The translations under genes and the position numbers were made by a program. Shown one piece after another: positions 1-48,721 of a DNA stretch of 48,721 nucleotides. This DNA comes from Chitinophagales bacterium (GTDB lineage Bacteria > Bacteroidota > Bacteroidia > Chitinophagales > UBA2359): assembly GCA_016787295.1 (NCBI GenBank), contig JAEUUX010000069.1, forward strand, positions 1 through 48,721. Reading direction: 5' to 3'. Each line of letters starts with the position of its first letter. Position 1 is the stretch's first letter. The notes under the pieces are model-generated. The model was not told the origin of the DNA, did not search any database, and was given only the letters and a program-made list of their open reading frames with translations.

Positions 1-323
1 GAGGTCATCAGAAAATCGGTGTATAAGTCCATTACGGCGGCATATTTCATTTTTAAACTGTTTTTCTTACTATTTTGGCACAAAGATAAGCAACTGTTTT
101 TTATTTATAACATCCAAATTTTTTCACTGCGTAATGTCAGATACTAATTTGGTTTATCTTGTTTTTGTTTTTCGAATAACCCCCAAAGTACTTGTCTTTC
201 AAAGTTTATTTTGTGGTAGCATTTTTTCGTGGGTGCAAAAGTACAAATTTTTATGGAATTTGCCAAATGTTCGTTACTGCTTACACAAATTTAGTGGTGT
301 TTGAGCGGTATTATTGATTTTAT
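1..323. other. Intergenic region with outward promoter
   Basis: No coding region can be supported here. The stretch is AT-rich and holds a good leftward Bacteroidota-type promoter (separate entry), so it is probably the upstream region of a minus-strand gene lying left of the window. Confidence 0.6.
236..266 (-). promoter_or_regulatory. Bacteroidota sigma-ABfA-type promoter, leftward
   Basis: On the minus strand the sequence reads TTG (264-266), 20 bases, then TACTTTTG (236-243). This matches the Bacteroidota housekeeping pattern TTG-N17-23-TAnnTTTG. The gene it serves would start left of base 1. Confidence 0.5.
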
Positions 324-911
324 TTACTGCAAACGAACAAAATAAATATGTTGTGGAATACCAAACTCTTTGATACCATAGCCATTAGTCGAAGGGTCAG
401 AGGAGTAAATTTGCATGGTATTGTTGAGGAGGTCTATGGATTTGACAATGCCACAATGTCCCCAAGTCCAACTACCCAAGTTGCTTTGCCAAAATTGTAA
501 AAAATCACCTGCTTTGACCTTATCAAGTTGTTTGATAGGTGTACCGATTCCTTTTTGGCTAAGGGCATAGACCACACCTGTTGGAATAGGTGAATTTTGT
601 TGCAATAAATCTGGAATAGGTTTGGAAGTTATAATGTTGATTCGGGCTTTATCAATTTTGTTGAGCGGATAAAAATGTTCAAGAATTTTTACTACAAATT
701 CTGTGCAAACGGCTTGTTCATAAGTGGGAGATATTTGTTTGCCATAGCGCAGAATGGTATCCAAAACGCATTGATTCAAACGAGGAAGATGTGTAGTACT
801 ACTTTCTGTGGTGGGTGACGAAACCATAGGCATATCGGAGCGAACATCGGAGCAAAAACAGCAAAAACAACACCCTACCAACACTAAACCATGATATAGG
901 AGATTTTTCAT
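324..911 (-). CDS. Exported amidase/CHAP-like hypothetical protein
   Basis: About 195 aa from the ATG at 911. The reading frame stays open further upstream, but this start gives a Met-Lys-Asn start followed by a hydrophobic, Cys-rich export signal, while the upstream part has no protein character. The mature part carries a Cys in AVCTEFVVKIL and a later GDFLQFW ... WGHCGIV stretch. That Cys-then-His order is typical of NlpC/P60- and CHAP-type peptidoglycan amidases, which cut cell-wall peptides in the periplasm. I assign the fold by pattern only. It could equally be a small exported protein of another papain-like family. It is divergent from dgkA. Confidence 0.6.
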   Translation of the reverse strand: MKNLLYHGLVLVGCCFCCFCSDVRSDMPMVSSPTTESSTTHLPRLNQCVLDTILRYGKQISPTYEQAVCTEFVVKILEHFYPLNKIDKARINIITSKPIPDLLQQNSPIPTGVVYALSQKGIGTPIKQLDKVKAGDFLQFWQSNLGSWTWGHCGIVKSIDLLNNTMQIYSSDPSTNGYGIKEFGIPQHIYFVRLQ

Positions 912-965
912 ACAAAAATTTTTCGCCTTAACGCTGTTTTGTGCGAATTTATTGCCAAACTGTTG

Positions 966-973
966 TAACTTTG
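966..973 (+). promoter_or_regulatory. -7 box upstream of dgkA
   Basis: TAACTTTG matches the TAnnTTTG element. A TTG lies at 939-941, 24 bases upstream, slightly longer than the usual gap. It is 25 bases before the chosen dgkA start. Confidence 0.4.
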
Positions 974-997
974 TGCTGTAAGAAAGGAATATATTGT

Positions 998-1429
998 ATG
1001 AAATCTTTGCCAACACGCACCAGCACTCCCAAACAAGATGCGCCAAAAGAGTCAATTTGGCGCAAAGAATGGCGCAGTTTTGGTTTTGCTTGGCGCGGTA
1101 TTGCCACCAGTAGCCGCCACGAAACTCACCTGCAATTCCATTGGATAGCAGCCTTGTTGGTAACATCGGCAAGTTGCTTATTAGATATCAACCGCTATGA
1201 ATGGATAGCGGTGACATTGTGTATGGTGATGGTGCTTGCTGCTGAACTTTTTAACACAGCCATCGAACATCTCACCGATTTGGTTTCGCCCGACTATCAC
1301 CTATTGGCGCAAAAAACCAAAGACGCTGCCGCAGGGGCAGTATTGGTAGTAGCTATAGGAGCAATAGTAGTGGGCGTTGTGGTGTTTTTGCCTAAAATAT
1401 GGACTTTATTTTTACCATTTTTTAAATAA
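998..1429 (+). CDS. dgkA: Diacylglycerol/undecaprenol kinase (DgkA family)
   Basis: 143 aa from the ATG at 998, which leaves out a 19-residue Cys-rich extension that does not fit the family. The protein is a small integral membrane kinase that phosphorylates diacylglycerol or undecaprenol at the inner membrane; in non-Enterobacteria the substrate is more often undecaprenol, feeding the cell-wall lipid carrier. Seen: three hydrophobic segments and the family signature ELFNTAIEHLTDL followed by KDAAAGAVL. The length is slightly above the usual 120-130 aa because of a basic N-terminal tail. The next gene begins seven bases after the stop, suggesting co-transcription. Substrate choice is inferred. 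Confidence 0.88.
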   Translation: MKSLPTRTSTPKQDAPKESIWRKEWRSFGFAWRGIATSSRHETHLQFHWIAALLVTSASCLLDINRYEWIAVTLCMVMVLAAELFNTAIEHLTDLVSPDYHLLAQKTKDAAAGAVLVVAIGAIVVGVVVFLPKIWTLFLPFFK

Positions 1430-1435
1430 AAAGCG

Positions 1436-2206
1436 ATGAAAACTATTTTTGTATCTCTTTTTTTCTGTTTGATAACAGTGCAACTATGTGTGGCACAAAA
1501 TTGGACGGGAGTCTATACGGGCTTTCAATATGGCATGTCAATTGAGGTGCAATTGCAGCAAAAAGGCTCCGAACTCACAGGTGTCTATCGTGATTCGGGC
1601 AACCCTTCGAGCTTGAACGGCACTATCGAAAACGCCACAACCGCACAAGGCACAATGATGAGCGAAGGTATGGAAGTAGCAACTTTTGTAGCTGTTTTGA
1701 ATGGTGCCGCTCTCAATATGCAAATCAATCTTTTGGGCTTATTGCCTGTGACGTTTGAACTCACAAAAAGTAGCGAACAAAGTACAACAAAAAATGATGC
1801 AAGTGCTTCGAGTAGTGGCATGTCGGCATCGTCATCGACGGCAGGAGGGAGGGGAGACAAGCATTCGCGCGACGGACAGTTGTTGGGTGCGTGGGTGCGT
1901 GAGTCGATTATCAATAGTGGTGGTTATGGCAATATGGCAAGTTTTTCGACGGCTTATTACCTGAATTTTTATGCCGATGGTAGCTGCACGGAGGAGAGCG
2001 AATCGGCAGGCGGCGGTGGTGATTGGTCATACAGCGGTGGCGGTCGCAGCATGGATTTTCGCGGTTTTTGGTACAGCGAAAATGGCAATTTATATGTTAA
2101 ACAAAATGCTACGGACAACTATGTTTTGTATGCCAAATACCAATTTTATGATGGCAATTTGGTACTGACAAACACACAAGGTAAACGGGATATTTATCAT
2201 CGATGA
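1436..2206 (+). CDS. Exported hypothetical protein
   Basis: 256 aa with a clear Sec signal peptide (MKTIFVSLFFCLITVQLCVA, cleavage near residue 20). The mature protein starts with a beta-rich module of about 90 residues containing WTGVYTGFQYG and GSELTGVYRDSG, a pattern shared by small exported proteins that form lipocalin-like barrels. A Ser/Thr/Gly-rich linker (about 115-145) follows, then a second beta-rich part with Gly-rich GGGDWSYSGGGRSMDF. I do not recognise a named family. It follows dgkA by six bases and ends at a terminator hairpin. Confidence 0.65.
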   Translation: MKTIFVSLFFCLITVQLCVAQNWTGVYTGFQYGMSIEVQLQQKGSELTGVYRDSGNPSSLNGTIENATTAQGTMMSEGMEVATFVAVLNGAALNMQINLLGLLPVTFELTKSSEQSTTKNDASASSSGMSASSSTAGGRGDKHSRDGQLLGAWVRESIINSGGYGNMASFSTAYYLNFYADGSCTEESESAGGGGDWSYSGGGRSMDFRGFWYSENGNLYVKQNATDNYVLYAKYQFYDGNLVLTNTQGKRDIYHR

Positions 2207-2210
2207 ACAC

Positions 2211-2246
2211 AAAAAAAACGGCGGAATTATTTCTGCCGTTTTTTGT
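2211..2246 (+). terminator. Rho-independent terminator after 1436-2206
   Basis: AAAACGGCGGAA ... TTCTGCCGTTTT forms a hairpin with one G-T pair and a T-rich tail. It is directly downstream of the exported-protein gene. Confidence 0.7.
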
Positions 2247-2298
2247 TTTATTAAAGGTTTCGAAAATGTGAAGACCATGAGGCGATTCGGCATACATT

Positions 2299-2418
2299 GT
2301 TCGAATGGCGAAGCGCGTTAGGGATGTGGCGGGTGGCGTTAGCCAGTGCGTAGCTTGCGAAGCACCGTAGCAAAGCGAAGCCCAGAACAGCCCGACCCGC
2401 AGGGAAACGCCCCAAAAA
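2299..2418 (+). repeat. Dispersed ~120-bp structured repeat, copy 1
   Basis: Begins GTTCGAATGGCGAAGCGCG and ends with CCCGACCCGCAGGGAAACGC. The middle carries the GGCGTTAGCCAGTGCG hairpin variant. The same ends recur at 12824, 27304, 42841 (reversed) and 44254. Copy 1 lies 0.4 kb before the CRISPR locus. Confidence 0.9.
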
Positions 2419-2483
2419 TAAGATTTGGTAACGATATTAAAAAAGGGGCGGCTCCATTGAGAAAGTGGTAATAATAGAGAGAA

Positions 2484-2594
2484 GTGTACATTAAACAACA
2501 TGAGAAAATACCTTTTGATAAGGCGGCATTGGGTAGTACAGCAAAAATGGCAATAACAAAAAGTATGATGACGATTTTAGCCGATAAACCCTGA
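2484..2594 (+). pseudogene. Possible gene remnant, protein-like 36 codons
   Basis: An open frame from a GTG to TGA reads VYIKQHEKIPFDKAALGSTA followed by a Met/Thr-rich tail, and has ordinary protein composition. It has no ATG start and stops crowd just upstream. It sits between a dispersed repeat and a tandem repeat. I read it tentatively as the 3' tail of a decayed gene; chance is a real alternative. Confidence 0.2.
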
Positions 2595-2600
2595 AGGTGG

Positions 2601-2682
2601 CAAGAGCAATGCGGCATTTCTCATGAGAAATGGAGTAAAGAACAAGAGCAATGCGGCGTTTCTCATGAGAAATGGAGTAAAG
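2601..2682 (+). repeat. Two tandem 42-bp units with inner palindrome
   Basis: Two 40-base units (2601-2640 and 2643-2682), two bases apart, differ at one position (GCGGCATTTC versus GCGGCGTTTC). Each contains the perfect palindrome TTTCTCATGAGAAA. This is tandem duplication and not a CRISPR array, since there is no spacer. Confidence 0.8.
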
Positions 2683-2843
2683 CGCATGAGATACATTTTA
2701 TTGTCATTACCCAAAATATTGCTGCTTTTGCGTTTGCTCATTATCGCACAAATTTGAACATTTTTTAATTTTTTTAATCATTTTAATACTGGAAGACGGT
2801 TTTTGATGTAGTGCATTAATTTTTTGTGTTTGAAAATTCTTTT

Positions 2844-3611
2844 TTATATATGCCACTTTTGGAGGTCAAAAACAACGCGATTGGGCGTTTCGTCCGATTT
2901 TTCGTGCAACCATTGTGCTATGGCAGGAGGAACAGGCTGGTGCAAATGTTGGAGAAATTGCTCGTGTGTGGCAAACCGCTGCAAGACCAAACGTCCGCAG
3001 ACGGGTTTGCTATCGCGCTGCCTAATACCCGTGTAAGTGCCGAGCAGTAAAGGTAGGTCTTGCCAACGATGGTGGGCGCAGTAGAGGATAGCCAAAGCAA
3101 CGAAATGTTTGTCGTTTTGGAAGTGCAATACAAGGTGGTTGGAGGTGGTGTTGACAGCGGCGGGTGGATAGGTGTGGACGGGTTGCTGGTCGACATAGAA
3201 AGTCAAGACGGCGGTGGGACGTTCGGCGATGGCGGTGGTGAGTTGGGCGCAAAGGACTTTCTGTTCTATCTGGCTATAATAGTAGTAGGCATGGTAGAGT
3301 GTTTGGTTGGGAGCGGCGGTAGTTTGGAGGTGAGTAGCCTCGAATGTGCAGGTGTAAGGAGCGGTGGGTAGTAGCTGGTAGGAGATTTGGTAATGTGCAA
3401 GGATATTGTTAATGACCGCCACAATTTTTTGCGGATTATAGCTGGGGGATAGATGGGTAGGACTGCGAAGTTTGCTTAAATTACCTGCTCCTGCGATGGT
3501 TGCAATGGTGCGTTGCGGGATTTTGTGTGCCTGCAAAAACTTGAGTAATTCATCAAGTATTTGGCAGGCAGTATGTAACTTTTTGGGGGTATCAGAAGGT
3601 AGTTGTAACAT
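2844..3611 (-). CDS. Hypothetical protein divergent from cas10
   Basis: 255 aa from the ATG at 3611. The N-terminal ~75 residues are helical and could form a helix-turn-helix (LLKFLQAHKIPQRTIATIAG). The rest is beta-rich, with YYYYSQIEQ, HLVLHFQNDKHFVALAILY and a conserved-looking LLLGTYTGIRQRD ... VCGRLVLQRF stretch near the C terminus. I recognise no named family. It shares a 146-bp promoter region with the CRISPR operon and has a -7 box 20 bases before its start. Regulation of the cas operon or an accessory role is possible but not shown. Confidence 0.65.
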   Translation of the reverse strand: MLQLPSDTPKKLHTACQILDELLKFLQAHKIPQRTIATIAGAGNLSKLRSPTHLSPSYNPQKIVAVINNILAHYQISYQLLPTAPYTCTFEATHLQTTAAPNQTLYHAYYYYSQIEQKVLCAQLTTAIAERPTAVLTFYVDQQPVHTYPPAAVNTTSNHLVLHFQNDKHFVALAILYCAHHRWQDLPLLLGTYTGIRQRDSKPVCGRLVLQRFATHEQFLQHLHQPVPPAIAQWLHEKSDETPNRVVFDLQKWHI

Positions 3612-3630
3612 ATCGGTTGGACTTTGGGTG

Positions 3631-3638
3631 CAAAGGTA
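3631..3638 (-). promoter_or_regulatory. -7 box for the divergent gene
   Basis: The minus strand reads TACCTTTG, a TAnnTTTG match, 20 bases upstream of the ATG at 3611. No TTG is seen at the usual distance, so the leader would be very short. Confidence 0.4.
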
Positions 3639-3678
3639 GGAATTTTTGGGAAATCGGTGGAATATTCCTGTTTTTCTT

Positions 3679-3708
3679 TTGAATAAAAAAAGAATTACCT
3701 TACTTTTG
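3679..3708 (+). promoter_or_regulatory. Promoter of the type III-A cas operon
   Basis: TTG at 3679-3681, exactly 19 bases, then TACTTTTG at 3701-3708: a full match to the Bacteroidota housekeeping promoter. The cas10 ATG is 50 bases downstream. The divergent -7 box at 3631 is only ~40 bases away, so one bound regulator could affect both. Confidence 0.65.
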
Positions 3709-3757
3709 CGGCTGGAAAATAACCTATACCTTATTTATTACAATTTATAGCTTAACA

Positions 3758-6073
3758 ATGGACAAAAAAACACTTTTTTTATATAGCTTACTAAAAGAAT
3801 ATATAAACGAAAACAACATAGGCAATGGTGATACATATAATAAACAAAGCATATGTAATTTTGATGTTTTGTTACTGGACGCAGAAAAGTATGTATCAAT
3901 TTGCGATGACACTGATAGCGAATTTGTTGTTTCTGCACTTTCTATTGTTGATAACAATCAAGCACTATATGTTCAAGAAGAAAAGTTATCAACTGAAAAT
4001 AGTTTTCCCATAGAACAACCCAACGATAGTGATGTTTATAGTCAATATGAATCAGAATTACATATTCTCCTTACTCAAAATCATGACCTTGTAAATTTAG
4101 CAAATACTGTTTTTGCTCTCCAAAAACAGTATTTGTGGAGCTATTTACATAATAGATCAGGTGCTAACACACTTAGCAGTTTCGAATTTTTGAAATCGCG
4201 AGCTGCTTTTGCACAATGTTTGGCTACACCTAATTTTGATAAAAATCACCCCTTTTTACTATTTTGTGGTGACATTTCAGGAATACAAGAATTTATTTAC
4301 AATATTTATTCACGAAAGGCAGCGAAAAGTATCAAAGGACGTTCTTTTTATTTACAATTATTAGTTGATACTATTACACAACATATTATACAAGAAACAC
4401 AAACAAGTATTGCTAATGTTATATACTCAAGTGGTGGAAAGTTTTTTATGTTATTACCTAATACTCTCGAAGTTCGAGAAACACTGCTTGTTTTAGAAAA
4501 TACTATTGCTAAAAATATCTATGAAGAACACAAAGGGAATTTGTATGTTTGCATGGATTTTGTGCCATTTGGAATTGATACTACTAATGATAACAATAAT
4601 TATTACAGGATAGAATGCAGTCAAAAACTGTTAGATGGTAATACCCCTATGGGTATGGGGGACTTATGGAAATTAATATCAGAAAAAACAGCTTTAAAGA
4701 AACGCACTAAATTTAGGAATGTATTTTTAGAGTCAGAAAGTAATTTCGACCGTTTTTTTGCAGGTAATTTAAACGAAGACTACGATGGTTCAAATACGGC
4801 AGTTTGTGCGGTATCTGGCTTGCCTGTCGAAAAAACAGTAGATAATTTAATAGATCGCGATGAAAATAAGTACAAATTTGATCTTGATGATGAAAATAAT
4901 ATCTTTGTGCTTCCCGAAATTGTACAACAAACCAAAATCGGTGAGCAACTAAAAGATGCACGATATTACGTAACGAGCCAACAAGATGCTGGACATCAAC
5001 CTTTAAAATTAGGGATATATCATCGCCTATTGGAAGAAAATGATTTGGTAAATAACTCTCTTCCCATTCAAATTATCAACCCCAAATCAAGTGATAAATT
5101 GTCTGATTTTATAAACGAACGGCGACAGAGCGTGGGTATTTGTTTTTATGGTGGCAATGAACAAGCTATTAGTACTCAAAATTCTCAAAAGTGGAAAACT
5201 TTTGAAGAATTGGCAGAACCAGACGAAAATAAACATTTTAACAAACTTGGTATCTTGCGGATGGATGTAGATAATCTAAATACTTTGTTTACAGGTGAAA
5301 GATTAGACAGAAAACACCAAACTTTTGCAGGTTATTCTTTCTTGTCTATGCAACTAGATTGGTTTTTTAGCGGCTACCTTAATACTGTTCGTAATAGCAA
5401 CGAATTTAAAGACCACATAAATTTGTTATATGCGGGTGGTGACGATCTTTGTGCAGTTGGCAGATGGGATAAAGTAATTGAATTTGCCCAAAAAACACAA
5501 GAAGCATTTTCTAATTATGTACAAAATGACGGAATTACTATTTCGGCAGGTATTAGCCTCGTATCCCCTAAATTTCCAATTACCAAAGCCATCGAACTAG
5601 CAAAATACGCGTTAGACAAAGCCAAAGATTATCGCAATGAACAAACACTTAGTTTGCAACAAATTAATAATCAAATTTTAGACCCCCAAAAAAATGCTAT
5701 ACATTTATTAAATCTTAGTGTTAGTTGGGAAGAATTTGATTTTGTTTTTCAGTTAAAGCAGGTGTTTTATGATATGCTTCAAACTAACAAACTTAGTAAG
5801 GGCATAATGTACAAACTGTTAACATTTCAACAACTGAAAAATCAACAATTACTTGATTGGCATTGGAAAGCCGCCTATACTTTTGCAAAATTAAAAGACA
5901 AACATAATGCGCAATTGTTCGGTAGCTTAAAAATTGCTCTTTGTACAGGTAATTTTGACTATAATGACCCAACCAACAAAGTTTCTTATAAAATTACTGG
6001 CAATAATGCTCGAGAGCGAATGTTAGACCTTATTTGCTTGGCAGTTACATTGGCAGAATATTATTCACGTTAA
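3758..6073 (+). CDS. cas10: Cas10/Csm1, type III-A large subunit
   Basis: 771 aa. Cas10 organises the Csm complex and, when target RNA binds, makes cyclic oligoadenylates in its second palm domain. Seen: GDISGIQEF at about 171-179 (palm 1), SGGKFF at 225-230, and the intact cyclase motif GGDD at 560-563, followed by the helical C-terminal domain. The N-terminal ~165 residues correspond to the HD region in length, but the usual LLHDIGK near the start and the later YDH are absent (the latter region reads LSSFEFLKSRAAFA). The zinc-finger region keeps one Cys (C350, CAVSG) in place of a CxxC pair. DNase activity is therefore probably lost while signalling is kept. It is first in a six-gene AT-rich operon. 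Confidence 0.95.
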   Translation: MDKKTLFLYSLLKEYINENNIGNGDTYNKQSICNFDVLLLDAEKYVSICDDTDSEFVVSALSIVDNNQALYVQEEKLSTENSFPIEQPNDSDVYSQYESELHILLTQNHDLVNLANTVFALQKQYLWSYLHNRSGANTLSSFEFLKSRAAFAQCLATPNFDKNHPFLLFCGDISGIQEFIYNIYSRKAAKSIKGRSFYLQLLVDTITQHIIQETQTSIANVIYSSGGKFFMLLPNTLEVRETLLVLENTIAKNIYEEHKGNLYVCMDFVPFGIDTTNDNNNYYRIECSQKLLDGNTPMGMGDLWKLISEKTALKKRTKFRNVFLESESNFDRFFAGNLNEDYDGSNTAVCAVSGLPVEKTVDNLIDRDENKYKFDLDDENNIFVLPEIVQQTKIGEQLKDARYYVTSQQDAGHQPLKLGIYHRLLEENDLVNNSLPIQIINPKSSDKLSDFINERRQSVGICFYGGNEQAISTQNSQKWKTFEELAEPDENKHFNKLGILRMDVDNLNTLFTGERLDRKHQTFAGYSFLSMQLDWFFSGYLNTVRNSNEFKDHINLLYAGGDDLCAVGRWDKVIEFAQKTQEAFSNYVQNDGITISAGISLVSPKFPITKAIELAKYALDKAKDYRNEQTLSLQQINNQILDPQKNAIHLLNLSVSWEEFDFVFQLKQVFYDMLQTNKLSKGIMYKLLTFQQLKNQQLLDWHWKAAYTFAKLKDKHNAQLFGSLKIALCTGNFDYNDPTNKVSYKITGNNARERMLDLICLAVTLAEYYSR

Positions 6074-6084
6074 AAATATGCAAT

Positions 6085-6561
6085 ATGTTCCATTATCCTG
6101 AAAAAAAGTTATTACCTAAATGGGTGACAGAGGGTATCGAGCGCGATACTATCACTTGGGCAGAAAGTTTTGCTAAATATCTTGTATCAAAAAATCTAAT
6201 TGATGCTAAAGGTGAGAAAGTACTAAAAAAAAATGCCGGTGGTAAAGAGTATGAGGTAACGGTAGAGCCTCTTACCACCTCACAAATACGCCGTTTTTTT
6301 GGAGAGGTTAAACGAATTTCTAATTCTGACAATATCTTTCAAGAAAAGGATTCTATTCTTATGCTAAAACCACAATTAGCATATGCTGTAGGACGAGCTA
6401 AAAGTCGTGAAGACAAAATAAAAGACTTCTATGAGCAATTATCAATTGCTTTAGATACTATTCGTTTAGATAATGATGAAAATTGTGAAAAAGATTTCAG
6501 AAATTTCGTTAAAATCTATGAAGCAATAATTGCTTATCACAAAGCTAATAATGGCAAATAA
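6085..6561 (+). CDS. csm2: Csm2, type III-A small subunit
   Basis: 158 aa from the ATG at 6085, eleven bases after cas10. The frame is open upstream, but that part overlaps the cas10 end and is not Csm2-like. Csm2 proteins form the inner filament of the Csm complex and contact the crRNA-target duplex. Seen: a helical protein with the family stretch LTTSQIRRFFGEVKRI and LMLKPQLAYAVGRAK, plus a C-terminal helix with FRNFVKIYEAIIAYHK. Length fits the family (about 120-160 aa). It marks the system as III-A rather than III-B. Confidence 0.92.
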   Translation: MFHYPEKKLLPKWVTEGIERDTITWAESFAKYLVSKNLIDAKGEKVLKKNAGGKEYEVTVEPLTTSQIRRFFGEVKRISNSDNIFQEKDSILMLKPQLAYAVGRAKSREDKIKDFYEQLSIALDTIRLDNDENCEKDFRNFVKIYEAIIAYHKANNGK

Positions 6562-6580
6562 TTTTTAAAAAAATAAATCA

Positions 6581-7246
6581 ATGAAACTTTTTAAAAAAAT
6601 CATTTTCACAGGCACCCTTAAATGTGTCACAGGTCTTCATATCGGAGACAGCAAAGAAAGTTCCGAAATAGGCGGAGTTGATGCTCCCGTAGTGCGTCGT
6701 AAAGACAATAACCAACCATATATTCCGGGAAGCTCTTTAAAAGGTAAAATTAGGTGTCTCTTAGAACAAGTTGCAGGCGAGAATCTTAATAGTAAAGCAC
6801 AAAATAATGGTTCATGTATTTGCCGTCTTTTTGGTGCTTCTGAAAATAAAAACCTAAAATACGAAAGTTGCCAATCGCGCCTAATTGTCCGTGATGCTTA
6901 TATGAACGAAACTACTGTTAAACTGTTTTCAAAATTAGATACTGAATTACCTTTTACAGAGATTAAATTCGAAAACAGCATTAACCGAATTAAAGGTTCA
7001 GCAGATAGTCCTAGACAATTCGAGCGTATTCCAGCAGGAGCTATATTTAACATCGAGTTTGTTATCAATATTTTTGCAGATACGTCTACAAATGCCAAAA
7101 ACAACCAAATAGAGTTCATTAATAAGCTAAAAGAAGGAATTGATTTGCTTAATAATGACTATTTAGGAGGTAGTGGCTCGCGAGGCTATGGACAAGTTGA
7201 AATTGAATTAAATTCTCCTCAAGAAAAAATTTACAATAATGCTTAA
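6581..7246 (+). CDS. csm3: Csm3, backbone subunit and target-RNA nuclease
   Basis: 221 aa. Csm3 forms the repeated RAMP backbone on the crRNA and cuts the bound target RNA every six nucleotides. Seen: EIGGVDAPV with the catalytic Asp at position 34 (equivalent to D33 of studied Csm3 proteins), then YIPGSSLKGKIR, and a Gly-rich GGSGSRGYGQVEIE near the C terminus. The catalytic Asp is present, so RNA slicing should be intact. It overlaps csm4 by eight bases. Confidence 0.95.
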   Translation: MKLFKKIIFTGTLKCVTGLHIGDSKESSEIGGVDAPVVRRKDNNQPYIPGSSLKGKIRCLLEQVAGENLNSKAQNNGSCICRLFGASENKNLKYESCQSRLIVRDAYMNETTVKLFSKLDTELPFTEIKFENSINRIKGSADSPRQFERIPAGAIFNIEFVINIFADTSTNAKNNQIEFINKLKEGIDLLNNDYLGGSGSRGYGQVEIELNSPQEKIYNNA

Positions 7247-8309
7247 AGTATTCCACCTAAAATTTACCGCACCTTTGCATATTAGTAATGTGCGCGAAGA
7301 TTATGCGCAAAGCAATAGGCGTATTCATTCCGATACGCTATATTCCGCAATTATACAAGTTTGGGCATGGTTGGGAAAAAGCGCCAATTTAGCAGGTTTT
7401 GTGGAGAATAGCAGATCCCCTAATTTTACATTGTCCTCCTTATTTCCCTATACCCAAAGTATAACTACCAATAATAGCTCTAAAACCGTTTATTTTCTAC
7501 CGCGTCCTCTTAAAAGTTTTGATTTAACACCAACCGTTATACACGAATTTAAGGGTAAAATGAAACTTTTAAAAGAAATAGAATGGTTAGATGTTGCTAC
7601 CTATACCGAGCAAATACAACAAGCTAAAGGTTATACTCCTAAACGCCAAGAGGTACAACAAATTTATCTATCTAAAGACACCATTAATACCAACTTTTTG
7701 GATAGTCAAATTATTCCTCATGTTAGCATCCCACGCGATGGCGGAGATGCAAATCCTTTTTATGTGGAACAATTGCGTTTTGCTTCCAATAGTGGTTTAT
7801 ATGGCATCTTTGAAGGCAGCGAAACTGATTTTGCTGACTTCAAGGTAGCCATGAATCTCCTACAAGACGAAGGAATTGGAACAGATAAAAGCATGGGTTA
7901 TGGACGTTTCGAGTTTTCTATAGCAGACGAAACAACTACACAACAATTCAAAACACTATTTCAACAAACTGAAACACATACTTATTATACCAATTTGTCA
8001 CTCTATAATCCCGAAAGTTATAGTAGTTTGTTAGAAATGTTGCCACAAAATGACCCAAATGTTGGTTTTGAATGGATAAAACGAGGCGGCTGGATAACAA
8101 GTTTTCCGTACATGACCAAAAGAAAAAAATCAATTTATATGTTTGCAGAAGGAAGTATTTTTAAATCTAATACTCCTTTGACCGAGCATGGCTTTTGTCG
8201 TGATGTAAAACCTGCTATTATTAGCGCTAACGAACACCCTATTTGGCGTGTTGGTAAAAGTTTATTTGTCCCTATCTTATTCCCGTCTCCATCTTCCAAA
8301 AATCTTTAA
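7239..8309 (+). CDS. csm4: Csm4, Cas5-group RAMP subunit
   Basis: 356 aa, starting inside the end of csm3. Csm4 binds the 5' tag of the crRNA and holds Cas10 at the base of the complex. Seen: an N-terminal RAMP strand with LKFTAPLHISN, the Csm4-typical RIHSDTLYSAIIQVW, and a Gly-rich loop GIGTDKSMGYGRFEF. The C-terminal third (GGWITSFPYMTKRKKSIYMF, then HPIWRVGKSLFVPI) also follows the Csm4 pattern. Length is slightly above the usual ~300 aa. Confidence 0.92.
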   Translation: MLKVFHLKFTAPLHISNVREDYAQSNRRIHSDTLYSAIIQVWAWLGKSANLAGFVENSRSPNFTLSSLFPYTQSITTNNSSKTVYFLPRPLKSFDLTPTVIHEFKGKMKLLKEIEWLDVATYTEQIQQAKGYTPKRQEVQQIYLSKDTINTNFLDSQIIPHVSIPRDGGDANPFYVEQLRFASNSGLYGIFEGSETDFADFKVAMNLLQDEGIGTDKSMGYGRFEFSIADETTTQQFKTLFQQTETHTYYTNLSLYNPESYSSLLEMLPQNDPNVGFEWIKRGGWITSFPYMTKRKKSIYMFAEGSIFKSNTPLTEHGFCRDVKPAIISANEHPIWRVGKSLFVPILFPSPSSKNL

Positions 8310-8316
8310 ACAAATC

Positions 8317-9447
8317 ATGAACGAACAACTTAATACCAACCAAAATATTCAACTAACTGTCCTTAGTCCGTTACATATAGGGGCAGGCACAGAAAAGCGT
8401 ATCGTATATGGTATAGATTATTTTTATGATACTAATAAAAAAAGAGTCTACATCATAGCTCCCGACAAACTATTTGGCGCGTTGCGAAACAAAGGTGCAA
8501 ACTTGAACACTTATAGTTCTATGATAGCCGATAATAAAAAGAGAGAATTGGAAAAATGGTTGTTCGACACTTTAAAAATCTCTCTCGCTGATATCTCAGC
8601 ATATAATTATAGTTTAAACGCACCACCTGACAACGAAATAAACACGTTTATTCGTTCAGGATTAAACACGCCTTATATCCCCGGTAGTTCTCTAAAGGGA
8701 GCTATCCGTACTGCTATATTCCATTATTTGTATCAAAAGCATGAAAAAGATAATAATGGAAACTTAATTACTAAGGCTCCATTCCCAATTTACAAAGACC
8801 AAGCTGAACAATACCTGATAGGGAATTTTGATAATAGCATTATGCGACATATCAAAATTGGTGATGCTGTATGTATTAAACAACAATTAGCCTTATCTTT
8901 TGTTGGTTTATTCAATCTATATCCTAATAATAATTCAACTACCACAGATTGGGCAAGTGATTGGAAAAATGGTTTTAGTATTACTTCTGAAACCCTTGAG
9001 CCTACTTCCACAGCGGAATTTCGCTTAAGCATTGGACAGCCTTTTATTGACATATTAAGCACTAAGTTCAATGCCAAACTTCCTCAATTTATTCACCAGG
9101 TTATCCCTCAAAAAAATCCACTAAAACATTTGTTTAACATCATTAATAGTTACACTCAAACACACCTTGAACGTGAAATCGCTTTTTTTAAGACCTACGA
9201 TCATGCAGAAGACTCTGATTTGATAATAGGACAATTAGAATCATTTTTGCAAGAAATCGTTAGTAATTCTAATAAAAATATGTGTATCTTGCGCATGGCT
9301 TGGGGCAGTGGTTTTCATGCTATTAGTGGTGATTGGCAATATATTGACCACACAGATACAGGATTTCAGAAAAATGGCAAGAAAAAATACAAATCTCGCC
9401 GTATTGCATACGACAAATGTATGGGTTTTGTAAAACTTAATTTTTAA
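8317..9447 (+). CDS. csm5: Csm5, cap RAMP subunit
   Basis: 376 aa from the ATG at 8317, seven bases after csm4. A longer open frame exists but would overlap csm4 by over 60 bases with no Csm5 features. Csm5 caps the crRNA 3' side of the complex and helps crRNA maturation by recruiting host nucleases. Seen: LTVLSPLHIGAGTEKRIVYG at the N terminus, YIPGSSLKGAIRTAIFHYLY in the middle, and a Gly-rich WGSGFHAISGDWQYID near the end. Confidence 0.92.
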   Translation: MNEQLNTNQNIQLTVLSPLHIGAGTEKRIVYGIDYFYDTNKKRVYIIAPDKLFGALRNKGANLNTYSSMIADNKKRELEKWLFDTLKISLADISAYNYSLNAPPDNEINTFIRSGLNTPYIPGSSLKGAIRTAIFHYLYQKHEKDNNGNLITKAPFPIYKDQAEQYLIGNFDNSIMRHIKIGDAVCIKQQLALSFVGLFNLYPNNNSTTTDWASDWKNGFSITSETLEPTSTAEFRLSIGQPFIDILSTKFNAKLPQFIHQVIPQKNPLKHLFNIINSYTQTHLEREIAFFKTYDHAEDSDLIIGQLESFLQEIVSNSNKNMCILRMAWGSGFHAISGDWQYIDHTDTGFQKNGKKKYKSRRIAYDKCMGFVKLNF

Positions 9448-9471
9448 CATCCTTTAACTAAAAAATATATC

Positions 9472-10881
9472 ATGGCTAACAAACAAAACAAACAAATTCC
9501 TAAAATTCTTGTTGCTAATGTAGGTAATCGTAATTTTAAGTGGCAAGGCGATTTCATTGATACTAAAGATGACTTCAGAGGCATAACGAAGTGCATTTAT
9601 GATTACATCCAAACAGAAAAAGATAATTTAGAAATTTCTATTATCGGTTCTTTATTAACGAAACTTCAAACGGCATCTCAAATTGATAAAATAATTCTGT
9701 TTGGCTCAAACCAAGAAGGTTTTGGAGATAGCAAACACGTAACAAAAGACACTTTATATGCTGCACGAATTTTGTCTTCTTTAATAAAAGACACATACAA
9801 TATTAATACCGAAGTAAAAGAAATAAAATGCAATATTCGTGAAGTTGATAAACTTTTCGAACAGTACCAAACTCACTTGAATGAAATCAAGAGCGAAAAT
9901 CCAGAAGCTAATATTATTGTTTGCGATAGTGGTGGCACTCCACAACAAAAAACAACCTTGCGTATAGTTGCAGAATATCTTTTAGAGGCTTCTAAATTCG
10001 AATTTTGGCAAGTTTACGAAATTTTAGATGAAAAAGGCAATGTTATAGATAGCGAAGCCCAAAAGTATGCATCTAAAGCATACAAAACTATCATAGACAA
10101 TAAACAAGTTATTTTGCTAATAGAAAAAGGCAATTATCAAGCAGCAGCAGCTATTTATGGCAGTGAAGGAACAACAGAGGACAGAATTAGTAAACAGCTA
10201 AAGGCTGTTAGTTTGCGAAAACAGCTTTTGTTACACGATGCAAAAACTATTGTTAATAGAATGAGGGATGATAGTCTTTTACCTTCATTGAAAACATTAA
10301 AAAATAGTAGTTTAGGTGATTATACTAAATGGCAGGATTATTTTGAGCGTTCGCATTTTAATATGCTTGCAGAAACCTTATCTGTGGCAGATTTCTTTTA
10401 TCATCATCTAAAAGATTATAACAATACCATTTTGTATTATCATATCTTTATGGAAAAATGCCTTAACGCACTTATTTCTAAAAAATTGCCAAACTATGAC
10501 CTGATGCAAGCAAACAGTTATAAAGAAAATGCCGAAAAATTGCTTATATATCTTAAAGGAAATAACTTAATCTCGGCAAATAGTAGCCATTTATCATTAC
10601 CAGTAAAACAAACATATGTAAAAACAAACATAATCAATAAAAACAATGACATTGATAAATGCATCAACTATTTTTTTCAATGGTGTAATGGTTACTTTAG
10701 TAACCATCGAAATAAAATTGCTCATGAAGGAATGGGTATAAAGGACGAAACCGTTCTAAAATCCATTTCTATAAATTTTGCTACGGAAACCAAAGATTGG
10801 TATAGTTTATTCGGCTTGCCCCATAAAAATATCTATCTCCAAACAAACGAGGAAATCACCAAGGCTTTAAAACTAAATTAA
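9472..10881 (+). CDS. csm6: Csm6-family CARF-HEPN RNase
   Basis: 469 aa. Csm6 proteins are stand-alone RNases switched on when cyclic oligoadenylate made by Cas10 binds their CARF domain; they then degrade RNA non-specifically. Seen: an N-terminal Rossmann-like CARF region with ILVANVGNRNF and the ligand-loop pattern DSGGTPQQK (G154-P157), then helices, then a C-terminal HEPN site SNHRNKIAHEG with R413 and H418 (the R-x4-H motif). Both sensor and catalytic residues look intact. It is the last gene of the cas10 operon, 24 bases after csm5. The ring size it senses (cA4 or cA6) cannot be read from sequence by eye. Confidence 0.88.
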   Translation: MANKQNKQIPKILVANVGNRNFKWQGDFIDTKDDFRGITKCIYDYIQTEKDNLEISIIGSLLTKLQTASQIDKIILFGSNQEGFGDSKHVTKDTLYAARILSSLIKDTYNINTEVKEIKCNIREVDKLFEQYQTHLNEIKSENPEANIIVCDSGGTPQQKTTLRIVAEYLLEASKFEFWQVYEILDEKGNVIDSEAQKYASKAYKTIIDNKQVILLIEKGNYQAAAAIYGSEGTTEDRISKQLKAVSLRKQLLLHDAKTIVNRMRDDSLLPSLKTLKNSSLGDYTKWQDYFERSHFNMLAETLSVADFFYHHLKDYNNTILYYHIFMEKCLNALISKKLPNYDLMQANSYKENAEKLLIYLKGNNLISANSSHLSLPVKQTYVKTNIINKNNDIDKCINYFFQWCNGYFSNHRNKIAHEGMGIKDETVLKSISINFATETKDWYSLFGLPHKNIYLQTNEEITKALKLN

Positions 10882-10939
10882 CCATTGTGTAAGTAAAGTT
10901 ATCTACTTATGAATGGTATGATATTGGGTTTGTTTAGCA

Positions 10940-10964
10940 AAACTCGCACTAAGAGTGCGAGTTT
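10940..10964 (+). terminator. Perfect 11-bp hairpin after csm6
   Basis: AAACTCGCACT-AAG-AGTGCGAGTTT is a perfect inverted repeat 58 bases after csm6. The tail is only weakly T-rich, so it may be a terminator or an operator-like site. It separates the cas10-csm6 operon from the HTH-cas6 operon. Confidence 0.55.
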
Positions 10965-11021
10965 CATCTTATAAATTTAGGAGTTTTTGTACTTGCTATA
11001 CCGATTTAGTGACAATTTGTG

Positions 11022-11029
11022 TAACTTTG
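11022..11029 (+). promoter_or_regulatory. -7 box of the accessory cas operon
   Basis: TAACTTTG followed by C, a strong TAnnTTTGC match, 20 bases before the ATG at 11049. No TTG at 17-23 bases. It suggests that the downstream genes through cas6 are transcribed separately from cas10-csm6. Confidence 0.45.
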
Positions 11030-11048
11030 CTATTAAAAAAAGTTTCCC

Positions 11049-11609
11049 ATGCCCCCATACAACCACGAATTAGCCCTCCAGCTAAAGGAACGCTACCTCT
11101 TGGCAGGCAGCACTATCCGAAATTGGAAATACCTTGGTCATATTCCCGAACGCTATATTACGGGTTATGTCACGCGTCAGCGCGCACCACAAAGCACGGT
11201 TGATGCCATTTTGTTGTGGCTTAAGTTGCCTTTTATCAAAGAAACAGGTTTTAAAGATGTTCGCAAAAGCGTGTTCCGCGACCTGCAACGACCCGACGAC
11301 GGCAGAAAACACGCCCGCCTGCGCCTTGAGGAAGCCGAAAGCATTATCGCCCAAATCGAAGATTTCCAGCAATTGTTCAAAGAAGCATTAGAAGAAAACC
11401 CTGTCCCATTGCGTATGCAGCAGTTGTTTCGATTGCCATTTATTCACCTGCGCGGCTTCATCAACGACCCTCACCTCTATGACCACCTGCTGTTTCGCAA
11501 ACGCAAACCCAAAGAACTCGACATTGTGTTGCTGCAAAAACAACTTACTTATTGGCGACCAACTATCCCACCATTGCCCAAAATTCCGCCAATGGTGAGC
11601 GAGCTATAA
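11049..11609 (+). CDS. Putative DNA-binding protein in the CRISPR locus
   Basis: 186 aa. The first ~35 residues read like a helix-turn-helix of the XRE type (LALQLKERYLLAGSTIRNWK then LGHIPERYI), where a short turn is followed by a recognition helix with Trp-Lys. The rest is helical and rich in Arg, Lys and Glu, with a Pro-rich tail (IPPLPKIPPMVSEL). I do not recognise a named family. It has its own promoter box and leads a three-gene operon with the small CARF-like protein and cas6, so it may control that operon or be a structural accessory. DNA here is visibly richer in GC than cas10-csm6. Confidence 0.65.
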   Translation: MPPYNHELALQLKERYLLAGSTIRNWKYLGHIPERYITGYVTRQRAPQSTVDAILLWLKLPFIKETGFKDVRKSVFRDLQRPDDGRKHARLRLEEAESIIAQIEDFQQLFKEALEENPVPLRMQQLFRLPFIHLRGFINDPHLYDHLLFRKRKPKELDIVLLQKQLTYWRPTIPPLPKIPPMVSEL

Positions 11610-11638
11610 TCAACCATTTTTTATTTTTCCTTAATTGT

Positions 11639-12046
11639 ATGTTTATAAACCTATCTAATCACCCATCCGACAAATGGAGCGATGAACAGCGCGAAGCTGC
11701 TATGGCACTCAGTCAATCGCTTGTGATGCCCAACGCCCCCAAAAATACAAAGGCTTTTATTGTGGATATGGCTTTTCCCAATATCCCGCCCACTGCCACA
11801 ACGCAAGATGTTATAGATTTGGCAGAAAAATTTTATAACAATATCAACAAACAAGGAATCGCAAAACAAAGTGCTGTCCATATTATGGGCGAAATGACTT
11901 TTTGTTTTACATTAGTAGGTCTTTTGCAACAACAAGGTTTTTTGTGTGTGGCTTCTACCTCGGAGCGCAACACCATCGAAAATCTCGATGGCAGCAAAAC
12001 CATTGTGTTCAATTTTGTGCAATTTCGTCCTTATCCTCGTTTATAG
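11639..12046 (+). CDS. Small CARF/Rossmann-like CRISPR accessory protein
   Basis: 135 aa from the ATG at 11639 (29 bases after the previous stop; the longer open frame overlaps that gene). The order looks like alternating strands and helices: FINLSNHPS, helix, AFIVDMAFPNIPP, helix, AVHIMGE, helix MTFCFTLVGLLQQQG, FLCVASTSER. This Rossmann-like layout, with an N-x-S-N-HP opening, resembles small CARF-like proteins such as the Csx15/Csx16/Csx20 ring nucleases that break down cyclic oligoadenylate. Membership in any of these is not established. Position between the HTH gene and cas6, in a system with Cas10 cyclase and Csm6, supports a signalling-related role. Confidence 0.72.
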   Translation: MFINLSNHPSDKWSDEQREAAMALSQSLVMPNAPKNTKAFIVDMAFPNIPPTATTQDVIDLAEKFYNNINKQGIAKQSAVHIMGEMTFCFTLVGLLQQQGFLCVASTSERNTIENLDGSKTIVFNFVQFRPYPRL

Positions 12047-12073
12047 CCCACTTTTCTTCTATTGAATTAACTT

Positions 12074-12766
12074 ATGACCACTGTTAGACATCTCTTAATG
12101 ACTTTCGACCTGCCATTGTCTGCTTGGCGTGTGCCTGCTTTTCGGAGCGCCATGATTGAATGGGCAGGGCGCGAACACGACCTGCTACATAATCATCTCA
12201 ACCCGCCTCACGACCCTGATATTCCACGTGGTGGTTTTCGCTACCGTTATCCCTTAGTGCAATACCGTACCAACAAGGGTAATGCTGCTTTGTTTGCGAT
12301 GAACGAAGGTGCCGATGTGGTTGCCGATGTGTTGTCGCAACGTACTTGGCAAATTATCTTGGACGGAGAACCGACTTTGTTGCGCATCGCCGACCTACAA
12401 TTGCGTGAGCATGAACTTGCGTACTCCGACACGCTTCGCACGTATCAAATTCGCAATTGGATGGCACTCAACCAGCAGAATTATCGCGAATATATGCAGA
12501 TGAACAATATCGATGACCAAACGCACCGCTTGGAACAGTTGTTAAGCGCCCAAATCATCACTTTTGCTAATTATTTTCATTGGCAAATTCCACAACGATA
12601 CGACTTGACGATTCACCAGTTTAAACAAAATACTATTCTTTATCATGGTCAAAAATTGATTGGGATAGATGCTTTGTTTTCTGTTCCGCTCTCGCTTCCG
12701 TATAATATTGGCTTGGGTAAGGCTTCGAGTCATGGTTTTGGGGTGCTGCAAAGAGGCTATAGGTAG
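12074..12766 (+). CDS. cas6: Cas6-type crRNA-processing endoribonuclease
   Basis: 230 aa. Cas6 cuts the CRISPR transcript inside each repeat to release crRNAs. Seen: an N-terminal RAMP-like half with FRYRYPLVQYRTNKGNAALF and a C-terminal half with the family Gly-rich loop NIGLGKASSHGFGVLQR. The catalytic residues are not conserved enough across Cas6 to point to; candidate His residues lie in the N-terminal part. No CRISPR array is present in the window, so its substrate must be encoded elsewhere. It is last in the accessory operon and convergent with sprA. Confidence 0.85.
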   Translation: MTTVRHLLMTFDLPLSAWRVPAFRSAMIEWAGREHDLLHNHLNPPHDPDIPRGGFRYRYPLVQYRTNKGNAALFAMNEGADVVADVLSQRTWQIILDGEPTLLRIADLQLREHELAYSDTLRTYQIRNWMALNQQNYREYMQMNNIDDQTHRLEQLLSAQIITFANYFHWQIPQRYDLTIHQFKQNTILYHGQKLIGIDALFSVPLSLPYNIGLGKASSHGFGVLQRGYR

Positions 12767-13013
12767 TCAATGTTGTGGTGAGCAAAGGGCGTTAGCCGCC
12801 GCAAAAAAGCGCTGGGTAGAAAAGTTCGAATGGCGAAGCGCGTTAGGGATGCGGAGGGTGGCGTTAGCCAGTGCGGAGAGTAACGCAGCACCAAGCAAAG
12901 CGAAGCCCATAGCAGCCCGACCCGCAGGGAAACGCCCAAAAATAATCATAAAATTTAGAACCGAATCGTATCTAAAATGGTAATAGATTGGGGTCTGTGA
13001 CCTATAGCAATGA
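12767..13013. other. Intergenic region holding repeat copy 2
   Basis: Between cas6 and the shared terminator. It contains the dispersed repeat and, just before it, GGGCGTTAGCCGCC, which looks like an extra fragment of the same repeat type. No gene is supported. Confidence 0.6.
12824..12942 (+). repeat. Dispersed ~120-bp structured repeat, copy 2
   Basis: Same ends and same central variant (GGCGTTAGCCAGTGCGGAG) as copies 1 and 5, and same orientation as copy 1. Copies 1 and 2 bracket the whole CRISPR locus. Confidence 0.9.
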
Positions 13014-13052
13014 CAAAACCCTTCGGAAATTGGAATTCCGAAGGGTTTTTTG
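13014..13052. terminator. Bidirectional terminator between cas6 and sprA
   Basis: AAAACCCTTCGGAA pairs with TTCCGAAGGGTTTT and has A-rich and T-rich flanks, so it can stop transcription from both sides of this convergent pair. Confidence 0.8.
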
Positions 13053-13070
13053 TGTTGTTATGTTGTGGGT

Positions 13071-16000
13071 TTATAGGGAGAAGTTTAGGCGCAAACCGCC
13101 ACGTGTTTGGACAATAGGGAAGGAGGTGCTTACACGTGGGATATTGCGGGTGCGTTCGTAGAACAAAGAAGCTCTAAATTTCTCGTTCACGATATAGTCG
13201 ATAGAGGGTGCTAAACGGATGATTTTCATGCCATTAGTATTTTCGGCAATGTCTTGGTCTAAGCGGTACAAAGTTGTTACGTTGTCGCGAATAGAAAAAT
13301 CGAAATTGAACTGAATGTCGTTTTTCAAAGTCACGCTTCTGCCTGCAAACTTGGTGTTGATAGGTACGCCTGTCAATTTGTAGCTACCACCAACGGTAAA
13401 TTCTTCGGAGCGGCTTTCGCTTAGTTGGTAGTCTTGGAAAGACATACCCAAAATTCGTCCTTTTTTGTAGTCAAAACGTGCCGAAAATCCGTTTTTCATT
13501 GCCATATCTAAGCCAATTAGCGGAGACAATTGTTCCGAAACTGCAATTTGTGGAATTTGGAAATATGCCGCAAAATTGTTGTTCAGTGGGTCTAATTGTT
13601 GCGAAGTGGCTAACATGAGGTATTGGTCAACCATATAATCCATCACTGCATTGTCGTTTGCCAACTGCGCTCCCGTATAATACAAGTCGTCATAAACGAT
13701 ATTGTTGCGGAAATTGTTGATGCTCAAGGTTGAGGTATAGCCATGTGTGAGGTTAAAGCTGGTGAAAAAGGCTTTGAACATCGGAAGGCGGCTCAAACCA
13801 TTGTAGGTCACTTTCCAGTTGGGCAACGGAATAAAATTGAACGGATTGAGGTTGAAAGTTGCAGGATTTTTGCCTTTATAAGCGGATAAGAACGATGGAA
13901 TTAATACATCTTGCGAATAAGGTCCGTATCCTTCGTAATAACCTAGTGCCGGCTCGTCGGTCAATGGGTTGATATATCCGCCCAATGTTTCGCCCGGATT
14001 AGCGGTTTCGTATAAACCACGATAACGGTTGGCGATGATGGGACGGTTGGCTTGGAACTGTTTAAAGGTCAAAGATATATTGGCGGTATCCAATTTGTCG
14101 AACATGGTGGGGAGCATGAAAGTTGTCACGGAGTAGCTGCCCACATCAATTTTTGAGAAGTGACGATAGTTTTCGCCTAATTGGTCGGTTTTGTACGACT
14201 CGTTGTGGTTTTTGCTATACTGCAAATTGAAGTTGACATCGACACGCAAATCTTTGAATGGCTCAAGGTTGACTTTTGCGGTTGCGGTGGTCGATTTGGT
14301 TTGGATAACTTGGTCGTTGATGTATTGGTTTTGGGTGAGCATACCATTGGCGGCTGCCCACTCTAACCAGCCTTTTAGTTCGGGTTGATAACCTGCCAAG
14401 AAATCCCAACCGGGACGTGGTCCTTCAAATTGTTGGTAGTTGTTCCAGTTGGAGCCAAGATAGCGTGGTAGCGGTGTGAAGCCCGGTAAGGTTGTGCCAT
14501 TTTTTTGGTTAAAGGTCACATTAACGCGTCGCAAACTTAACAAGGGTCGGAGAATGATGCGAGCTGCAGGGCTAACTTCTACGCTTGCACTGCTTTTATT
14601 GGATTTTGCTGCTTTTTTGTCGGCTTTGGCTTTGGCTTTTTTCTCCTTGTCGGTCAAACCTGCTGTATCGTCTTCGGGAGGTGTTGTTGTGTCGAGGTCG
14701 TCGGCTTCGTCTTTTTTCTTACCTTTTTCTTTGCTTGGTTTGCTGTCTTTGGCATCTTTTCCATCTTTGCCTTTGGTTGCCTTGCTCGATTTAGATTTGG
14801 CACCGCCCGCAGGAGTGTCTATTTTTTTGAGGAAAGGCACACTACTGTACAATTTAATGAAATTAAGCTCGCCATTGATTTCTATGTCTTGGGAATTGCG
14901 CACAACATTGCCCAAGGAGTCGGCTAATCCCAATGGCAGACCGTCCCATGTATAGCTGCTACCATATTTGGCGCGCAACTGTGTCCAAGACAAGAAAGGT
15001 ATTTTGTCTAAAGGTACATTGTAGGAGACAACAGCGGTTTGGGTATACTGTTTGGTTCTGCCCAAACGTTTGATATTGTTCCACAAGGTATCGCGCGGTG
15101 TTGCTCCGTCTTGAGGCTCGTCGATGATGGAGCGGTTAGTGGCATTAAAATCGAAGGTAACAGAGCGGAATGGGTTGTATTTAATACCATAGCGTCTGTC
15201 CCATGTAAAATATTTTTCGTAGATAGGTGGTAATTGTAATTCGCCTACACTAAGGGCACGCATCTGCATTATACCCACTTGTCGGTTCATTTCGGTGCCG
15301 AGTGTGACACTTGTAGGTACAAAATTGAAGTTAAAATCGCGAATCAGTGCCAAATACGGGCTTTTTGACTTAATCAGTTTGGAGAAAGGCGCAATATAAG
15401 CAGGACGTGTACTATAGGTATAGTTGAGCGCACCTTTGTGTCTTTTCTCCAAATCATACTCGACATAAGGGTCGCGTCGGTTAGTTTCGGTATAGGCATA
15501 CGTAGCAGACCAGTTTTCGATATCCCACACTTTGGGTTTGGTATTAGGTTTGGTGCGGTCTTTTCGCAAATTGGTCACGTTAAAACTCTTGGTGGTTGTG
15601 GCGGTTTGGCGCTGTTTATGCGCGGCTTTTGCTGTGGCATTGTCGGAGGTATCCTCGATTTCTTGGACGTTGCGTTTCAACAAAATGTCGCCATCATATG
15701 GATCGTATTTGGGATTACTAATGGTTTCGGTATAGCCTGCATAGACAGGAATTTGCAAACCTACACTTTTAGGTAACATACGTCCCAGATTGATAGTAGC
15801 AGCTACGTTTCCTTCTTTGTAGTTGTCCAATTTTCGGTCTTGTACTTCTTGTTCCAACGTACCAAAACCTGCTGTGTGCATTTTGCCGCTAACAGTAACG
15901 GTACCCAAGTCGGCTAACTTGGCATCGGCGCGAGCAATGGCGGCATAACCCGGATTTTGGAAATAATCGGTGAGGCGCAATTCATTGTACCACACTTCGG

Positions 16001-19000
16001 CACATTGGTCGGAGCCATCATCTGTATTACGGGTATCGAAATTGCGTTTGGGATTGCGCACACCAAGCATCATCATTTTGGTGTCGCCTATGTCGGGCGA
16101 ACCTACGACGGTAATGGTATAGGTGAGCGGTGGATTGGTATTAGGTACTATTTTAGTGACCGAATAAGGTTTGGTGCGGGGCGCGTTGGTATCGAAATTG
16201 CGCTGTACTTTCACATCAACCAACTCTTGCAAAGGAATTTTGATGCGGTTGGCGGAGGGCCAAATCACTTCTTTGAGCAAAGTTGAGTCGATAGCATTTT
16301 GTGCCTCTTCAGGTCGAGTGACTTTAAGCGGAATTTCGTATTCATAGAAGTTGTTTTGGAAGTCGTCACCAATACGGATAAACGCAGCAACAGCACCATT
16401 TTCTAAATCTTCGCAATTACCTTGAATAGGATTGTTTAATGATTCTGCATGGACAAACACTTCTAAGTTTTTGAATTGTCGCATATCTACATCAACTTTT
16501 TTGAACACCCCTTTGCCTTCACCATCTTTCAATTGTCCTACTTGTAACTGAATAGATTGTTCATTTTGTAGAACACTGATGTTATTAAAACTTGGCAAAT
16601 TTTCGCGGATAATGCCCGGAGGAATCACATACGGAATAGGTGAACGACCCCCATTTTCTTCAAAGTTGATAGACGACATTTCGAAATAAGAGTCTGTTAC
16701 ATTGTCATCGGGTAGATATTCGCCTTCTTCAAACAAAGATTGGGTATATTTTCGCCAATTGTTGCGCACCAAATTAAGGCGAGCAAAACGCATAACAACA
16801 GGCTGTTTGAAGTTGGTCATATACATACGCATCGACTCGATGTTGCGGATAGTTACTGCTCCTACTTGGTTGGTTGGGTTTTTGATTGGTACACGGAAAT
16901 AATACCATTTAACCGTACCTTTCACAGAACCATCGCTGTTTTTGATGGACGAAATATTGATATTGGCTAAATAAGGTGTCTCCCCAATTTGCATGTTGGC
17001 GTGCATCGGGATTCTATATTCCAAATAACCTTCGGAGTCATTGAGGGTATTGTCGTTGTTCAGGTCTTCGGTATCAGGGCGTTGCGTTCCTGATGTAGAA
17101 AAGGCATTGATTTTGTTATCTTGCTGTATAGGTGAATTGCCTTGCGGTCCATTAAAGTTCTTATAGCGTTCTGCTACATAAGAAATAGGTGGATCGAAAT
17201 TGGGATTTTCTTCCAACGATCTAAAACTATTATCGCGGAAAAATTTGTAGTTGTCACCCGCAGGGTCATCTAATTTGTTTTCCAATTCTGCATTAATAAG
17301 TGGGTCATTATTGGGAATTTTTGCTGAAATATAGTCATAGTATTCCTTAAATTCATTGCGTTCGAGGCTATCTGTCAAACCGTCTAAACCAATATCTTGG
17401 GCAGTACGTGTCTCGTTGAAACCAAAACCGTCTACCAACGGACGAATCACGGGTGTAGAACCCCAAACAGATTCGAATAAAGTAGTACTGACGTTGGGTC
17501 CAGGCAAGCCGTTTTCGAATTGTTGATGGGCATCACGCAACACGTCTTCGGAGATATTACCAAAATTGAGATAAAGGTCACCGGTATTATCAGGATTTTC
17601 GATGAAAGGGTCAAGCACCCAAAACTCGAAAAATTCGACGTTGGAACGCTCAAAATCTTTCAAACCACCTTCTAAGTTACGCATCACGCCGCCCCAACGC
17701 GTTTCGGGATCTTTCAGTCTTCCGCGTCCGTCAATACCTGACGAAATACCAATGCGTCCTTCGGTGTCAAAATTGTAGGGACCACGCTGGTCGGGATAGA
17801 ATGCCAAATCGAAAGTTCGCATCGGTTGCTGCATCAATTGCGGCTGACTGTTGGGAAACAAATCGGTTTGGAGGAATGAATAACTGTACCAATTGTTGTT
17901 GGCATCACTCAGGACTTGGCTACTGAGGTCATCACCATTAGGCGAAACAAATACATTATCTATTTGATACCATGCTACTTTGGCACGATTAAAATTATAT
18001 GCCAAATCGTTGTTTAATACCGCTTCGGAAAAACTTGCAGGTGTGCTTGCCAATACCCAATCGTTGGGGGCAAAGCGCAAATCATTGTCGGAGCGGCTGC
18101 CCTCAAAGTCATCTATATAGATATTTTGGTCAATGGCTTTGGAGGTGCCGGGGAAAAAGGCAGCACCTTCGGCATTGAAGGTAAAGGTTGATGGCTCTTT
18201 GGTGCTATAAAGTGGGAGGGCATCTAAGGCGCGGGTGAGCCAAGGCATTTCGGAAAAATAGCGCATATCGGCACCCACCATCGTATTAGAAATAGGTGCA
18301 TCGCCATAATTCACTTTGGGTGTGAAAGGACGTTCGGACAAATGCACCACTGTTGCGCCTATGTTAAAATCTTTGTTAACCATGTAATCTAAGCGCGAAC
18401 CCGCGTAGGTGCGCTGTTGTATGCCAAAAGCGCCATTGTCTTCGTAGGAAACATTGATGGGTGTGCCTGCATTGAGGATAGATTCGTTGAGAATCGTCAA
18501 ACGACCTAAGTTGTAATCAACGGTATAATCTACATCTTCGCGCAACATTTGCCCGCCTGCCGTGACGCGCACTGCTCCGCGCGGAATATCAAATGCTCCC
18601 AAAGAAATTTCGGCAGATAAATTAGATTTATATTTACCACGAATCACAAAACGGTTAAATTCGGCGCGTTCGGCTGCTACAAATTTAGTAGAGTCGTAGA
18701 GTTCATCGTATACATACTTCTCAGCTAATTCGGGCGTATTGCCGTTGGAGAGGAATTTTTGGCGCAGATATGTACCAAAAGGCTCTAAAATGGGGAACAT
18801 AATCCGTCCTGTTTTGGCATTGATAGTACCAAATTTGAGCGTATTATTATACTGTTGCGCGCTGTTTTGGCTACTACCGCTTTGTCCACCAAATTGTCCT
18901 TGTCCTCCTTGTCCTGTCAAATTAGGTGGAAGGGAACTGGGGGTTGTTGGTGGTTCAAAATCTTTTTTTGCCTCCAAATAGTCAAATACACCATCGGGGC

Positions 19001-20837
19001 GTTGTTCGCCTACGGTATTTAAATCGTCTAAATTTAACAAACGAATCAACTGAACACCTTTAATGCCTTCGCCATCGGGAATATAGCGCAATTCGCCGCC
19101 GCCCGGATTTTCATACAATACATCTAACTGAAAATCGGTGGGCTGGATTTGATAAGCTCCCAAAGAATAGACATTTTTCATCATCAAATCCCACATCGGA
19201 CTTTTGGGAATATCAGCAGTAGATTTCAACATTTTGAGGTAGAGGACTTGAGGTTCGTTTTCTTGTCCTACGGGAAATAAATTGTCTGCCAACTCACCCA
19301 CACGGTAAGCTCCGCCAAAGATGGTGGTATATTCATATGCTACTGCCAATAATTCGTTGGAACGCAAAGAAAAATTAAGCGAAATGAAACCCAATTTGGG
19401 TTCGAAGGTAAATTCATCGGGATCGAGCTTTCGGACTTGTGTTTTCTTAAAGTCGATGATGTCGCGCAAGCCGTAGGTAGTTTGCAAAATGGGACTCACC
19501 TCGTCTAATTCGCGCAATTGCGTATTGCTAATCAGTTTTTCGTATAGATTATTACTGCCATTTTGAGGCAATTCTTTGCCCAAATTGGGTATAATGTTGG
19601 GATTGTTGGGATTTGCTTCGCCCAAATCGGCAAAAGCTACAATGTCACGTTGTACATCTTGTGCATTGCCGCGCGAATCCAATACGTATACATCAACACG
19701 CGTAACGATGACTTGTGAATTAATATAGGGAAGATTTTCTAATGCTTTTTCATAATTATCGCGGAAATAGTGTCCTAAAAAGAAGTGACGATTATCGTCA
19801 TAACCATCAGAAGCCACTTCGAAGTTTTGGACTTGAGTGCCGTTTTGCAGAGTCATGTTTTTGGATTGCGAACGTTGCTGTGCCACCACCGAGTTGATGG
19901 TCAAGCGTCCAAAACGCAATTTTGATTGCAAACCAAACAAATTTTGTGACCCAGGAATCAATTGTGTGGGCAAGGGGAAATTGACATTACCAGCATTAAT
20001 TTCTTGTATAATATCATCTTCTTTGCCTGCATAGGACAATTTGATTTGTTGGTCGAAATTAAAGGTAGCTTTGGTGTTATAGTTAAGGTTGAGGTTTAAC
20101 TTATCACCAATTTTGCCTGTTACGCCCATGTTTATGCCCATATCAAACAAGAAATTGCTGGTACGCTGGGCAGAAGAAGGTAAAGCGGGATTGTCTACAA
20201 ATTGTGAACGAAATCCCAGCTCCATATCGATATTACCCGTTGGGCGAATTTCGATAGGTCCTGACCCAAAGATATCGCTAAACAATTCGGGTCCCGAATA
20301 GAGATTAGGCAGACCATTGATACCACCGCTCAAACCTGCGCTGGCATTGGCATTGATCATATTGCCAAGTCCGCCACCGCCATCGCCGCTACTACCCGAA
20401 GTGCCGAGTCCGTCGTTGTTATTGGACATTTGTTGCCAATACTGTTGTTGCAGTTCGCTATTTTGGTTTGCCCAAAATTCGTCGAACGACATATAGGTAG
20501 GGTTGCTATAGGGCTGCCCTCCGAGGGTTTCGGTGATGATGTAAGTATTGGTAACAGGGTCGTACTCGATGTTTTGTTGAATGACCGGTGGATCCTGTAG
20601 GTCAAAAGGGTTATTGTTGTCGGGGTCACTTACAAAATCACCTGTGCGCGGCTTGATAGGATAGCGCAAAGAGTCGATACCCAATTGTGTTGTGGGAGCA
20701 GACAAGACCGGTGTGTTAAACTCTTTGGGTAGTCGGCTTCTAAGGTTTTTAGGCACGATAGCTCTTGCTCCCGCAACGCTTAATAGCACTACGGTAATAG
20801 CTATGGATAAAGGTAAAATGTGTTTTTGGAAATTCAC
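13071..20837 (-). CDS. sprA: SprA, type IX secretion outer-membrane pore
   Basis: 2588 aa. SprA (Sov) is the very large outer-membrane barrel through which type IX cargo leaves the cell. Seen: an N-terminal signal (ITVVLLSVAGARA), very long beta-rich sequence with many alternating aromatic strands throughout, the typical RTSNFLFDMGINMGVTGKIG and KLNLNLNYNTKATFNFDQ segment near 230-265, and a C terminus ending in a strand with Phe-Ser-Leu. The protein is longer than the ~2400 aa of studied homologues, partly because of a charged Lys-rich insert at about 2003-2089. ruvA lies directly upstream on the same strand, as in other Bacteroidota, and the two are probably co-transcribed. Confidence 0.96.
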   Translation of the reverse strand: MNFQKHILPLSIAITVVLLSVAGARAIVPKNLRSRLPKEFNTPVLSAPTTQLGIDSLRYPIKPRTGDFVSDPDNNNPFDLQDPPVIQQNIEYDPVTNTYIITETLGGQPYSNPTYMSFDEFWANQNSELQQQYWQQMSNNNDGLGTSGSSGDGGGGLGNMINANASAGLSGGINGLPNLYSGPELFSDIFGSGPIEIRPTGNIDMELGFRSQFVDNPALPSSAQRTSNFLFDMGINMGVTGKIGDKLNLNLNYNTKATFNFDQQIKLSYAGKEDDIIQEINAGNVNFPLPTQLIPGSQNLFGLQSKLRFGRLTINSVVAQQRSQSKNMTLQNGTQVQNFEVASDGYDDNRHFFLGHYFRDNYEKALENLPYINSQVIVTRVDVYVLDSRGNAQDVQRDIVAFADLGEANPNNPNIIPNLGKELPQNGSNNLYEKLISNTQLRELDEVSPILQTTYGLRDIIDFKKTQVRKLDPDEFTFEPKLGFISLNFSLRSNELLAVAYEYTTIFGGAYRVGELADNLFPVGQENEPQVLYLKMLKSTADIPKSPMWDLMMKNVYSLGAYQIQPTDFQLDVLYENPGGGELRYIPDGEGIKGVQLIRLLNLDDLNTVGEQRPDGVFDYLEAKKDFEPPTTPSSLPPNLTGQGGQGQFGGQSGSSQNSAQQYNNTLKFGTINAKTGRIMFPILEPFGTYLRQKFLSNGNTPELAEKYVYDELYDSTKFVAAERAEFNRFVIRGKYKSNLSAEISLGAFDIPRGAVRVTAGGQMLREDVDYTVDYNLGRLTILNESILNAGTPINVSYEDNGAFGIQQRTYAGSRLDYMVNKDFNIGATVVHLSERPFTPKVNYGDAPISNTMVGADMRYFSEMPWLTRALDALPLYSTKEPSTFTFNAEGAAFFPGTSKAIDQNIYIDDFEGSRSDNDLRFAPNDWVLASTPASFSEAVLNNDLAYNFNRAKVAWYQIDNVFVSPNGDDLSSQVLSDANNNWYSYSFLQTDLFPNSQPQLMQQPMRTFDLAFYPDQRGPYNFDTEGRIGISSGIDGRGRLKDPETRWGGVMRNLEGGLKDFERSNVEFFEFWVLDPFIENPDNTGDLYLNFGNISEDVLRDAHQQFENGLPGPNVSTTLFESVWGSTPVIRPLVDGFGFNETRTAQDIGLDGLTDSLERNEFKEYYDYISAKIPNNDPLINAELENKLDDPAGDNYKFFRDNSFRSLEENPNFDPPISYVAERYKNFNGPQGNSPIQQDNKINAFSTSGTQRPDTEDLNNDNTLNDSEGYLEYRIPMHANMQIGETPYLANINISSIKNSDGSVKGTVKWYYFRVPIKNPTNQVGAVTIRNIESMRMYMTNFKQPVVMRFARLNLVRNNWRKYTQSLFEEGEYLPDDNVTDSYFEMSSINFEENGGRSPIPYVIPPGIIRENLPSFNNISVLQNEQSIQLQVGQLKDGEGKGVFKKVDVDMRQFKNLEVFVHAESLNNPIQGNCEDLENGAVAAFIRIGDDFQNNFYEYEIPLKVTRPEEAQNAIDSTLLKEVIWPSANRIKIPLQELVDVKVQRNFDTNAPRTKPYSVTKIVPNTNPPLTYTITVVGSPDIGDTKMMMLGVRNPKRNFDTRNTDDGSDQCAEVWYNELRLTDYFQNPGYAAIARADAKLADLGTVTVSGKMHTAGFGTLEQEVQDRKLDNYKEGNVAATINLGRMLPKSVGLQIPVYAGYTETISNPKYDPYDGDILLKRNVQEIEDTSDNATAKAAHKQRQTATTTKSFNVTNLRKDRTKPNTKPKVWDIENWSATYAYTETNRRDPYVEYDLEKRHKGALNYTYSTRPAYIAPFSKLIKSKSPYLALIRDFNFNFVPTSVTLGTEMNRQVGIMQMRALSVGELQLPPIYEKYFTWDRRYGIKYNPFRSVTFDFNATNRSIIDEPQDGATPRDTLWNNIKRLGRTKQYTQTAVVSYNVPLDKIPFLSWTQLRAKYGSSYTWDGLPLGLADSLGNVVRNSQDIEINGELNFIKLYSSVPFLKKIDTPAGGAKSKSSKATKGKDGKDAKDSKPSKEKGKKKDEADDLDTTTPPEDDTAGLTDKEKKAKAKADKKAAKSNKSSASVEVSPAARIILRPLLSLRRVNVTFNQKNGTTLPGFTPLPRYLGSNWNNYQQFEGPRPGWDFLAGYQPELKGWLEWAAANGMLTQNQYINDQVIQTKSTTATAKVNLEPFKDLRVDVNFNLQYSKNHNESYKTDQLGENYRHFSKIDVGSYSVTTFMLPTMFDKLDTANISLTFKQFQANRPIIANRYRGLYETANPGETLGGYINPLTDEPALGYYEGYGPYSQDVLIPSFLSAYKGKNPATFNLNPFNFIPLPNWKVTYNGLSRLPMFKAFFTSFNLTHGYTSTLSINNFRNNIVYDDLYYTGAQLANDNAVMDYMVDQYLMLATSQQLDPLNNNFAAYFQIPQIAVSEQLSPLIGLDMAMKNGFSARFDYKKGRILGMSFQDYQLSESRSEEFTVGGSYKLTGVPINTKFAGRSVTLKNDIQFNFDFSIRDNVTTLYRLDQDIAENTNGMKIIRLAPSIDYIVNEKFRASLFYERTRNIPRVSTSFPIVQTRGGLRLNFSL

Positions 20838-21031
20838 AAGGCTACAGTTATAGTTAAATGGACGATAGGAAATTCATTAATCGACGCGCAATATTTTGTA
20901 CAAGACAAAAAACGCCTTATCCACGCCTATTGGTGTGAATAAATGCGCAAAAGACGCACAAATCGTACAAATATTTAGCGGGAAAGTAAATTTGTTGCGA
21001 TAGGCAGATGATATAATGTGGATTAGAGAAA

Positions 21032-21631
21032 TTATAAGGATTGTAAAGTTTTTTTGATTAATGCCTCAACCGTCTGAATATCTTTGTTGGTTTTTAATAC
21101 TTTTTCTATAGCTTTTTGTGCCACAGGTTTGGCAATACCCAAAGCAGCTAAGGCATCTAAGGCTTCTTGTGTGATGGCGGCGGTGCTACCACTTCCTTCG
21201 GAACTGCTAAGTGTGGTAGAAGGCAATTTACTTAACTTGTCTTTGAGTTGCAAAATAATAAGTTGTGCAGTTTTTGCTCCAATACCTTTAATGGCTTTTA
21301 ACAAAGTAAGATTTTCGTCGACAATAGCTTGTTGAATTTCGGTAGGGTTCATAGATGATAGCATGATTTGCGCCGTCGAAGGTCCAATACCCGAAATGCT
21401 AATCAAATGCAAAAATAATTCTTTTTCGCTTGCTTCTGCAAAACCATACAAGTTATGTGCGTCTTCTTTGATATGTAGGTGTGTAAAAATTTGGCAACTT
21501 TGCCCTACTGCGGGCAATTTGGAATGGGTGTGGAGACTAATATGAAGATGATATCCAATGCCATTGCTCAATTCCAGCACTACATAAGCGGGTGTTTTGA
21601 CAGTTAGTATGCCTTTGAGGTAATTTATCAT
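21032..21631 (-). CDS. ruvA: RuvA, Holliday-junction DNA-binding subunit
   Basis: 199 aa. RuvA binds four-way junctions and loads the RuvB motor for branch migration during recombination repair. Seen: N-terminal OB-fold part (MINYLKGILTVKTPAYVVLE), two helix-hairpin-helix motifs (SISGIGPSTAQIML and AIKGIGAKTAQLIILQLKDKL), an acidic/Ser-rich linker, and the C-terminal three-helix domain that contacts RuvB (ALDALAALGIAKPVAQKAIEK). Full length. About 190 bases separate it from sprA, with no clear terminator between. Confidence 0.96.
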   Translation of the reverse strand: MINYLKGILTVKTPAYVVLELSNGIGYHLHISLHTHSKLPAVGQSCQIFTHLHIKEDAHNLYGFAEASEKELFLHLISISGIGPSTAQIMLSSMNPTEIQQAIVDENLTLLKAIKGIGAKTAQLIILQLKDKLSKLPSTTLSSSEGSGSTAAITQEALDALAALGIAKPVAQKAIEKVLKTNKDIQTVEALIKKTLQSL

Positions 21632-21776
21632 TGCTTTCGAAGGTTAAGACGCAACAATAGAGCTTAAGGTTGCACAAGGAGAAAAAAAAATTAAAAATTT
21701 ATGGTAAAAAAATGCTTTTGGCAAAAAAAAGGGGTATATTACGTTACTTTGAACAATAAAATGCCCTTTTTTAGCA

Positions 21777-21810
21777 CAAAGGTAAGGAGTTTTTTTAAGA
21801 TAACCTACAA
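21777..21810 (-). promoter_or_regulatory. Promoter of ruvA-sprA
   Basis: On the minus strand: TTG (21808-21810), 23 bases, TACCTTTG (21777-21784). It is about 145 bases upstream of the ruvA start. Confidence 0.45.
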
Positions 21811-21848
21811 TATCTACACAAACGCTACCTTAAGCTATAAATTATACC

Positions 21849-21856
21849 TAACTTTG
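21849..21856 (+). promoter_or_regulatory. -7 box of the sensor kinase gene
   Basis: TAACTTTG followed by C, 30 bases before the ATG at 21887. No TTG at the usual distance. Confidence 0.4.
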
Positions 21857-21886
21857 CTGCCATTTTCATTATTTAGTTATTAAGTT

Positions 21887-22975
21887 ATGTGGTATCGGCT
21901 TGTTATTGGTTTATGTTTGTGGATTTATTCGCTGGGACTTTGGGCGCAAAGCGACACGGTTGGGGTAAGCGAAAATCAATTATTGGAGCAATTGGTGGTG
22001 GCTACAGAGCAACACGATACCTACCAAAAAGCCCAACTAACAGCGCGCCTGAGCGAATGGTATATGCAACAGCAACAGTGGGATAAAGCCCGATTATACC
22101 ATCGACGAAGTTTGGCGAGCATCGATACATTATTACAACAACAAAAGCAACAACATGCCTTGAACAGCCATGATTTGGTGCAACAAAGCCAGAATGTCAC
22201 CATTGCGAGTTTGGTGGGTTTGTTGGGGGCATTGGTATTGGCAGGAGTATTTTTTCAATTGTTCAACCAAAAACGTTTGTTAAGTCGGCAAATGATAACC
22301 GCCAATCGTCAAATTTCACAAACCGTAGCAGAATTAGAAGCCGCAAACGAGCAAATCAACAATAGCATGGGCGAAAAAGAAACATTGCTCAAAGAGATTC
22401 ACCATCGTGTTAAGAACAATCTACAATTGGTATCAAGTCTTATTGAATGGCAGTTTGAGGATATTGACGACCCCATTGTGAAAAAAAAGGTCGACGAAGG
22501 GCGCTCGCGCATTCGTTCGATGGCATTGATGCACGAATACCTATATAAATCAGATAATTTGGCACACGTTGCCATTCATCGATATTTGGGCGAATTGGCA
22601 GACACCCTAACCCGCACCTATCGCCCGCACACAGGTATTACGCTCGAAAAAGAATTGGCACACCTCTACCTCGAACCTGACCGTGCTGTGCCATTGGGTT
22701 TGATTGCCAACGAACTGATTTCAAATGCTTTTAAATATGCTTTTCCGAATGCCGAAACGGGTGAGGTAAGCGTGCATTTAGAACGAATCGATGACGAAGA
22801 GTATTGGTTAGTGGTGCGAGATAATGGCATCGGCTTGCCGCCCGATTTTAACAATATAGAACACAAATCGCTGGGCATACAATTGGTGAAAACACTAACC
22901 AAACAACTCAAAGCCCAGTTGCGTACCTACAATGCCGAAGGTGCAGTATTTGAATTGCGGTTTCGGATTAGGTAG
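21887..22975 (+). CDS. Membrane sensor histidine kinase, HisKA_2 type
   Basis: 362 aa. Domains in order: signal peptide (to about residue 20), a short helical TPR-like periplasmic region (about 30-90), one membrane helix (about 104-126), a coiled-coil stretch (135-165), the phospho-acceptor region KEIHHRVKNNLQLVSSL with His172/173, and an HATPase domain with N box LIANELISNAFKYAFP and G1 box VVRDNGIGLPP. EIHHRVKNN is the signature of the HisKA_2/HWE kinases. No response regulator gene is adjacent, so its partner is elsewhere. It is divergent from ruvA. Confidence 0.9.
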   Translation: MWYRLVIGLCLWIYSLGLWAQSDTVGVSENQLLEQLVVATEQHDTYQKAQLTARLSEWYMQQQQWDKARLYHRRSLASIDTLLQQQKQQHALNSHDLVQQSQNVTIASLVGLLGALVLAGVFFQLFNQKRLLSRQMITANRQISQTVAELEAANEQINNSMGEKETLLKEIHHRVKNNLQLVSSLIEWQFEDIDDPIVKKKVDEGRSRIRSMALMHEYLYKSDNLAHVAIHRYLGELADTLTRTYRPHTGITLEKELAHLYLEPDRAVPLGLIANELISNAFKYAFPNAETGEVSVHLERIDDEEYWLVVRDNGIGLPPDFNNIEHKSLGIQLVKTLTKQLKAQLRTYNAEGAVFELRFRIR

Positions 22976-22985
22976 GTATCAACAC

Positions 22986-23029
22986 AAAATCTCCTGCTGC
23001 TTTATTGGAAAGTAGCAGGAGATTTTTGT
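22986..23029. terminator. Bidirectional terminator
   Basis: AAAATCTCCTGCTGCTTT pairs with AAAGTAGCAGGAGATTTT (one mismatch) with a T-rich end. It serves the convergent kinase and methyltransferase genes. Confidence 0.8.
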
Positions 23030-24574
23030 TCAGAATAGATTCAAGGCTTCATCACCATAGACCACTAATTTTTTTATTTTTCCGGGCTGCGCCCAATTCA
23101 TGGTGCCTTCCATTTTGAGCGACAATAGATAGTCTTCCACTTTTTTGTCTGACAAAGCAGTACAAATGCGTTGAGCTTCTGCCAGCGTTTTTACAGGTAT
23201 AAAGGCTTGCAAAGATTGATTAGCCTGCCAATGTCCGTCAAATATTTGTGGTTTAAAACTCTTTCTGCCATACGCTTCCCAGACTACTTTGTAAGGAAAA
23301 AAACTATATGCCCCAACACCCAGCAACGCCCACCAATATCCACGTTTCATTGTGGCATTGAGCAATACGCCTTTGCGGTTTTGGAGCTTTATTTTGTGGG
23401 TTTCTAAATAATTTTGTAAGTCCGTAAAAACTTGAATTTGTTGCCATTCCAAAGCTTTGCCATTACTATCGTAGGGCAGCAACACCCATTTATTGGGGAC
23501 TAAAGGGTGGAAACCGAAATTTTTAGCTGCAATTAATGGAAAAACAAATTGGCGTGGTAACAGCACATCTGTAAGTATTTTATTCGAAACAGAAACGGTA
23601 TGTTCGTCTACCGATATCAAAGTGTCAAAAATAAAAATATCATTTGCTCCACAAGTGTTAATGCCTTGTCGTGGACAAGATTCTTTGTCAATAACGATGG
23701 GCGTAATGCTATCGAACATGACAGTATCTTGTTCAGCCATAACGCTCAAAGGGTCGGTTTGGTGGAACATAGGTTGCGCTACTTTATTAGCCCAAACACC
23801 TTCGTTGAGACAAAAATAGGGAATGGGAAAAGTAGTATGTTGGTTGCGTATAAAATGCGCTAATCCATACCGAGTAGCTACACCACCAAAAATAGCGGTA
23901 TCATTAAAATCATAAATACATTGCAAGGCATATTTAATTTCCGCAATACTATACGTTCTAAAACTTTTGTTAGCCCCGTCGTTTAAAAACAGGGAAAGTG
24001 GCAGGAAAAATACAGCCTCTCCATTTTCAGCCAAAAAATCTTTAATAGCCACCTGAACAATCAAAGCAGCCAAATCTATCCTACTTCCACCAAGCAATAA
24101 ATTTCGGCTATTATCTACCAAATCATATTTGAAAAAATAGTGCTTAATTTTTTGTTTGTAATTATCGGGTAAGTCTACAAAGTTCTGCCAAGGTGGATTA
24201 CCCAGTATTATGTCATATTGTTTGGGAGGTAAATGCAATAAGTCTTCATTCGTAAAATTGGAGTGCATGAATAGTTGATATCGTTGCTCAAATTTTTGTT
24301 GTGCTTTGACGAAGTGATGCGTATTTAGTTCATTACCAAAAAGGCAGTGTGTGGGCAGTTCATTTATTGCATAGCCTTGTTTGATTCCATATATAATAAG
24401 TGCTTCTAACAAGTTAGCCGTTCCCATGGTTGGGTCAAACACCAATGCACCATTTATCCATTTTTGGAAGATGTCGAATTTTTCGATAGCGAACTCTGCC
24501 CATTGTGGAGGCGTAAAAATATCGCCTATATGTAGTTGTTTATGAGACCAATCGGGAAGCGAAACAATGCCCAT
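23030..24574 (-). CDS. N6-adenine DNA methyltransferase (Eco57I/TaqI-like)
   Basis: 514 aa. Seen: motif X-like FTPPQWAEFAI, SAM-binding motif I VFDPTMGTANLL (about 45-56), and catalytic motif IV DIILGNPPWQNF with NPPW at 126-129, which is typical of gamma-class N6-adenine methyltransferases. The second half, with DNA-contact features such as ATMKRGYWWALLGVGAYSF, is probably the target recognition domain. No restriction nuclease motif is seen at the N terminus and no restriction gene is adjacent, so it looks solitary, either for epigenetic marking or as a remnant of a restriction system. Recognition site unknown. Confidence 0.85.
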   Translation of the reverse strand: MGIVSLPDWSHKQLHIGDIFTPPQWAEFAIEKFDIFQKWINGALVFDPTMGTANLLEALIIYGIKQGYAINELPTHCLFGNELNTHHFVKAQQKFEQRYQLFMHSNFTNEDLLHLPPKQYDIILGNPPWQNFVDLPDNYKQKIKHYFFKYDLVDNSRNLLLGGSRIDLAALIVQVAIKDFLAENGEAVFFLPLSLFLNDGANKSFRTYSIAEIKYALQCIYDFNDTAIFGGVATRYGLAHFIRNQHTTFPIPYFCLNEGVWANKVAQPMFHQTDPLSVMAEQDTVMFDSITPIVIDKESCPRQGINTCGANDIFIFDTLISVDEHTVSVSNKILTDVLLPRQFVFPLIAAKNFGFHPLVPNKWVLLPYDSNGKALEWQQIQVFTDLQNYLETHKIKLQNRKGVLLNATMKRGYWWALLGVGAYSFFPYKVVWEAYGRKSFKPQIFDGHWQANQSLQAFIPVKTLAEAQRICTALSDKKVEDYLLSLKMEGTMNWAQPGKIKKLVVYGDEALNLF

Positions 24575-24633
24575 AATTTTAAAAATTATTGATAGAAAAA
24601 AAACAGCTATTTCGTAGGAGGTAGGTATACAAC

Positions 24634-24669
24634 AAATCCCGCTATTTTGTAATCAAAAAAGCGGGATTT
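24634..24669 (-). terminator. Terminator after the transglycosylase gene
   Basis: AAATCCCGCT ... AGCGGGATTT, a perfect 10-bp stem with a 16-base loop, just downstream of the LysM transglycosylase gene. Confidence 0.6.
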
Positions 24670-24695
24670 ACTATAGGTTAGGATATGGACAGCAT

Positions 24696-26291
24696 TTAGC
24701 CTACTTTAATTTTAATTTTCTGTCCGGGAGCAATAGGCTCGGTAGTTTTCAGACCGTTCAATTGTTGTAAACTTTTGACGGTATTGGCAGGGAATTTTTG
24801 AGTAATACTCCACAAAGAGTCACCGGGTTTAACGGTATATTGTTGGAAGGTGTTTTTAGCAGCCGCCACTTTGCCGCTCGAAGCAGTGTTTTTGCTATTT
24901 GCAGCAGCAATAGGGGTTTTGTCATCGCCAAAATATTTTTCATTTTGGGCAAAAGAGTTGCTATTGATGTAGCGATAATAGTGAGATACACTCTTTTTAA
25001 GATAAATTTTGAGTTCTTGCCCAACAGTAATCACATTACCACTAATTTTGTTCCATGCCTTAATGTCGCTTGAGTTGCAGTCATACCAAGTGGCAATAGT
25101 ACCCAAATTATCACCTTTTTTGACGGTATAGGTCAAAACTGCCAATTGTTCTTTGTTATTATTGGCTGTCTTTTTATCGACAATGGTATTGGTGGTCGAT
25201 TTTTCGGTTACAAGGGTGGTATAGATAGACGTTTCATGTTGTTTGAACGTCCAAATTTCGGTAACAGGCAAACGAAGTTGGTAATATGTTTGGTCGTTTG
25301 GCACAACGCCTTTTTTCAGAGCAGGGTTCAAGGCTATCAAAGTGTTAGCATCTACATTAATGTGTTTGGACACAGCTTCTAAAGATAAACCGCCTTTCAC
25401 TTCCAACAAATCAGTGCTGTTGTAGGCAGGCATATCTGTTGGCTTCGAAAAAACGATATTATGGTCAAAATAATAGTTCATCCAATAGGTTGCAGCAATA
25501 TATTGGGGAACATAAGCACGTGTTTGGCGAGGCAAAAAGTCACTTATCGCCCAAAAGTTGGTATTCCCACCTGCTTTTTTAATGGCTTGGTCAACTACTG
25601 TGTTGCCACAATTATAGGCAGCTATTGCTAACAACCAATTGTTATATTTGTTATAACTTGCTTTGAGACACTTTGCTGCCACTTGGGCGCTCTTTTGTGG
25701 ATCTAAACGTTCGTCAATAACATCATTAACAACCAAACCATATTGGCGAGCTGTAACTGGCATCAATTGCCAAAGACCAGCGGCACCCGCAGTAGAGTAG
25801 CGATGATTTACCAATGCCGACTCTGGAATAGCTAAGTATTTTAATTCTGTGGGAACCCCATTTTCAGCCAAAGCCCTTTCAAAGATAGGGAAGTAGATAG
25901 TGCTATAGCTCAAAATGTCGCGAGCAGCCGAACGACGATGAACAGTAAAAGCATCGATGTAGGAACGAACCAAGGCATTGTATTGTAGCGGAACAGCACT
26001 ATGCAACAAGGATAACTTGTACTCGTATTCGCGATCGCTATAAGCAGAAATAGGATTTGAAATAATGTTAAGATAATCAGATGAAGTAGGCGCATTAAAA
26101 GAGGAAGAACTCGAAGTAGATGAAATCGTAGCAGTAGCAGATTCATTGCTTAGTAACATAGTGGTCTCAGAGAAATTGTCTAAATCAGCCAACAACTCTA
26201 ATACCGATTCGTCGTATTGGGCAGATACTGTGCTAGATATGCCTAACAAAATAACAACACCAAACAACAAACGATAGGTAAAACTTTCCAT
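24696..26291 (-). CDS. LysM lytic transglycosylase (MltD-like)
   Basis: 531 aa. A periplasmic enzyme that cuts glycan strands of peptidoglycan. Seen: signal peptide (cleavage near VSAQ, residue 25), a Ser-rich segment, then an SLT domain with catalytic Glu157 in LKYLAIPESAL followed by STAGAAGLWQLMP, and LAIAAYNCG and PRQTRAYVPQYIAA, all typical of the family. Two LysM repeats follow: YTVKKGDNLGTIATWY and, at the C terminus, YTVKPGDSLWSITQKF, ending in GQKIKIKVG. A third, degenerate LysM-like unit may lie at about 300-345. The gene is monocistronic. Confidence 0.92.
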   Translation of the reverse strand: MESFTYRLLFGVVILLGISSTVSAQYDESVLELLADLDNFSETTMLLSNESATATISSTSSSSSFNAPTSSDYLNIISNPISAYSDREYEYKLSLLHSAVPLQYNALVRSYIDAFTVHRRSAARDILSYSTIYFPIFERALAENGVPTELKYLAIPESALVNHRYSTAGAAGLWQLMPVTARQYGLVVNDVIDERLDPQKSAQVAAKCLKASYNKYNNWLLAIAAYNCGNTVVDQAIKKAGGNTNFWAISDFLPRQTRAYVPQYIAATYWMNYYFDHNIVFSKPTDMPAYNSTDLLEVKGGLSLEAVSKHINVDANTLIALNPALKKGVVPNDQTYYQLRLPVTEIWTFKQHETSIYTTLVTEKSTTNTIVDKKTANNNKEQLAVLTYTVKKGDNLGTIATWYDCNSSDIKAWNKISGNVITVGQELKIYLKKSVSHYYRYINSNSFAQNEKYFGDDKTPIAAANSKNTASSGKVAAAKNTFQQYTVKPGDSLWSITQKFPANTVKSLQQLNGLKTTEPIAPGQKIKIKVG

Positions 26292-26432
26292 AAAATTACG
26301 GGTATTTTAATAAGAAATGATGAACGAATCAAGGTTACAAAATTAAAGTTTGTATATGTTGATGGTCACTACAAGTAGTGTCCAGTAGTACGCTCCTATG
26401 CTAAGATATACCCTTATTTTTAATTGCCGCTG

Positions 26433-26440
26433 CAAAAGTA
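26433..26440 (-). promoter_or_regulatory. -7 box of the transglycosylase gene
   Basis: The minus strand reads TACTTTTG, ~140 bases before the ATG at 26291. The nearest TTG is 28 bases upstream, longer than usual. Confidence 0.35.
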
Positions 26441-27145
26441 GCTTTTTTTTCCGAACTTGTGTACACCCCAACTTTGAGTTTGAAAGTAAATAGGCATCGT
26501 ATTGAGGCGTATTTGTCTGTTATATTACAAAAAAAAAAATTCATAAGTGCCGTTTAAAAGGGCAAAAATGACTATTTTGTCAAGTTTTTGGCAGCTAACG
26601 CATGATAAAAAAAAAAATTTAAAAAAAGTCAAAAAAAAATGTGACCAAACCTCAAAAATAGCGTGTAGTCCACTTTGTAAACAAAAGTTGCCTATTTACA
26701 ACCAGACTTTTTTTGCCCATCGCAACTTATAGGAACTCTTAATAATTACTTCTAAAAAACTCATTTTTTCTTTTAAAATAAGCCTCAAAAATGCCCGAAA
26801 AGGCAGAATGTGGTAGACTCTATGCTATATTTGAAAATCTTTGTAATAGTATTGTCAAAATGATGTTTTATTTGTGCAAGGTGCAGATTGTTAAGCTCAT
26901 TTGCAATCTCCAAAATTTTGCTGATGGTTGAGCAATTAAGTCTTAAATTCGCTACAAATACGCTTGTTTTTGCCTAAAATAGTCAAGATAATAAGCCAAA
27001 AATAAGGTTTGAAATTTGAATTTTAGTTCATTTGGGTAGTATAAAGCCGATTTTGTAGCCTAAATGCGATAATGATTTTTATATAATTTTTAATTATAAT
27101 ATATTTAATTGATATGATTTCTGTGTTTTTTGTTTTATAAAAAAG

Positions 27146-27180
27146 AACACATCTATAAACATATAGTCTATAGATGTGTT
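27146..27180. terminator. 12-bp perfect inverted repeat
   Basis: AACACATCTATA, 11-base spacer, TATAGATGTGTT. It could fold in RNA on either strand. It has no clear T tract and no adjacent gene end, so its role as a terminator is a guess. Confidence 0.35.
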
Positions 27181-27303
27181 AAATCAATTTATATTTGCTG
27201 CTTTCTTATTTAGACAATAGGCTTAACAAAAGTGCTATATAGTGTTCTGTTTTACCTATTTTGTCGGAATAAAATGCTATTATTTCGCGCAACATCATAA
27301 ATG

Positions 27304-27412
27304 CTCGAATGGCGAAGCGCGTTAGGGATTGTAAGGGCAGCCGCAGGCTGGTGCTTGCACCGAAGCGGAGCGAAGCCCTGTAAAGCCCGACCCGCAGGGA
27401 AACGCCCAAAAA
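27304..27412 (+). repeat. Dispersed structured repeat, copy 3
   Basis: Same ends as the other copies but with a different middle: CAGCCGCAGGCTG and GTGCTTGCAC small hairpins in place of the GGCGTTAGCC hairpin. Copy 4 shares this variant. Confidence 0.9.
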
Positions 27413-27485
27413 ATTCAATAGCATGTATTCGACAAAATAACCGAAATGGAACAATAGTATATACCTATCGAAATGTGGTTTTGAC

Positions 27486-28130
27486 TTATTGCAAATTTTC
27501 TATTTTAAGCACCAAAGCACCACTTTCGACTGTGATAATTTTGATACGTTGGCGGGTGCCGTCTTTATATTCGGCGGTCAATTCTTTGGGGTTGACCATT
27601 TTCCATCTGCCCGATACCGTTTCGCCTGCGTCAGTTGGACCAGGCCCTCGTTTGGAGATATTGCCATCTTGTTTAATGTCAATAAGTGACCACATGCGGC
27701 TCGGTTTAGCTTCGAACGAACCATCTACACGATAGGTATAACCGCCTGCTCGTTCTGTAACGCCTGTATCCATGCGCCATTTTTTGAATACGCCTTTATT
27801 TACGTTTGTAGCGGCAGATGTTGTTGTTTTGGGTTTTTCGGGTGTTTTAGGTTTTGTTGGTGGTGTGGCTTTGGTTGCGGGTTTAGTCGGTTCTGTTTTA
27901 GAGGGAGCAGCAACAGCCGTAGAGTCCGATTTTGTTTTTATGGAATCGATAGACAAAGAGTCTGCTACTGCCAGTGTAGTGTCTTCGGTCACGGTTTGTG
28001 TGGTATCTATTGCCACAGCGGTAGTATCTATTCCATTACTGTTGTCCTGTTTGCCATTTGGGTGACATGCGCTAAATGTTACGACGACAAGCAATGTGGA
28101 ACAGATAATAAAAGATTGTAAAAATTTCAT
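27486..28130 (-). CDS. Lipoprotein of unknown function
   Basis: 214 aa. Signal peptide with a lipobox (VTFSAC, lipidated Cys near 21). A long low-complexity linker rich in Thr, Pro, Lys and Ala (about 25-110) is followed by a compact C-terminal beta-rich domain with WSLIDIKQDGNI and VSGRWKMVNPKELTAEYKDG, which resembles small lipocalin-like lipoprotein domains of Bacteroidota. No enzyme motif is seen. Likely anchored in the outer or inner membrane. Confidence 0.7.
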   Translation of the reverse strand: MKFLQSFIICSTLLVVVTFSACHPNGKQDNSNGIDTTAVAIDTTQTVTEDTTLAVADSLSIDSIKTKSDSTAVAAPSKTEPTKPATKATPPTKPKTPEKPKTTTSAATNVNKGVFKKWRMDTGVTERAGGYTYRVDGSFEAKPSRMWSLIDIKQDGNISKRGPGPTDAGETVSGRWKMVNPKELTAEYKDGTRQRIKIITVESGALVLKIENLQ

Positions 28131-28185
28131 TCGTTGATGTTTTTGTTGGGTTCTCTACAATAAGATAAATTTTATGATACAAAGT

Positions 28186-29280
28186 TTAATGTACACGAAA
28201 TAATTGTTGAGCTTGGTGCAACAATATAAAATCGGCAACCACCAAAGCTGCCATAGCTTCGACAATAGGTACGGCGCGTGGCAAAACACAAGGGTCGTGC
28301 CGTCCTTTACCTATGATTTGGGTTGCTTCGCCTTGTCTATTTACGGTTTCTTGTGGTTGCATAATTGTTGCCACAGGCTTAAAAGCCACCCTAAAATAGA
28401 TGTCCATACCGTTGCTAACACCGCCCTGAACGCCACCCGAATGATTCGTCCGTGTAGCAATGCGTTGTTGCAAAGTATCAAAATAAAACAAATCGTTGTG
28501 CTGACTACCGCGCCAATGTGTGCCTGCAAATCCTGAACCATACTCAAATCCTTTGACCGCATTAATACCCAACATGGCTTTGCCCAATTGTGCATGTAAT
28601 TTGTCAAAAACAGGTTCGCCCAAACCACTTGGCAAAGCTTGCACCACACCTGTCACCACACCGCCAATCGTGTCACCTTCTTTGCGAACTTGTCGGATAA
28701 GTGTTTCCATGTCGGCTGCCATGGCTGCGTCGGGACAACGCACAGGATTCGAGTCTATTTGGCTAAAGTCCAATTCCGTATAAGGTGTGTTGAGACACAA
28801 ATCACCCACTTGCGAAACGTATGCAACGATGCGAATGCCGTAGTGTTGTAGCAACAAATTGGCAATAGCGCCTGCCGCTACTCGAGCCACCGTTTCGCGC
28901 GCCGATGAACGTCCTCCACCGCGATAATCCCGAAAACCATATTTTTGGTCGTAGGTAAAATCGGCATGTGAGGGTCTATAGGTAGTTATATTGTGGTCAT
29001 AATCGTTTGACCTTTGGTTTTCGTTCCGAATCAACAAAGCAATAGGCGTGCCTGTAGATTTGCCTTCAAAAACGCCGGACAAAATTTCTACAGTATCACT
29101 TTCTTTGCGCTGTGTGACAATAGCAGACTGCCCAGGACGACGACGGTCAATACAACTTTGTATGTATTCCAAAGAAATGGACAAACCCGCAGGACAACCA
29201 TCTATCACAACTCCTAATGCCAAGCCATGCGACTCGCCAAAAGTAGTTATGCGGAACAACTTGCCAAAAGTATTCGACAT
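28186..29280 (-). CDS. aroC: Chorismate synthase
   Basis: 364 aa from the ATG at 29280; the 15 codons upstream are open but precede the conserved [19 protein letters not shown] start. The enzyme makes chorismate from EPSP, the last step of the shikimate pathway to aromatic amino acids, using reduced FMN. Seen: [35 protein letters not shown] with [10 protein letters not shown], and the C-terminal [18 protein letters not shown]. All are family signatures and the length is usual. Confidence 0.97.
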
Positions 29281-29396
29281 ATATTGATAACGATTAATGA
29301 GGTGGTTTCGTTGCTTGTACAACAATGTTTAATGGGGATCCGAATTAAAGTATATAAAGCCAAAATTTGCTTGTGTAGAGGATACACCTAAAAACA

Positions 29397-29431
29397 AAAA
29401 CGGCACTTACTTGTTGGTAAGATGCCGTTTT
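29397..29431 (-). terminator. Terminator of the ATPase-nuclease cassette
   Basis: Hairpin of AAAACGGCA(T)CTTAC and GTAAGTGCCGTTTT with one bulge, and on the minus strand a run of T's. It is preceded by the 37-bp conserved element. Confidence 0.75.
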
Positions 29432-29467
29432 GCACTTAAATCTTTAAAACCACCTTTGAACGAACAA
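29431..29467 (-). repeat. 37-bp conserved 3' element, copy 1
   Basis: On the plus strand GCACTTAAATCTTTAAAACC then ACCTTTGAACGAACAAA-like bases; an essentially identical stretch is at 31465-31501. Both lie directly upstream (minus strand) of a hairpin terminator, though the hairpins differ. Confidence 0.8.
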
Positions 29468-29575
29468 ATATTTTTATAGAAAACACTTCAGTTAATTTTG
29501 GTACAAAACATAATACCTCAAATAAACTTAGATGTCACAATTAATGAGCATTTTGATAAATGTAATTTCTGAAAA

Positions 29576-30124
29576 TTACGAAATCCAGTCAAAATTTGTA
29601 ATGGCTTGTGTTTTTGTCATTACTATAAAAGACTTAATATCATAAAGTTTTGCATAAGATTTAAATCTGGATTTATATGCAGAATTGATAGAAGCAATAT
29701 AAGTTACATCGGGACTTGTCCAATTAATAATTGATAAAAGTCTGACTTTAGTAGCATGGGTTATTATAAAAGAAGAACAGCTCTGAATATTTTGTGAATA
29801 TGGCTTTTTTAGTAGAATTGACATAAACATAGAGACGCTATCAACAGATTTTTTCCATAATTCATTTACTCTGTAAGCACTTATTCCCTCTTTTATTTCC
29901 ACTATCTTTTCTGCTGAGATATTTGGATCGCTTTCTTCATTTAGAATGCCGTTTCCCCAGTCTTTTAGCTCAATAATATACAAGGTATTAGTAGCTTGTT
30001 CGTACCAACAAACATCCATTTCTTTGAAATTGTGTTGTATATCTCTATACCCTTGACAATCTTGAAAACGAAAAACATTATTGTCGGGAAAATTAAGCGT
30101 TATAGAGCTTTCTGTTATTGTCAT
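29576..30124 (-). CDS. Small PD-(D/E)xK-like nuclease candidate
   Basis: 182 aa. The N-terminal half has a strand-turn-strand pattern KEMDVCWYEQATNTLYIIEL then KDWG, with Asp37, Glu52 and Lys54 placed as in the D-(x)n-E-x-K site of PD-(D/E)xK nucleases. The rest is helical then beta, with SCSSFIITHATKVRLLSIIN and FIVMTKTQAI. No named family is recognised. It starts five bases after the ATPase stop, so the two are surely one operon and probably one system, where the ATPase senses or loads and this protein cuts nucleic acid. Nuclease activity is inferred. Confidence 0.72.
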   Translation of the reverse strand: MTITESSITLNFPDNNVFRFQDCQGYRDIQHNFKEMDVCWYEQATNTLYIIELKDWGNGILNEESDPNISAEKIVEIKEGISAYRVNELWKKSVDSVSMFMSILLKKPYSQNIQSCSSFIITHATKVRLLSIINWTSPDVTYIASINSAYKSRFKSYAKLYDIKSFIVMTKTQAITNFDWIS

Positions 30125-30129
30125 AAGTG

Positions 30130-31206
30130 TTAAGCATTTAAATCAATTTTTATTTCTTCATCAAACATTTTTAATGTTTCTTCGATAATTGAATTAGAAG
30201 GCAAAACACCATCGATAAGGTTATGAAAAGAGCAACTCACAGGTTTGCCGTTTTCGCGCGACAAACTCCAACAGCTAATGTTTAGCTGGTCTCTTTTTGC
30301 ACAATTTGATAACTGTTTAATAACAAAATAACTATGAGAGGCTATGAATATTTGAACACCAGACTTACTCATTGCTACCAACATTTCAACCATTTGTCTA
30401 ACAGCTTCAGGGTGTAATGCAGTTTCTGGTTCGTCCATAAATAGTATTGTACCTTTTCCTAATTGTCTATTAGTAATCAATGTTGTTAAAATGCCTATTT
30501 TTTTAATACCTTCTGCTGTTTGCGGCATTGCAAATTGTTGGTTTCCTTTTTTAAACAAAAAAGGCTGTTCCTTTTGGCCTGTTTGCTCAATTTTACCTTC
30601 AAATAGGTTTTCCAACGACTTGTTTACAGTACTTAATTCATTCGCAACTCGCCCTTTTGTGGTTCCCAAGTTTAATGCTTTTATTAGATCAAGATAAGTA
30701 TCATCAAAACCAACACCATAAAAATTTTCTCTGATGTTTCTAATGTCATTAAACGCTGTTAACACTTCTTTTGCAGGTACAAATAGTGCGTTAATAGAAT
30801 TGTCTGGCAATTTATCCACATATTCAATACATGTAGAGATAGATCTTTCAGTTCTATCTCCAAATGAATAATATATAGGTTGTTTATATTTGCCATTATT
30901 ACCAAGTATAGTAATATTAACATCTAACTTATCTTTACTGCCTTTCATAACTAAATCACCAAGCCCATTTTTTCGTGGCATGAAAGTATCATAGAGTTTA
31001 TCTGCTAATTCTTTTTTGAAGGAAACATCTGTTGATACTGATTTTAAACTATATATTTCAAGTGATTTAATAGTGGCATAAAGTAGTTTTAACAACCCAG
31101 TTTTACCTGTATCATTTTTCCCGATTATCACATTGATTTCTGGTATATCTTTTATGCTCAAATCAGAATGAGACATAAAGTTTTTTATAGTTATAGAATT
31201 TATCAT
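30130..31206 (-). CDS. ABC/OLD-like ATPase, first gene of two-gene cassette
   Basis: 358 aa. Seen: Walker A GKNDTGKT at 29-36 right after MINSITIKNFMSHSDL (the RecF/OLD-type start), a long coiled middle, an ABC signature-like TAEGIKKIGIL (229-239), Walker B ILFMDEPETALHP with Asp257-Glu258, and the switch His in IASHSYFVIKQL (His290). This is the AAA_15/AAA_21 group, many of which act as sensors or motors in phage-defence pairs. There is no TOPRIM domain, so it is not a complete OLD nuclease. The partner is the small nuclease-like gene downstream. Confidence 0.85.
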   Translation of the reverse strand: MINSITIKNFMSHSDLSIKDIPEINVIIGKNDTGKTGLLKLLYATIKSLEIYSLKSVSTDVSFKKELADKLYDTFMPRKNGLGDLVMKGSKDKLDVNITILGNNGKYKQPIYYSFGDRTERSISTCIEYVDKLPDNSINALFVPAKEVLTAFNDIRNIRENFYGVGFDDTYLDLIKALNLGTTKGRVANELSTVNKSLENLFEGKIEQTGQKEQPFLFKKGNQQFAMPQTAEGIKKIGILTTLITNRQLGKGTILFMDEPETALHPEAVRQMVEMLVAMSKSGVQIFIASHSYFVIKQLSNCAKRDQLNISCWSLSRENGKPVSCSFHNLIDGVLPSNSIIEETLKMFDEEIKIDLNA

Positions 31207-31434
31207 TTAACTGTTTCTGTAGTGTTGTTTTAATGGTGGGAAACACAAGAAAAAATGAAGCATTCTTGTAAAAAAGGAGAATTGTGGTTGCAAAGTTATT
31301 ACTTATTCTTTAAGCGCGCAAATTTTTTTCATTTTTTGTAAAAAAAAGTAGAAAAAAAAGGTGAAAATTTTTTTTTCACCTCCAAAATACTCAAAAATGA
31401 TGATTCTAAAACGTCAAAGCAGACAAAAAACGAA
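31207..31434. other. AT-rich upstream region of the cassette
   Basis: Holds the cassette promoter (31291-31321) and a hairpin AGGTGAAAA ... TTTTTCACCT near 31359-31382. No gene is seen. Confidence 0.55.
31291..31321 (-). promoter_or_regulatory. Promoter of the ATPase-nuclease cassette
   Basis: Minus strand: TTG (31319-31321), 20 bases, TAACTTTG (31291-31298). It is 85 bases before the ATPase ATG, so the cassette has its own promoter. Confidence 0.55.
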
Positions 31435-31462
31435 AACGGTAGCTTAAATCGCAGCTACCGTT
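31435..31462 (-). terminator. Terminator after the beta-barrel gene
   Basis: AAACGGTAGC ... GCTACCGTTT with T-rich tail on the minus strand. Confidence 0.7.
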
Positions 31463-31464
31463 TC

Positions 31465-31501
31465 GCACTTAAATCTTTAAAACCACCTTTGAACGAACAA
31501 A
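31465..31501 (-). repeat. 37-bp conserved 3' element, copy 2
   Basis: Matches 29431-29467 almost base for base. It lies between the beta-barrel gene end and its terminator. The two copies flank the ATPase-nuclease cassette. Confidence 0.8.
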
Positions 31502-31604
31502 CATTTTGCATAATAGTAGTTCAAATAATACCTATCTAACAAAGGTGATAGCAAGTTTATTCTAACAGATTAAATAGAGTAGGAGAGAGGGAGGGTGATG
31601 ATGA

Positions 31605-32252
31605 TTAGTTAAAATTGATAACAGGAACAACACTGCGTTTTTGTTTAAAGGTATAACCCAAGCCTACAGCACCCGCCAAGTTCATGCCAAAGTTACCTGT
31701 TTTGCTATATACAGTAGCGATAGGTGTGATACCTGCACGGAAGAACAAACCACCATTAGGATTTTGGTAGCGATAGCCAACACGAGCTGTGAGGTTAAGC
31801 GTTGTATATTCTTTTTCGGGTGTATATTTAACCACTTTTGTACCTTGTGCAGTTTCGCCGTTCAAAGACGCTTCTGTTTGTTCGAAACCAAAACCTACCA
31901 ATGTGCCAATGCTTGTTTCTAAACGGTGATTAGTTTTACCAAACAAAGCATTTACTTCCAAAGACAAAGTAGGGTCAATATCATTTTTGCTGGGTACAGT
32001 AGCGCCAACTCCAACTTTGGTTGTCAATGCAAACGCTGGCGTAGCAAAAACAATGTGGTCAAAATTGAGGCTATATAAAGAACCATTGTTGCCAACTTCT
32101 GCAAAAACAGTATTTGTTTGAACCATAACGCTATCTGTTGCAACAGTAGTAGTAGGAGTAACAGTGGCAGGGATAACTGTATTAACAGTAGATTGAGCAA
32201 AAGCAGTGAAAGTTACGAAAACTAAGGCAATAGTTAAAACTAGATTTTTCAT
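31605..32252 (-). CDS. Outer-membrane beta-barrel protein
   Basis: 215 aa. Signal peptide MKNLVLTIALVFVTFTAFA, a Thr/Val-rich spacer to about 50, then about eight amphipathic strands (LYSLNFDHIVFA, FALTTKVGVGATV, LETSIGTLVGFGFEQ, YTTLNLTARVGYRYQ, GLFFRAGITPIATVY, NLAGAVGLGYTF). This is the layout of small outer-membrane barrels in Bacteroidota. Ligand unknown. Its promoter lies about 470 bases upstream, leaving a long structured leader. Confidence 0.8.
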   Translation of the reverse strand: MKNLVLTIALVFVTFTAFAQSTVNTVIPATVTPTTTVATDSVMVQTNTVFAEVGNNGSLYSLNFDHIVFATPAFALTTKVGVGATVPSKNDIDPTLSLEVNALFGKTNHRLETSIGTLVGFGFEQTEASLNGETAQGTKVVKYTPEKEYTTLNLTARVGYRYQNPNGGLFFRAGITPIATVYSKTGNFGMNLAGAVGLGYTFKQKRSVVPVINFN

Positions 32253-32349
32253 GATATATTGTGTATTAATGTGGTTAATTAAAAATTTTAAAATTAATTG
32301 GAAAATATATTTTTTTTATTGTTTTGTTTATGTGCAAAAAATCCCCGCA

Positions 32350-32463
32350 ACCATTTAGTCGCACAAAGAAACTAAATGATTGTCGCATATTGTTATGTTT
32401 TTGTAGGTACGAGTATCTACAAAAAACACAAGGTACATAGTTCAATCTTGTTGAGCTATGTAC
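32350..32463 (-). promoter_or_regulatory. Three consecutive stem-loops in the leader
   Basis: CATTTAGT/ACTAAATG (32352-32378), TTTTTGTAG/CTACAAAAA (32398-32425) and GTACATAG..CAA/TTG..CTATGTAC (32433-32463, one mismatch). Seen directly; a regulatory role is inferred. Confidence 0.45.
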
Positions 32464-32724
32464 AAATAAGCCACCAAAATAAAAGTTGGAAAAACAGTAA
32501 GAACGAGGGGGGAAAGAACAAAATAGTTTAACAATTTCTATTACTACCAACAAGCAGTAAACAATGCATTATAAGAAACAAGCATTCTTGTTGATAAAGA
32601 AATGTAATAAAAAATAAAAGTAGATGTTAGACTATAAAATAACGTTTTACTGAAAAAGGAAGGGAAATTGAGATTCAAGGCGAAAAACATATTAGCTTTT
32701 TTCCTTAACTCCTGAATCACGGTG

Positions 32725-32755
32725 CAAAGGTACGTGCTTTTTTTGAAACGACCAA
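32725..32755 (-). promoter_or_regulatory. Promoter far upstream of the beta-barrel gene
   Basis: Minus strand: TTG (32753-32755), 20 bases, TACCTTTG (32725-32732). It fits the Bacteroidota pattern and would give a leader of about 470 nt. Confidence 0.5.
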
Positions 32756-32978
32756 ATTTTGGAGCAATTTTTTTTAAAAAAATATTTTTCCTTCTAAAAA
32801 GTCTTAGAAAAGCAACCAAACCAACGCTTTTTCATTGTGTTTGTATTGATTAGACTGTGGAATTGACTAAAAGTCACATCTCAAAACTTTTTTTTGTTTT
32901 TTTTATTTGTCCATTTTCTTGATATTCCCACAAGTAAGATTTTTTGTTACTTGTGGGAAATTATGGAATAGTGTGGAT

Positions 32979-33938
32979 TTAGCGTTTATTGTGGTCGTAT
33001 TGTGCTTTTTTGAGATAATACAATAATTCTTCTTGATTGCGGCGCATACGTGTGAACATGTCCATCACGAAACCCATGCCGAACAAAAACATTGCTGCTA
33101 TAAAAAAACCTGCTGCGACAAAACCTGCCCATTTGTGAGGCGAAAATTCTCCTGTTTGGAGATAGTGGTAACCCAAAAAGGTTGCGAACGCCAAACCAAA
33201 GACTGCTGCTACAAGGGCAGTTTGCAGAAACAAAGGAAAGGGATTGTAGTCACGCAAGGTTTTGAGAATGATTTTGCTGGTGTTGTAGGCATATTTAAAT
33301 AGGTTTGATGCCATGCGCGATTTGCCAAATTCGCGGGTACCGCGCACCACCACTGGCACTTCTTCGATGGTCAGTCCTTTATATGCCAAATCGATAAAAG
33401 TTTCTTGGGTGTAGGTGAATTTGCCAAAAAGGTTGAGGCGGAGCAGGGTTTCGTAGGAATAGGCTCGGAAACCACACGACACATCGTAGAATCGTTTGCC
33501 TACAATGCGGCTAATCAATTGTGACATGCGTTGGTTGCCCCAGAACTTGACTGACGACATTTGGGGGTACAATTCGGGATTTTTGAAACGCGAGGCTGTC
33601 ACAAAATCGGCTTGTTGCTGCACGATGGGCAAGATAAGTTTTTCGATATCTTGTGGATTAAATTGTCCATCAGCGTCCATATTGACCATCACATCGCCGC
33701 CCAATTCCAGCACTCTTTGTACACCTGATTTAAAGGCAATGCCCAAACCTTTGTTGACAGCATGGGTTACAACTATTGCTCCTTTTGAGCGGGCAATAGC
33801 CTCAGTACGGTCGGAGGAACCGTCATTTACCACTATAATATGGTCTACAAAAGCGGGAATAGCATCAATTACTTTGCCAATGCTTGCTTCTTCGTTGAGT
33901 GCAGGAATGACAACACAAATAATTTGGTTATTATACAT
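32979..33938 (-). CDS. GT2 glycosyltransferase, DPM1-like with TM tail
   Basis: 319 aa. A family-2 enzyme that moves a sugar from a nucleotide donor, probably to a polyprenyl phosphate. Seen: VVIPALNEEASIGKVI, VNDGSSDRT, the DxD-type motif MVNMDADGQFNP, then KFWGNQRMSQLISRIVGKRF and two C-terminal hydrophobic helices (about 235-258 and 270-292). Its ATG overlaps the stop of the aminotransferase gene (TAATG), so the pair is translationally coupled and likely serves surface-glycan synthesis. Confidence 0.9.
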   Translation of the reverse strand: MYNNQIICVVIPALNEEASIGKVIDAIPAFVDHIIVVNDGSSDRTEAIARSKGAIVVTHAVNKGLGIAFKSGVQRVLELGGDVMVNMDADGQFNPQDIEKLILPIVQQQADFVTASRFKNPELYPQMSSVKFWGNQRMSQLISRIVGKRFYDVSCGFRAYSYETLLRLNLFGKFTYTQETFIDLAYKGLTIEEVPVVVRGTREFGKSRMASNLFKYAYNTSKIILKTLRDYNPFPLFLQTALVAAVFGLAFATFLGYHYLQTGEFSPHKWAGFVAAGFFIAAMFLFGMGFVMDMFTRMRRNQEELLYYLKKAQYDHNKR

Positions 33939-35113
33939 TAATTAATGGTACTATAAATCTGTTGGATTTGTTCGATGATATATTGTTGTTGGTTGTCATT
34001 GAGTTCATAGAACATAGGTAGTCGCACTAAGCAATCGGCATAGTGGTCACAGTTAACAAGAGTGCGTTGTGGGTTGTGGTGTGGGCTATAGAAAGGGCTT
34101 TTGTGGAGCGACAGGTAATGAAAAACGGCATGAATATCATGTAGTCGCAGTTGGGTGATGAAGTGGGTACGTTGTTCCAAATCAGGAAAAACGAGGTAGA
34201 ACATATGTGCGTTGTTGGTGGCATAGTGAGGTAAGTGTGGTAGGCGAAAATATCCTTGCTGTGCTAATGGCTGCAAGTTTTGATAGTAGGTTTCCCAGAT
34301 TTGTTTGCGTTTGGTTTGAATGATGTCTAATTTTTCTAATTGTGCATAGAGAAAAGCGGCGATGGTTTCGGCGGGCAAAAAAGATGAGCCAACATCGACC
34401 CAGCCATATTTGTCTACTTCGCCGCGAAAAAAAGCGGATCTATTTGTGCCTTTTTCCCAAATAATTTCGGAACGCTTGAGGAGTTGTGGGTCATTAACCA
34501 CCAACATGCCTCCTTCGCCAGAGATGATGTTTTTGGTTTCGTGAAACGAAAAAGCAGCTAAATGCCCAATGCCTCCCAGCGGACGGTCATAGTAGAAAGA
34601 GTCGATGGCTTGTGCTGCATCTTCGACCACCCAAATGCCATGCTTATTTGCCAAATCCATAATAGGCTGCATATCACAAGCTACTCCTGCATAATGCACC
34701 ACAACAATAGCTTTGGTACGCGGAGTGATGAGTGCTGCTATTTGTTCGGCATCGATATTGGGTTCTAATGCGTTGCTGTCAGCAAAAATAATTTTGGCTC
34801 CGCGCAACACAAAAGCGTTGGCAGTGGAAACAAAAGTATAGGAAGGCATAATCACCTCATCACCTGCTCCTACATTGGTCAAAATGGCTGCCATTTCGAG
34901 GGCATCGGTGCAAGAGGAAGTGAGCAAGACTTTGGGGAAATGGTAGGTGGACTCAAAAAAATGGTGGCATTTTTGCGTAAACATACCGTTGCCCGAAATT
35001 TTACCGCTTTCGACCGCCTCGCGAATATATGCGATTTCGTTGCCAATTAGGTAGGGTTTGTTGAATGGTATAGCGGACTGTTGGCTGTGTTGGTGGGAAT
35101 GGGAACTTGTCAT
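33938..35113 (-). CDS. DegT/WecE-type sugar aminotransferase
   Basis: 391 aa. PLP enzyme that aminates a nucleotide-linked 4-keto-sugar, most like WecE/RffA (dTDP-4-amino-4,6-dideoxygalactose). Seen: IPFNKPYLIGNEIAYIREAV and GKISGNGMFTQKC at the start (the WecE pattern), TSSCTDALEMA, VMPSYTFVSTANAF-like strand, VEDAAQAID, and the PLP lysine in FSFHETKNIISGEGGM. It precedes the GT2 gene by overlap. A Ser/His/Gln-rich N-terminal tip (MTSSHSHQHSQQ) is unusual and may be untranslated if a later start is used. Confidence 0.9.
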   Translation of the reverse strand: MTSSHSHQHSQQSAIPFNKPYLIGNEIAYIREAVESGKISGNGMFTQKCHHFFESTYHFPKVLLTSSCTDALEMAAILTNVGAGDEVIMPSYTFVSTANAFVLRGAKIIFADSNALEPNIDAEQIAALITPRTKAIVVVHYAGVACDMQPIMDLANKHGIWVVEDAAQAIDSFYYDRPLGGIGHLAAFSFHETKNIISGEGGMLVVNDPQLLKRSEIIWEKGTNRSAFFRGEVDKYGWVDVGSSFLPAETIAAFLYAQLEKLDIIQTKRKQIWETYYQNLQPLAQQGYFRLPHLPHYATNNAHMFYLVFPDLEQRTHFITQLRLHDIHAVFHYLSLHKSPFYSPHHNPQRTLVNCDHYADCLVRLPMFYELNDNQQQYIIEQIQQIYSTIN

Positions 35114-35215
35114 TTGGTTAAATTTTTGGTGAGTTATGTATATTATAATGGTATACTGTTATGGTATGTTAAGTTTGATAGATAAATAGCAATTGGTTGC
35201 TTTATTTTGTTGTCC

Positions 35216-35250
35216 CAAAAGTATAAAAAAAGCAATTGCATTCAGAACAA
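35216..35250 (-). promoter_or_regulatory. Promoter of the aminotransferase-GT2 operon
   Basis: Minus strand TACTTTTG at 35216-35223 with TTG at 35248-35250, spacing 24, just over the usual range. Confidence 0.4.
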
Positions 35251-35293
35251 CAATGATATTCAGATTGTTTACAACTAAACACAAAACTATAAG

Positions 35294-35320
35294 CGATCAC
35301 TTTGAAAAATAAGGTGATCG
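35294..35320 (-). terminator. Weak hairpin after the phosphorylase gene
   Basis: CGATCAC ... GTGATCG with a 13-base loop lies 47 bases downstream of the phosphorylase stop. No strong T tract. Confidence 0.3.
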
Positions 35321-35366
35321 GCAACCCTACAGGAAAATAATAGAAGGGCGTTAAATGAAATTTGGA

Positions 35367-36230
35367 CTAAGATGTCAAACGTTGCAGAACGGTTTGGATA
35401 AGATTTTCGATGGTTTTTGTGGGATTACTACTAAATTGCTGACGAGCGCGTTGTGCCACAATAGCATTGGTAGAAAGGGCTTGATGTCCCAACAAACGTG
35501 CCATACCATAGATGCCAGAAGTTTCCATTTCGAAGTTGGTAATTCGGTGCTGTTCATGTCGCCAGTCGCGCAGTTGGTCTAAAAAACCTTCGATGCGCGG
35601 ACGCAGGCGCACTTGTCTGCCTTGCGGACCATAGAAACCCGAACAAGTAGCCGTGATGCCGCGATATATGTCTTGTTGCGCAATTTTTTCTATCAAAGAA
35701 GTAGAACCTTGTGCAATGTAGGGACGGACAATGTCGGCAAAATTGGGTAGATGTTGACTCAAATCGGCTTCTATCTCATTGTTATTCCAATGATAATAGT
35801 GCAACAAGTTGTCAAATCCCAAGCCAAATTCAGAGGCTACAATGCTATCTATGGGAATGTCGGGTTGTAAACAGCCTGATGTGCCAATACGAATAAGGCT
35901 CAATTCGGTGTGTTGTGGACGAGCAATGCGCGTTGCAAAATCTACATTGACCAAAGCATCGAGTTCGGTCAATACAATATCTATATTATCAGTACCAATA
36001 CCGGTAGATAAAACGCTTAATTTTTTCTTGCCTACAAAACCTGTATGAGTCACAAATTCGCGCTTTTGAGTTTGAAAAATGATGCTGTCAAAATGGCGCG
36101 AAACCATCGGTACTCTATCAGGGTCTCCGACCAAAATAATGGTGTCGGCAATATCTTCGGGACGTAGATGCAAGTGATAAACACTGCCGTCGCTGTTGAG
36201 AATTAACTCAGATTCGGGTATACGATTCAA
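35367..36230 (-). CDS. Nucleoside phosphorylase, uridine phosphorylase-like
   Basis: 287 aa. Cleaves nucleosides with phosphate to free base and ribose-1-phosphate, in pyrimidine or purine salvage. Seen: VGDPDRVPMVS, VLSTGIGTDNIDIVLTEL, RIGTSGCLQPDI (phosphate/ribose site) and NFEMETSGIYGMARLLGH (ribose-binding Glu-Met-Glu). These follow the uridine phosphorylase branch (Udp) more than Pnp. Full length; specificity not certain. Confidence 0.88.
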   Translation of the reverse strand: MNRIPESELILNSDGSVYHLHLRPEDIADTIILVGDPDRVPMVSRHFDSIIFQTQKREFVTHTGFVGKKKLSVLSTGIGTDNIDIVLTELDALVNVDFATRIARPQHTELSLIRIGTSGCLQPDIPIDSIVASEFGLGFDNLLHYYHWNNNEIEADLSQHLPNFADIVRPYIAQGSTSLIEKIAQQDIYRGITATCSGFYGPQGRQVRLRPRIEGFLDQLRDWRHEQHRITNFEMETSGIYGMARLLGHQALSTNAIVAQRARQQFSSNPTKTIENLIQTVLQRLTS

Positions 36231-36367
36231 CGGAATAAGTATTAAAAAAATGAGAAAATAAAGGGTAAAGGTACGCCTTTTTTGTGGAAAATTATAGGAG
36301 TAGACTAATTTTTTTTTATTTTTTTAGGAAAACGACCGTGAACACTATTTTTTTACTACAAAATTCG

Positions 36368-36375
36368 TACCTTTG
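36368..36375 (+). promoter_or_regulatory. -7 box of the solitary methyltransferase gene
   Basis: TACCTTTG, 50 bases before the ATG at 36426. No TTG at the usual distance. Confidence 0.4.
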
Positions 36376-36425
36376 TCACACCAAAACTAACTTACCTAAA
36401 AAGTGCATACTATTGTAGGTCTGCT

Positions 36426-37247
36426 ATGCTAAATGAAACAGCCAATATAATGGTCAATCAACTGTATTTGGGAGACAATTTGGAGGTTTTGCGCCAACTG
36501 CCTTCCGAGTGTGTAGACATGATTTATTTTGACCCACCTTTCTTTTCCAACAAGCAATATCCGATGCGTACCGACCTGCAACAAGTGTCGGGTTTCGACG
36601 ACCGTTGGCAGTCGCTTGACCATTATCTGCAATGGCTCAAGGATAGAACCATAGAATTATACCGTATTCTGAAGCCAACAGGTACACTTTATCTGCACTG
36701 CGATTGGCACGCCAACGCATATATCCGTGTGCAAATTTTAGATCCTTTATTTGGAGGAAAAAACTTTCGTAACGAACTGATTTGGCACTACGAAACAGGT
36801 GGTATTCCACAACGAGATTTTGCTCGAAAGCATGATACCATTTTTCGCTATACCAAAAGTCAGGATTTCTATTTCAACCCAGAGGCTGTTCAAGAACTGC
36901 GCAGCGAAGAGGTGTTGCGGCGTTTAGCAACAGGACAAAAAAATGCTACTCGCTCCAAAGGACAATGGCGACACCCTTCCGATGTTATCCAAATTCCTGC
37001 TCTTAACGCTATGGCAAAAGAACGTGTTGCCTACCCCACCCAAAAACCGGAGTATCTACTCGCACACCTATTGCTGGCAAGCACAAAACCCAACGACTTG
37101 GTGCTTGACCCCGCCATAGGTAGCGGCACAACACTTGTGGCAGCCCACAAATTGCAGCGCCAATATATTGGGATAGACCAAAATCCTACTGCCATTGCAT
37201 TGACACAACAGCGATTAGCAGCATTGGTAGATAATCCTATCAATTGA
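36426..37247 (+). CDS. Beta-class N6-adenine/N4-cytosine DNA methyltransferase
   Basis: 273 aa. Seen: motif IV DMIYFDPPFFSNKQY with DPPF at 36-39, then KPTGTLYLHCDWHANAYIR, and the SAM-binding motif I late in the protein (LVLDPAIGSGTTLVAA, about 225-240), followed by QYIGIDQNP. Motif IV before motif I defines the beta class; DPPF favours adenine-N6. It may start at 36450 instead. No restriction gene is adjacent; it looks solitary. Confidence 0.88.
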   Translation: MLNETANIMVNQLYLGDNLEVLRQLPSECVDMIYFDPPFFSNKQYPMRTDLQQVSGFDDRWQSLDHYLQWLKDRTIELYRILKPTGTLYLHCDWHANAYIRVQILDPLFGGKNFRNELIWHYETGGIPQRDFARKHDTIFRYTKSQDFYFNPEAVQELRSEEVLRRLATGQKNATRSKGQWRHPSDVIQIPALNAMAKERVAYPTQKPEYLLAHLLLASTKPNDLVLDPAIGSGTTLVAAHKLQRQYIGIDQNPTAIALTQQRLAALVDNPIN

Positions 37248-37323
37248 AAACCCAACACAAAAGCAAACATCAACAGCATTAACCACTAACAATAACCACC
37301 ATAATATTTATAGTACAAGCGCT

Positions 37324-38679
37324 ATGAAATTTAGAGAGCGATATAAATTTGAACCCACCCAAGATTTTATTGGTAAGGGGGGATTTTCGAGAGTCTATAA
37401 AGCCTTCGATGTGATTCGAAAACGCTATGTAGCACTTAAATTTTATTCGGGTATTGAATCGGATAAATATGACATCATCAGCGAAATCAATCGTATGGAC
37501 GATGTCGTACACCCTAATCTTATTCGTTACTATGATGCTACGATTATCGAAAATTTGAATGCTATTGGAGAAAAAGAGCAAAACCAAATTGGTATTATGG
37601 AATATGCCAATGCGGGTGACGTGGGTAGTTTTTTCAAAGACCGCCCCGATGACGCAACTACGCACCAAATCGTTTTGGACATCTTACGAGGACTCAATTA
37701 TTTGCACAAAAAAGGAATCATACACCGCGATATGAAACCCAAAAACATCTTGCTCAACAGAGAAGATGATGGACGAATCGTGGCAAAAATATGTGACTTT
37801 GGTATTTCAAAAAAAGTAGAAGGTGATGATGCCTCCGTATCATCTCAATTGTTGGGCAGTGTCGAATATATGGCACCCGAACAATTTGCGCCTGCTGTCT
37901 ATGGAATCAATGGAAAAGCCAGCACTAATGCCGACTTGTGGTCGTTGGGTATCATTTTATATGAACTGTTCACCCAAGAGCTCCCTTTTGGTAGCCGAAC
38001 AAAAGGAATTACATATGAACAAATTTTAAACAATATTTTGTTTAAAGATTTGGAGATGGATTATAGCGATATTCCTGATATATATGTTACAATTATCAAA
38101 AAATGTTTGCTCAAAAAAGCCTCACAACGCGTAGCCTCTGCCCAAATTCTTATCGATATTTTGGAAGGCAAAATCGATGAAAAACATAATAACACAACCA
38201 CTACAGATAAACCTATTCGCCCCAAAACTACTACCGACCACGAAACCAGCATATTATCACCCAAAAATGACTCCAATTCGTCCAACAACGACAAACCTAT
38301 TGTAGTCGTCGAAGACCACCAGAAGCCCGTTCAAGAAGTGTCTGTTGGTGACAAGACACCTGTGAAAAATCCTGTCAAACCAATAGCCAAACGCAACATA
38401 TTACCCAGTAGCCCTGCTGTTGCAGAAACTATTCAGCGTGGTAAAAACTACTTTCGAGCTGCCAATTATCCCGAAAGTTTTCGCTGTTTAGAGCCTCATC
38501 AACAATACGACGCTTTTGATACAGAAGCCAAATTTTTCTTGGGCTATATGTACTACAACGGCAAAGTTGGCGGAGCACATGACCCTATCATAGGCAGAAA
38601 ATTGATGAATGAGGCAAAAGAAGAAGACCATGCCTTGATTATCGATTTGATGGTACGCTATGTTTTGAGTGTGAAATAA
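37324..38679 (+). CDS. Ser/Thr protein kinase with C-terminal helical repeat
   Basis: 451 aa. Eukaryotic-type kinase. Seen: Gly loop IGKGGFSRVYKAFD (16-29), Lys39 in VALKF, catalytic IIHRDMKPKNILL with Asp136, DFG at 158-160, and VEYMAPEQFAP. Residues ~285-370 are a Thr/Pro/Asp-rich linker, and the last ~80 residues (YFRAANYPESFRCLEP, FFLGYMYYNGKVGG) look like Sel1/TPR-type repeats. No membrane segment, so it is cytoplasmic. It is followed by a gene for a zinc-ribbon/FHA protein, a phosphothreonine reader and plausible substrate. Confidence 0.93.
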   Translation: MKFRERYKFEPTQDFIGKGGFSRVYKAFDVIRKRYVALKFYSGIESDKYDIISEINRMDDVVHPNLIRYYDATIIENLNAIGEKEQNQIGIMEYANAGDVGSFFKDRPDDATTHQIVLDILRGLNYLHKKGIIHRDMKPKNILLNREDDGRIVAKICDFGISKKVEGDDASVSSQLLGSVEYMAPEQFAPAVYGINGKASTNADLWSLGIILYELFTQELPFGSRTKGITYEQILNNILFKDLEMDYSDIPDIYVTIIKKCLLKKASQRVASAQILIDILEGKIDEKHNNTTTTDKPIRPKTTTDHETSILSPKNDSNSSNNDKPIVVVEDHQKPVQEVSVGDKTPVKNPVKPIAKRNILPSSPAVAETIQRGKNYFRAANYPESFRCLEPHQQYDAFDTEAKFFLGYMYYNGKVGGAHDPIIGRKLMNEAKEEDHALIIDLMVRYVLSVK

Positions 38680-38761
38680 AAAATAATTATTATTCAGACA
38701 CTACTAAAAACGAGCATTTTACCAATATTTTTCCTAAAATTAACACCTATTATAATACAAT

Positions 38762-39565
38762 ATGGCAAAAATACAATGCTATAACTGCCGCCGCGAGACC
38801 CCCATCGTAGCACCTAATTACCGTTGCAAACATTGTAACTATCCCCTCAACAAATATATACAATCGCAAGAATCACCCAAAGACGAAACCATCATAGACA
38901 ATCCTGATTTGCCTGATCCCTCATCTTTGGCAGACAACATTCCACCCGTCATAGCCGAACCCAAAGCCGCCGAGTTGACATTGAACGATCTTTTCCAAAA
39001 AAATGTAGACGACTCCTTGCGTGACATCAAAGAAGTGTTGAGTCAACTGAAACCCGACGAAAAAATAGAAAGTTCAGAAACTGGTCCTGTTATTCTTAAA
39101 CAGAACAAGAATCCTGAAAAAAATGGCAAAATTGTAGCAGGTTGGCTCGTTGTACATACCGAGAAAAAACTACCTGTTACCTATGAACTATTCGAAGGAG
39201 ACAATATCATTGGTCGCCCCGATGGTCCGCATCAAGTTGATGTTCGTATAGAAGACGACGAGTATGTGAGCCGTGTCCATGCCCTTATCCGCATCAAAAA
39301 AGATTTTCTATACCGCTTTTCTTACGAACTATTGGACGATGGTAGCTTGCGTCGTGGGTCGTCTAGCACCAACGGCACCTATATCAATGGACAAGAAGAG
39401 CGTTTACCTAAAGAAAAAACCGTATTTTTGCGCGATGGAGATACTATACAAGTAGGTACTACCAAATTGGTGTTCAAAAACATAGACCAAACCGACGACC
39501 TCCACGATGCTGCCCACAGCGTATTAAGTACCGATTTTACTAATACCGTTGCTATTAGGCGATAA
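38762..39565 (+). CDS. Zinc-ribbon and FHA-domain protein
   Basis: 267 aa. N-terminal zinc ribbon with CYNC (C6, C9) and CKHC (C22, C25), an acidic linker, then an FHA domain with DNIIGRPDGPHQVDVRI, EYVSRVHALIRI and SSSTNGTYINGQ. FHA domains bind phosphothreonine. Next to a Ser/Thr kinase gene, it is likely a substrate or adaptor of that kinase. No membrane segment is seen. Confidence 0.92.
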   Translation: MAKIQCYNCRRETPIVAPNYRCKHCNYPLNKYIQSQESPKDETIIDNPDLPDPSSLADNIPPVIAEPKAAELTLNDLFQKNVDDSLRDIKEVLSQLKPDEKIESSETGPVILKQNKNPEKNGKIVAGWLVVHTEKKLPVTYELFEGDNIIGRPDGPHQVDVRIEDDEYVSRVHALIRIKKDFLYRFSYELLDDGSLRRGSSSTNGTYINGQEERLPKEKTVFLRDGDTIQVGTTKLVFKNIDQTDDLHDAAHSVLSTDFTNTVAIRR

Positions 39566-39589
39566 AATCTTAATGTTTTTTTTGTGTAT

Positions 39590-40447
39590 ATGAAAAAAGT
39601 AAGTATTATATTGTGTTTGTTGATTTGGAGCATCACTGCTTGCCAAAACAACACCACCACTCCGTCTCCTAACGGCATTGCTGTGGGCGATTCAAGCACA
39701 AATGTCAATTCCACTGATAGCGAACCAGCTTTGGCGGTTGGAGGTAGTGTGCAGTTTAAAGAAATCAAATTGCAAAAACAGGAAGGTGATTGTAAAGAAA
39801 ATGTCGAAACTGTTAGTCCTTGTGTGCAACTAAACATTAGTTATCCAAGTCCAATAAATGGAGTACCTGCTTTGCAACAGAATATCGAAAAAGCAATAAC
39901 TGACCTCATTCTGCCCGACTTGATGCAAAAAAAAGAAGGACAGAGTATCACTCTCGAACAAGGAGCAGAAGAGTTTGTGCGCCTATACAAGGAAGAAATG
40001 AAGCAAAACCCTGACCATATAATGCCTTGGGAATATGAAATACATGCTAGAAATACGCATCAATCCGACCAAATTATTACCATACAATTGGATAATTATA
40101 GTTTTCTGGGCGGCGCTCACCCCAATAGTTATGTAACATATCTAAACTTTGATCCCAAAACAGGCAAACAATACAGCGCTAATGAATTGGTCACTGATGT
40201 TAATACTTTATTGCCTATTGCCGAAAAGTATTTCCGACAAGCCACTGAAATGGACGCAAAAGAAAAAATGGCAGATAGGGGATTTGAATTCCCAGATGAA
40301 AAATTTGCGCTTCCCAAAAATATAGGCTATGATGAACAAAATTTGGTATTGTACTACAATCCGTATGAAATTGCAGCGTATGCACAAGGGCCAACCGAAG
40401 TCAAAATACCTTTGACCGAAGTAGCACAATTGTTACGTTATCAGTAA
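39590..40447 (+). CDS. Lipoprotein, DUF3298/RsiV-like
   Basis: 285 aa from the ATG at 39590 (a GTG two codons earlier is less likely). Lipobox WSITAC, Ser/Thr-rich linker, then a beta/alpha domain with NFDPKTGKQYSANELV and FLGGAHPNSYVTYLNFD, the pattern of DUF3298 (the sensing domain of the anti-sigma factor RsiV and many lipoproteins). It is the fuller of two paralogues in this window. Function unknown. Confidence 0.82.
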   Translation: MKKVSIILCLLIWSITACQNNTTTPSPNGIAVGDSSTNVNSTDSEPALAVGGSVQFKEIKLQKQEGDCKENVETVSPCVQLNISYPSPINGVPALQQNIEKAITDLILPDLMQKKEGQSITLEQGAEEFVRLYKEEMKQNPDHIMPWEYEIHARNTHQSDQIITIQLDNYSFLGGAHPNSYVTYLNFDPKTGKQYSANELVTDVNTLLPIAEKYFRQATEMDAKEKMADRGFEFPDEKFALPKNIGYDEQNLVLYYNPYEIAAYAQGPTEVKIPLTEVAQLLRYQ

Positions 40448-40465
40448 ATTTACACTCAACCAACA

Positions 40466-41563
40466 ATGACCCAAGAACTGCTACCAATTCCCTACGACAT
40501 AGTATGGAAAGATAGTATTACCGATTTTGCTCCCGAATTTATCGATTATTTTTTGCCTAAGTTGTATCGTGATATCGATTGGTCAAAAGGCTATGAATTT
40601 TTGGAGCAAGAATTGATTGAAATCCTTCAAACTGAATTTCCTGAATACAAACTTACTGATAAACTGATAAAAGTATATTTGTATTCAGGAGAAGAAAAGT
40701 GGATTTTGATACATATTGAAATACAGTCGTATTTCTCTACCCAATTTAGCGAGCAAATGTTTCGCTATTGCCAACTATTGATGACCCGATATAAACGACA
40801 AGACATTACCGCCTTGGCTGTTTTTACGGGTAGCAAGATTCCGCGCAATTTTCAGAAATACGAATGGAACCATTATGGCACGCGTTTGCTTTATGAATAC
40901 AATACCTATTGCATAATCCGCCAACATCCCGCCGATTTAGAAAAGTCGAAAAATCCGTTTGCGTTGTTCGTTTTAGCCAATTATTATGTGCTAAAAACCA
41001 AAAAAGAATACCATAAACGTTTGACTTTCAAAGAAAAAATGGTGGAATTGTTGGTGTTGAATGGTTACGATGAAAAATATATCACCAAATTTATGCTATT
41101 CATCAACTATATCATGATTCTGCCCAAGCCTTTAGAAGATGAGTTCAAACAAAGTATACAAACTTTAATTCATAAACCTATTATCATGGAACACATGCCT
41201 ATCACCCACCACAGCATTTTGCTCATCAACGACCTATATGGTGGAAGATTGAGTGACCAACCCGCCGTTAAAATGGCAAAGTTGGAGGCAGCACTTGAAG
41301 CAAAAGATGAACAGTTGGCAATAGCTGAAAAAGAAATCCAACAAGCGGAGAAGAAAGCCCAACAAGTCGCCGCCGCTGCGGAGAAGAAAGCCCAACAAGT
41401 CGCCGCCGCTGCGGAAAAAAAAGAGCGCGAATTGAAGCAACAATATCTGGTAGACAAAATACGTTTACTCTATGTAGAAATACAATGGGATTGCGCTAAA
41501 ATAGCTCAATACCTGAATTTAGAACCAAAGTACGTGGCAAAAATTATCAAACAAATTTCATAG
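40466..41563 (+). CDS. Rpn-like PD-(D/E)xK nuclease family protein
   Basis: 365 aa. The N-terminal domain has DKLIKVYLYSGEEKWILIHI with EIQ (E85-x-Q87) and Asp65, the site layout of the Rpn/PDDEXK_2 nucleases, which promote recA-independent recombination or transposition. A coiled-coil with two 11-aa repeats (EKKAQQVAAAA) at about 295-316 precedes a short C-terminal tail (YLNLEPKYVAKIIKQIS) that resembles a HTH. It is not an insertion sequence: no terminal repeats were seen. It lies between two paralogous lipoprotein genes. Confidence 0.82.
   Translation: MTQELLPIPYDIVWKDSITDFAPEFIDYFLPKLYRDIDWSKGYEFLEQELIEILQTEFPEYKLTDKLIKVYLYSGEEKWILIHIEIQSYFSTQFSEQMFRYCQLLMTRYKRQDITALAVFTGSKIPRNFQKYEWNHYGTRLLYEYNTYCIIRQHPADLEKSKNPFALFVLANYYVLKTKKEYHKRLTFKEKMVELLVLNGYDEKYITKFMLFINYIMILPKPLEDEFKQSIQTLIHKPIIMEHMPITHHSILLINDLYGGRLSDQPAVKMAKLEAALEAKDEQLAIAEKEIQQAEKKAQQVAAAAEKKAQQVAAAAEKKERELKQQYLVDKIRLLYVEIQWDCAKIAQYLNLEPKYVAKIIKQIS
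41348..41413 (+). repeat. 33-bp tandem repeat, two units, in the Rpn gene
   Basis: Two identical 33-base units (41348-41380, 41381-41413), coding for the EKKAQQVAAAA repeat. In-frame, so length variation by slippage would change coiled-coil length without frameshift. Confidence 0.9.
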
Positions 41564-41566
41564 TTA

Positions 41567-42388
41567 ATGCAACAACTATTAAATACTGTAGTTTTTGTAG
41601 GAAGCGTGTTTTTGTTGGGGTCGTGTCATTCCGAAGCACCTACTTCTGAGCCAACGCCAACAAAAGAACAAACCACAACTACTGCAACCACCACCTCTCA
41701 AAAACTATCTTTCGTCACCACCACTATCCAAGAAACCATCGGAGACTGCAAAGAGTCTTGTTTGGAAGTGAATATAGCTTTTCCATCGGTCAAAGAAGGC
41801 GATTCAACAGTGCAACAAAATATCAACAGCACTATCGAAGCCGCTATCATCGAAACCTTAGACCCCGGCGAGCCGGGCGAAAGCAACCCCAGCATAGAAA
41901 TCGCCTTAGATGATTTTATTGACAAATATAACAGCATAACACCTTCTTTACAGGGTGAAAAACCTTCATGGGCATTCCGCACCAACGGAAAAATCACACA
42001 CGCCTCTAACGAACTAATTGCCATTCGCCTCAACGAACAAATAAAAAATGGTGGTGACAAACCCACCGAAGTCGTCGTATTGTTCAATTTTGACCCCAGC
42101 AACGGACAACAATTAGGTATTCAGGATTTGATTTCCGACACACAAACACTGCAAACCATCGCCGAAAAAAACATGCGACAACAACTCAAACTATCTGCCA
42201 ACGCCCCTTTCTCCAAAGCAGGCATTCAGTTTCCCAACAACCAATTTGCTGTGTCAGGCAACGTGTCGGTCGACAAAGAAAATTTGATACTCTACTATAC
42301 TCCGATGGAATTAGGCGAAAAAAGACAAGAAGCACTCGAAATAAAAATTTCCAAAAATGAAGTAAAACAAATCTTAAAGCGAAACTAA
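41567..42388 (+). CDS. Lipoprotein, DUF3298-like paralogue
   Basis: 273 aa. Signal with lipobox VFLLGSC, Thr/Pro-rich linker and a domain with VVLFNFDPSNGQQLGIQDLI and FPNNQFAVSGNVSVDKENLI that aligns by eye with the lipoprotein at 39590-40447 (shared NFDP..G.Q...L and FP...FA....D..NL.LYY). It lacks the GGAHPNSY stretch. Starts three bases after the Rpn gene. Function unknown. Confidence 0.8.
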   Translation: MQQLLNTVVFVGSVFLLGSCHSEAPTSEPTPTKEQTTTTATTTSQKLSFVTTTIQETIGDCKESCLEVNIAFPSVKEGDSTVQQNINSTIEAAIIETLDPGEPGESNPSIEIALDDFIDKYNSITPSLQGEKPSWAFRTNGKITHASNELIAIRLNEQIKNGGDKPTEVVVLFNFDPSNGQQLGIQDLISDTQTLQTIAEKNMRQQLKLSANAPFSKAGIQFPNNQFAVSGNVSVDKENLILYYTPMELGEKRQEALEIKISKNEVKQILKRN

Positions 42389-42401
42389 TCGATACTATAA
42401 T

Positions 42402-42797
42402 ATGAACAAAATCAAACTTGGCTTGTTTTGTCTGTATTGCAGCCTCTTGGGTTGCCAATCTGCACAAGACCCAGCGCCCACGCCCGAACAACACACCACA
42501 ACTACACCTCAAAAACAGGTAGACACTTGGATGGGCAAATGGAATGGTCCCGAAGGTACATACATAGAACTTGCCACCAAAGACCACCAAACTTACCAAA
42601 TTGCCATCGCCGATTTGGACGGCCCAAAAAAATATGAAGGCACAGCCGATGACAAAGGCACAGCTATCAATTTTGTTCGCAACAACATTACCGAAACCAT
42701 CAAAGAAGGCAATGGCAAAGACACAGGCATGAAATGGTTAGACGAAAAAACTACTTGCATATACATCAAAGCAGGCGAAGGTTTTTGTCGGGAATAA
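42402..42797 (+). CDS. Small lipoprotein
   Basis: 131 aa. Lipobox CSLLGC (Cys18), Pro/Thr-rich linker, then a small domain with MGKWNGPEGTYIELATKD and DKGTAINFVRNNITETI, likely a small beta barrel. Starts 13 bases after the previous gene. No named family recognised. Confidence 0.75.
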   Translation: MNKIKLGLFCLYCSLLGCQSAQDPAPTPEQHTTTTPQKQVDTWMGKWNGPEGTYIELATKDHQTYQIAIADLDGPKKYEGTADDKGTAINFVRNNITETIKEGNGKDTGMKWLDEKTTCIYIKAGEGFCRE

Positions 42798-42840
42798 TGT
42801 TCGTATAGGTCAATTTTTGCAATTATAATATGATAGTTAG

Positions 42841-42948
42841 TTGGGCGTTTCCCTGCGGGTCGGGCTTTACGGGGCTTCGCTAACGCTTCGGTGCAAGCAC
42901 CAGCCTGCGGCTGCCCCTACAATCCCTAACGCGCTTCGCCATTCGAAT
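42841..42948 (-). repeat. Dispersed structured repeat, copy 4 (inverted)
   Basis: Reverse-complement orientation: starts GGGCGTTTCCCTGCGGGTCG and ends CGCCATTCGAAT. It carries the CAGCCTGCGGCTG/GTGCAAGCAC middle like copy 3. It lies just before nuoB and faces copy 5. Confidence 0.9.
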
Positions 42949-43052
42949 AATAATAAGGTAGTTATACTTTTTTTGATGGCTAACGCCTTCTCAACAAGCA
43001 ACAAAACAAGAAAAAATATAATCAATAATCATCAAACAAGCAACATATCTAC

Positions 43053-43592
43053 ATGTCTGTAAATATTGTATCGCCACCCGAAGGCATGGCAGGCGAGGGA
43101 TACTACCTCACCAGTTTTGACAAAGCCATCGGTTTGGCACGAAAACACTCTATTTGGCCCCTACCTTTTGCCACCTCTTGTTGCGGCATTGAGTTTATGG
43201 CAACCATGGCAGCACACTACGATTTTGCGCGCTTTGGTTCTGAGCGTCCCAGTTTTTCGCCACGCCAAGCCGATCTTTTGATGGTCATGGGAACAATTGC
43301 CAAAAAAATGGGTCCCATCTTGAAGCATGTCTATACCCAAATGGCAGAACCGCGATGGGTCATTGCTGTTGGAGCTTGTGCCTCAAGCGGTGGTATTTTT
43401 GATACTTACTCCGTCCTACAAGGCATCGACAAAGTTATTCCTGTCGATGTGTATGTGCCGGGTTGTCCGCCGCGCCCCGAAGCCATTATCGACGGTTTTA
43501 TGAAAATCCAAGATTTGGTAGCCAATGAAAGTTTGCGTCGCCGCAATTCGCCCGAATACCAAGAATTGTTGGATTCGTATAACATCAAATAA
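43053..43592 (+). CDS. nuoB: NADH-quinone oxidoreductase subunit B
   Basis: 179 aa. NuoB carries the last iron-sulfur cluster (N2) of complex I, next to the quinone site. The four Cys ligands are present: C43 and C44 in TSCCGIEFMA, C109 in AVGACASSGG and C138 in VPGCPPRPE. It begins the local nuo group, 120 bases before nuoC. Confidence 0.97.
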   Translation: MSVNIVSPPEGMAGEGYYLTSFDKAIGLARKHSIWPLPFATSCCGIEFMATMAAHYDFARFGSERPSFSPRQADLLMVMGTIAKKMGPILKHVYTQMAEPRWVIAVGACASSGGIFDTYSVLQGIDKVIPVDVYVPGCPPRPEAIIDGFMKIQDLVANESLRRRNSPEYQELLDSYNIK

Positions 43593-43710
43593 ACTGCTTC
43601 TTTTTGCCGAAATCCTAACTGATAGCGGCTCAACAATCTGCCTAATAGCTTGTTGAGATGCTTGTCTATGGTTATATCATTTTTACTTTTTTTCTAAAAA
43701 GTTCTACCTA

Positions 43711-44238
43711 ATGCTAAACAACCAAATTGTTGCAGAACGCATACAAAGCAAATTTTCTGCAAGCATTGTTCATAGCGAAGAGTCGTATGGCATGTTGAGC
43801 GTGACCGTCGCACGTGAAAGTATTTTTGAAATCGTGAAATTTTTGCGCGACGATGCCGACCTTCAATTCAATTTTATGACCGACCTTTGCGGTATTCATT
43901 ATCCCGATAATCCTGCCAAAACAGAATTTGGGGTGGTGTATCATTTGCATAGTTGGACAAACAATTTTAGGTTGCGCCTAAAAATCTTTTTTCCGCGCGC
44001 CGATGTGCGCGTGCCTTCTATGGTGCCTTTGTTTGCGACTGCCAACTGGATGGAGCGCGAAACTTTTGACTTTTTTGGCTTTCTTTTTGTTGGACACCCT
44101 GACTTGCGCCGTATTCTGAACGTAGACGAAATGGATTTTTTCCCGCTACGAAAAGAATACCCGCTCGAAGAACAAACGCGCACAGATAAAAACGATGCTA
44201 TGTTTGGACGCGAAGGTAACTATGTGGTTAAGGTGTAG
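43711..44238 (+). CDS. nuoC: NADH-quinone oxidoreductase subunit C
   Basis: 175 aa. NuoC (30-kDa type) stabilises the peripheral arm of complex I. Seen: FNFMTDLCGIHYPD, VYHLHSWTNNFRLRLKIFF, the family signature ANWMERETFDFFGFLFVGHPDLRR (in part), and a C-terminal FFPLRKEYPLEEQ. Full length. Confidence 0.95.
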   Translation: MLNNQIVAERIQSKFSASIVHSEESYGMLSVTVARESIFEIVKFLRDDADLQFNFMTDLCGIHYPDNPAKTEFGVVYHLHSWTNNFRLRLKIFFPRADVRVPSMVPLFATANWMERETFDFFGFLFVGHPDLRRILNVDEMDFFPLRKEYPLEEQTRTDKNDAMFGREGNYVVKV

Positions 44239-44253
44239 CACAATAAGACGCTC

Positions 44254-44373
44254 GTTCGAGGCGCGAAGCCGCGTTAGGGATTGTAAGGGTGGCGTTAGCC
44301 AGTGCGGAGAGCAACGCAGCACCATAGCAAAGCGAAGCCCTGTAAAGCCCGACCCGCAGGGTAACGCCCAAAT
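44254..44373 (+). repeat. Dispersed structured repeat, copy 5
   Basis: Same ends and GGCGTTAGCCAGTGCGGAG middle as copies 1 and 2, starting 15 bases after nuoC. It is in the opposite orientation to copy 4 across nuoBC. Confidence 0.9.
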
Positions 44374-44402
44374 AAATACCCACCATTAAAGCTATCTCTA
44401 TC

Positions 44403-46235
44403 ATGTTTCGTACATCTTTGTTTGCCTATTGCTTAGTCGTTGGTTTGGTATTGTTGCCTATTTTGACCACCAAAGACAGCTATGATAAAAATACACAGCG
44501 GGCGTTTACCTTCGATTCGATGGGTTATTATTTGTATCTGCCCGCCTATTTTATTTATGATGATATTGCTCACTGTCGGTTTTTGGATACTGTTGTTACG
44601 CCACGTTATCCTGCTTCGGCAAGCTATTTGCCCGAAAAACTGCCCAATGGTAATGTGCTGAACAAATATGCAATAGGACAAGCCGTGTTTCAGTTGCCTT
44701 GGTTTGGATTGGCACACCTTGTTGCTCCGAAGTTGGGCTATCCTGCCGATGGTTTTTCTCCCCCTTATCATACAATAGTATCTTTTGGCAATATCTTTGT
44801 GGGATTGTTGGCGTTGTGGTTTTTGCGCCGACTGTTGTTGCGATATTTTCCTGATTCAGCAGTGGCTTTGTCATTATTATTGTTGCTGGTGGCTACCAAT
44901 TATTGGTGCTATATTAGCTACAATTCGCACATGACCCATGCGTCCTTGTTTGCCTTATTTGTTGTGTTGCTGTGGCATACTATTCGCTGGCATGAACAAC
45001 CTACATGGTGGAGCAGCTTGGTGATTGGTGGTGTGGTGGGTTTTGCAATGTTGATGCGTCCAACTGATGTGATGTGTGTGTTAGTGCCTTTGCTGTGGCG
45101 CAACGAAAACCAAACTTTTGCAGAAAAATATCAATTGTTTCGACAAAATATACCAATGTTAGTGCTTGCTACTTTGGTGGGAGGCATTATCGTTTTTTTG
45201 CAGCTATGGTATTGGAAAACGGTGACAGGCTCGTGGGTATACTATAGTTATGGTGACGCAACGCTGGAGTTTTTGAATCCACATATCACCAAAGTATTGT
45301 ATAGCTACAAAAAAGGTTGGTTGGTGTATACGCCTGTTATGGTTTTTGCGCTTTGGGGATTTGGTAGACTGTATCGCACGAGAAGGCATGCTTTCTGGGC
45401 AATTTTTGTGTATTTTATTGTTCATTTCTACTTGGTTTCGGCTTGGAGCGTGTGGTGGTATGGAGGTAGTTTTGGGCAAAGAGCATTGATACAATTGTAT
45501 GCTTTTTTGATGTTACCTTTTGCTGCTTTTTGGACATATCTGTTAGAAAAACGTTGGATTTGGGTGATAATGTTGCCTGTGTTGGGCTTCATGATATGGC
45601 TCAATGTTACACAAACATTTTTGGGTATTTTAGATCCCGAAGGCAATACGCGTACTTATTTTTGGCACGTTTTTGGCAAAGCACATGTTGCATTAGCCGA
45701 CAGAAAGTATTTGCAAGTAGACGAAAAATTTACTAAGAAAAAATATAACACCCACACCTTGTTCGAAACGGATTTTAGGACTGATAGTTTGCTCGCCAAT
45801 GCAGGGATGTTGGTAGATAATCCTATACAAACGTCCAATGCGCATTGTTTGGATAATCCTCAAACACCGCTTTGTTCACCCGTTTTGTCAATAGACAGCC
45901 TGCACCGCCGCACACGTGATTTGATTATACCACTGTCGGAAGCACAACAAAAAGGCTGGATAAGGCTTAGTATGAACGCTGCTTATACAGCCAAAGATTG
46001 GGCTTTTTGGCAAAACCATGTTTGTTATGTATCCTTTTATAATGGTGATAAGGAAGTTAAGTCTGCACAACTTCGTCCTGCTACTATTATAGATTTATGG
46101 GAATGGACACCTGTTAGTTTTGAAACACAAATCCCTACGCGAAAAGCCGTTACACACATTGCAATTCATGTTGGAGATGGGGGCACACCTCATGCTTTGT
46201 TCCTTGACGACTGGAAAGTAGAGTGGCTGTATTGA
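44403..46235 (+). CDS. Membrane protein, GT-C glycosyltransferase-like
   Basis: 610 aa. About nine to eleven hydrophobic segments in the first ~430 residues and a ~180-aa soluble C-terminal domain. The loop after the first helix has Asp residues (DSMGYYLYLPAYFIYDD), as in GT-C family enzymes that use lipid-linked sugars; SYNSHMTHASLFALFVVLLW and LMRPTD also fit membrane glycosyltransferases. No family is certain. It lies between nuoC and nuoD, where no such gene belongs, directly after repeat copy 5. Confidence 0.75.
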   Translation: MFRTSLFAYCLVVGLVLLPILTTKDSYDKNTQRAFTFDSMGYYLYLPAYFIYDDIAHCRFLDTVVTPRYPASASYLPEKLPNGNVLNKYAIGQAVFQLPWFGLAHLVAPKLGYPADGFSPPYHTIVSFGNIFVGLLALWFLRRLLLRYFPDSAVALSLLLLLVATNYWCYISYNSHMTHASLFALFVVLLWHTIRWHEQPTWWSSLVIGGVVGFAMLMRPTDVMCVLVPLLWRNENQTFAEKYQLFRQNIPMLVLATLVGGIIVFLQLWYWKTVTGSWVYYSYGDATLEFLNPHITKVLYSYKKGWLVYTPVMVFALWGFGRLYRTRRHAFWAIFVYFIVHFYLVSAWSVWWYGGSFGQRALIQLYAFLMLPFAAFWTYLLEKRWIWVIMLPVLGFMIWLNVTQTFLGILDPEGNTRTYFWHVFGKAHVALADRKYLQVDEKFTKKKYNTHTLFETDFRTDSLLANAGMLVDNPIQTSNAHCLDNPQTPLCSPVLSIDSLHRRTRDLIIPLSEAQQKGWIRLSMNAAYTAKDWAFWQNHVCYVSFYNGDKEVKSAQLRPATIIDLWEWTPVSFETQIPTRKAVTHIAIHVGDGGTPHALFLDDWKVEWLY

Positions 46236-46271
46236 AACAAAAAATAAAATAAAAAAACATAATAATATAGT

Positions 46272-47480
46272 ATGCCACGTATATTCGTAGACAATGACCC
46301 TCAAAGTCAGTTAACTACCCTTAACTTGGGACCTACACACCCTGCGACGCATGGCGTTTTTCAAAATGTATTGAAGATGGACGGCGAGCGCATTGTGTCG
46401 GGTGAGCCAACTATTGGCTATATTCATCGTGCGTTCGAGAAATTAGCCGAACACCGTCCATACTACCAAATCACGCCTATTACCGACCGTCTAAACTATT
46501 GTTCGTCGCCTATTAACAATATGGGTTGGCACATGACAGTTGAAAAATTGCTCAATATTGAAGTGCCTAAGAGGGCGCAATATATGCGGGTGATTATCAT
46601 GGAATTGTCACGCATTGCCGATCATTTGATTTGTAACTCAATTTTAGGTGTAGATACAGGTGCTTTGACAGGTTTTCTCTATTGTATGGAACAGCGCGAG
46701 TATATCTACGAAATTTTTGAGGAAGTATGTGGTTCGCGCCTCACCACAAATATCGGACGTATTGGCGGTATGGAGCGCGATTTTACACCGACAGCTTGGG
46801 CAAAGCTTAAAAAGTTTTTGGAAGATTTTCCCAAAACCCTTAAAGAGTTCGAAAATTTGTTTAACCGTAACCGTATTTTTATGGATAGAACCATAGATGT
46901 AGGTGGTTATTCTGCCGAATTTGCTATGCAATATGGCTTTACAGGTCCTTGTTTACGAGCGGCTGGTGTGGACTATGATGTGCGTGTACAAAATCCTTAT
47001 TCGGGCTACGAAGATTTTGAGTTTGATATTCCGATTGGCACCAATGGCGATACTTATGATCGTTTTATGGTGCGCAACGAAGAAATGTGGCAAAGTGTAC
47101 GCATTATCAAGCAAGCTATTGCCAAAATAACGGCTAATCCTGCTGATAAAACTTATCATGCCAATGTACCTTGGGTCTATTTGCCTCCTAAACATGAAGT
47201 GTATGAGAACATGGAAGCGCTTATCTATCACTTCAAAATTGTTATGGGTGAGTTAGATGTTCCTATTGGTGAGGTGTATCATGCCGTAGAAGGTGGTAAT
47301 GGTGAGGTAGGTTATTATTTGGTGAGTGACGGAGGACGTATGCCTTTTCGTTTACATTTCCGCCGACCAAGTTTTATCAATTACCAAGCATATCCAGAAC
47401 TAATTAAAGGACAATTGCTCTCCGATGCCATTATTACGATGAGCAGTATGAATGTTATCGCAGGAGAATTGGATGCATAA
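46272..47480 (+). CDS. nuoD: NADH-quinone oxidoreductase subunit D
   Basis: 402 aa. NuoD (49-kDa type) forms most of the quinone pocket of complex I. Seen: TLNLGPTHPATHGVFQNVL, GYIHRAFEKLAEHRPYYQ, DRLNYCSSPINNMGWH, IGRIGGMERDFTP, and a C-terminal VIAGELDA. Full length. It is followed by a terminator, so the other nuo genes are not in this transcript. Confidence 0.97.
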   Translation: MPRIFVDNDPQSQLTTLNLGPTHPATHGVFQNVLKMDGERIVSGEPTIGYIHRAFEKLAEHRPYYQITPITDRLNYCSSPINNMGWHMTVEKLLNIEVPKRAQYMRVIIMELSRIADHLICNSILGVDTGALTGFLYCMEQREYIYEIFEEVCGSRLTTNIGRIGGMERDFTPTAWAKLKKFLEDFPKTLKEFENLFNRNRIFMDRTIDVGGYSAEFAMQYGFTGPCLRAAGVDYDVRVQNPYSGYEDFEFDIPIGTNGDTYDRFMVRNEEMWQSVRIIKQAIAKITANPADKTYHANVPWVYLPPKHEVYENMEALIYHFKIVMGELDVPIGEVYHAVEGGNGEVGYYLVSDGGRMPFRLHFRRPSFINYQAYPELIKGQLLSDAIITMSSMNVIAGELDA

Positions 47481-47487
47481 AAATACT

Positions 47488-47525
47488 AAAGTTGCCGAAA
47501 AACAGTATTTTCGGCAACTTTTTTG
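47488..47525 (+). terminator. Terminator after nuoD
   Basis: AAAGTTGCCGAAAA pairs with TTTTCGGCAACTTT, followed by T's. Confidence 0.85.
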
Positions 47526-47598
47526 TTAAAAAATATGCTGAGATAGCTTTTTTTACATCAAAAAACCTTATTTTTGAACCCAAAAACAAACCAGTATT

Positions 47599-48210
47599 AT
47601 GAACAATATCCTCGAAATCACCCAACTATCCCAATTAGACCCCAATGGCATCTATTCTTATGCCGATTATTTGATGTGGAAATTCAGCGAAAGAGTCGAA
47701 CTGATTAAGGGGGCGATTCTTAAAATGGCTGCGCCGAGTATTAGTCATCAAACAGTTTCAGGTAGTTTTTATTTGCAAATAGCCACGCAATTACAGCAAA
47801 AAGCCTGTAAGGTATTCTTCGCTCCCACCGATGTTCGCCTGCTCAATCCGAGCCTTTCCACACCCGAACAAGAAGTGTATACTGTTGTACAGCCCGACCT
47901 TTTTGTGGTGTGTGATTTGCAGAAATTAGACCAGCGAAGTTGTCTGGGTGCTCCCGAGTTGATTATCGAAATCATTTCTGCATCGAACAAAAAACACGAC
48001 ATCGACACCAAATTTCACCTATACGAAGAAGCTGGTGTGTTGGAGTATTGGATAGTTTTTCCAAATGAAAAGGTTGTCAATGTGTTTGACTTGGACAAGA
48101 CAACCCAAAAGTATGTTTTCCGCAAAATCTACAGTGACGACGAAGCCATTCCGAGTAGCGTTTTGGCTGGTTTGGAGGTAGATTTGAACAAAGTTTTTGC
48201 AGACCTATAA
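47599..48210 (+). CDS. Uma2-family PD-(D/E)xK nuclease, copy 1
   Basis: 203 aa. Uma2 (DUF820) proteins are small PD-(D/E)xK endonuclease-like proteins, very frequent in cyanobacteria and Bacteroidota; role unknown. Seen: VVQPDLFVVCD with Asp100, APELIIEIISASN with Glu124, KHDIDTKFHLYEEAGVLEYWIV. Tandem copy follows 13 bases downstream. Confidence 0.9.
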   Translation: MNNILEITQLSQLDPNGIYSYADYLMWKFSERVELIKGAILKMAAPSISHQTVSGSFYLQIATQLQQKACKVFFAPTDVRLLNPSLSTPEQEVYTVVQPDLFVVCDLQKLDQRSCLGAPELIIEIISASNKKHDIDTKFHLYEEAGVLEYWIVFPNEKVVNVFDLDKTTQKYVFRKIYSDDEAIPSSVLAGLEVDLNKVFADL

Positions 48211-48223
48211 AACCCATAACACC

Positions 48224-48721
48224 ATGAACAATATCCTCGAAATCACTCAACTATCCCAATTAGACCCCAATGGCATCTATTCTTATGCCGATTATTTGAT
48301 GTGGAAATTCAGCGAAAGAGTCGAACTGATTAAAGGGGCGATTCTTAAAATGGCTGCGCCGAGTCTAAGTCATCAAACAGTCTTGAGTGACTTACATTTT
48401 CAAATACGCTCACAATTACAGCAAAAAACCTGTAAGGTATTCTTCGCTCCCACCGATGTTCGCCTGCTCAATCCGAGTCTGTCTACGCCCGAACGAGAAG
48501 TGTATACTGTTGTACAGCCCGACCTTTTTGTGGTGTGTGATTTGCAGAAATTAGACCAGCGAAGTTGTCTGGGCGCTCCTGAGTTGATTATCGAAATCAT
48601 TTCTGCATCGAACAAAAAACACGACATCGACACCAAATTTCACCTATACGAAGAAGCTGGCGTGTTGGAGTATTGGATAGTTTTTCCAAATGAAAAGGTT
48701 GTCAATGTGTTTGACTTGGAC
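48224..48721 (+). CDS. Uma2-family nuclease, copy 2 (cut by window end)
   Basis: First 166 codons. Nearly identical to copy 1 except in a central patch (about residues 47-69: LSHQTVLSDLHFQIRSQ against ISHQTVSGSFYLQIATQ) and scattered silent changes. The catalytic-site residues are kept. The rest lies outside the window. Confidence 0.9.
   Translation, partial: MNNILEITQLSQLDPNGIYSYADYLMWKFSERVELIKGAILKMAAPSLSHQTVLSDLHFQIRSQLQQKTCKVFFAPTDVRLLNPSLSTPEREVYTVVQPDLFVVCDLQKLDQRSCLGAPELIIEIISASNKKHDIDTKFHLYEEAGVLEYWIVFPNEKVVNVFDLD

Follow-up and report, generated by a model that had tools for sequence, protein, structure and literature searches.

How small defence units that carry no recombinase enter bacterial genomes is an old question, raised for restriction-modification (RM) systems and still open. 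A gene pair in a contig of a Chitinophagales bacterium, 48,721 nucleotides long and here called the window in its whole length, raises it again. An ATPase gene (gene A, product P0001) and a gene for a small nuclease-like protein (gene B, product P0002) lie between two exact direct repeats, and an earlier note on this DNA had read these matching end elements as a sign of insertion. What is this pair, and how did it come to lie between repeats?

Organization of the locus

The pair occupies the interval between aroC and a gene for an outer-membrane-type protein, with the following features (window coordinates):

28186-29325, aroC, the neighbour on the gene B (HEC-02B) side
29431-29397, minus strand, terminator-like hairpin between gene B and aroC (fold z -3.6)
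29432-29468, 37-bp direct repeat on the aroC side, exact match, same strand as the other copy
29475-31456, minus strand, unit between the repeat copies, 1,982 bp, with the ATPase and nuclease-like genes
30124-29576, minus strand, gene B, PD-(D/E)xK-type (HEC-02B), 182 aa (PADLOC; triad D37/E52/K54)
31206-30130, minus strand, gene A, ATPase (HEC-02A), 358 aa (ORF list, Pfam, PADLOC)
31322-31291, minus strand, Bacteroidota-type promoter TTTG-N20-TAACTTTG inside the unit (motif scan)
31383-31357, second terminator-like site, hairpin and T-run (pattern scan)
31464-31433, minus strand, terminator-like hairpin and T-run between the first repeat copy and gene A (pattern scan; fold z -2.6)
31465-31501, 37-bp direct repeat on the outer-membrane-gene side, exact match, same strand as the other copy
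31605-32252, outer-membrane-type gene, the neighbour on the ATPase side

The open reading frames bear out the AT-rich two-gene cassette described in the earlier note: both genes are on the minus strand, five bases separate them, and GC content between the repeats is 30.4% against 40.1% for the remaining window. AT-richness near that of the unit also occurs elsewhere in the window, for example at 4-11 kb. The two genes, a leader of 250 bp and a trailer of 101 bp account for the whole length of the unit, and no recombinase or transposase is present in its 1,982 bp.

The pair had also been credited with a promoter and a terminator of its own, and signals of both kinds are found. The promoter-type site ends 84 bp ahead of the ATPase start; motifs of this type, which follow what we take to be the Bacteroidota promoter consensus, number 11 in the window where 1.9 are expected, and sigma-70-type sites in the scan show no enrichment (16 found, 11.7 expected). 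The pattern scan of the region returned three terminator-like sites against 0.7 expected. The hairpin at 29431-29397 is absent from that list, and none of 200 shuffled sequences was equally stable. Two tRNAs were the only matches when the window and five loci were compared with Rfam.

Assignment of the pair to HEC-02

The statement in the earlier note that the pair matches no recognised system has to be withdrawn: in PADLOC-DB, gene A matches the HEC-02A profile PDLC04214 (E=1.6e-105, residues 1-355 of 358) and gene B the HEC-02B profile PDLC04224 (E=7.3e-25, residues 4-177 of 182). With both profiles matched, and with the same order and adjacency as the homologous loci, the window pair is almost certainly a member of the catalogued candidate family HEC-02. 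HEC is expanded as Hma-embedded candidate in a passage of PMC10855318; the ORFs listed for the window show no Hma genes next to the pair, which has direct repeats on either side. HEC-05 is equated with BrxU in a passage of PMC11411939, and a passage of PMC12255303 cites Payne et al. 2024 as the preprint from which the HECs stem. The part of PMC12988326 that reports antiviral activity for several HECs, HEC-06 included, does not name HEC-02 there. Our literature search returned no paper on HEC-02 as a defence system, the one occurrence of the term being in an unrelated chemistry paper. HEC-02 is known as a candidate family, and the point of interest here is its mobility pattern.

Predicted activities of the two proteins

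The gene A product matches the Pfam families AAA_15/AAA_21 and, more weakly, other ATPase families. Its Walker A (GKNDTGKT) and Walker B (LFMDEPET) motifs are kept in 25 aligned homologues, with a single exception, a G to C change in Walker A. Its AlphaFold2 model (pLDDT 85.6) is similar to the heads of SMC and Rad50 proteins and to the PtuA proteins found in Septu and in retron Eco7/Ec78, with Z scores up to 19.2. Motifs and predicted fold support an ABC/SMC-head-type ATPase of the AAA_15/RecF-like class, in agreement with the RecF/OLD type proposed earlier.

No Pfam domain was found in the gene B product, for which a nuclease-like character had been proposed. All 23 homologues aligned keep D37, E52 and K54 without change. 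In an AlphaFold2 model with a pLDDT of 95.9, D37 lies just N-terminal of a predicted strand (38-42) and E52 and K54 lie within another (47-57). VIA-align places the model nearest to Upx (Z 7.8, rmsd 3.7, 132 aligned) and FokI (Z 7.2, rmsd 3.4, 128 aligned), followed by Cdn1, Can2, BstEII, McrC, HamA and Shedu; the restriction-endonuclease-like fold is one that we take these nucleases to have in common. All Z scores are below 8 and unrelated acetyl-CoA carboxylase entries reach 7.0 among the same neighbours, and Foldseek gave no match at E<=0.001 (best E 0.28), so the predicted restriction-endonuclease-like fold is only moderately supported, whereas the putative catalytic motif is well supported.

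In Septu, PtuA works with the HNH nuclease PtuB. The window pair resembles Septu and the PtuAB proteins of retron Eco7/Ec78 in the likeness of its ATPase model to PtuA (Z about 19) and in its small nuclease-type partner, but this partner is of the PD-(D/E)xK type and is matched by none of the PtuB models in the PADLOC library, and assignment to Septu was therefore dropped. PARIS (AriA-AriB) and AbiL (AbiLi-AbiLii) likewise contain an AAA_15-type ATPase. Their AriA and AbiLi models, like those of other ATPases, match gene A far more weakly than HEC-02A does, and gene B matches HEC-02B models alone at E values up to 1. By these profiles PARIS and AbiL appear to be poorer fits than HEC-02.

Linkage, distribution and horizontal transfer

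A scan of genome contigs with the gene A alignment gave 44 loci (L065-L108). We excluded L097-L108, whose matches were short or 27% identical, as not being HEC-02A. Also left out were L095, which has a broken A and in which no B was found, L096, where the contig ends, and L077 and L080, in which A runs off the contig. Gene B lies directly downstream of A in 26 of the 28 testable loci, four times as a mere fragment of the frame (L071, L076, L091, L094) and once behind a split A (L078), and the other two retain remnants of it after A (the first ~70 nt in L073, the last 60 nt in L085). The two genes form a conserved, linked pair; the earlier note had proposed a search for fixed co-occurrence. The distance matrices of A and B are correlated over 22 loci (r=0.955), a value reached by none of 999 permutations.

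B matches are present in 9 of 395 genomes of the phylum, the window genome counted. A stands beside B in eight of the nine, in full in seven (window included) and truncated in one (G222). Separation of B from the ATPase, which the earlier note had named as an argument against a fixed pair, is found in the ninth, G215, where A is absent and the B match is a distant protein (27% identical). Nor is the pair a core feature of the relatives, the other argument so named: among 40 genomes searched, B occurs in the window's own alone. Gene A has matches in 21 of these 40, the best apart from its own gene being 29% identical; they were rejected as HEC-02A, no B lying beside them, and taken for other ATPases.

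Seven genomes (L065, L066, L067, L069, L070, L071, L072) carry an A that is 79-86% identical to that of the window, compared with 63-67% for aroC. This comparison covered 16 genomes, one of which had no aroC match and four of which had aroC in two pieces or at 38%; the statement on transfer is restricted to genomes with A at least 79% identical and aroC in one piece, which omits L068, with A at 83% and aroC split into a 52% and a 43% piece. L083 shows the reverse trend (A 52%, aroC 65%), and stronger constraint on A could partly account for its excess over aroC. The DNA of L065 and L068 is 89% identical over 1667 bp, and the likeness reaches no further than 26 bp ahead of A and 9 bp past B. 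Among the matches listed, and leaving aside hosts whose names mark them as near relatives, these two are the closest pair, and some Chlorobium loci have common flanks beyond the pair. The pair is AT-rich even in GC-richer hosts (in L069, GC fraction 0.34 inside flanks of 0.53). On these comparisons HEC-02 is rare, patchy, horizontally transferred and non-core. Transport as phage or plasmid cargo was considered and rejected: gene B had no match in phages and one weak match (24%) in plasmids, and no relatives of gene A were found in viral contigs.

Direct repeats at the window and at other loci

The 37-bp elements at the two ends of the pair are indeed exact copies. No such repeat pair arose in 100 shuffles of the sequence, and in the window's own 5.42-Mb genome the 37-mer has, with up to 3 mismatches, two copies, both in the window. 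By blastn the repeats measure 50 bp at 96% identity (about 31457-31507 and 29425-29474), and they can be extended to 55 nt at 93%. Read on the minus strand, each 37-mer leads into a hairpin of its own, and the two hairpins are unlike in sequence, so the repeat consists of the 37-50 bp ahead of each terminator and not of the terminator.

Direct repeats close on both flanks were found by blastn at 6 of 28 HEC-02 loci and in none of 1080 control segments of equal length, which supports the insertion that the end elements had suggested. The set comprised the window and 27 loci; L085 (short flank) and L095 (broken A) were left out, the latter with repeats that would have passed and that would, if included, give 7 of 29. 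The controls overlap and derive from the same loci, so the Fisher value is no independent test. Under the looser criterion, repeats occur in 3 of 176 controls. Repeats had first been noticed in earlier screens, and the strict test was designed afterwards. The remaining 22 of the 28 loci lack such bracketing repeats.

Repeats of the other five positives span 99, 120, 124, 149 and 412 alignment columns and differ in sequence. The copies are spaced 1,421-1,982 bp apart; beside the pair, the leader never exceeds 250 bp and the trailer never exceeds 101 bp. Inspection by eye revealed no motif common to the insert ends. The repeats correspond to the following (gene types at duplicated repeats partly judged by eye):

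Window, 50 bp at 96%, locus-specific sequence in two copies
L075, 99 bp at 97%, 3' end of the neighbouring gene
L081, 412 columns at 83%, within a sugar-transferase-type gene
L087, 124 bp at 90%, 3' end of an HNH-type gene and DNA beyond
L076, repeat dispersed through the locus in 7 copies

Because the L076 repeat is dispersed and that of L065 is attC-like, at most four of the six positives, and hence of the 28 loci, represent locus-specific duplications of a target.

Unoccupied sites

The Chlorobium locus L087 (genome G250) was compared with 61 genomes of the genus, its own included. Both of its flanks, the left at query positions 356-844 and the right at 2679-3642, match a single contig of G222, where the two matches share 124 bp (9103-9226). 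G222 carries the 124-bp repeat once, and so do G344 and G293, next to an HNH-type gene; damaged other copies of the pair are present in G222 and G321, a few kilobases off or on another contig. A single 124-bp repeat at the unoccupied site of a relative indicates that the ~1.8-kb Chlorobium unit is either an insertion or a precisely excisable block. Compared with the single copy of G222 over its 124 positions, the left repeat of L087 shows 1 difference and the right repeat 11, and the two are therefore not a fresh duplicate; identity to G222 is 97.8% in the left flank and 93.9% in the right. This pattern fits incoming DNA whose right junction would have formed by homology and whose left junction would be illegitimate. 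It could also have come from a duplication with later recombination, or from a precise excision of the unit in G222.

For the window itself, the search for an empty site was negative. The relatives searched yielded no congener, and in ten genomes of the family, within the stretches inspected around aroC (some contigs short, gene order not conserved), aroC never had another window gene as its neighbour. In G020, which belongs to another family, an outer-membrane-type gene adjoins aroC (32% over 138 aa). A comparison of L075 with 39 genomes, one of them its own, turned up none in which the two flanks adjoin.

A model for insertion and its alternatives

We consider it fairly likely that the window pair was inserted with a duplication of the target. 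The unit would have entered between the outer-membrane gene and aroC, with both neighbouring genes left intact and 37-50 bp of the target duplicated. The most likely agent is host recombination, which would join the incoming DNA by homology at one junction and illegitimately at the other; this, rather than an enzyme of the unit, would give rise to duplications of variable length. Plain duplication does not explain why each repeat at the window meets a different hairpin.

RM systems have been described in similar terms. Passages of PMC3874152, PMC3031569 and PMC4978471 state that insertion of these systems duplicates the target over long and variable lengths, of the order of 100 bp, and that some such insertions are unlinked to any mobile element; the statement on duplications is traced to Nobusato 2000 in all three papers and to Furuta 2010 in PMC3874152 and PMC3031569. 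HEC-02 resembles them as a small recombinase-free unit with bracketing direct repeats, of the order of 100 bp and different from site to site, and, at one locus, a single-copy unoccupied site, and it differs from them as an ATPase-nuclease pair without a methyltransferase. It is a second, unrelated gene pair with an RM-like footprint, with unoccupied sites in the same genus for one case, and the varied repeat lengths among loci open the insertion step to study in a defined unit of ~1.8 kb. No report of such a footprint for HEC-02 was found among literature titles and abstract openings, which is a weak negative.

Two alternatives would assign the joining to a recombinase. Insertion of the pair by an integron integrase, with the window repeats as degenerate attC-like sites, has a precedent at L065 (Arsenicibacter), where the pair lies between repeats of ~147 bp that form very stable hairpins and occur as three copies in a row, and where it is probably an integron cassette; in Belliella, three related elements in the same orientation stand beside an integron-integrase-like tyrosine recombinase, on a different contig from the HEC-02 of that genome. 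The arrangement in the window appears to differ from that of integron gene cassettes: no L065-type element matched in the window genome, and the window repeat has just two copies there and no hairpin of its own. The best integrase-family score of the window genome is 78.6 bits against 108-130 in 6 of 9 genomes, on a scale on which Arsenicibacter itself scores 80.8 bits, no genome exceeds the family cut-off and 14 of 14 control genomes match too. We regard an integron origin of the window insertion as improbable. Somewhat less improbable, though still doubtful, is a circular unit carrying one repeat and integrated by a single crossover at the 37 bp through a recombinase acting in trans, which would make the repeats attL and attR. 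Such an event would leave just what is seen, an insert without a recombinase and an exact 37-bp copy on either side, but the repeats at the five other loci differ in sequence and length, contrary to the action of one site-specific enzyme, and no copy of the 37-mer was found in viral contigs.

The repeats might, at the other extreme, have nothing to do with insertion and reflect a local duplication of a terminator region beside a gene pair that is an old neighbour. That the repeats abut terminator-like hairpins would agree with this, but the absence of B from the 39 other genomes of the 40 searched, the AT-rich insert with its signal of horizontal transfer, and the excess of bracketing repeats at HEC-02 loci over control segments make it very improbable. 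We give equally little credence to HEC-02 as a mobile element in itself, whose ATPase and nuclease would cut the chromosome with a wide stagger and let the gene pair (~1.8 kb) re-insert with long, variable duplications; were it true, it would amount to recombinase-free transposition by a defence nuclease and would account for the like footprint of RM systems.

Candidate function of the pair

By analogy with PtuA and PtuB in Septu, the ATPase may sense or clamp DNA in the manner of PtuA and SMC proteins and restrain or license the PD-(D/E)xK protein, and the latter may cut DNA once phage DNA is sensed. A defence function of HEC-02 is, on this analogy, quite likely, and we think it probable that the window pair is a HEC-02 defence module acquired by horizontal transfer. 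As such it would be a compact candidate for ATPase-nuclease defence. The pair might instead serve DNA repair or competition between plasmids, as the ATPase model is as near to SMC and Rad50 heads as to PtuA; the pair is, however, patchy, horizontally moving and decayed in some Chlorobium (as with the truncated A of G222), and it has defence-type neighbours at three loci, so that a role outside phage defence seems unlikely.

The neighbour scan covered ten proteins at four loci, most of them chosen by eye for a defence-like look. The single protein scanned at L065 had no defence match, and the other nine matched: L087 has a Septu PtuA, DrmD, TmtA and a type IV enzyme nearby, L076 a type I RM system and PtuAB, and L075 a type III enzyme.

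Incomplete and decayed HEC-02 loci

Departures from the intact gene pair were seen in other genomes. At locus L073 (11083-12575), the ATPase gene HEC-02A is 75% identical, and the gene of its nuclease-like partner, HEC-02B, stops about 70 nt in and is followed by unrelated genes. Decayed pairs are also found in Chlorobium genomes (loci L021/L092, L091, L094 and L017), among which the kinds of decay are an extra 'LM' codon run in HEC-02A, a truncated HEC-02A and a broken HEC-02B. A distant HEC-02B-like gene stands alone, without the ATPase gene, at locus L024 (1501-2079), flanked by leuS-like and Lrp/AsnC-like genes (neighbours named by eye).

Integron-like elements in Belliella

The Belliella genome G435 (locus L114) carries an integron-integrase-like gene with three attC-like repeats, all in the same orientation, at 83945-90700 of contig C43, and HEC-02 lies on a separate contig, C22.

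Other genes and a dispersed repeat in the window

Further genes of note in the window are:

3758-10881, a type III-A CRISPR-Cas operon, AT-rich, encoding Cas10, Csm2, Csm3, Csm4, Csm5 and a Csx1/Csm6-type protein
23030-24574, DNA-methyltransferase-like gene
36426-37247, DNA-methyltransferase-like gene
47599-48210, gene matching the PADLOC candidate PDC-S03

The last of these is followed by an adjoining copy (92% identity across 300 bp), and the two together span 47599-48721. A GC-rich repeat of about 120 bp is dispersed over five sites, with both strands represented:

2299-2418
12824-12943
27303-27413
42834-42959
44255-44375
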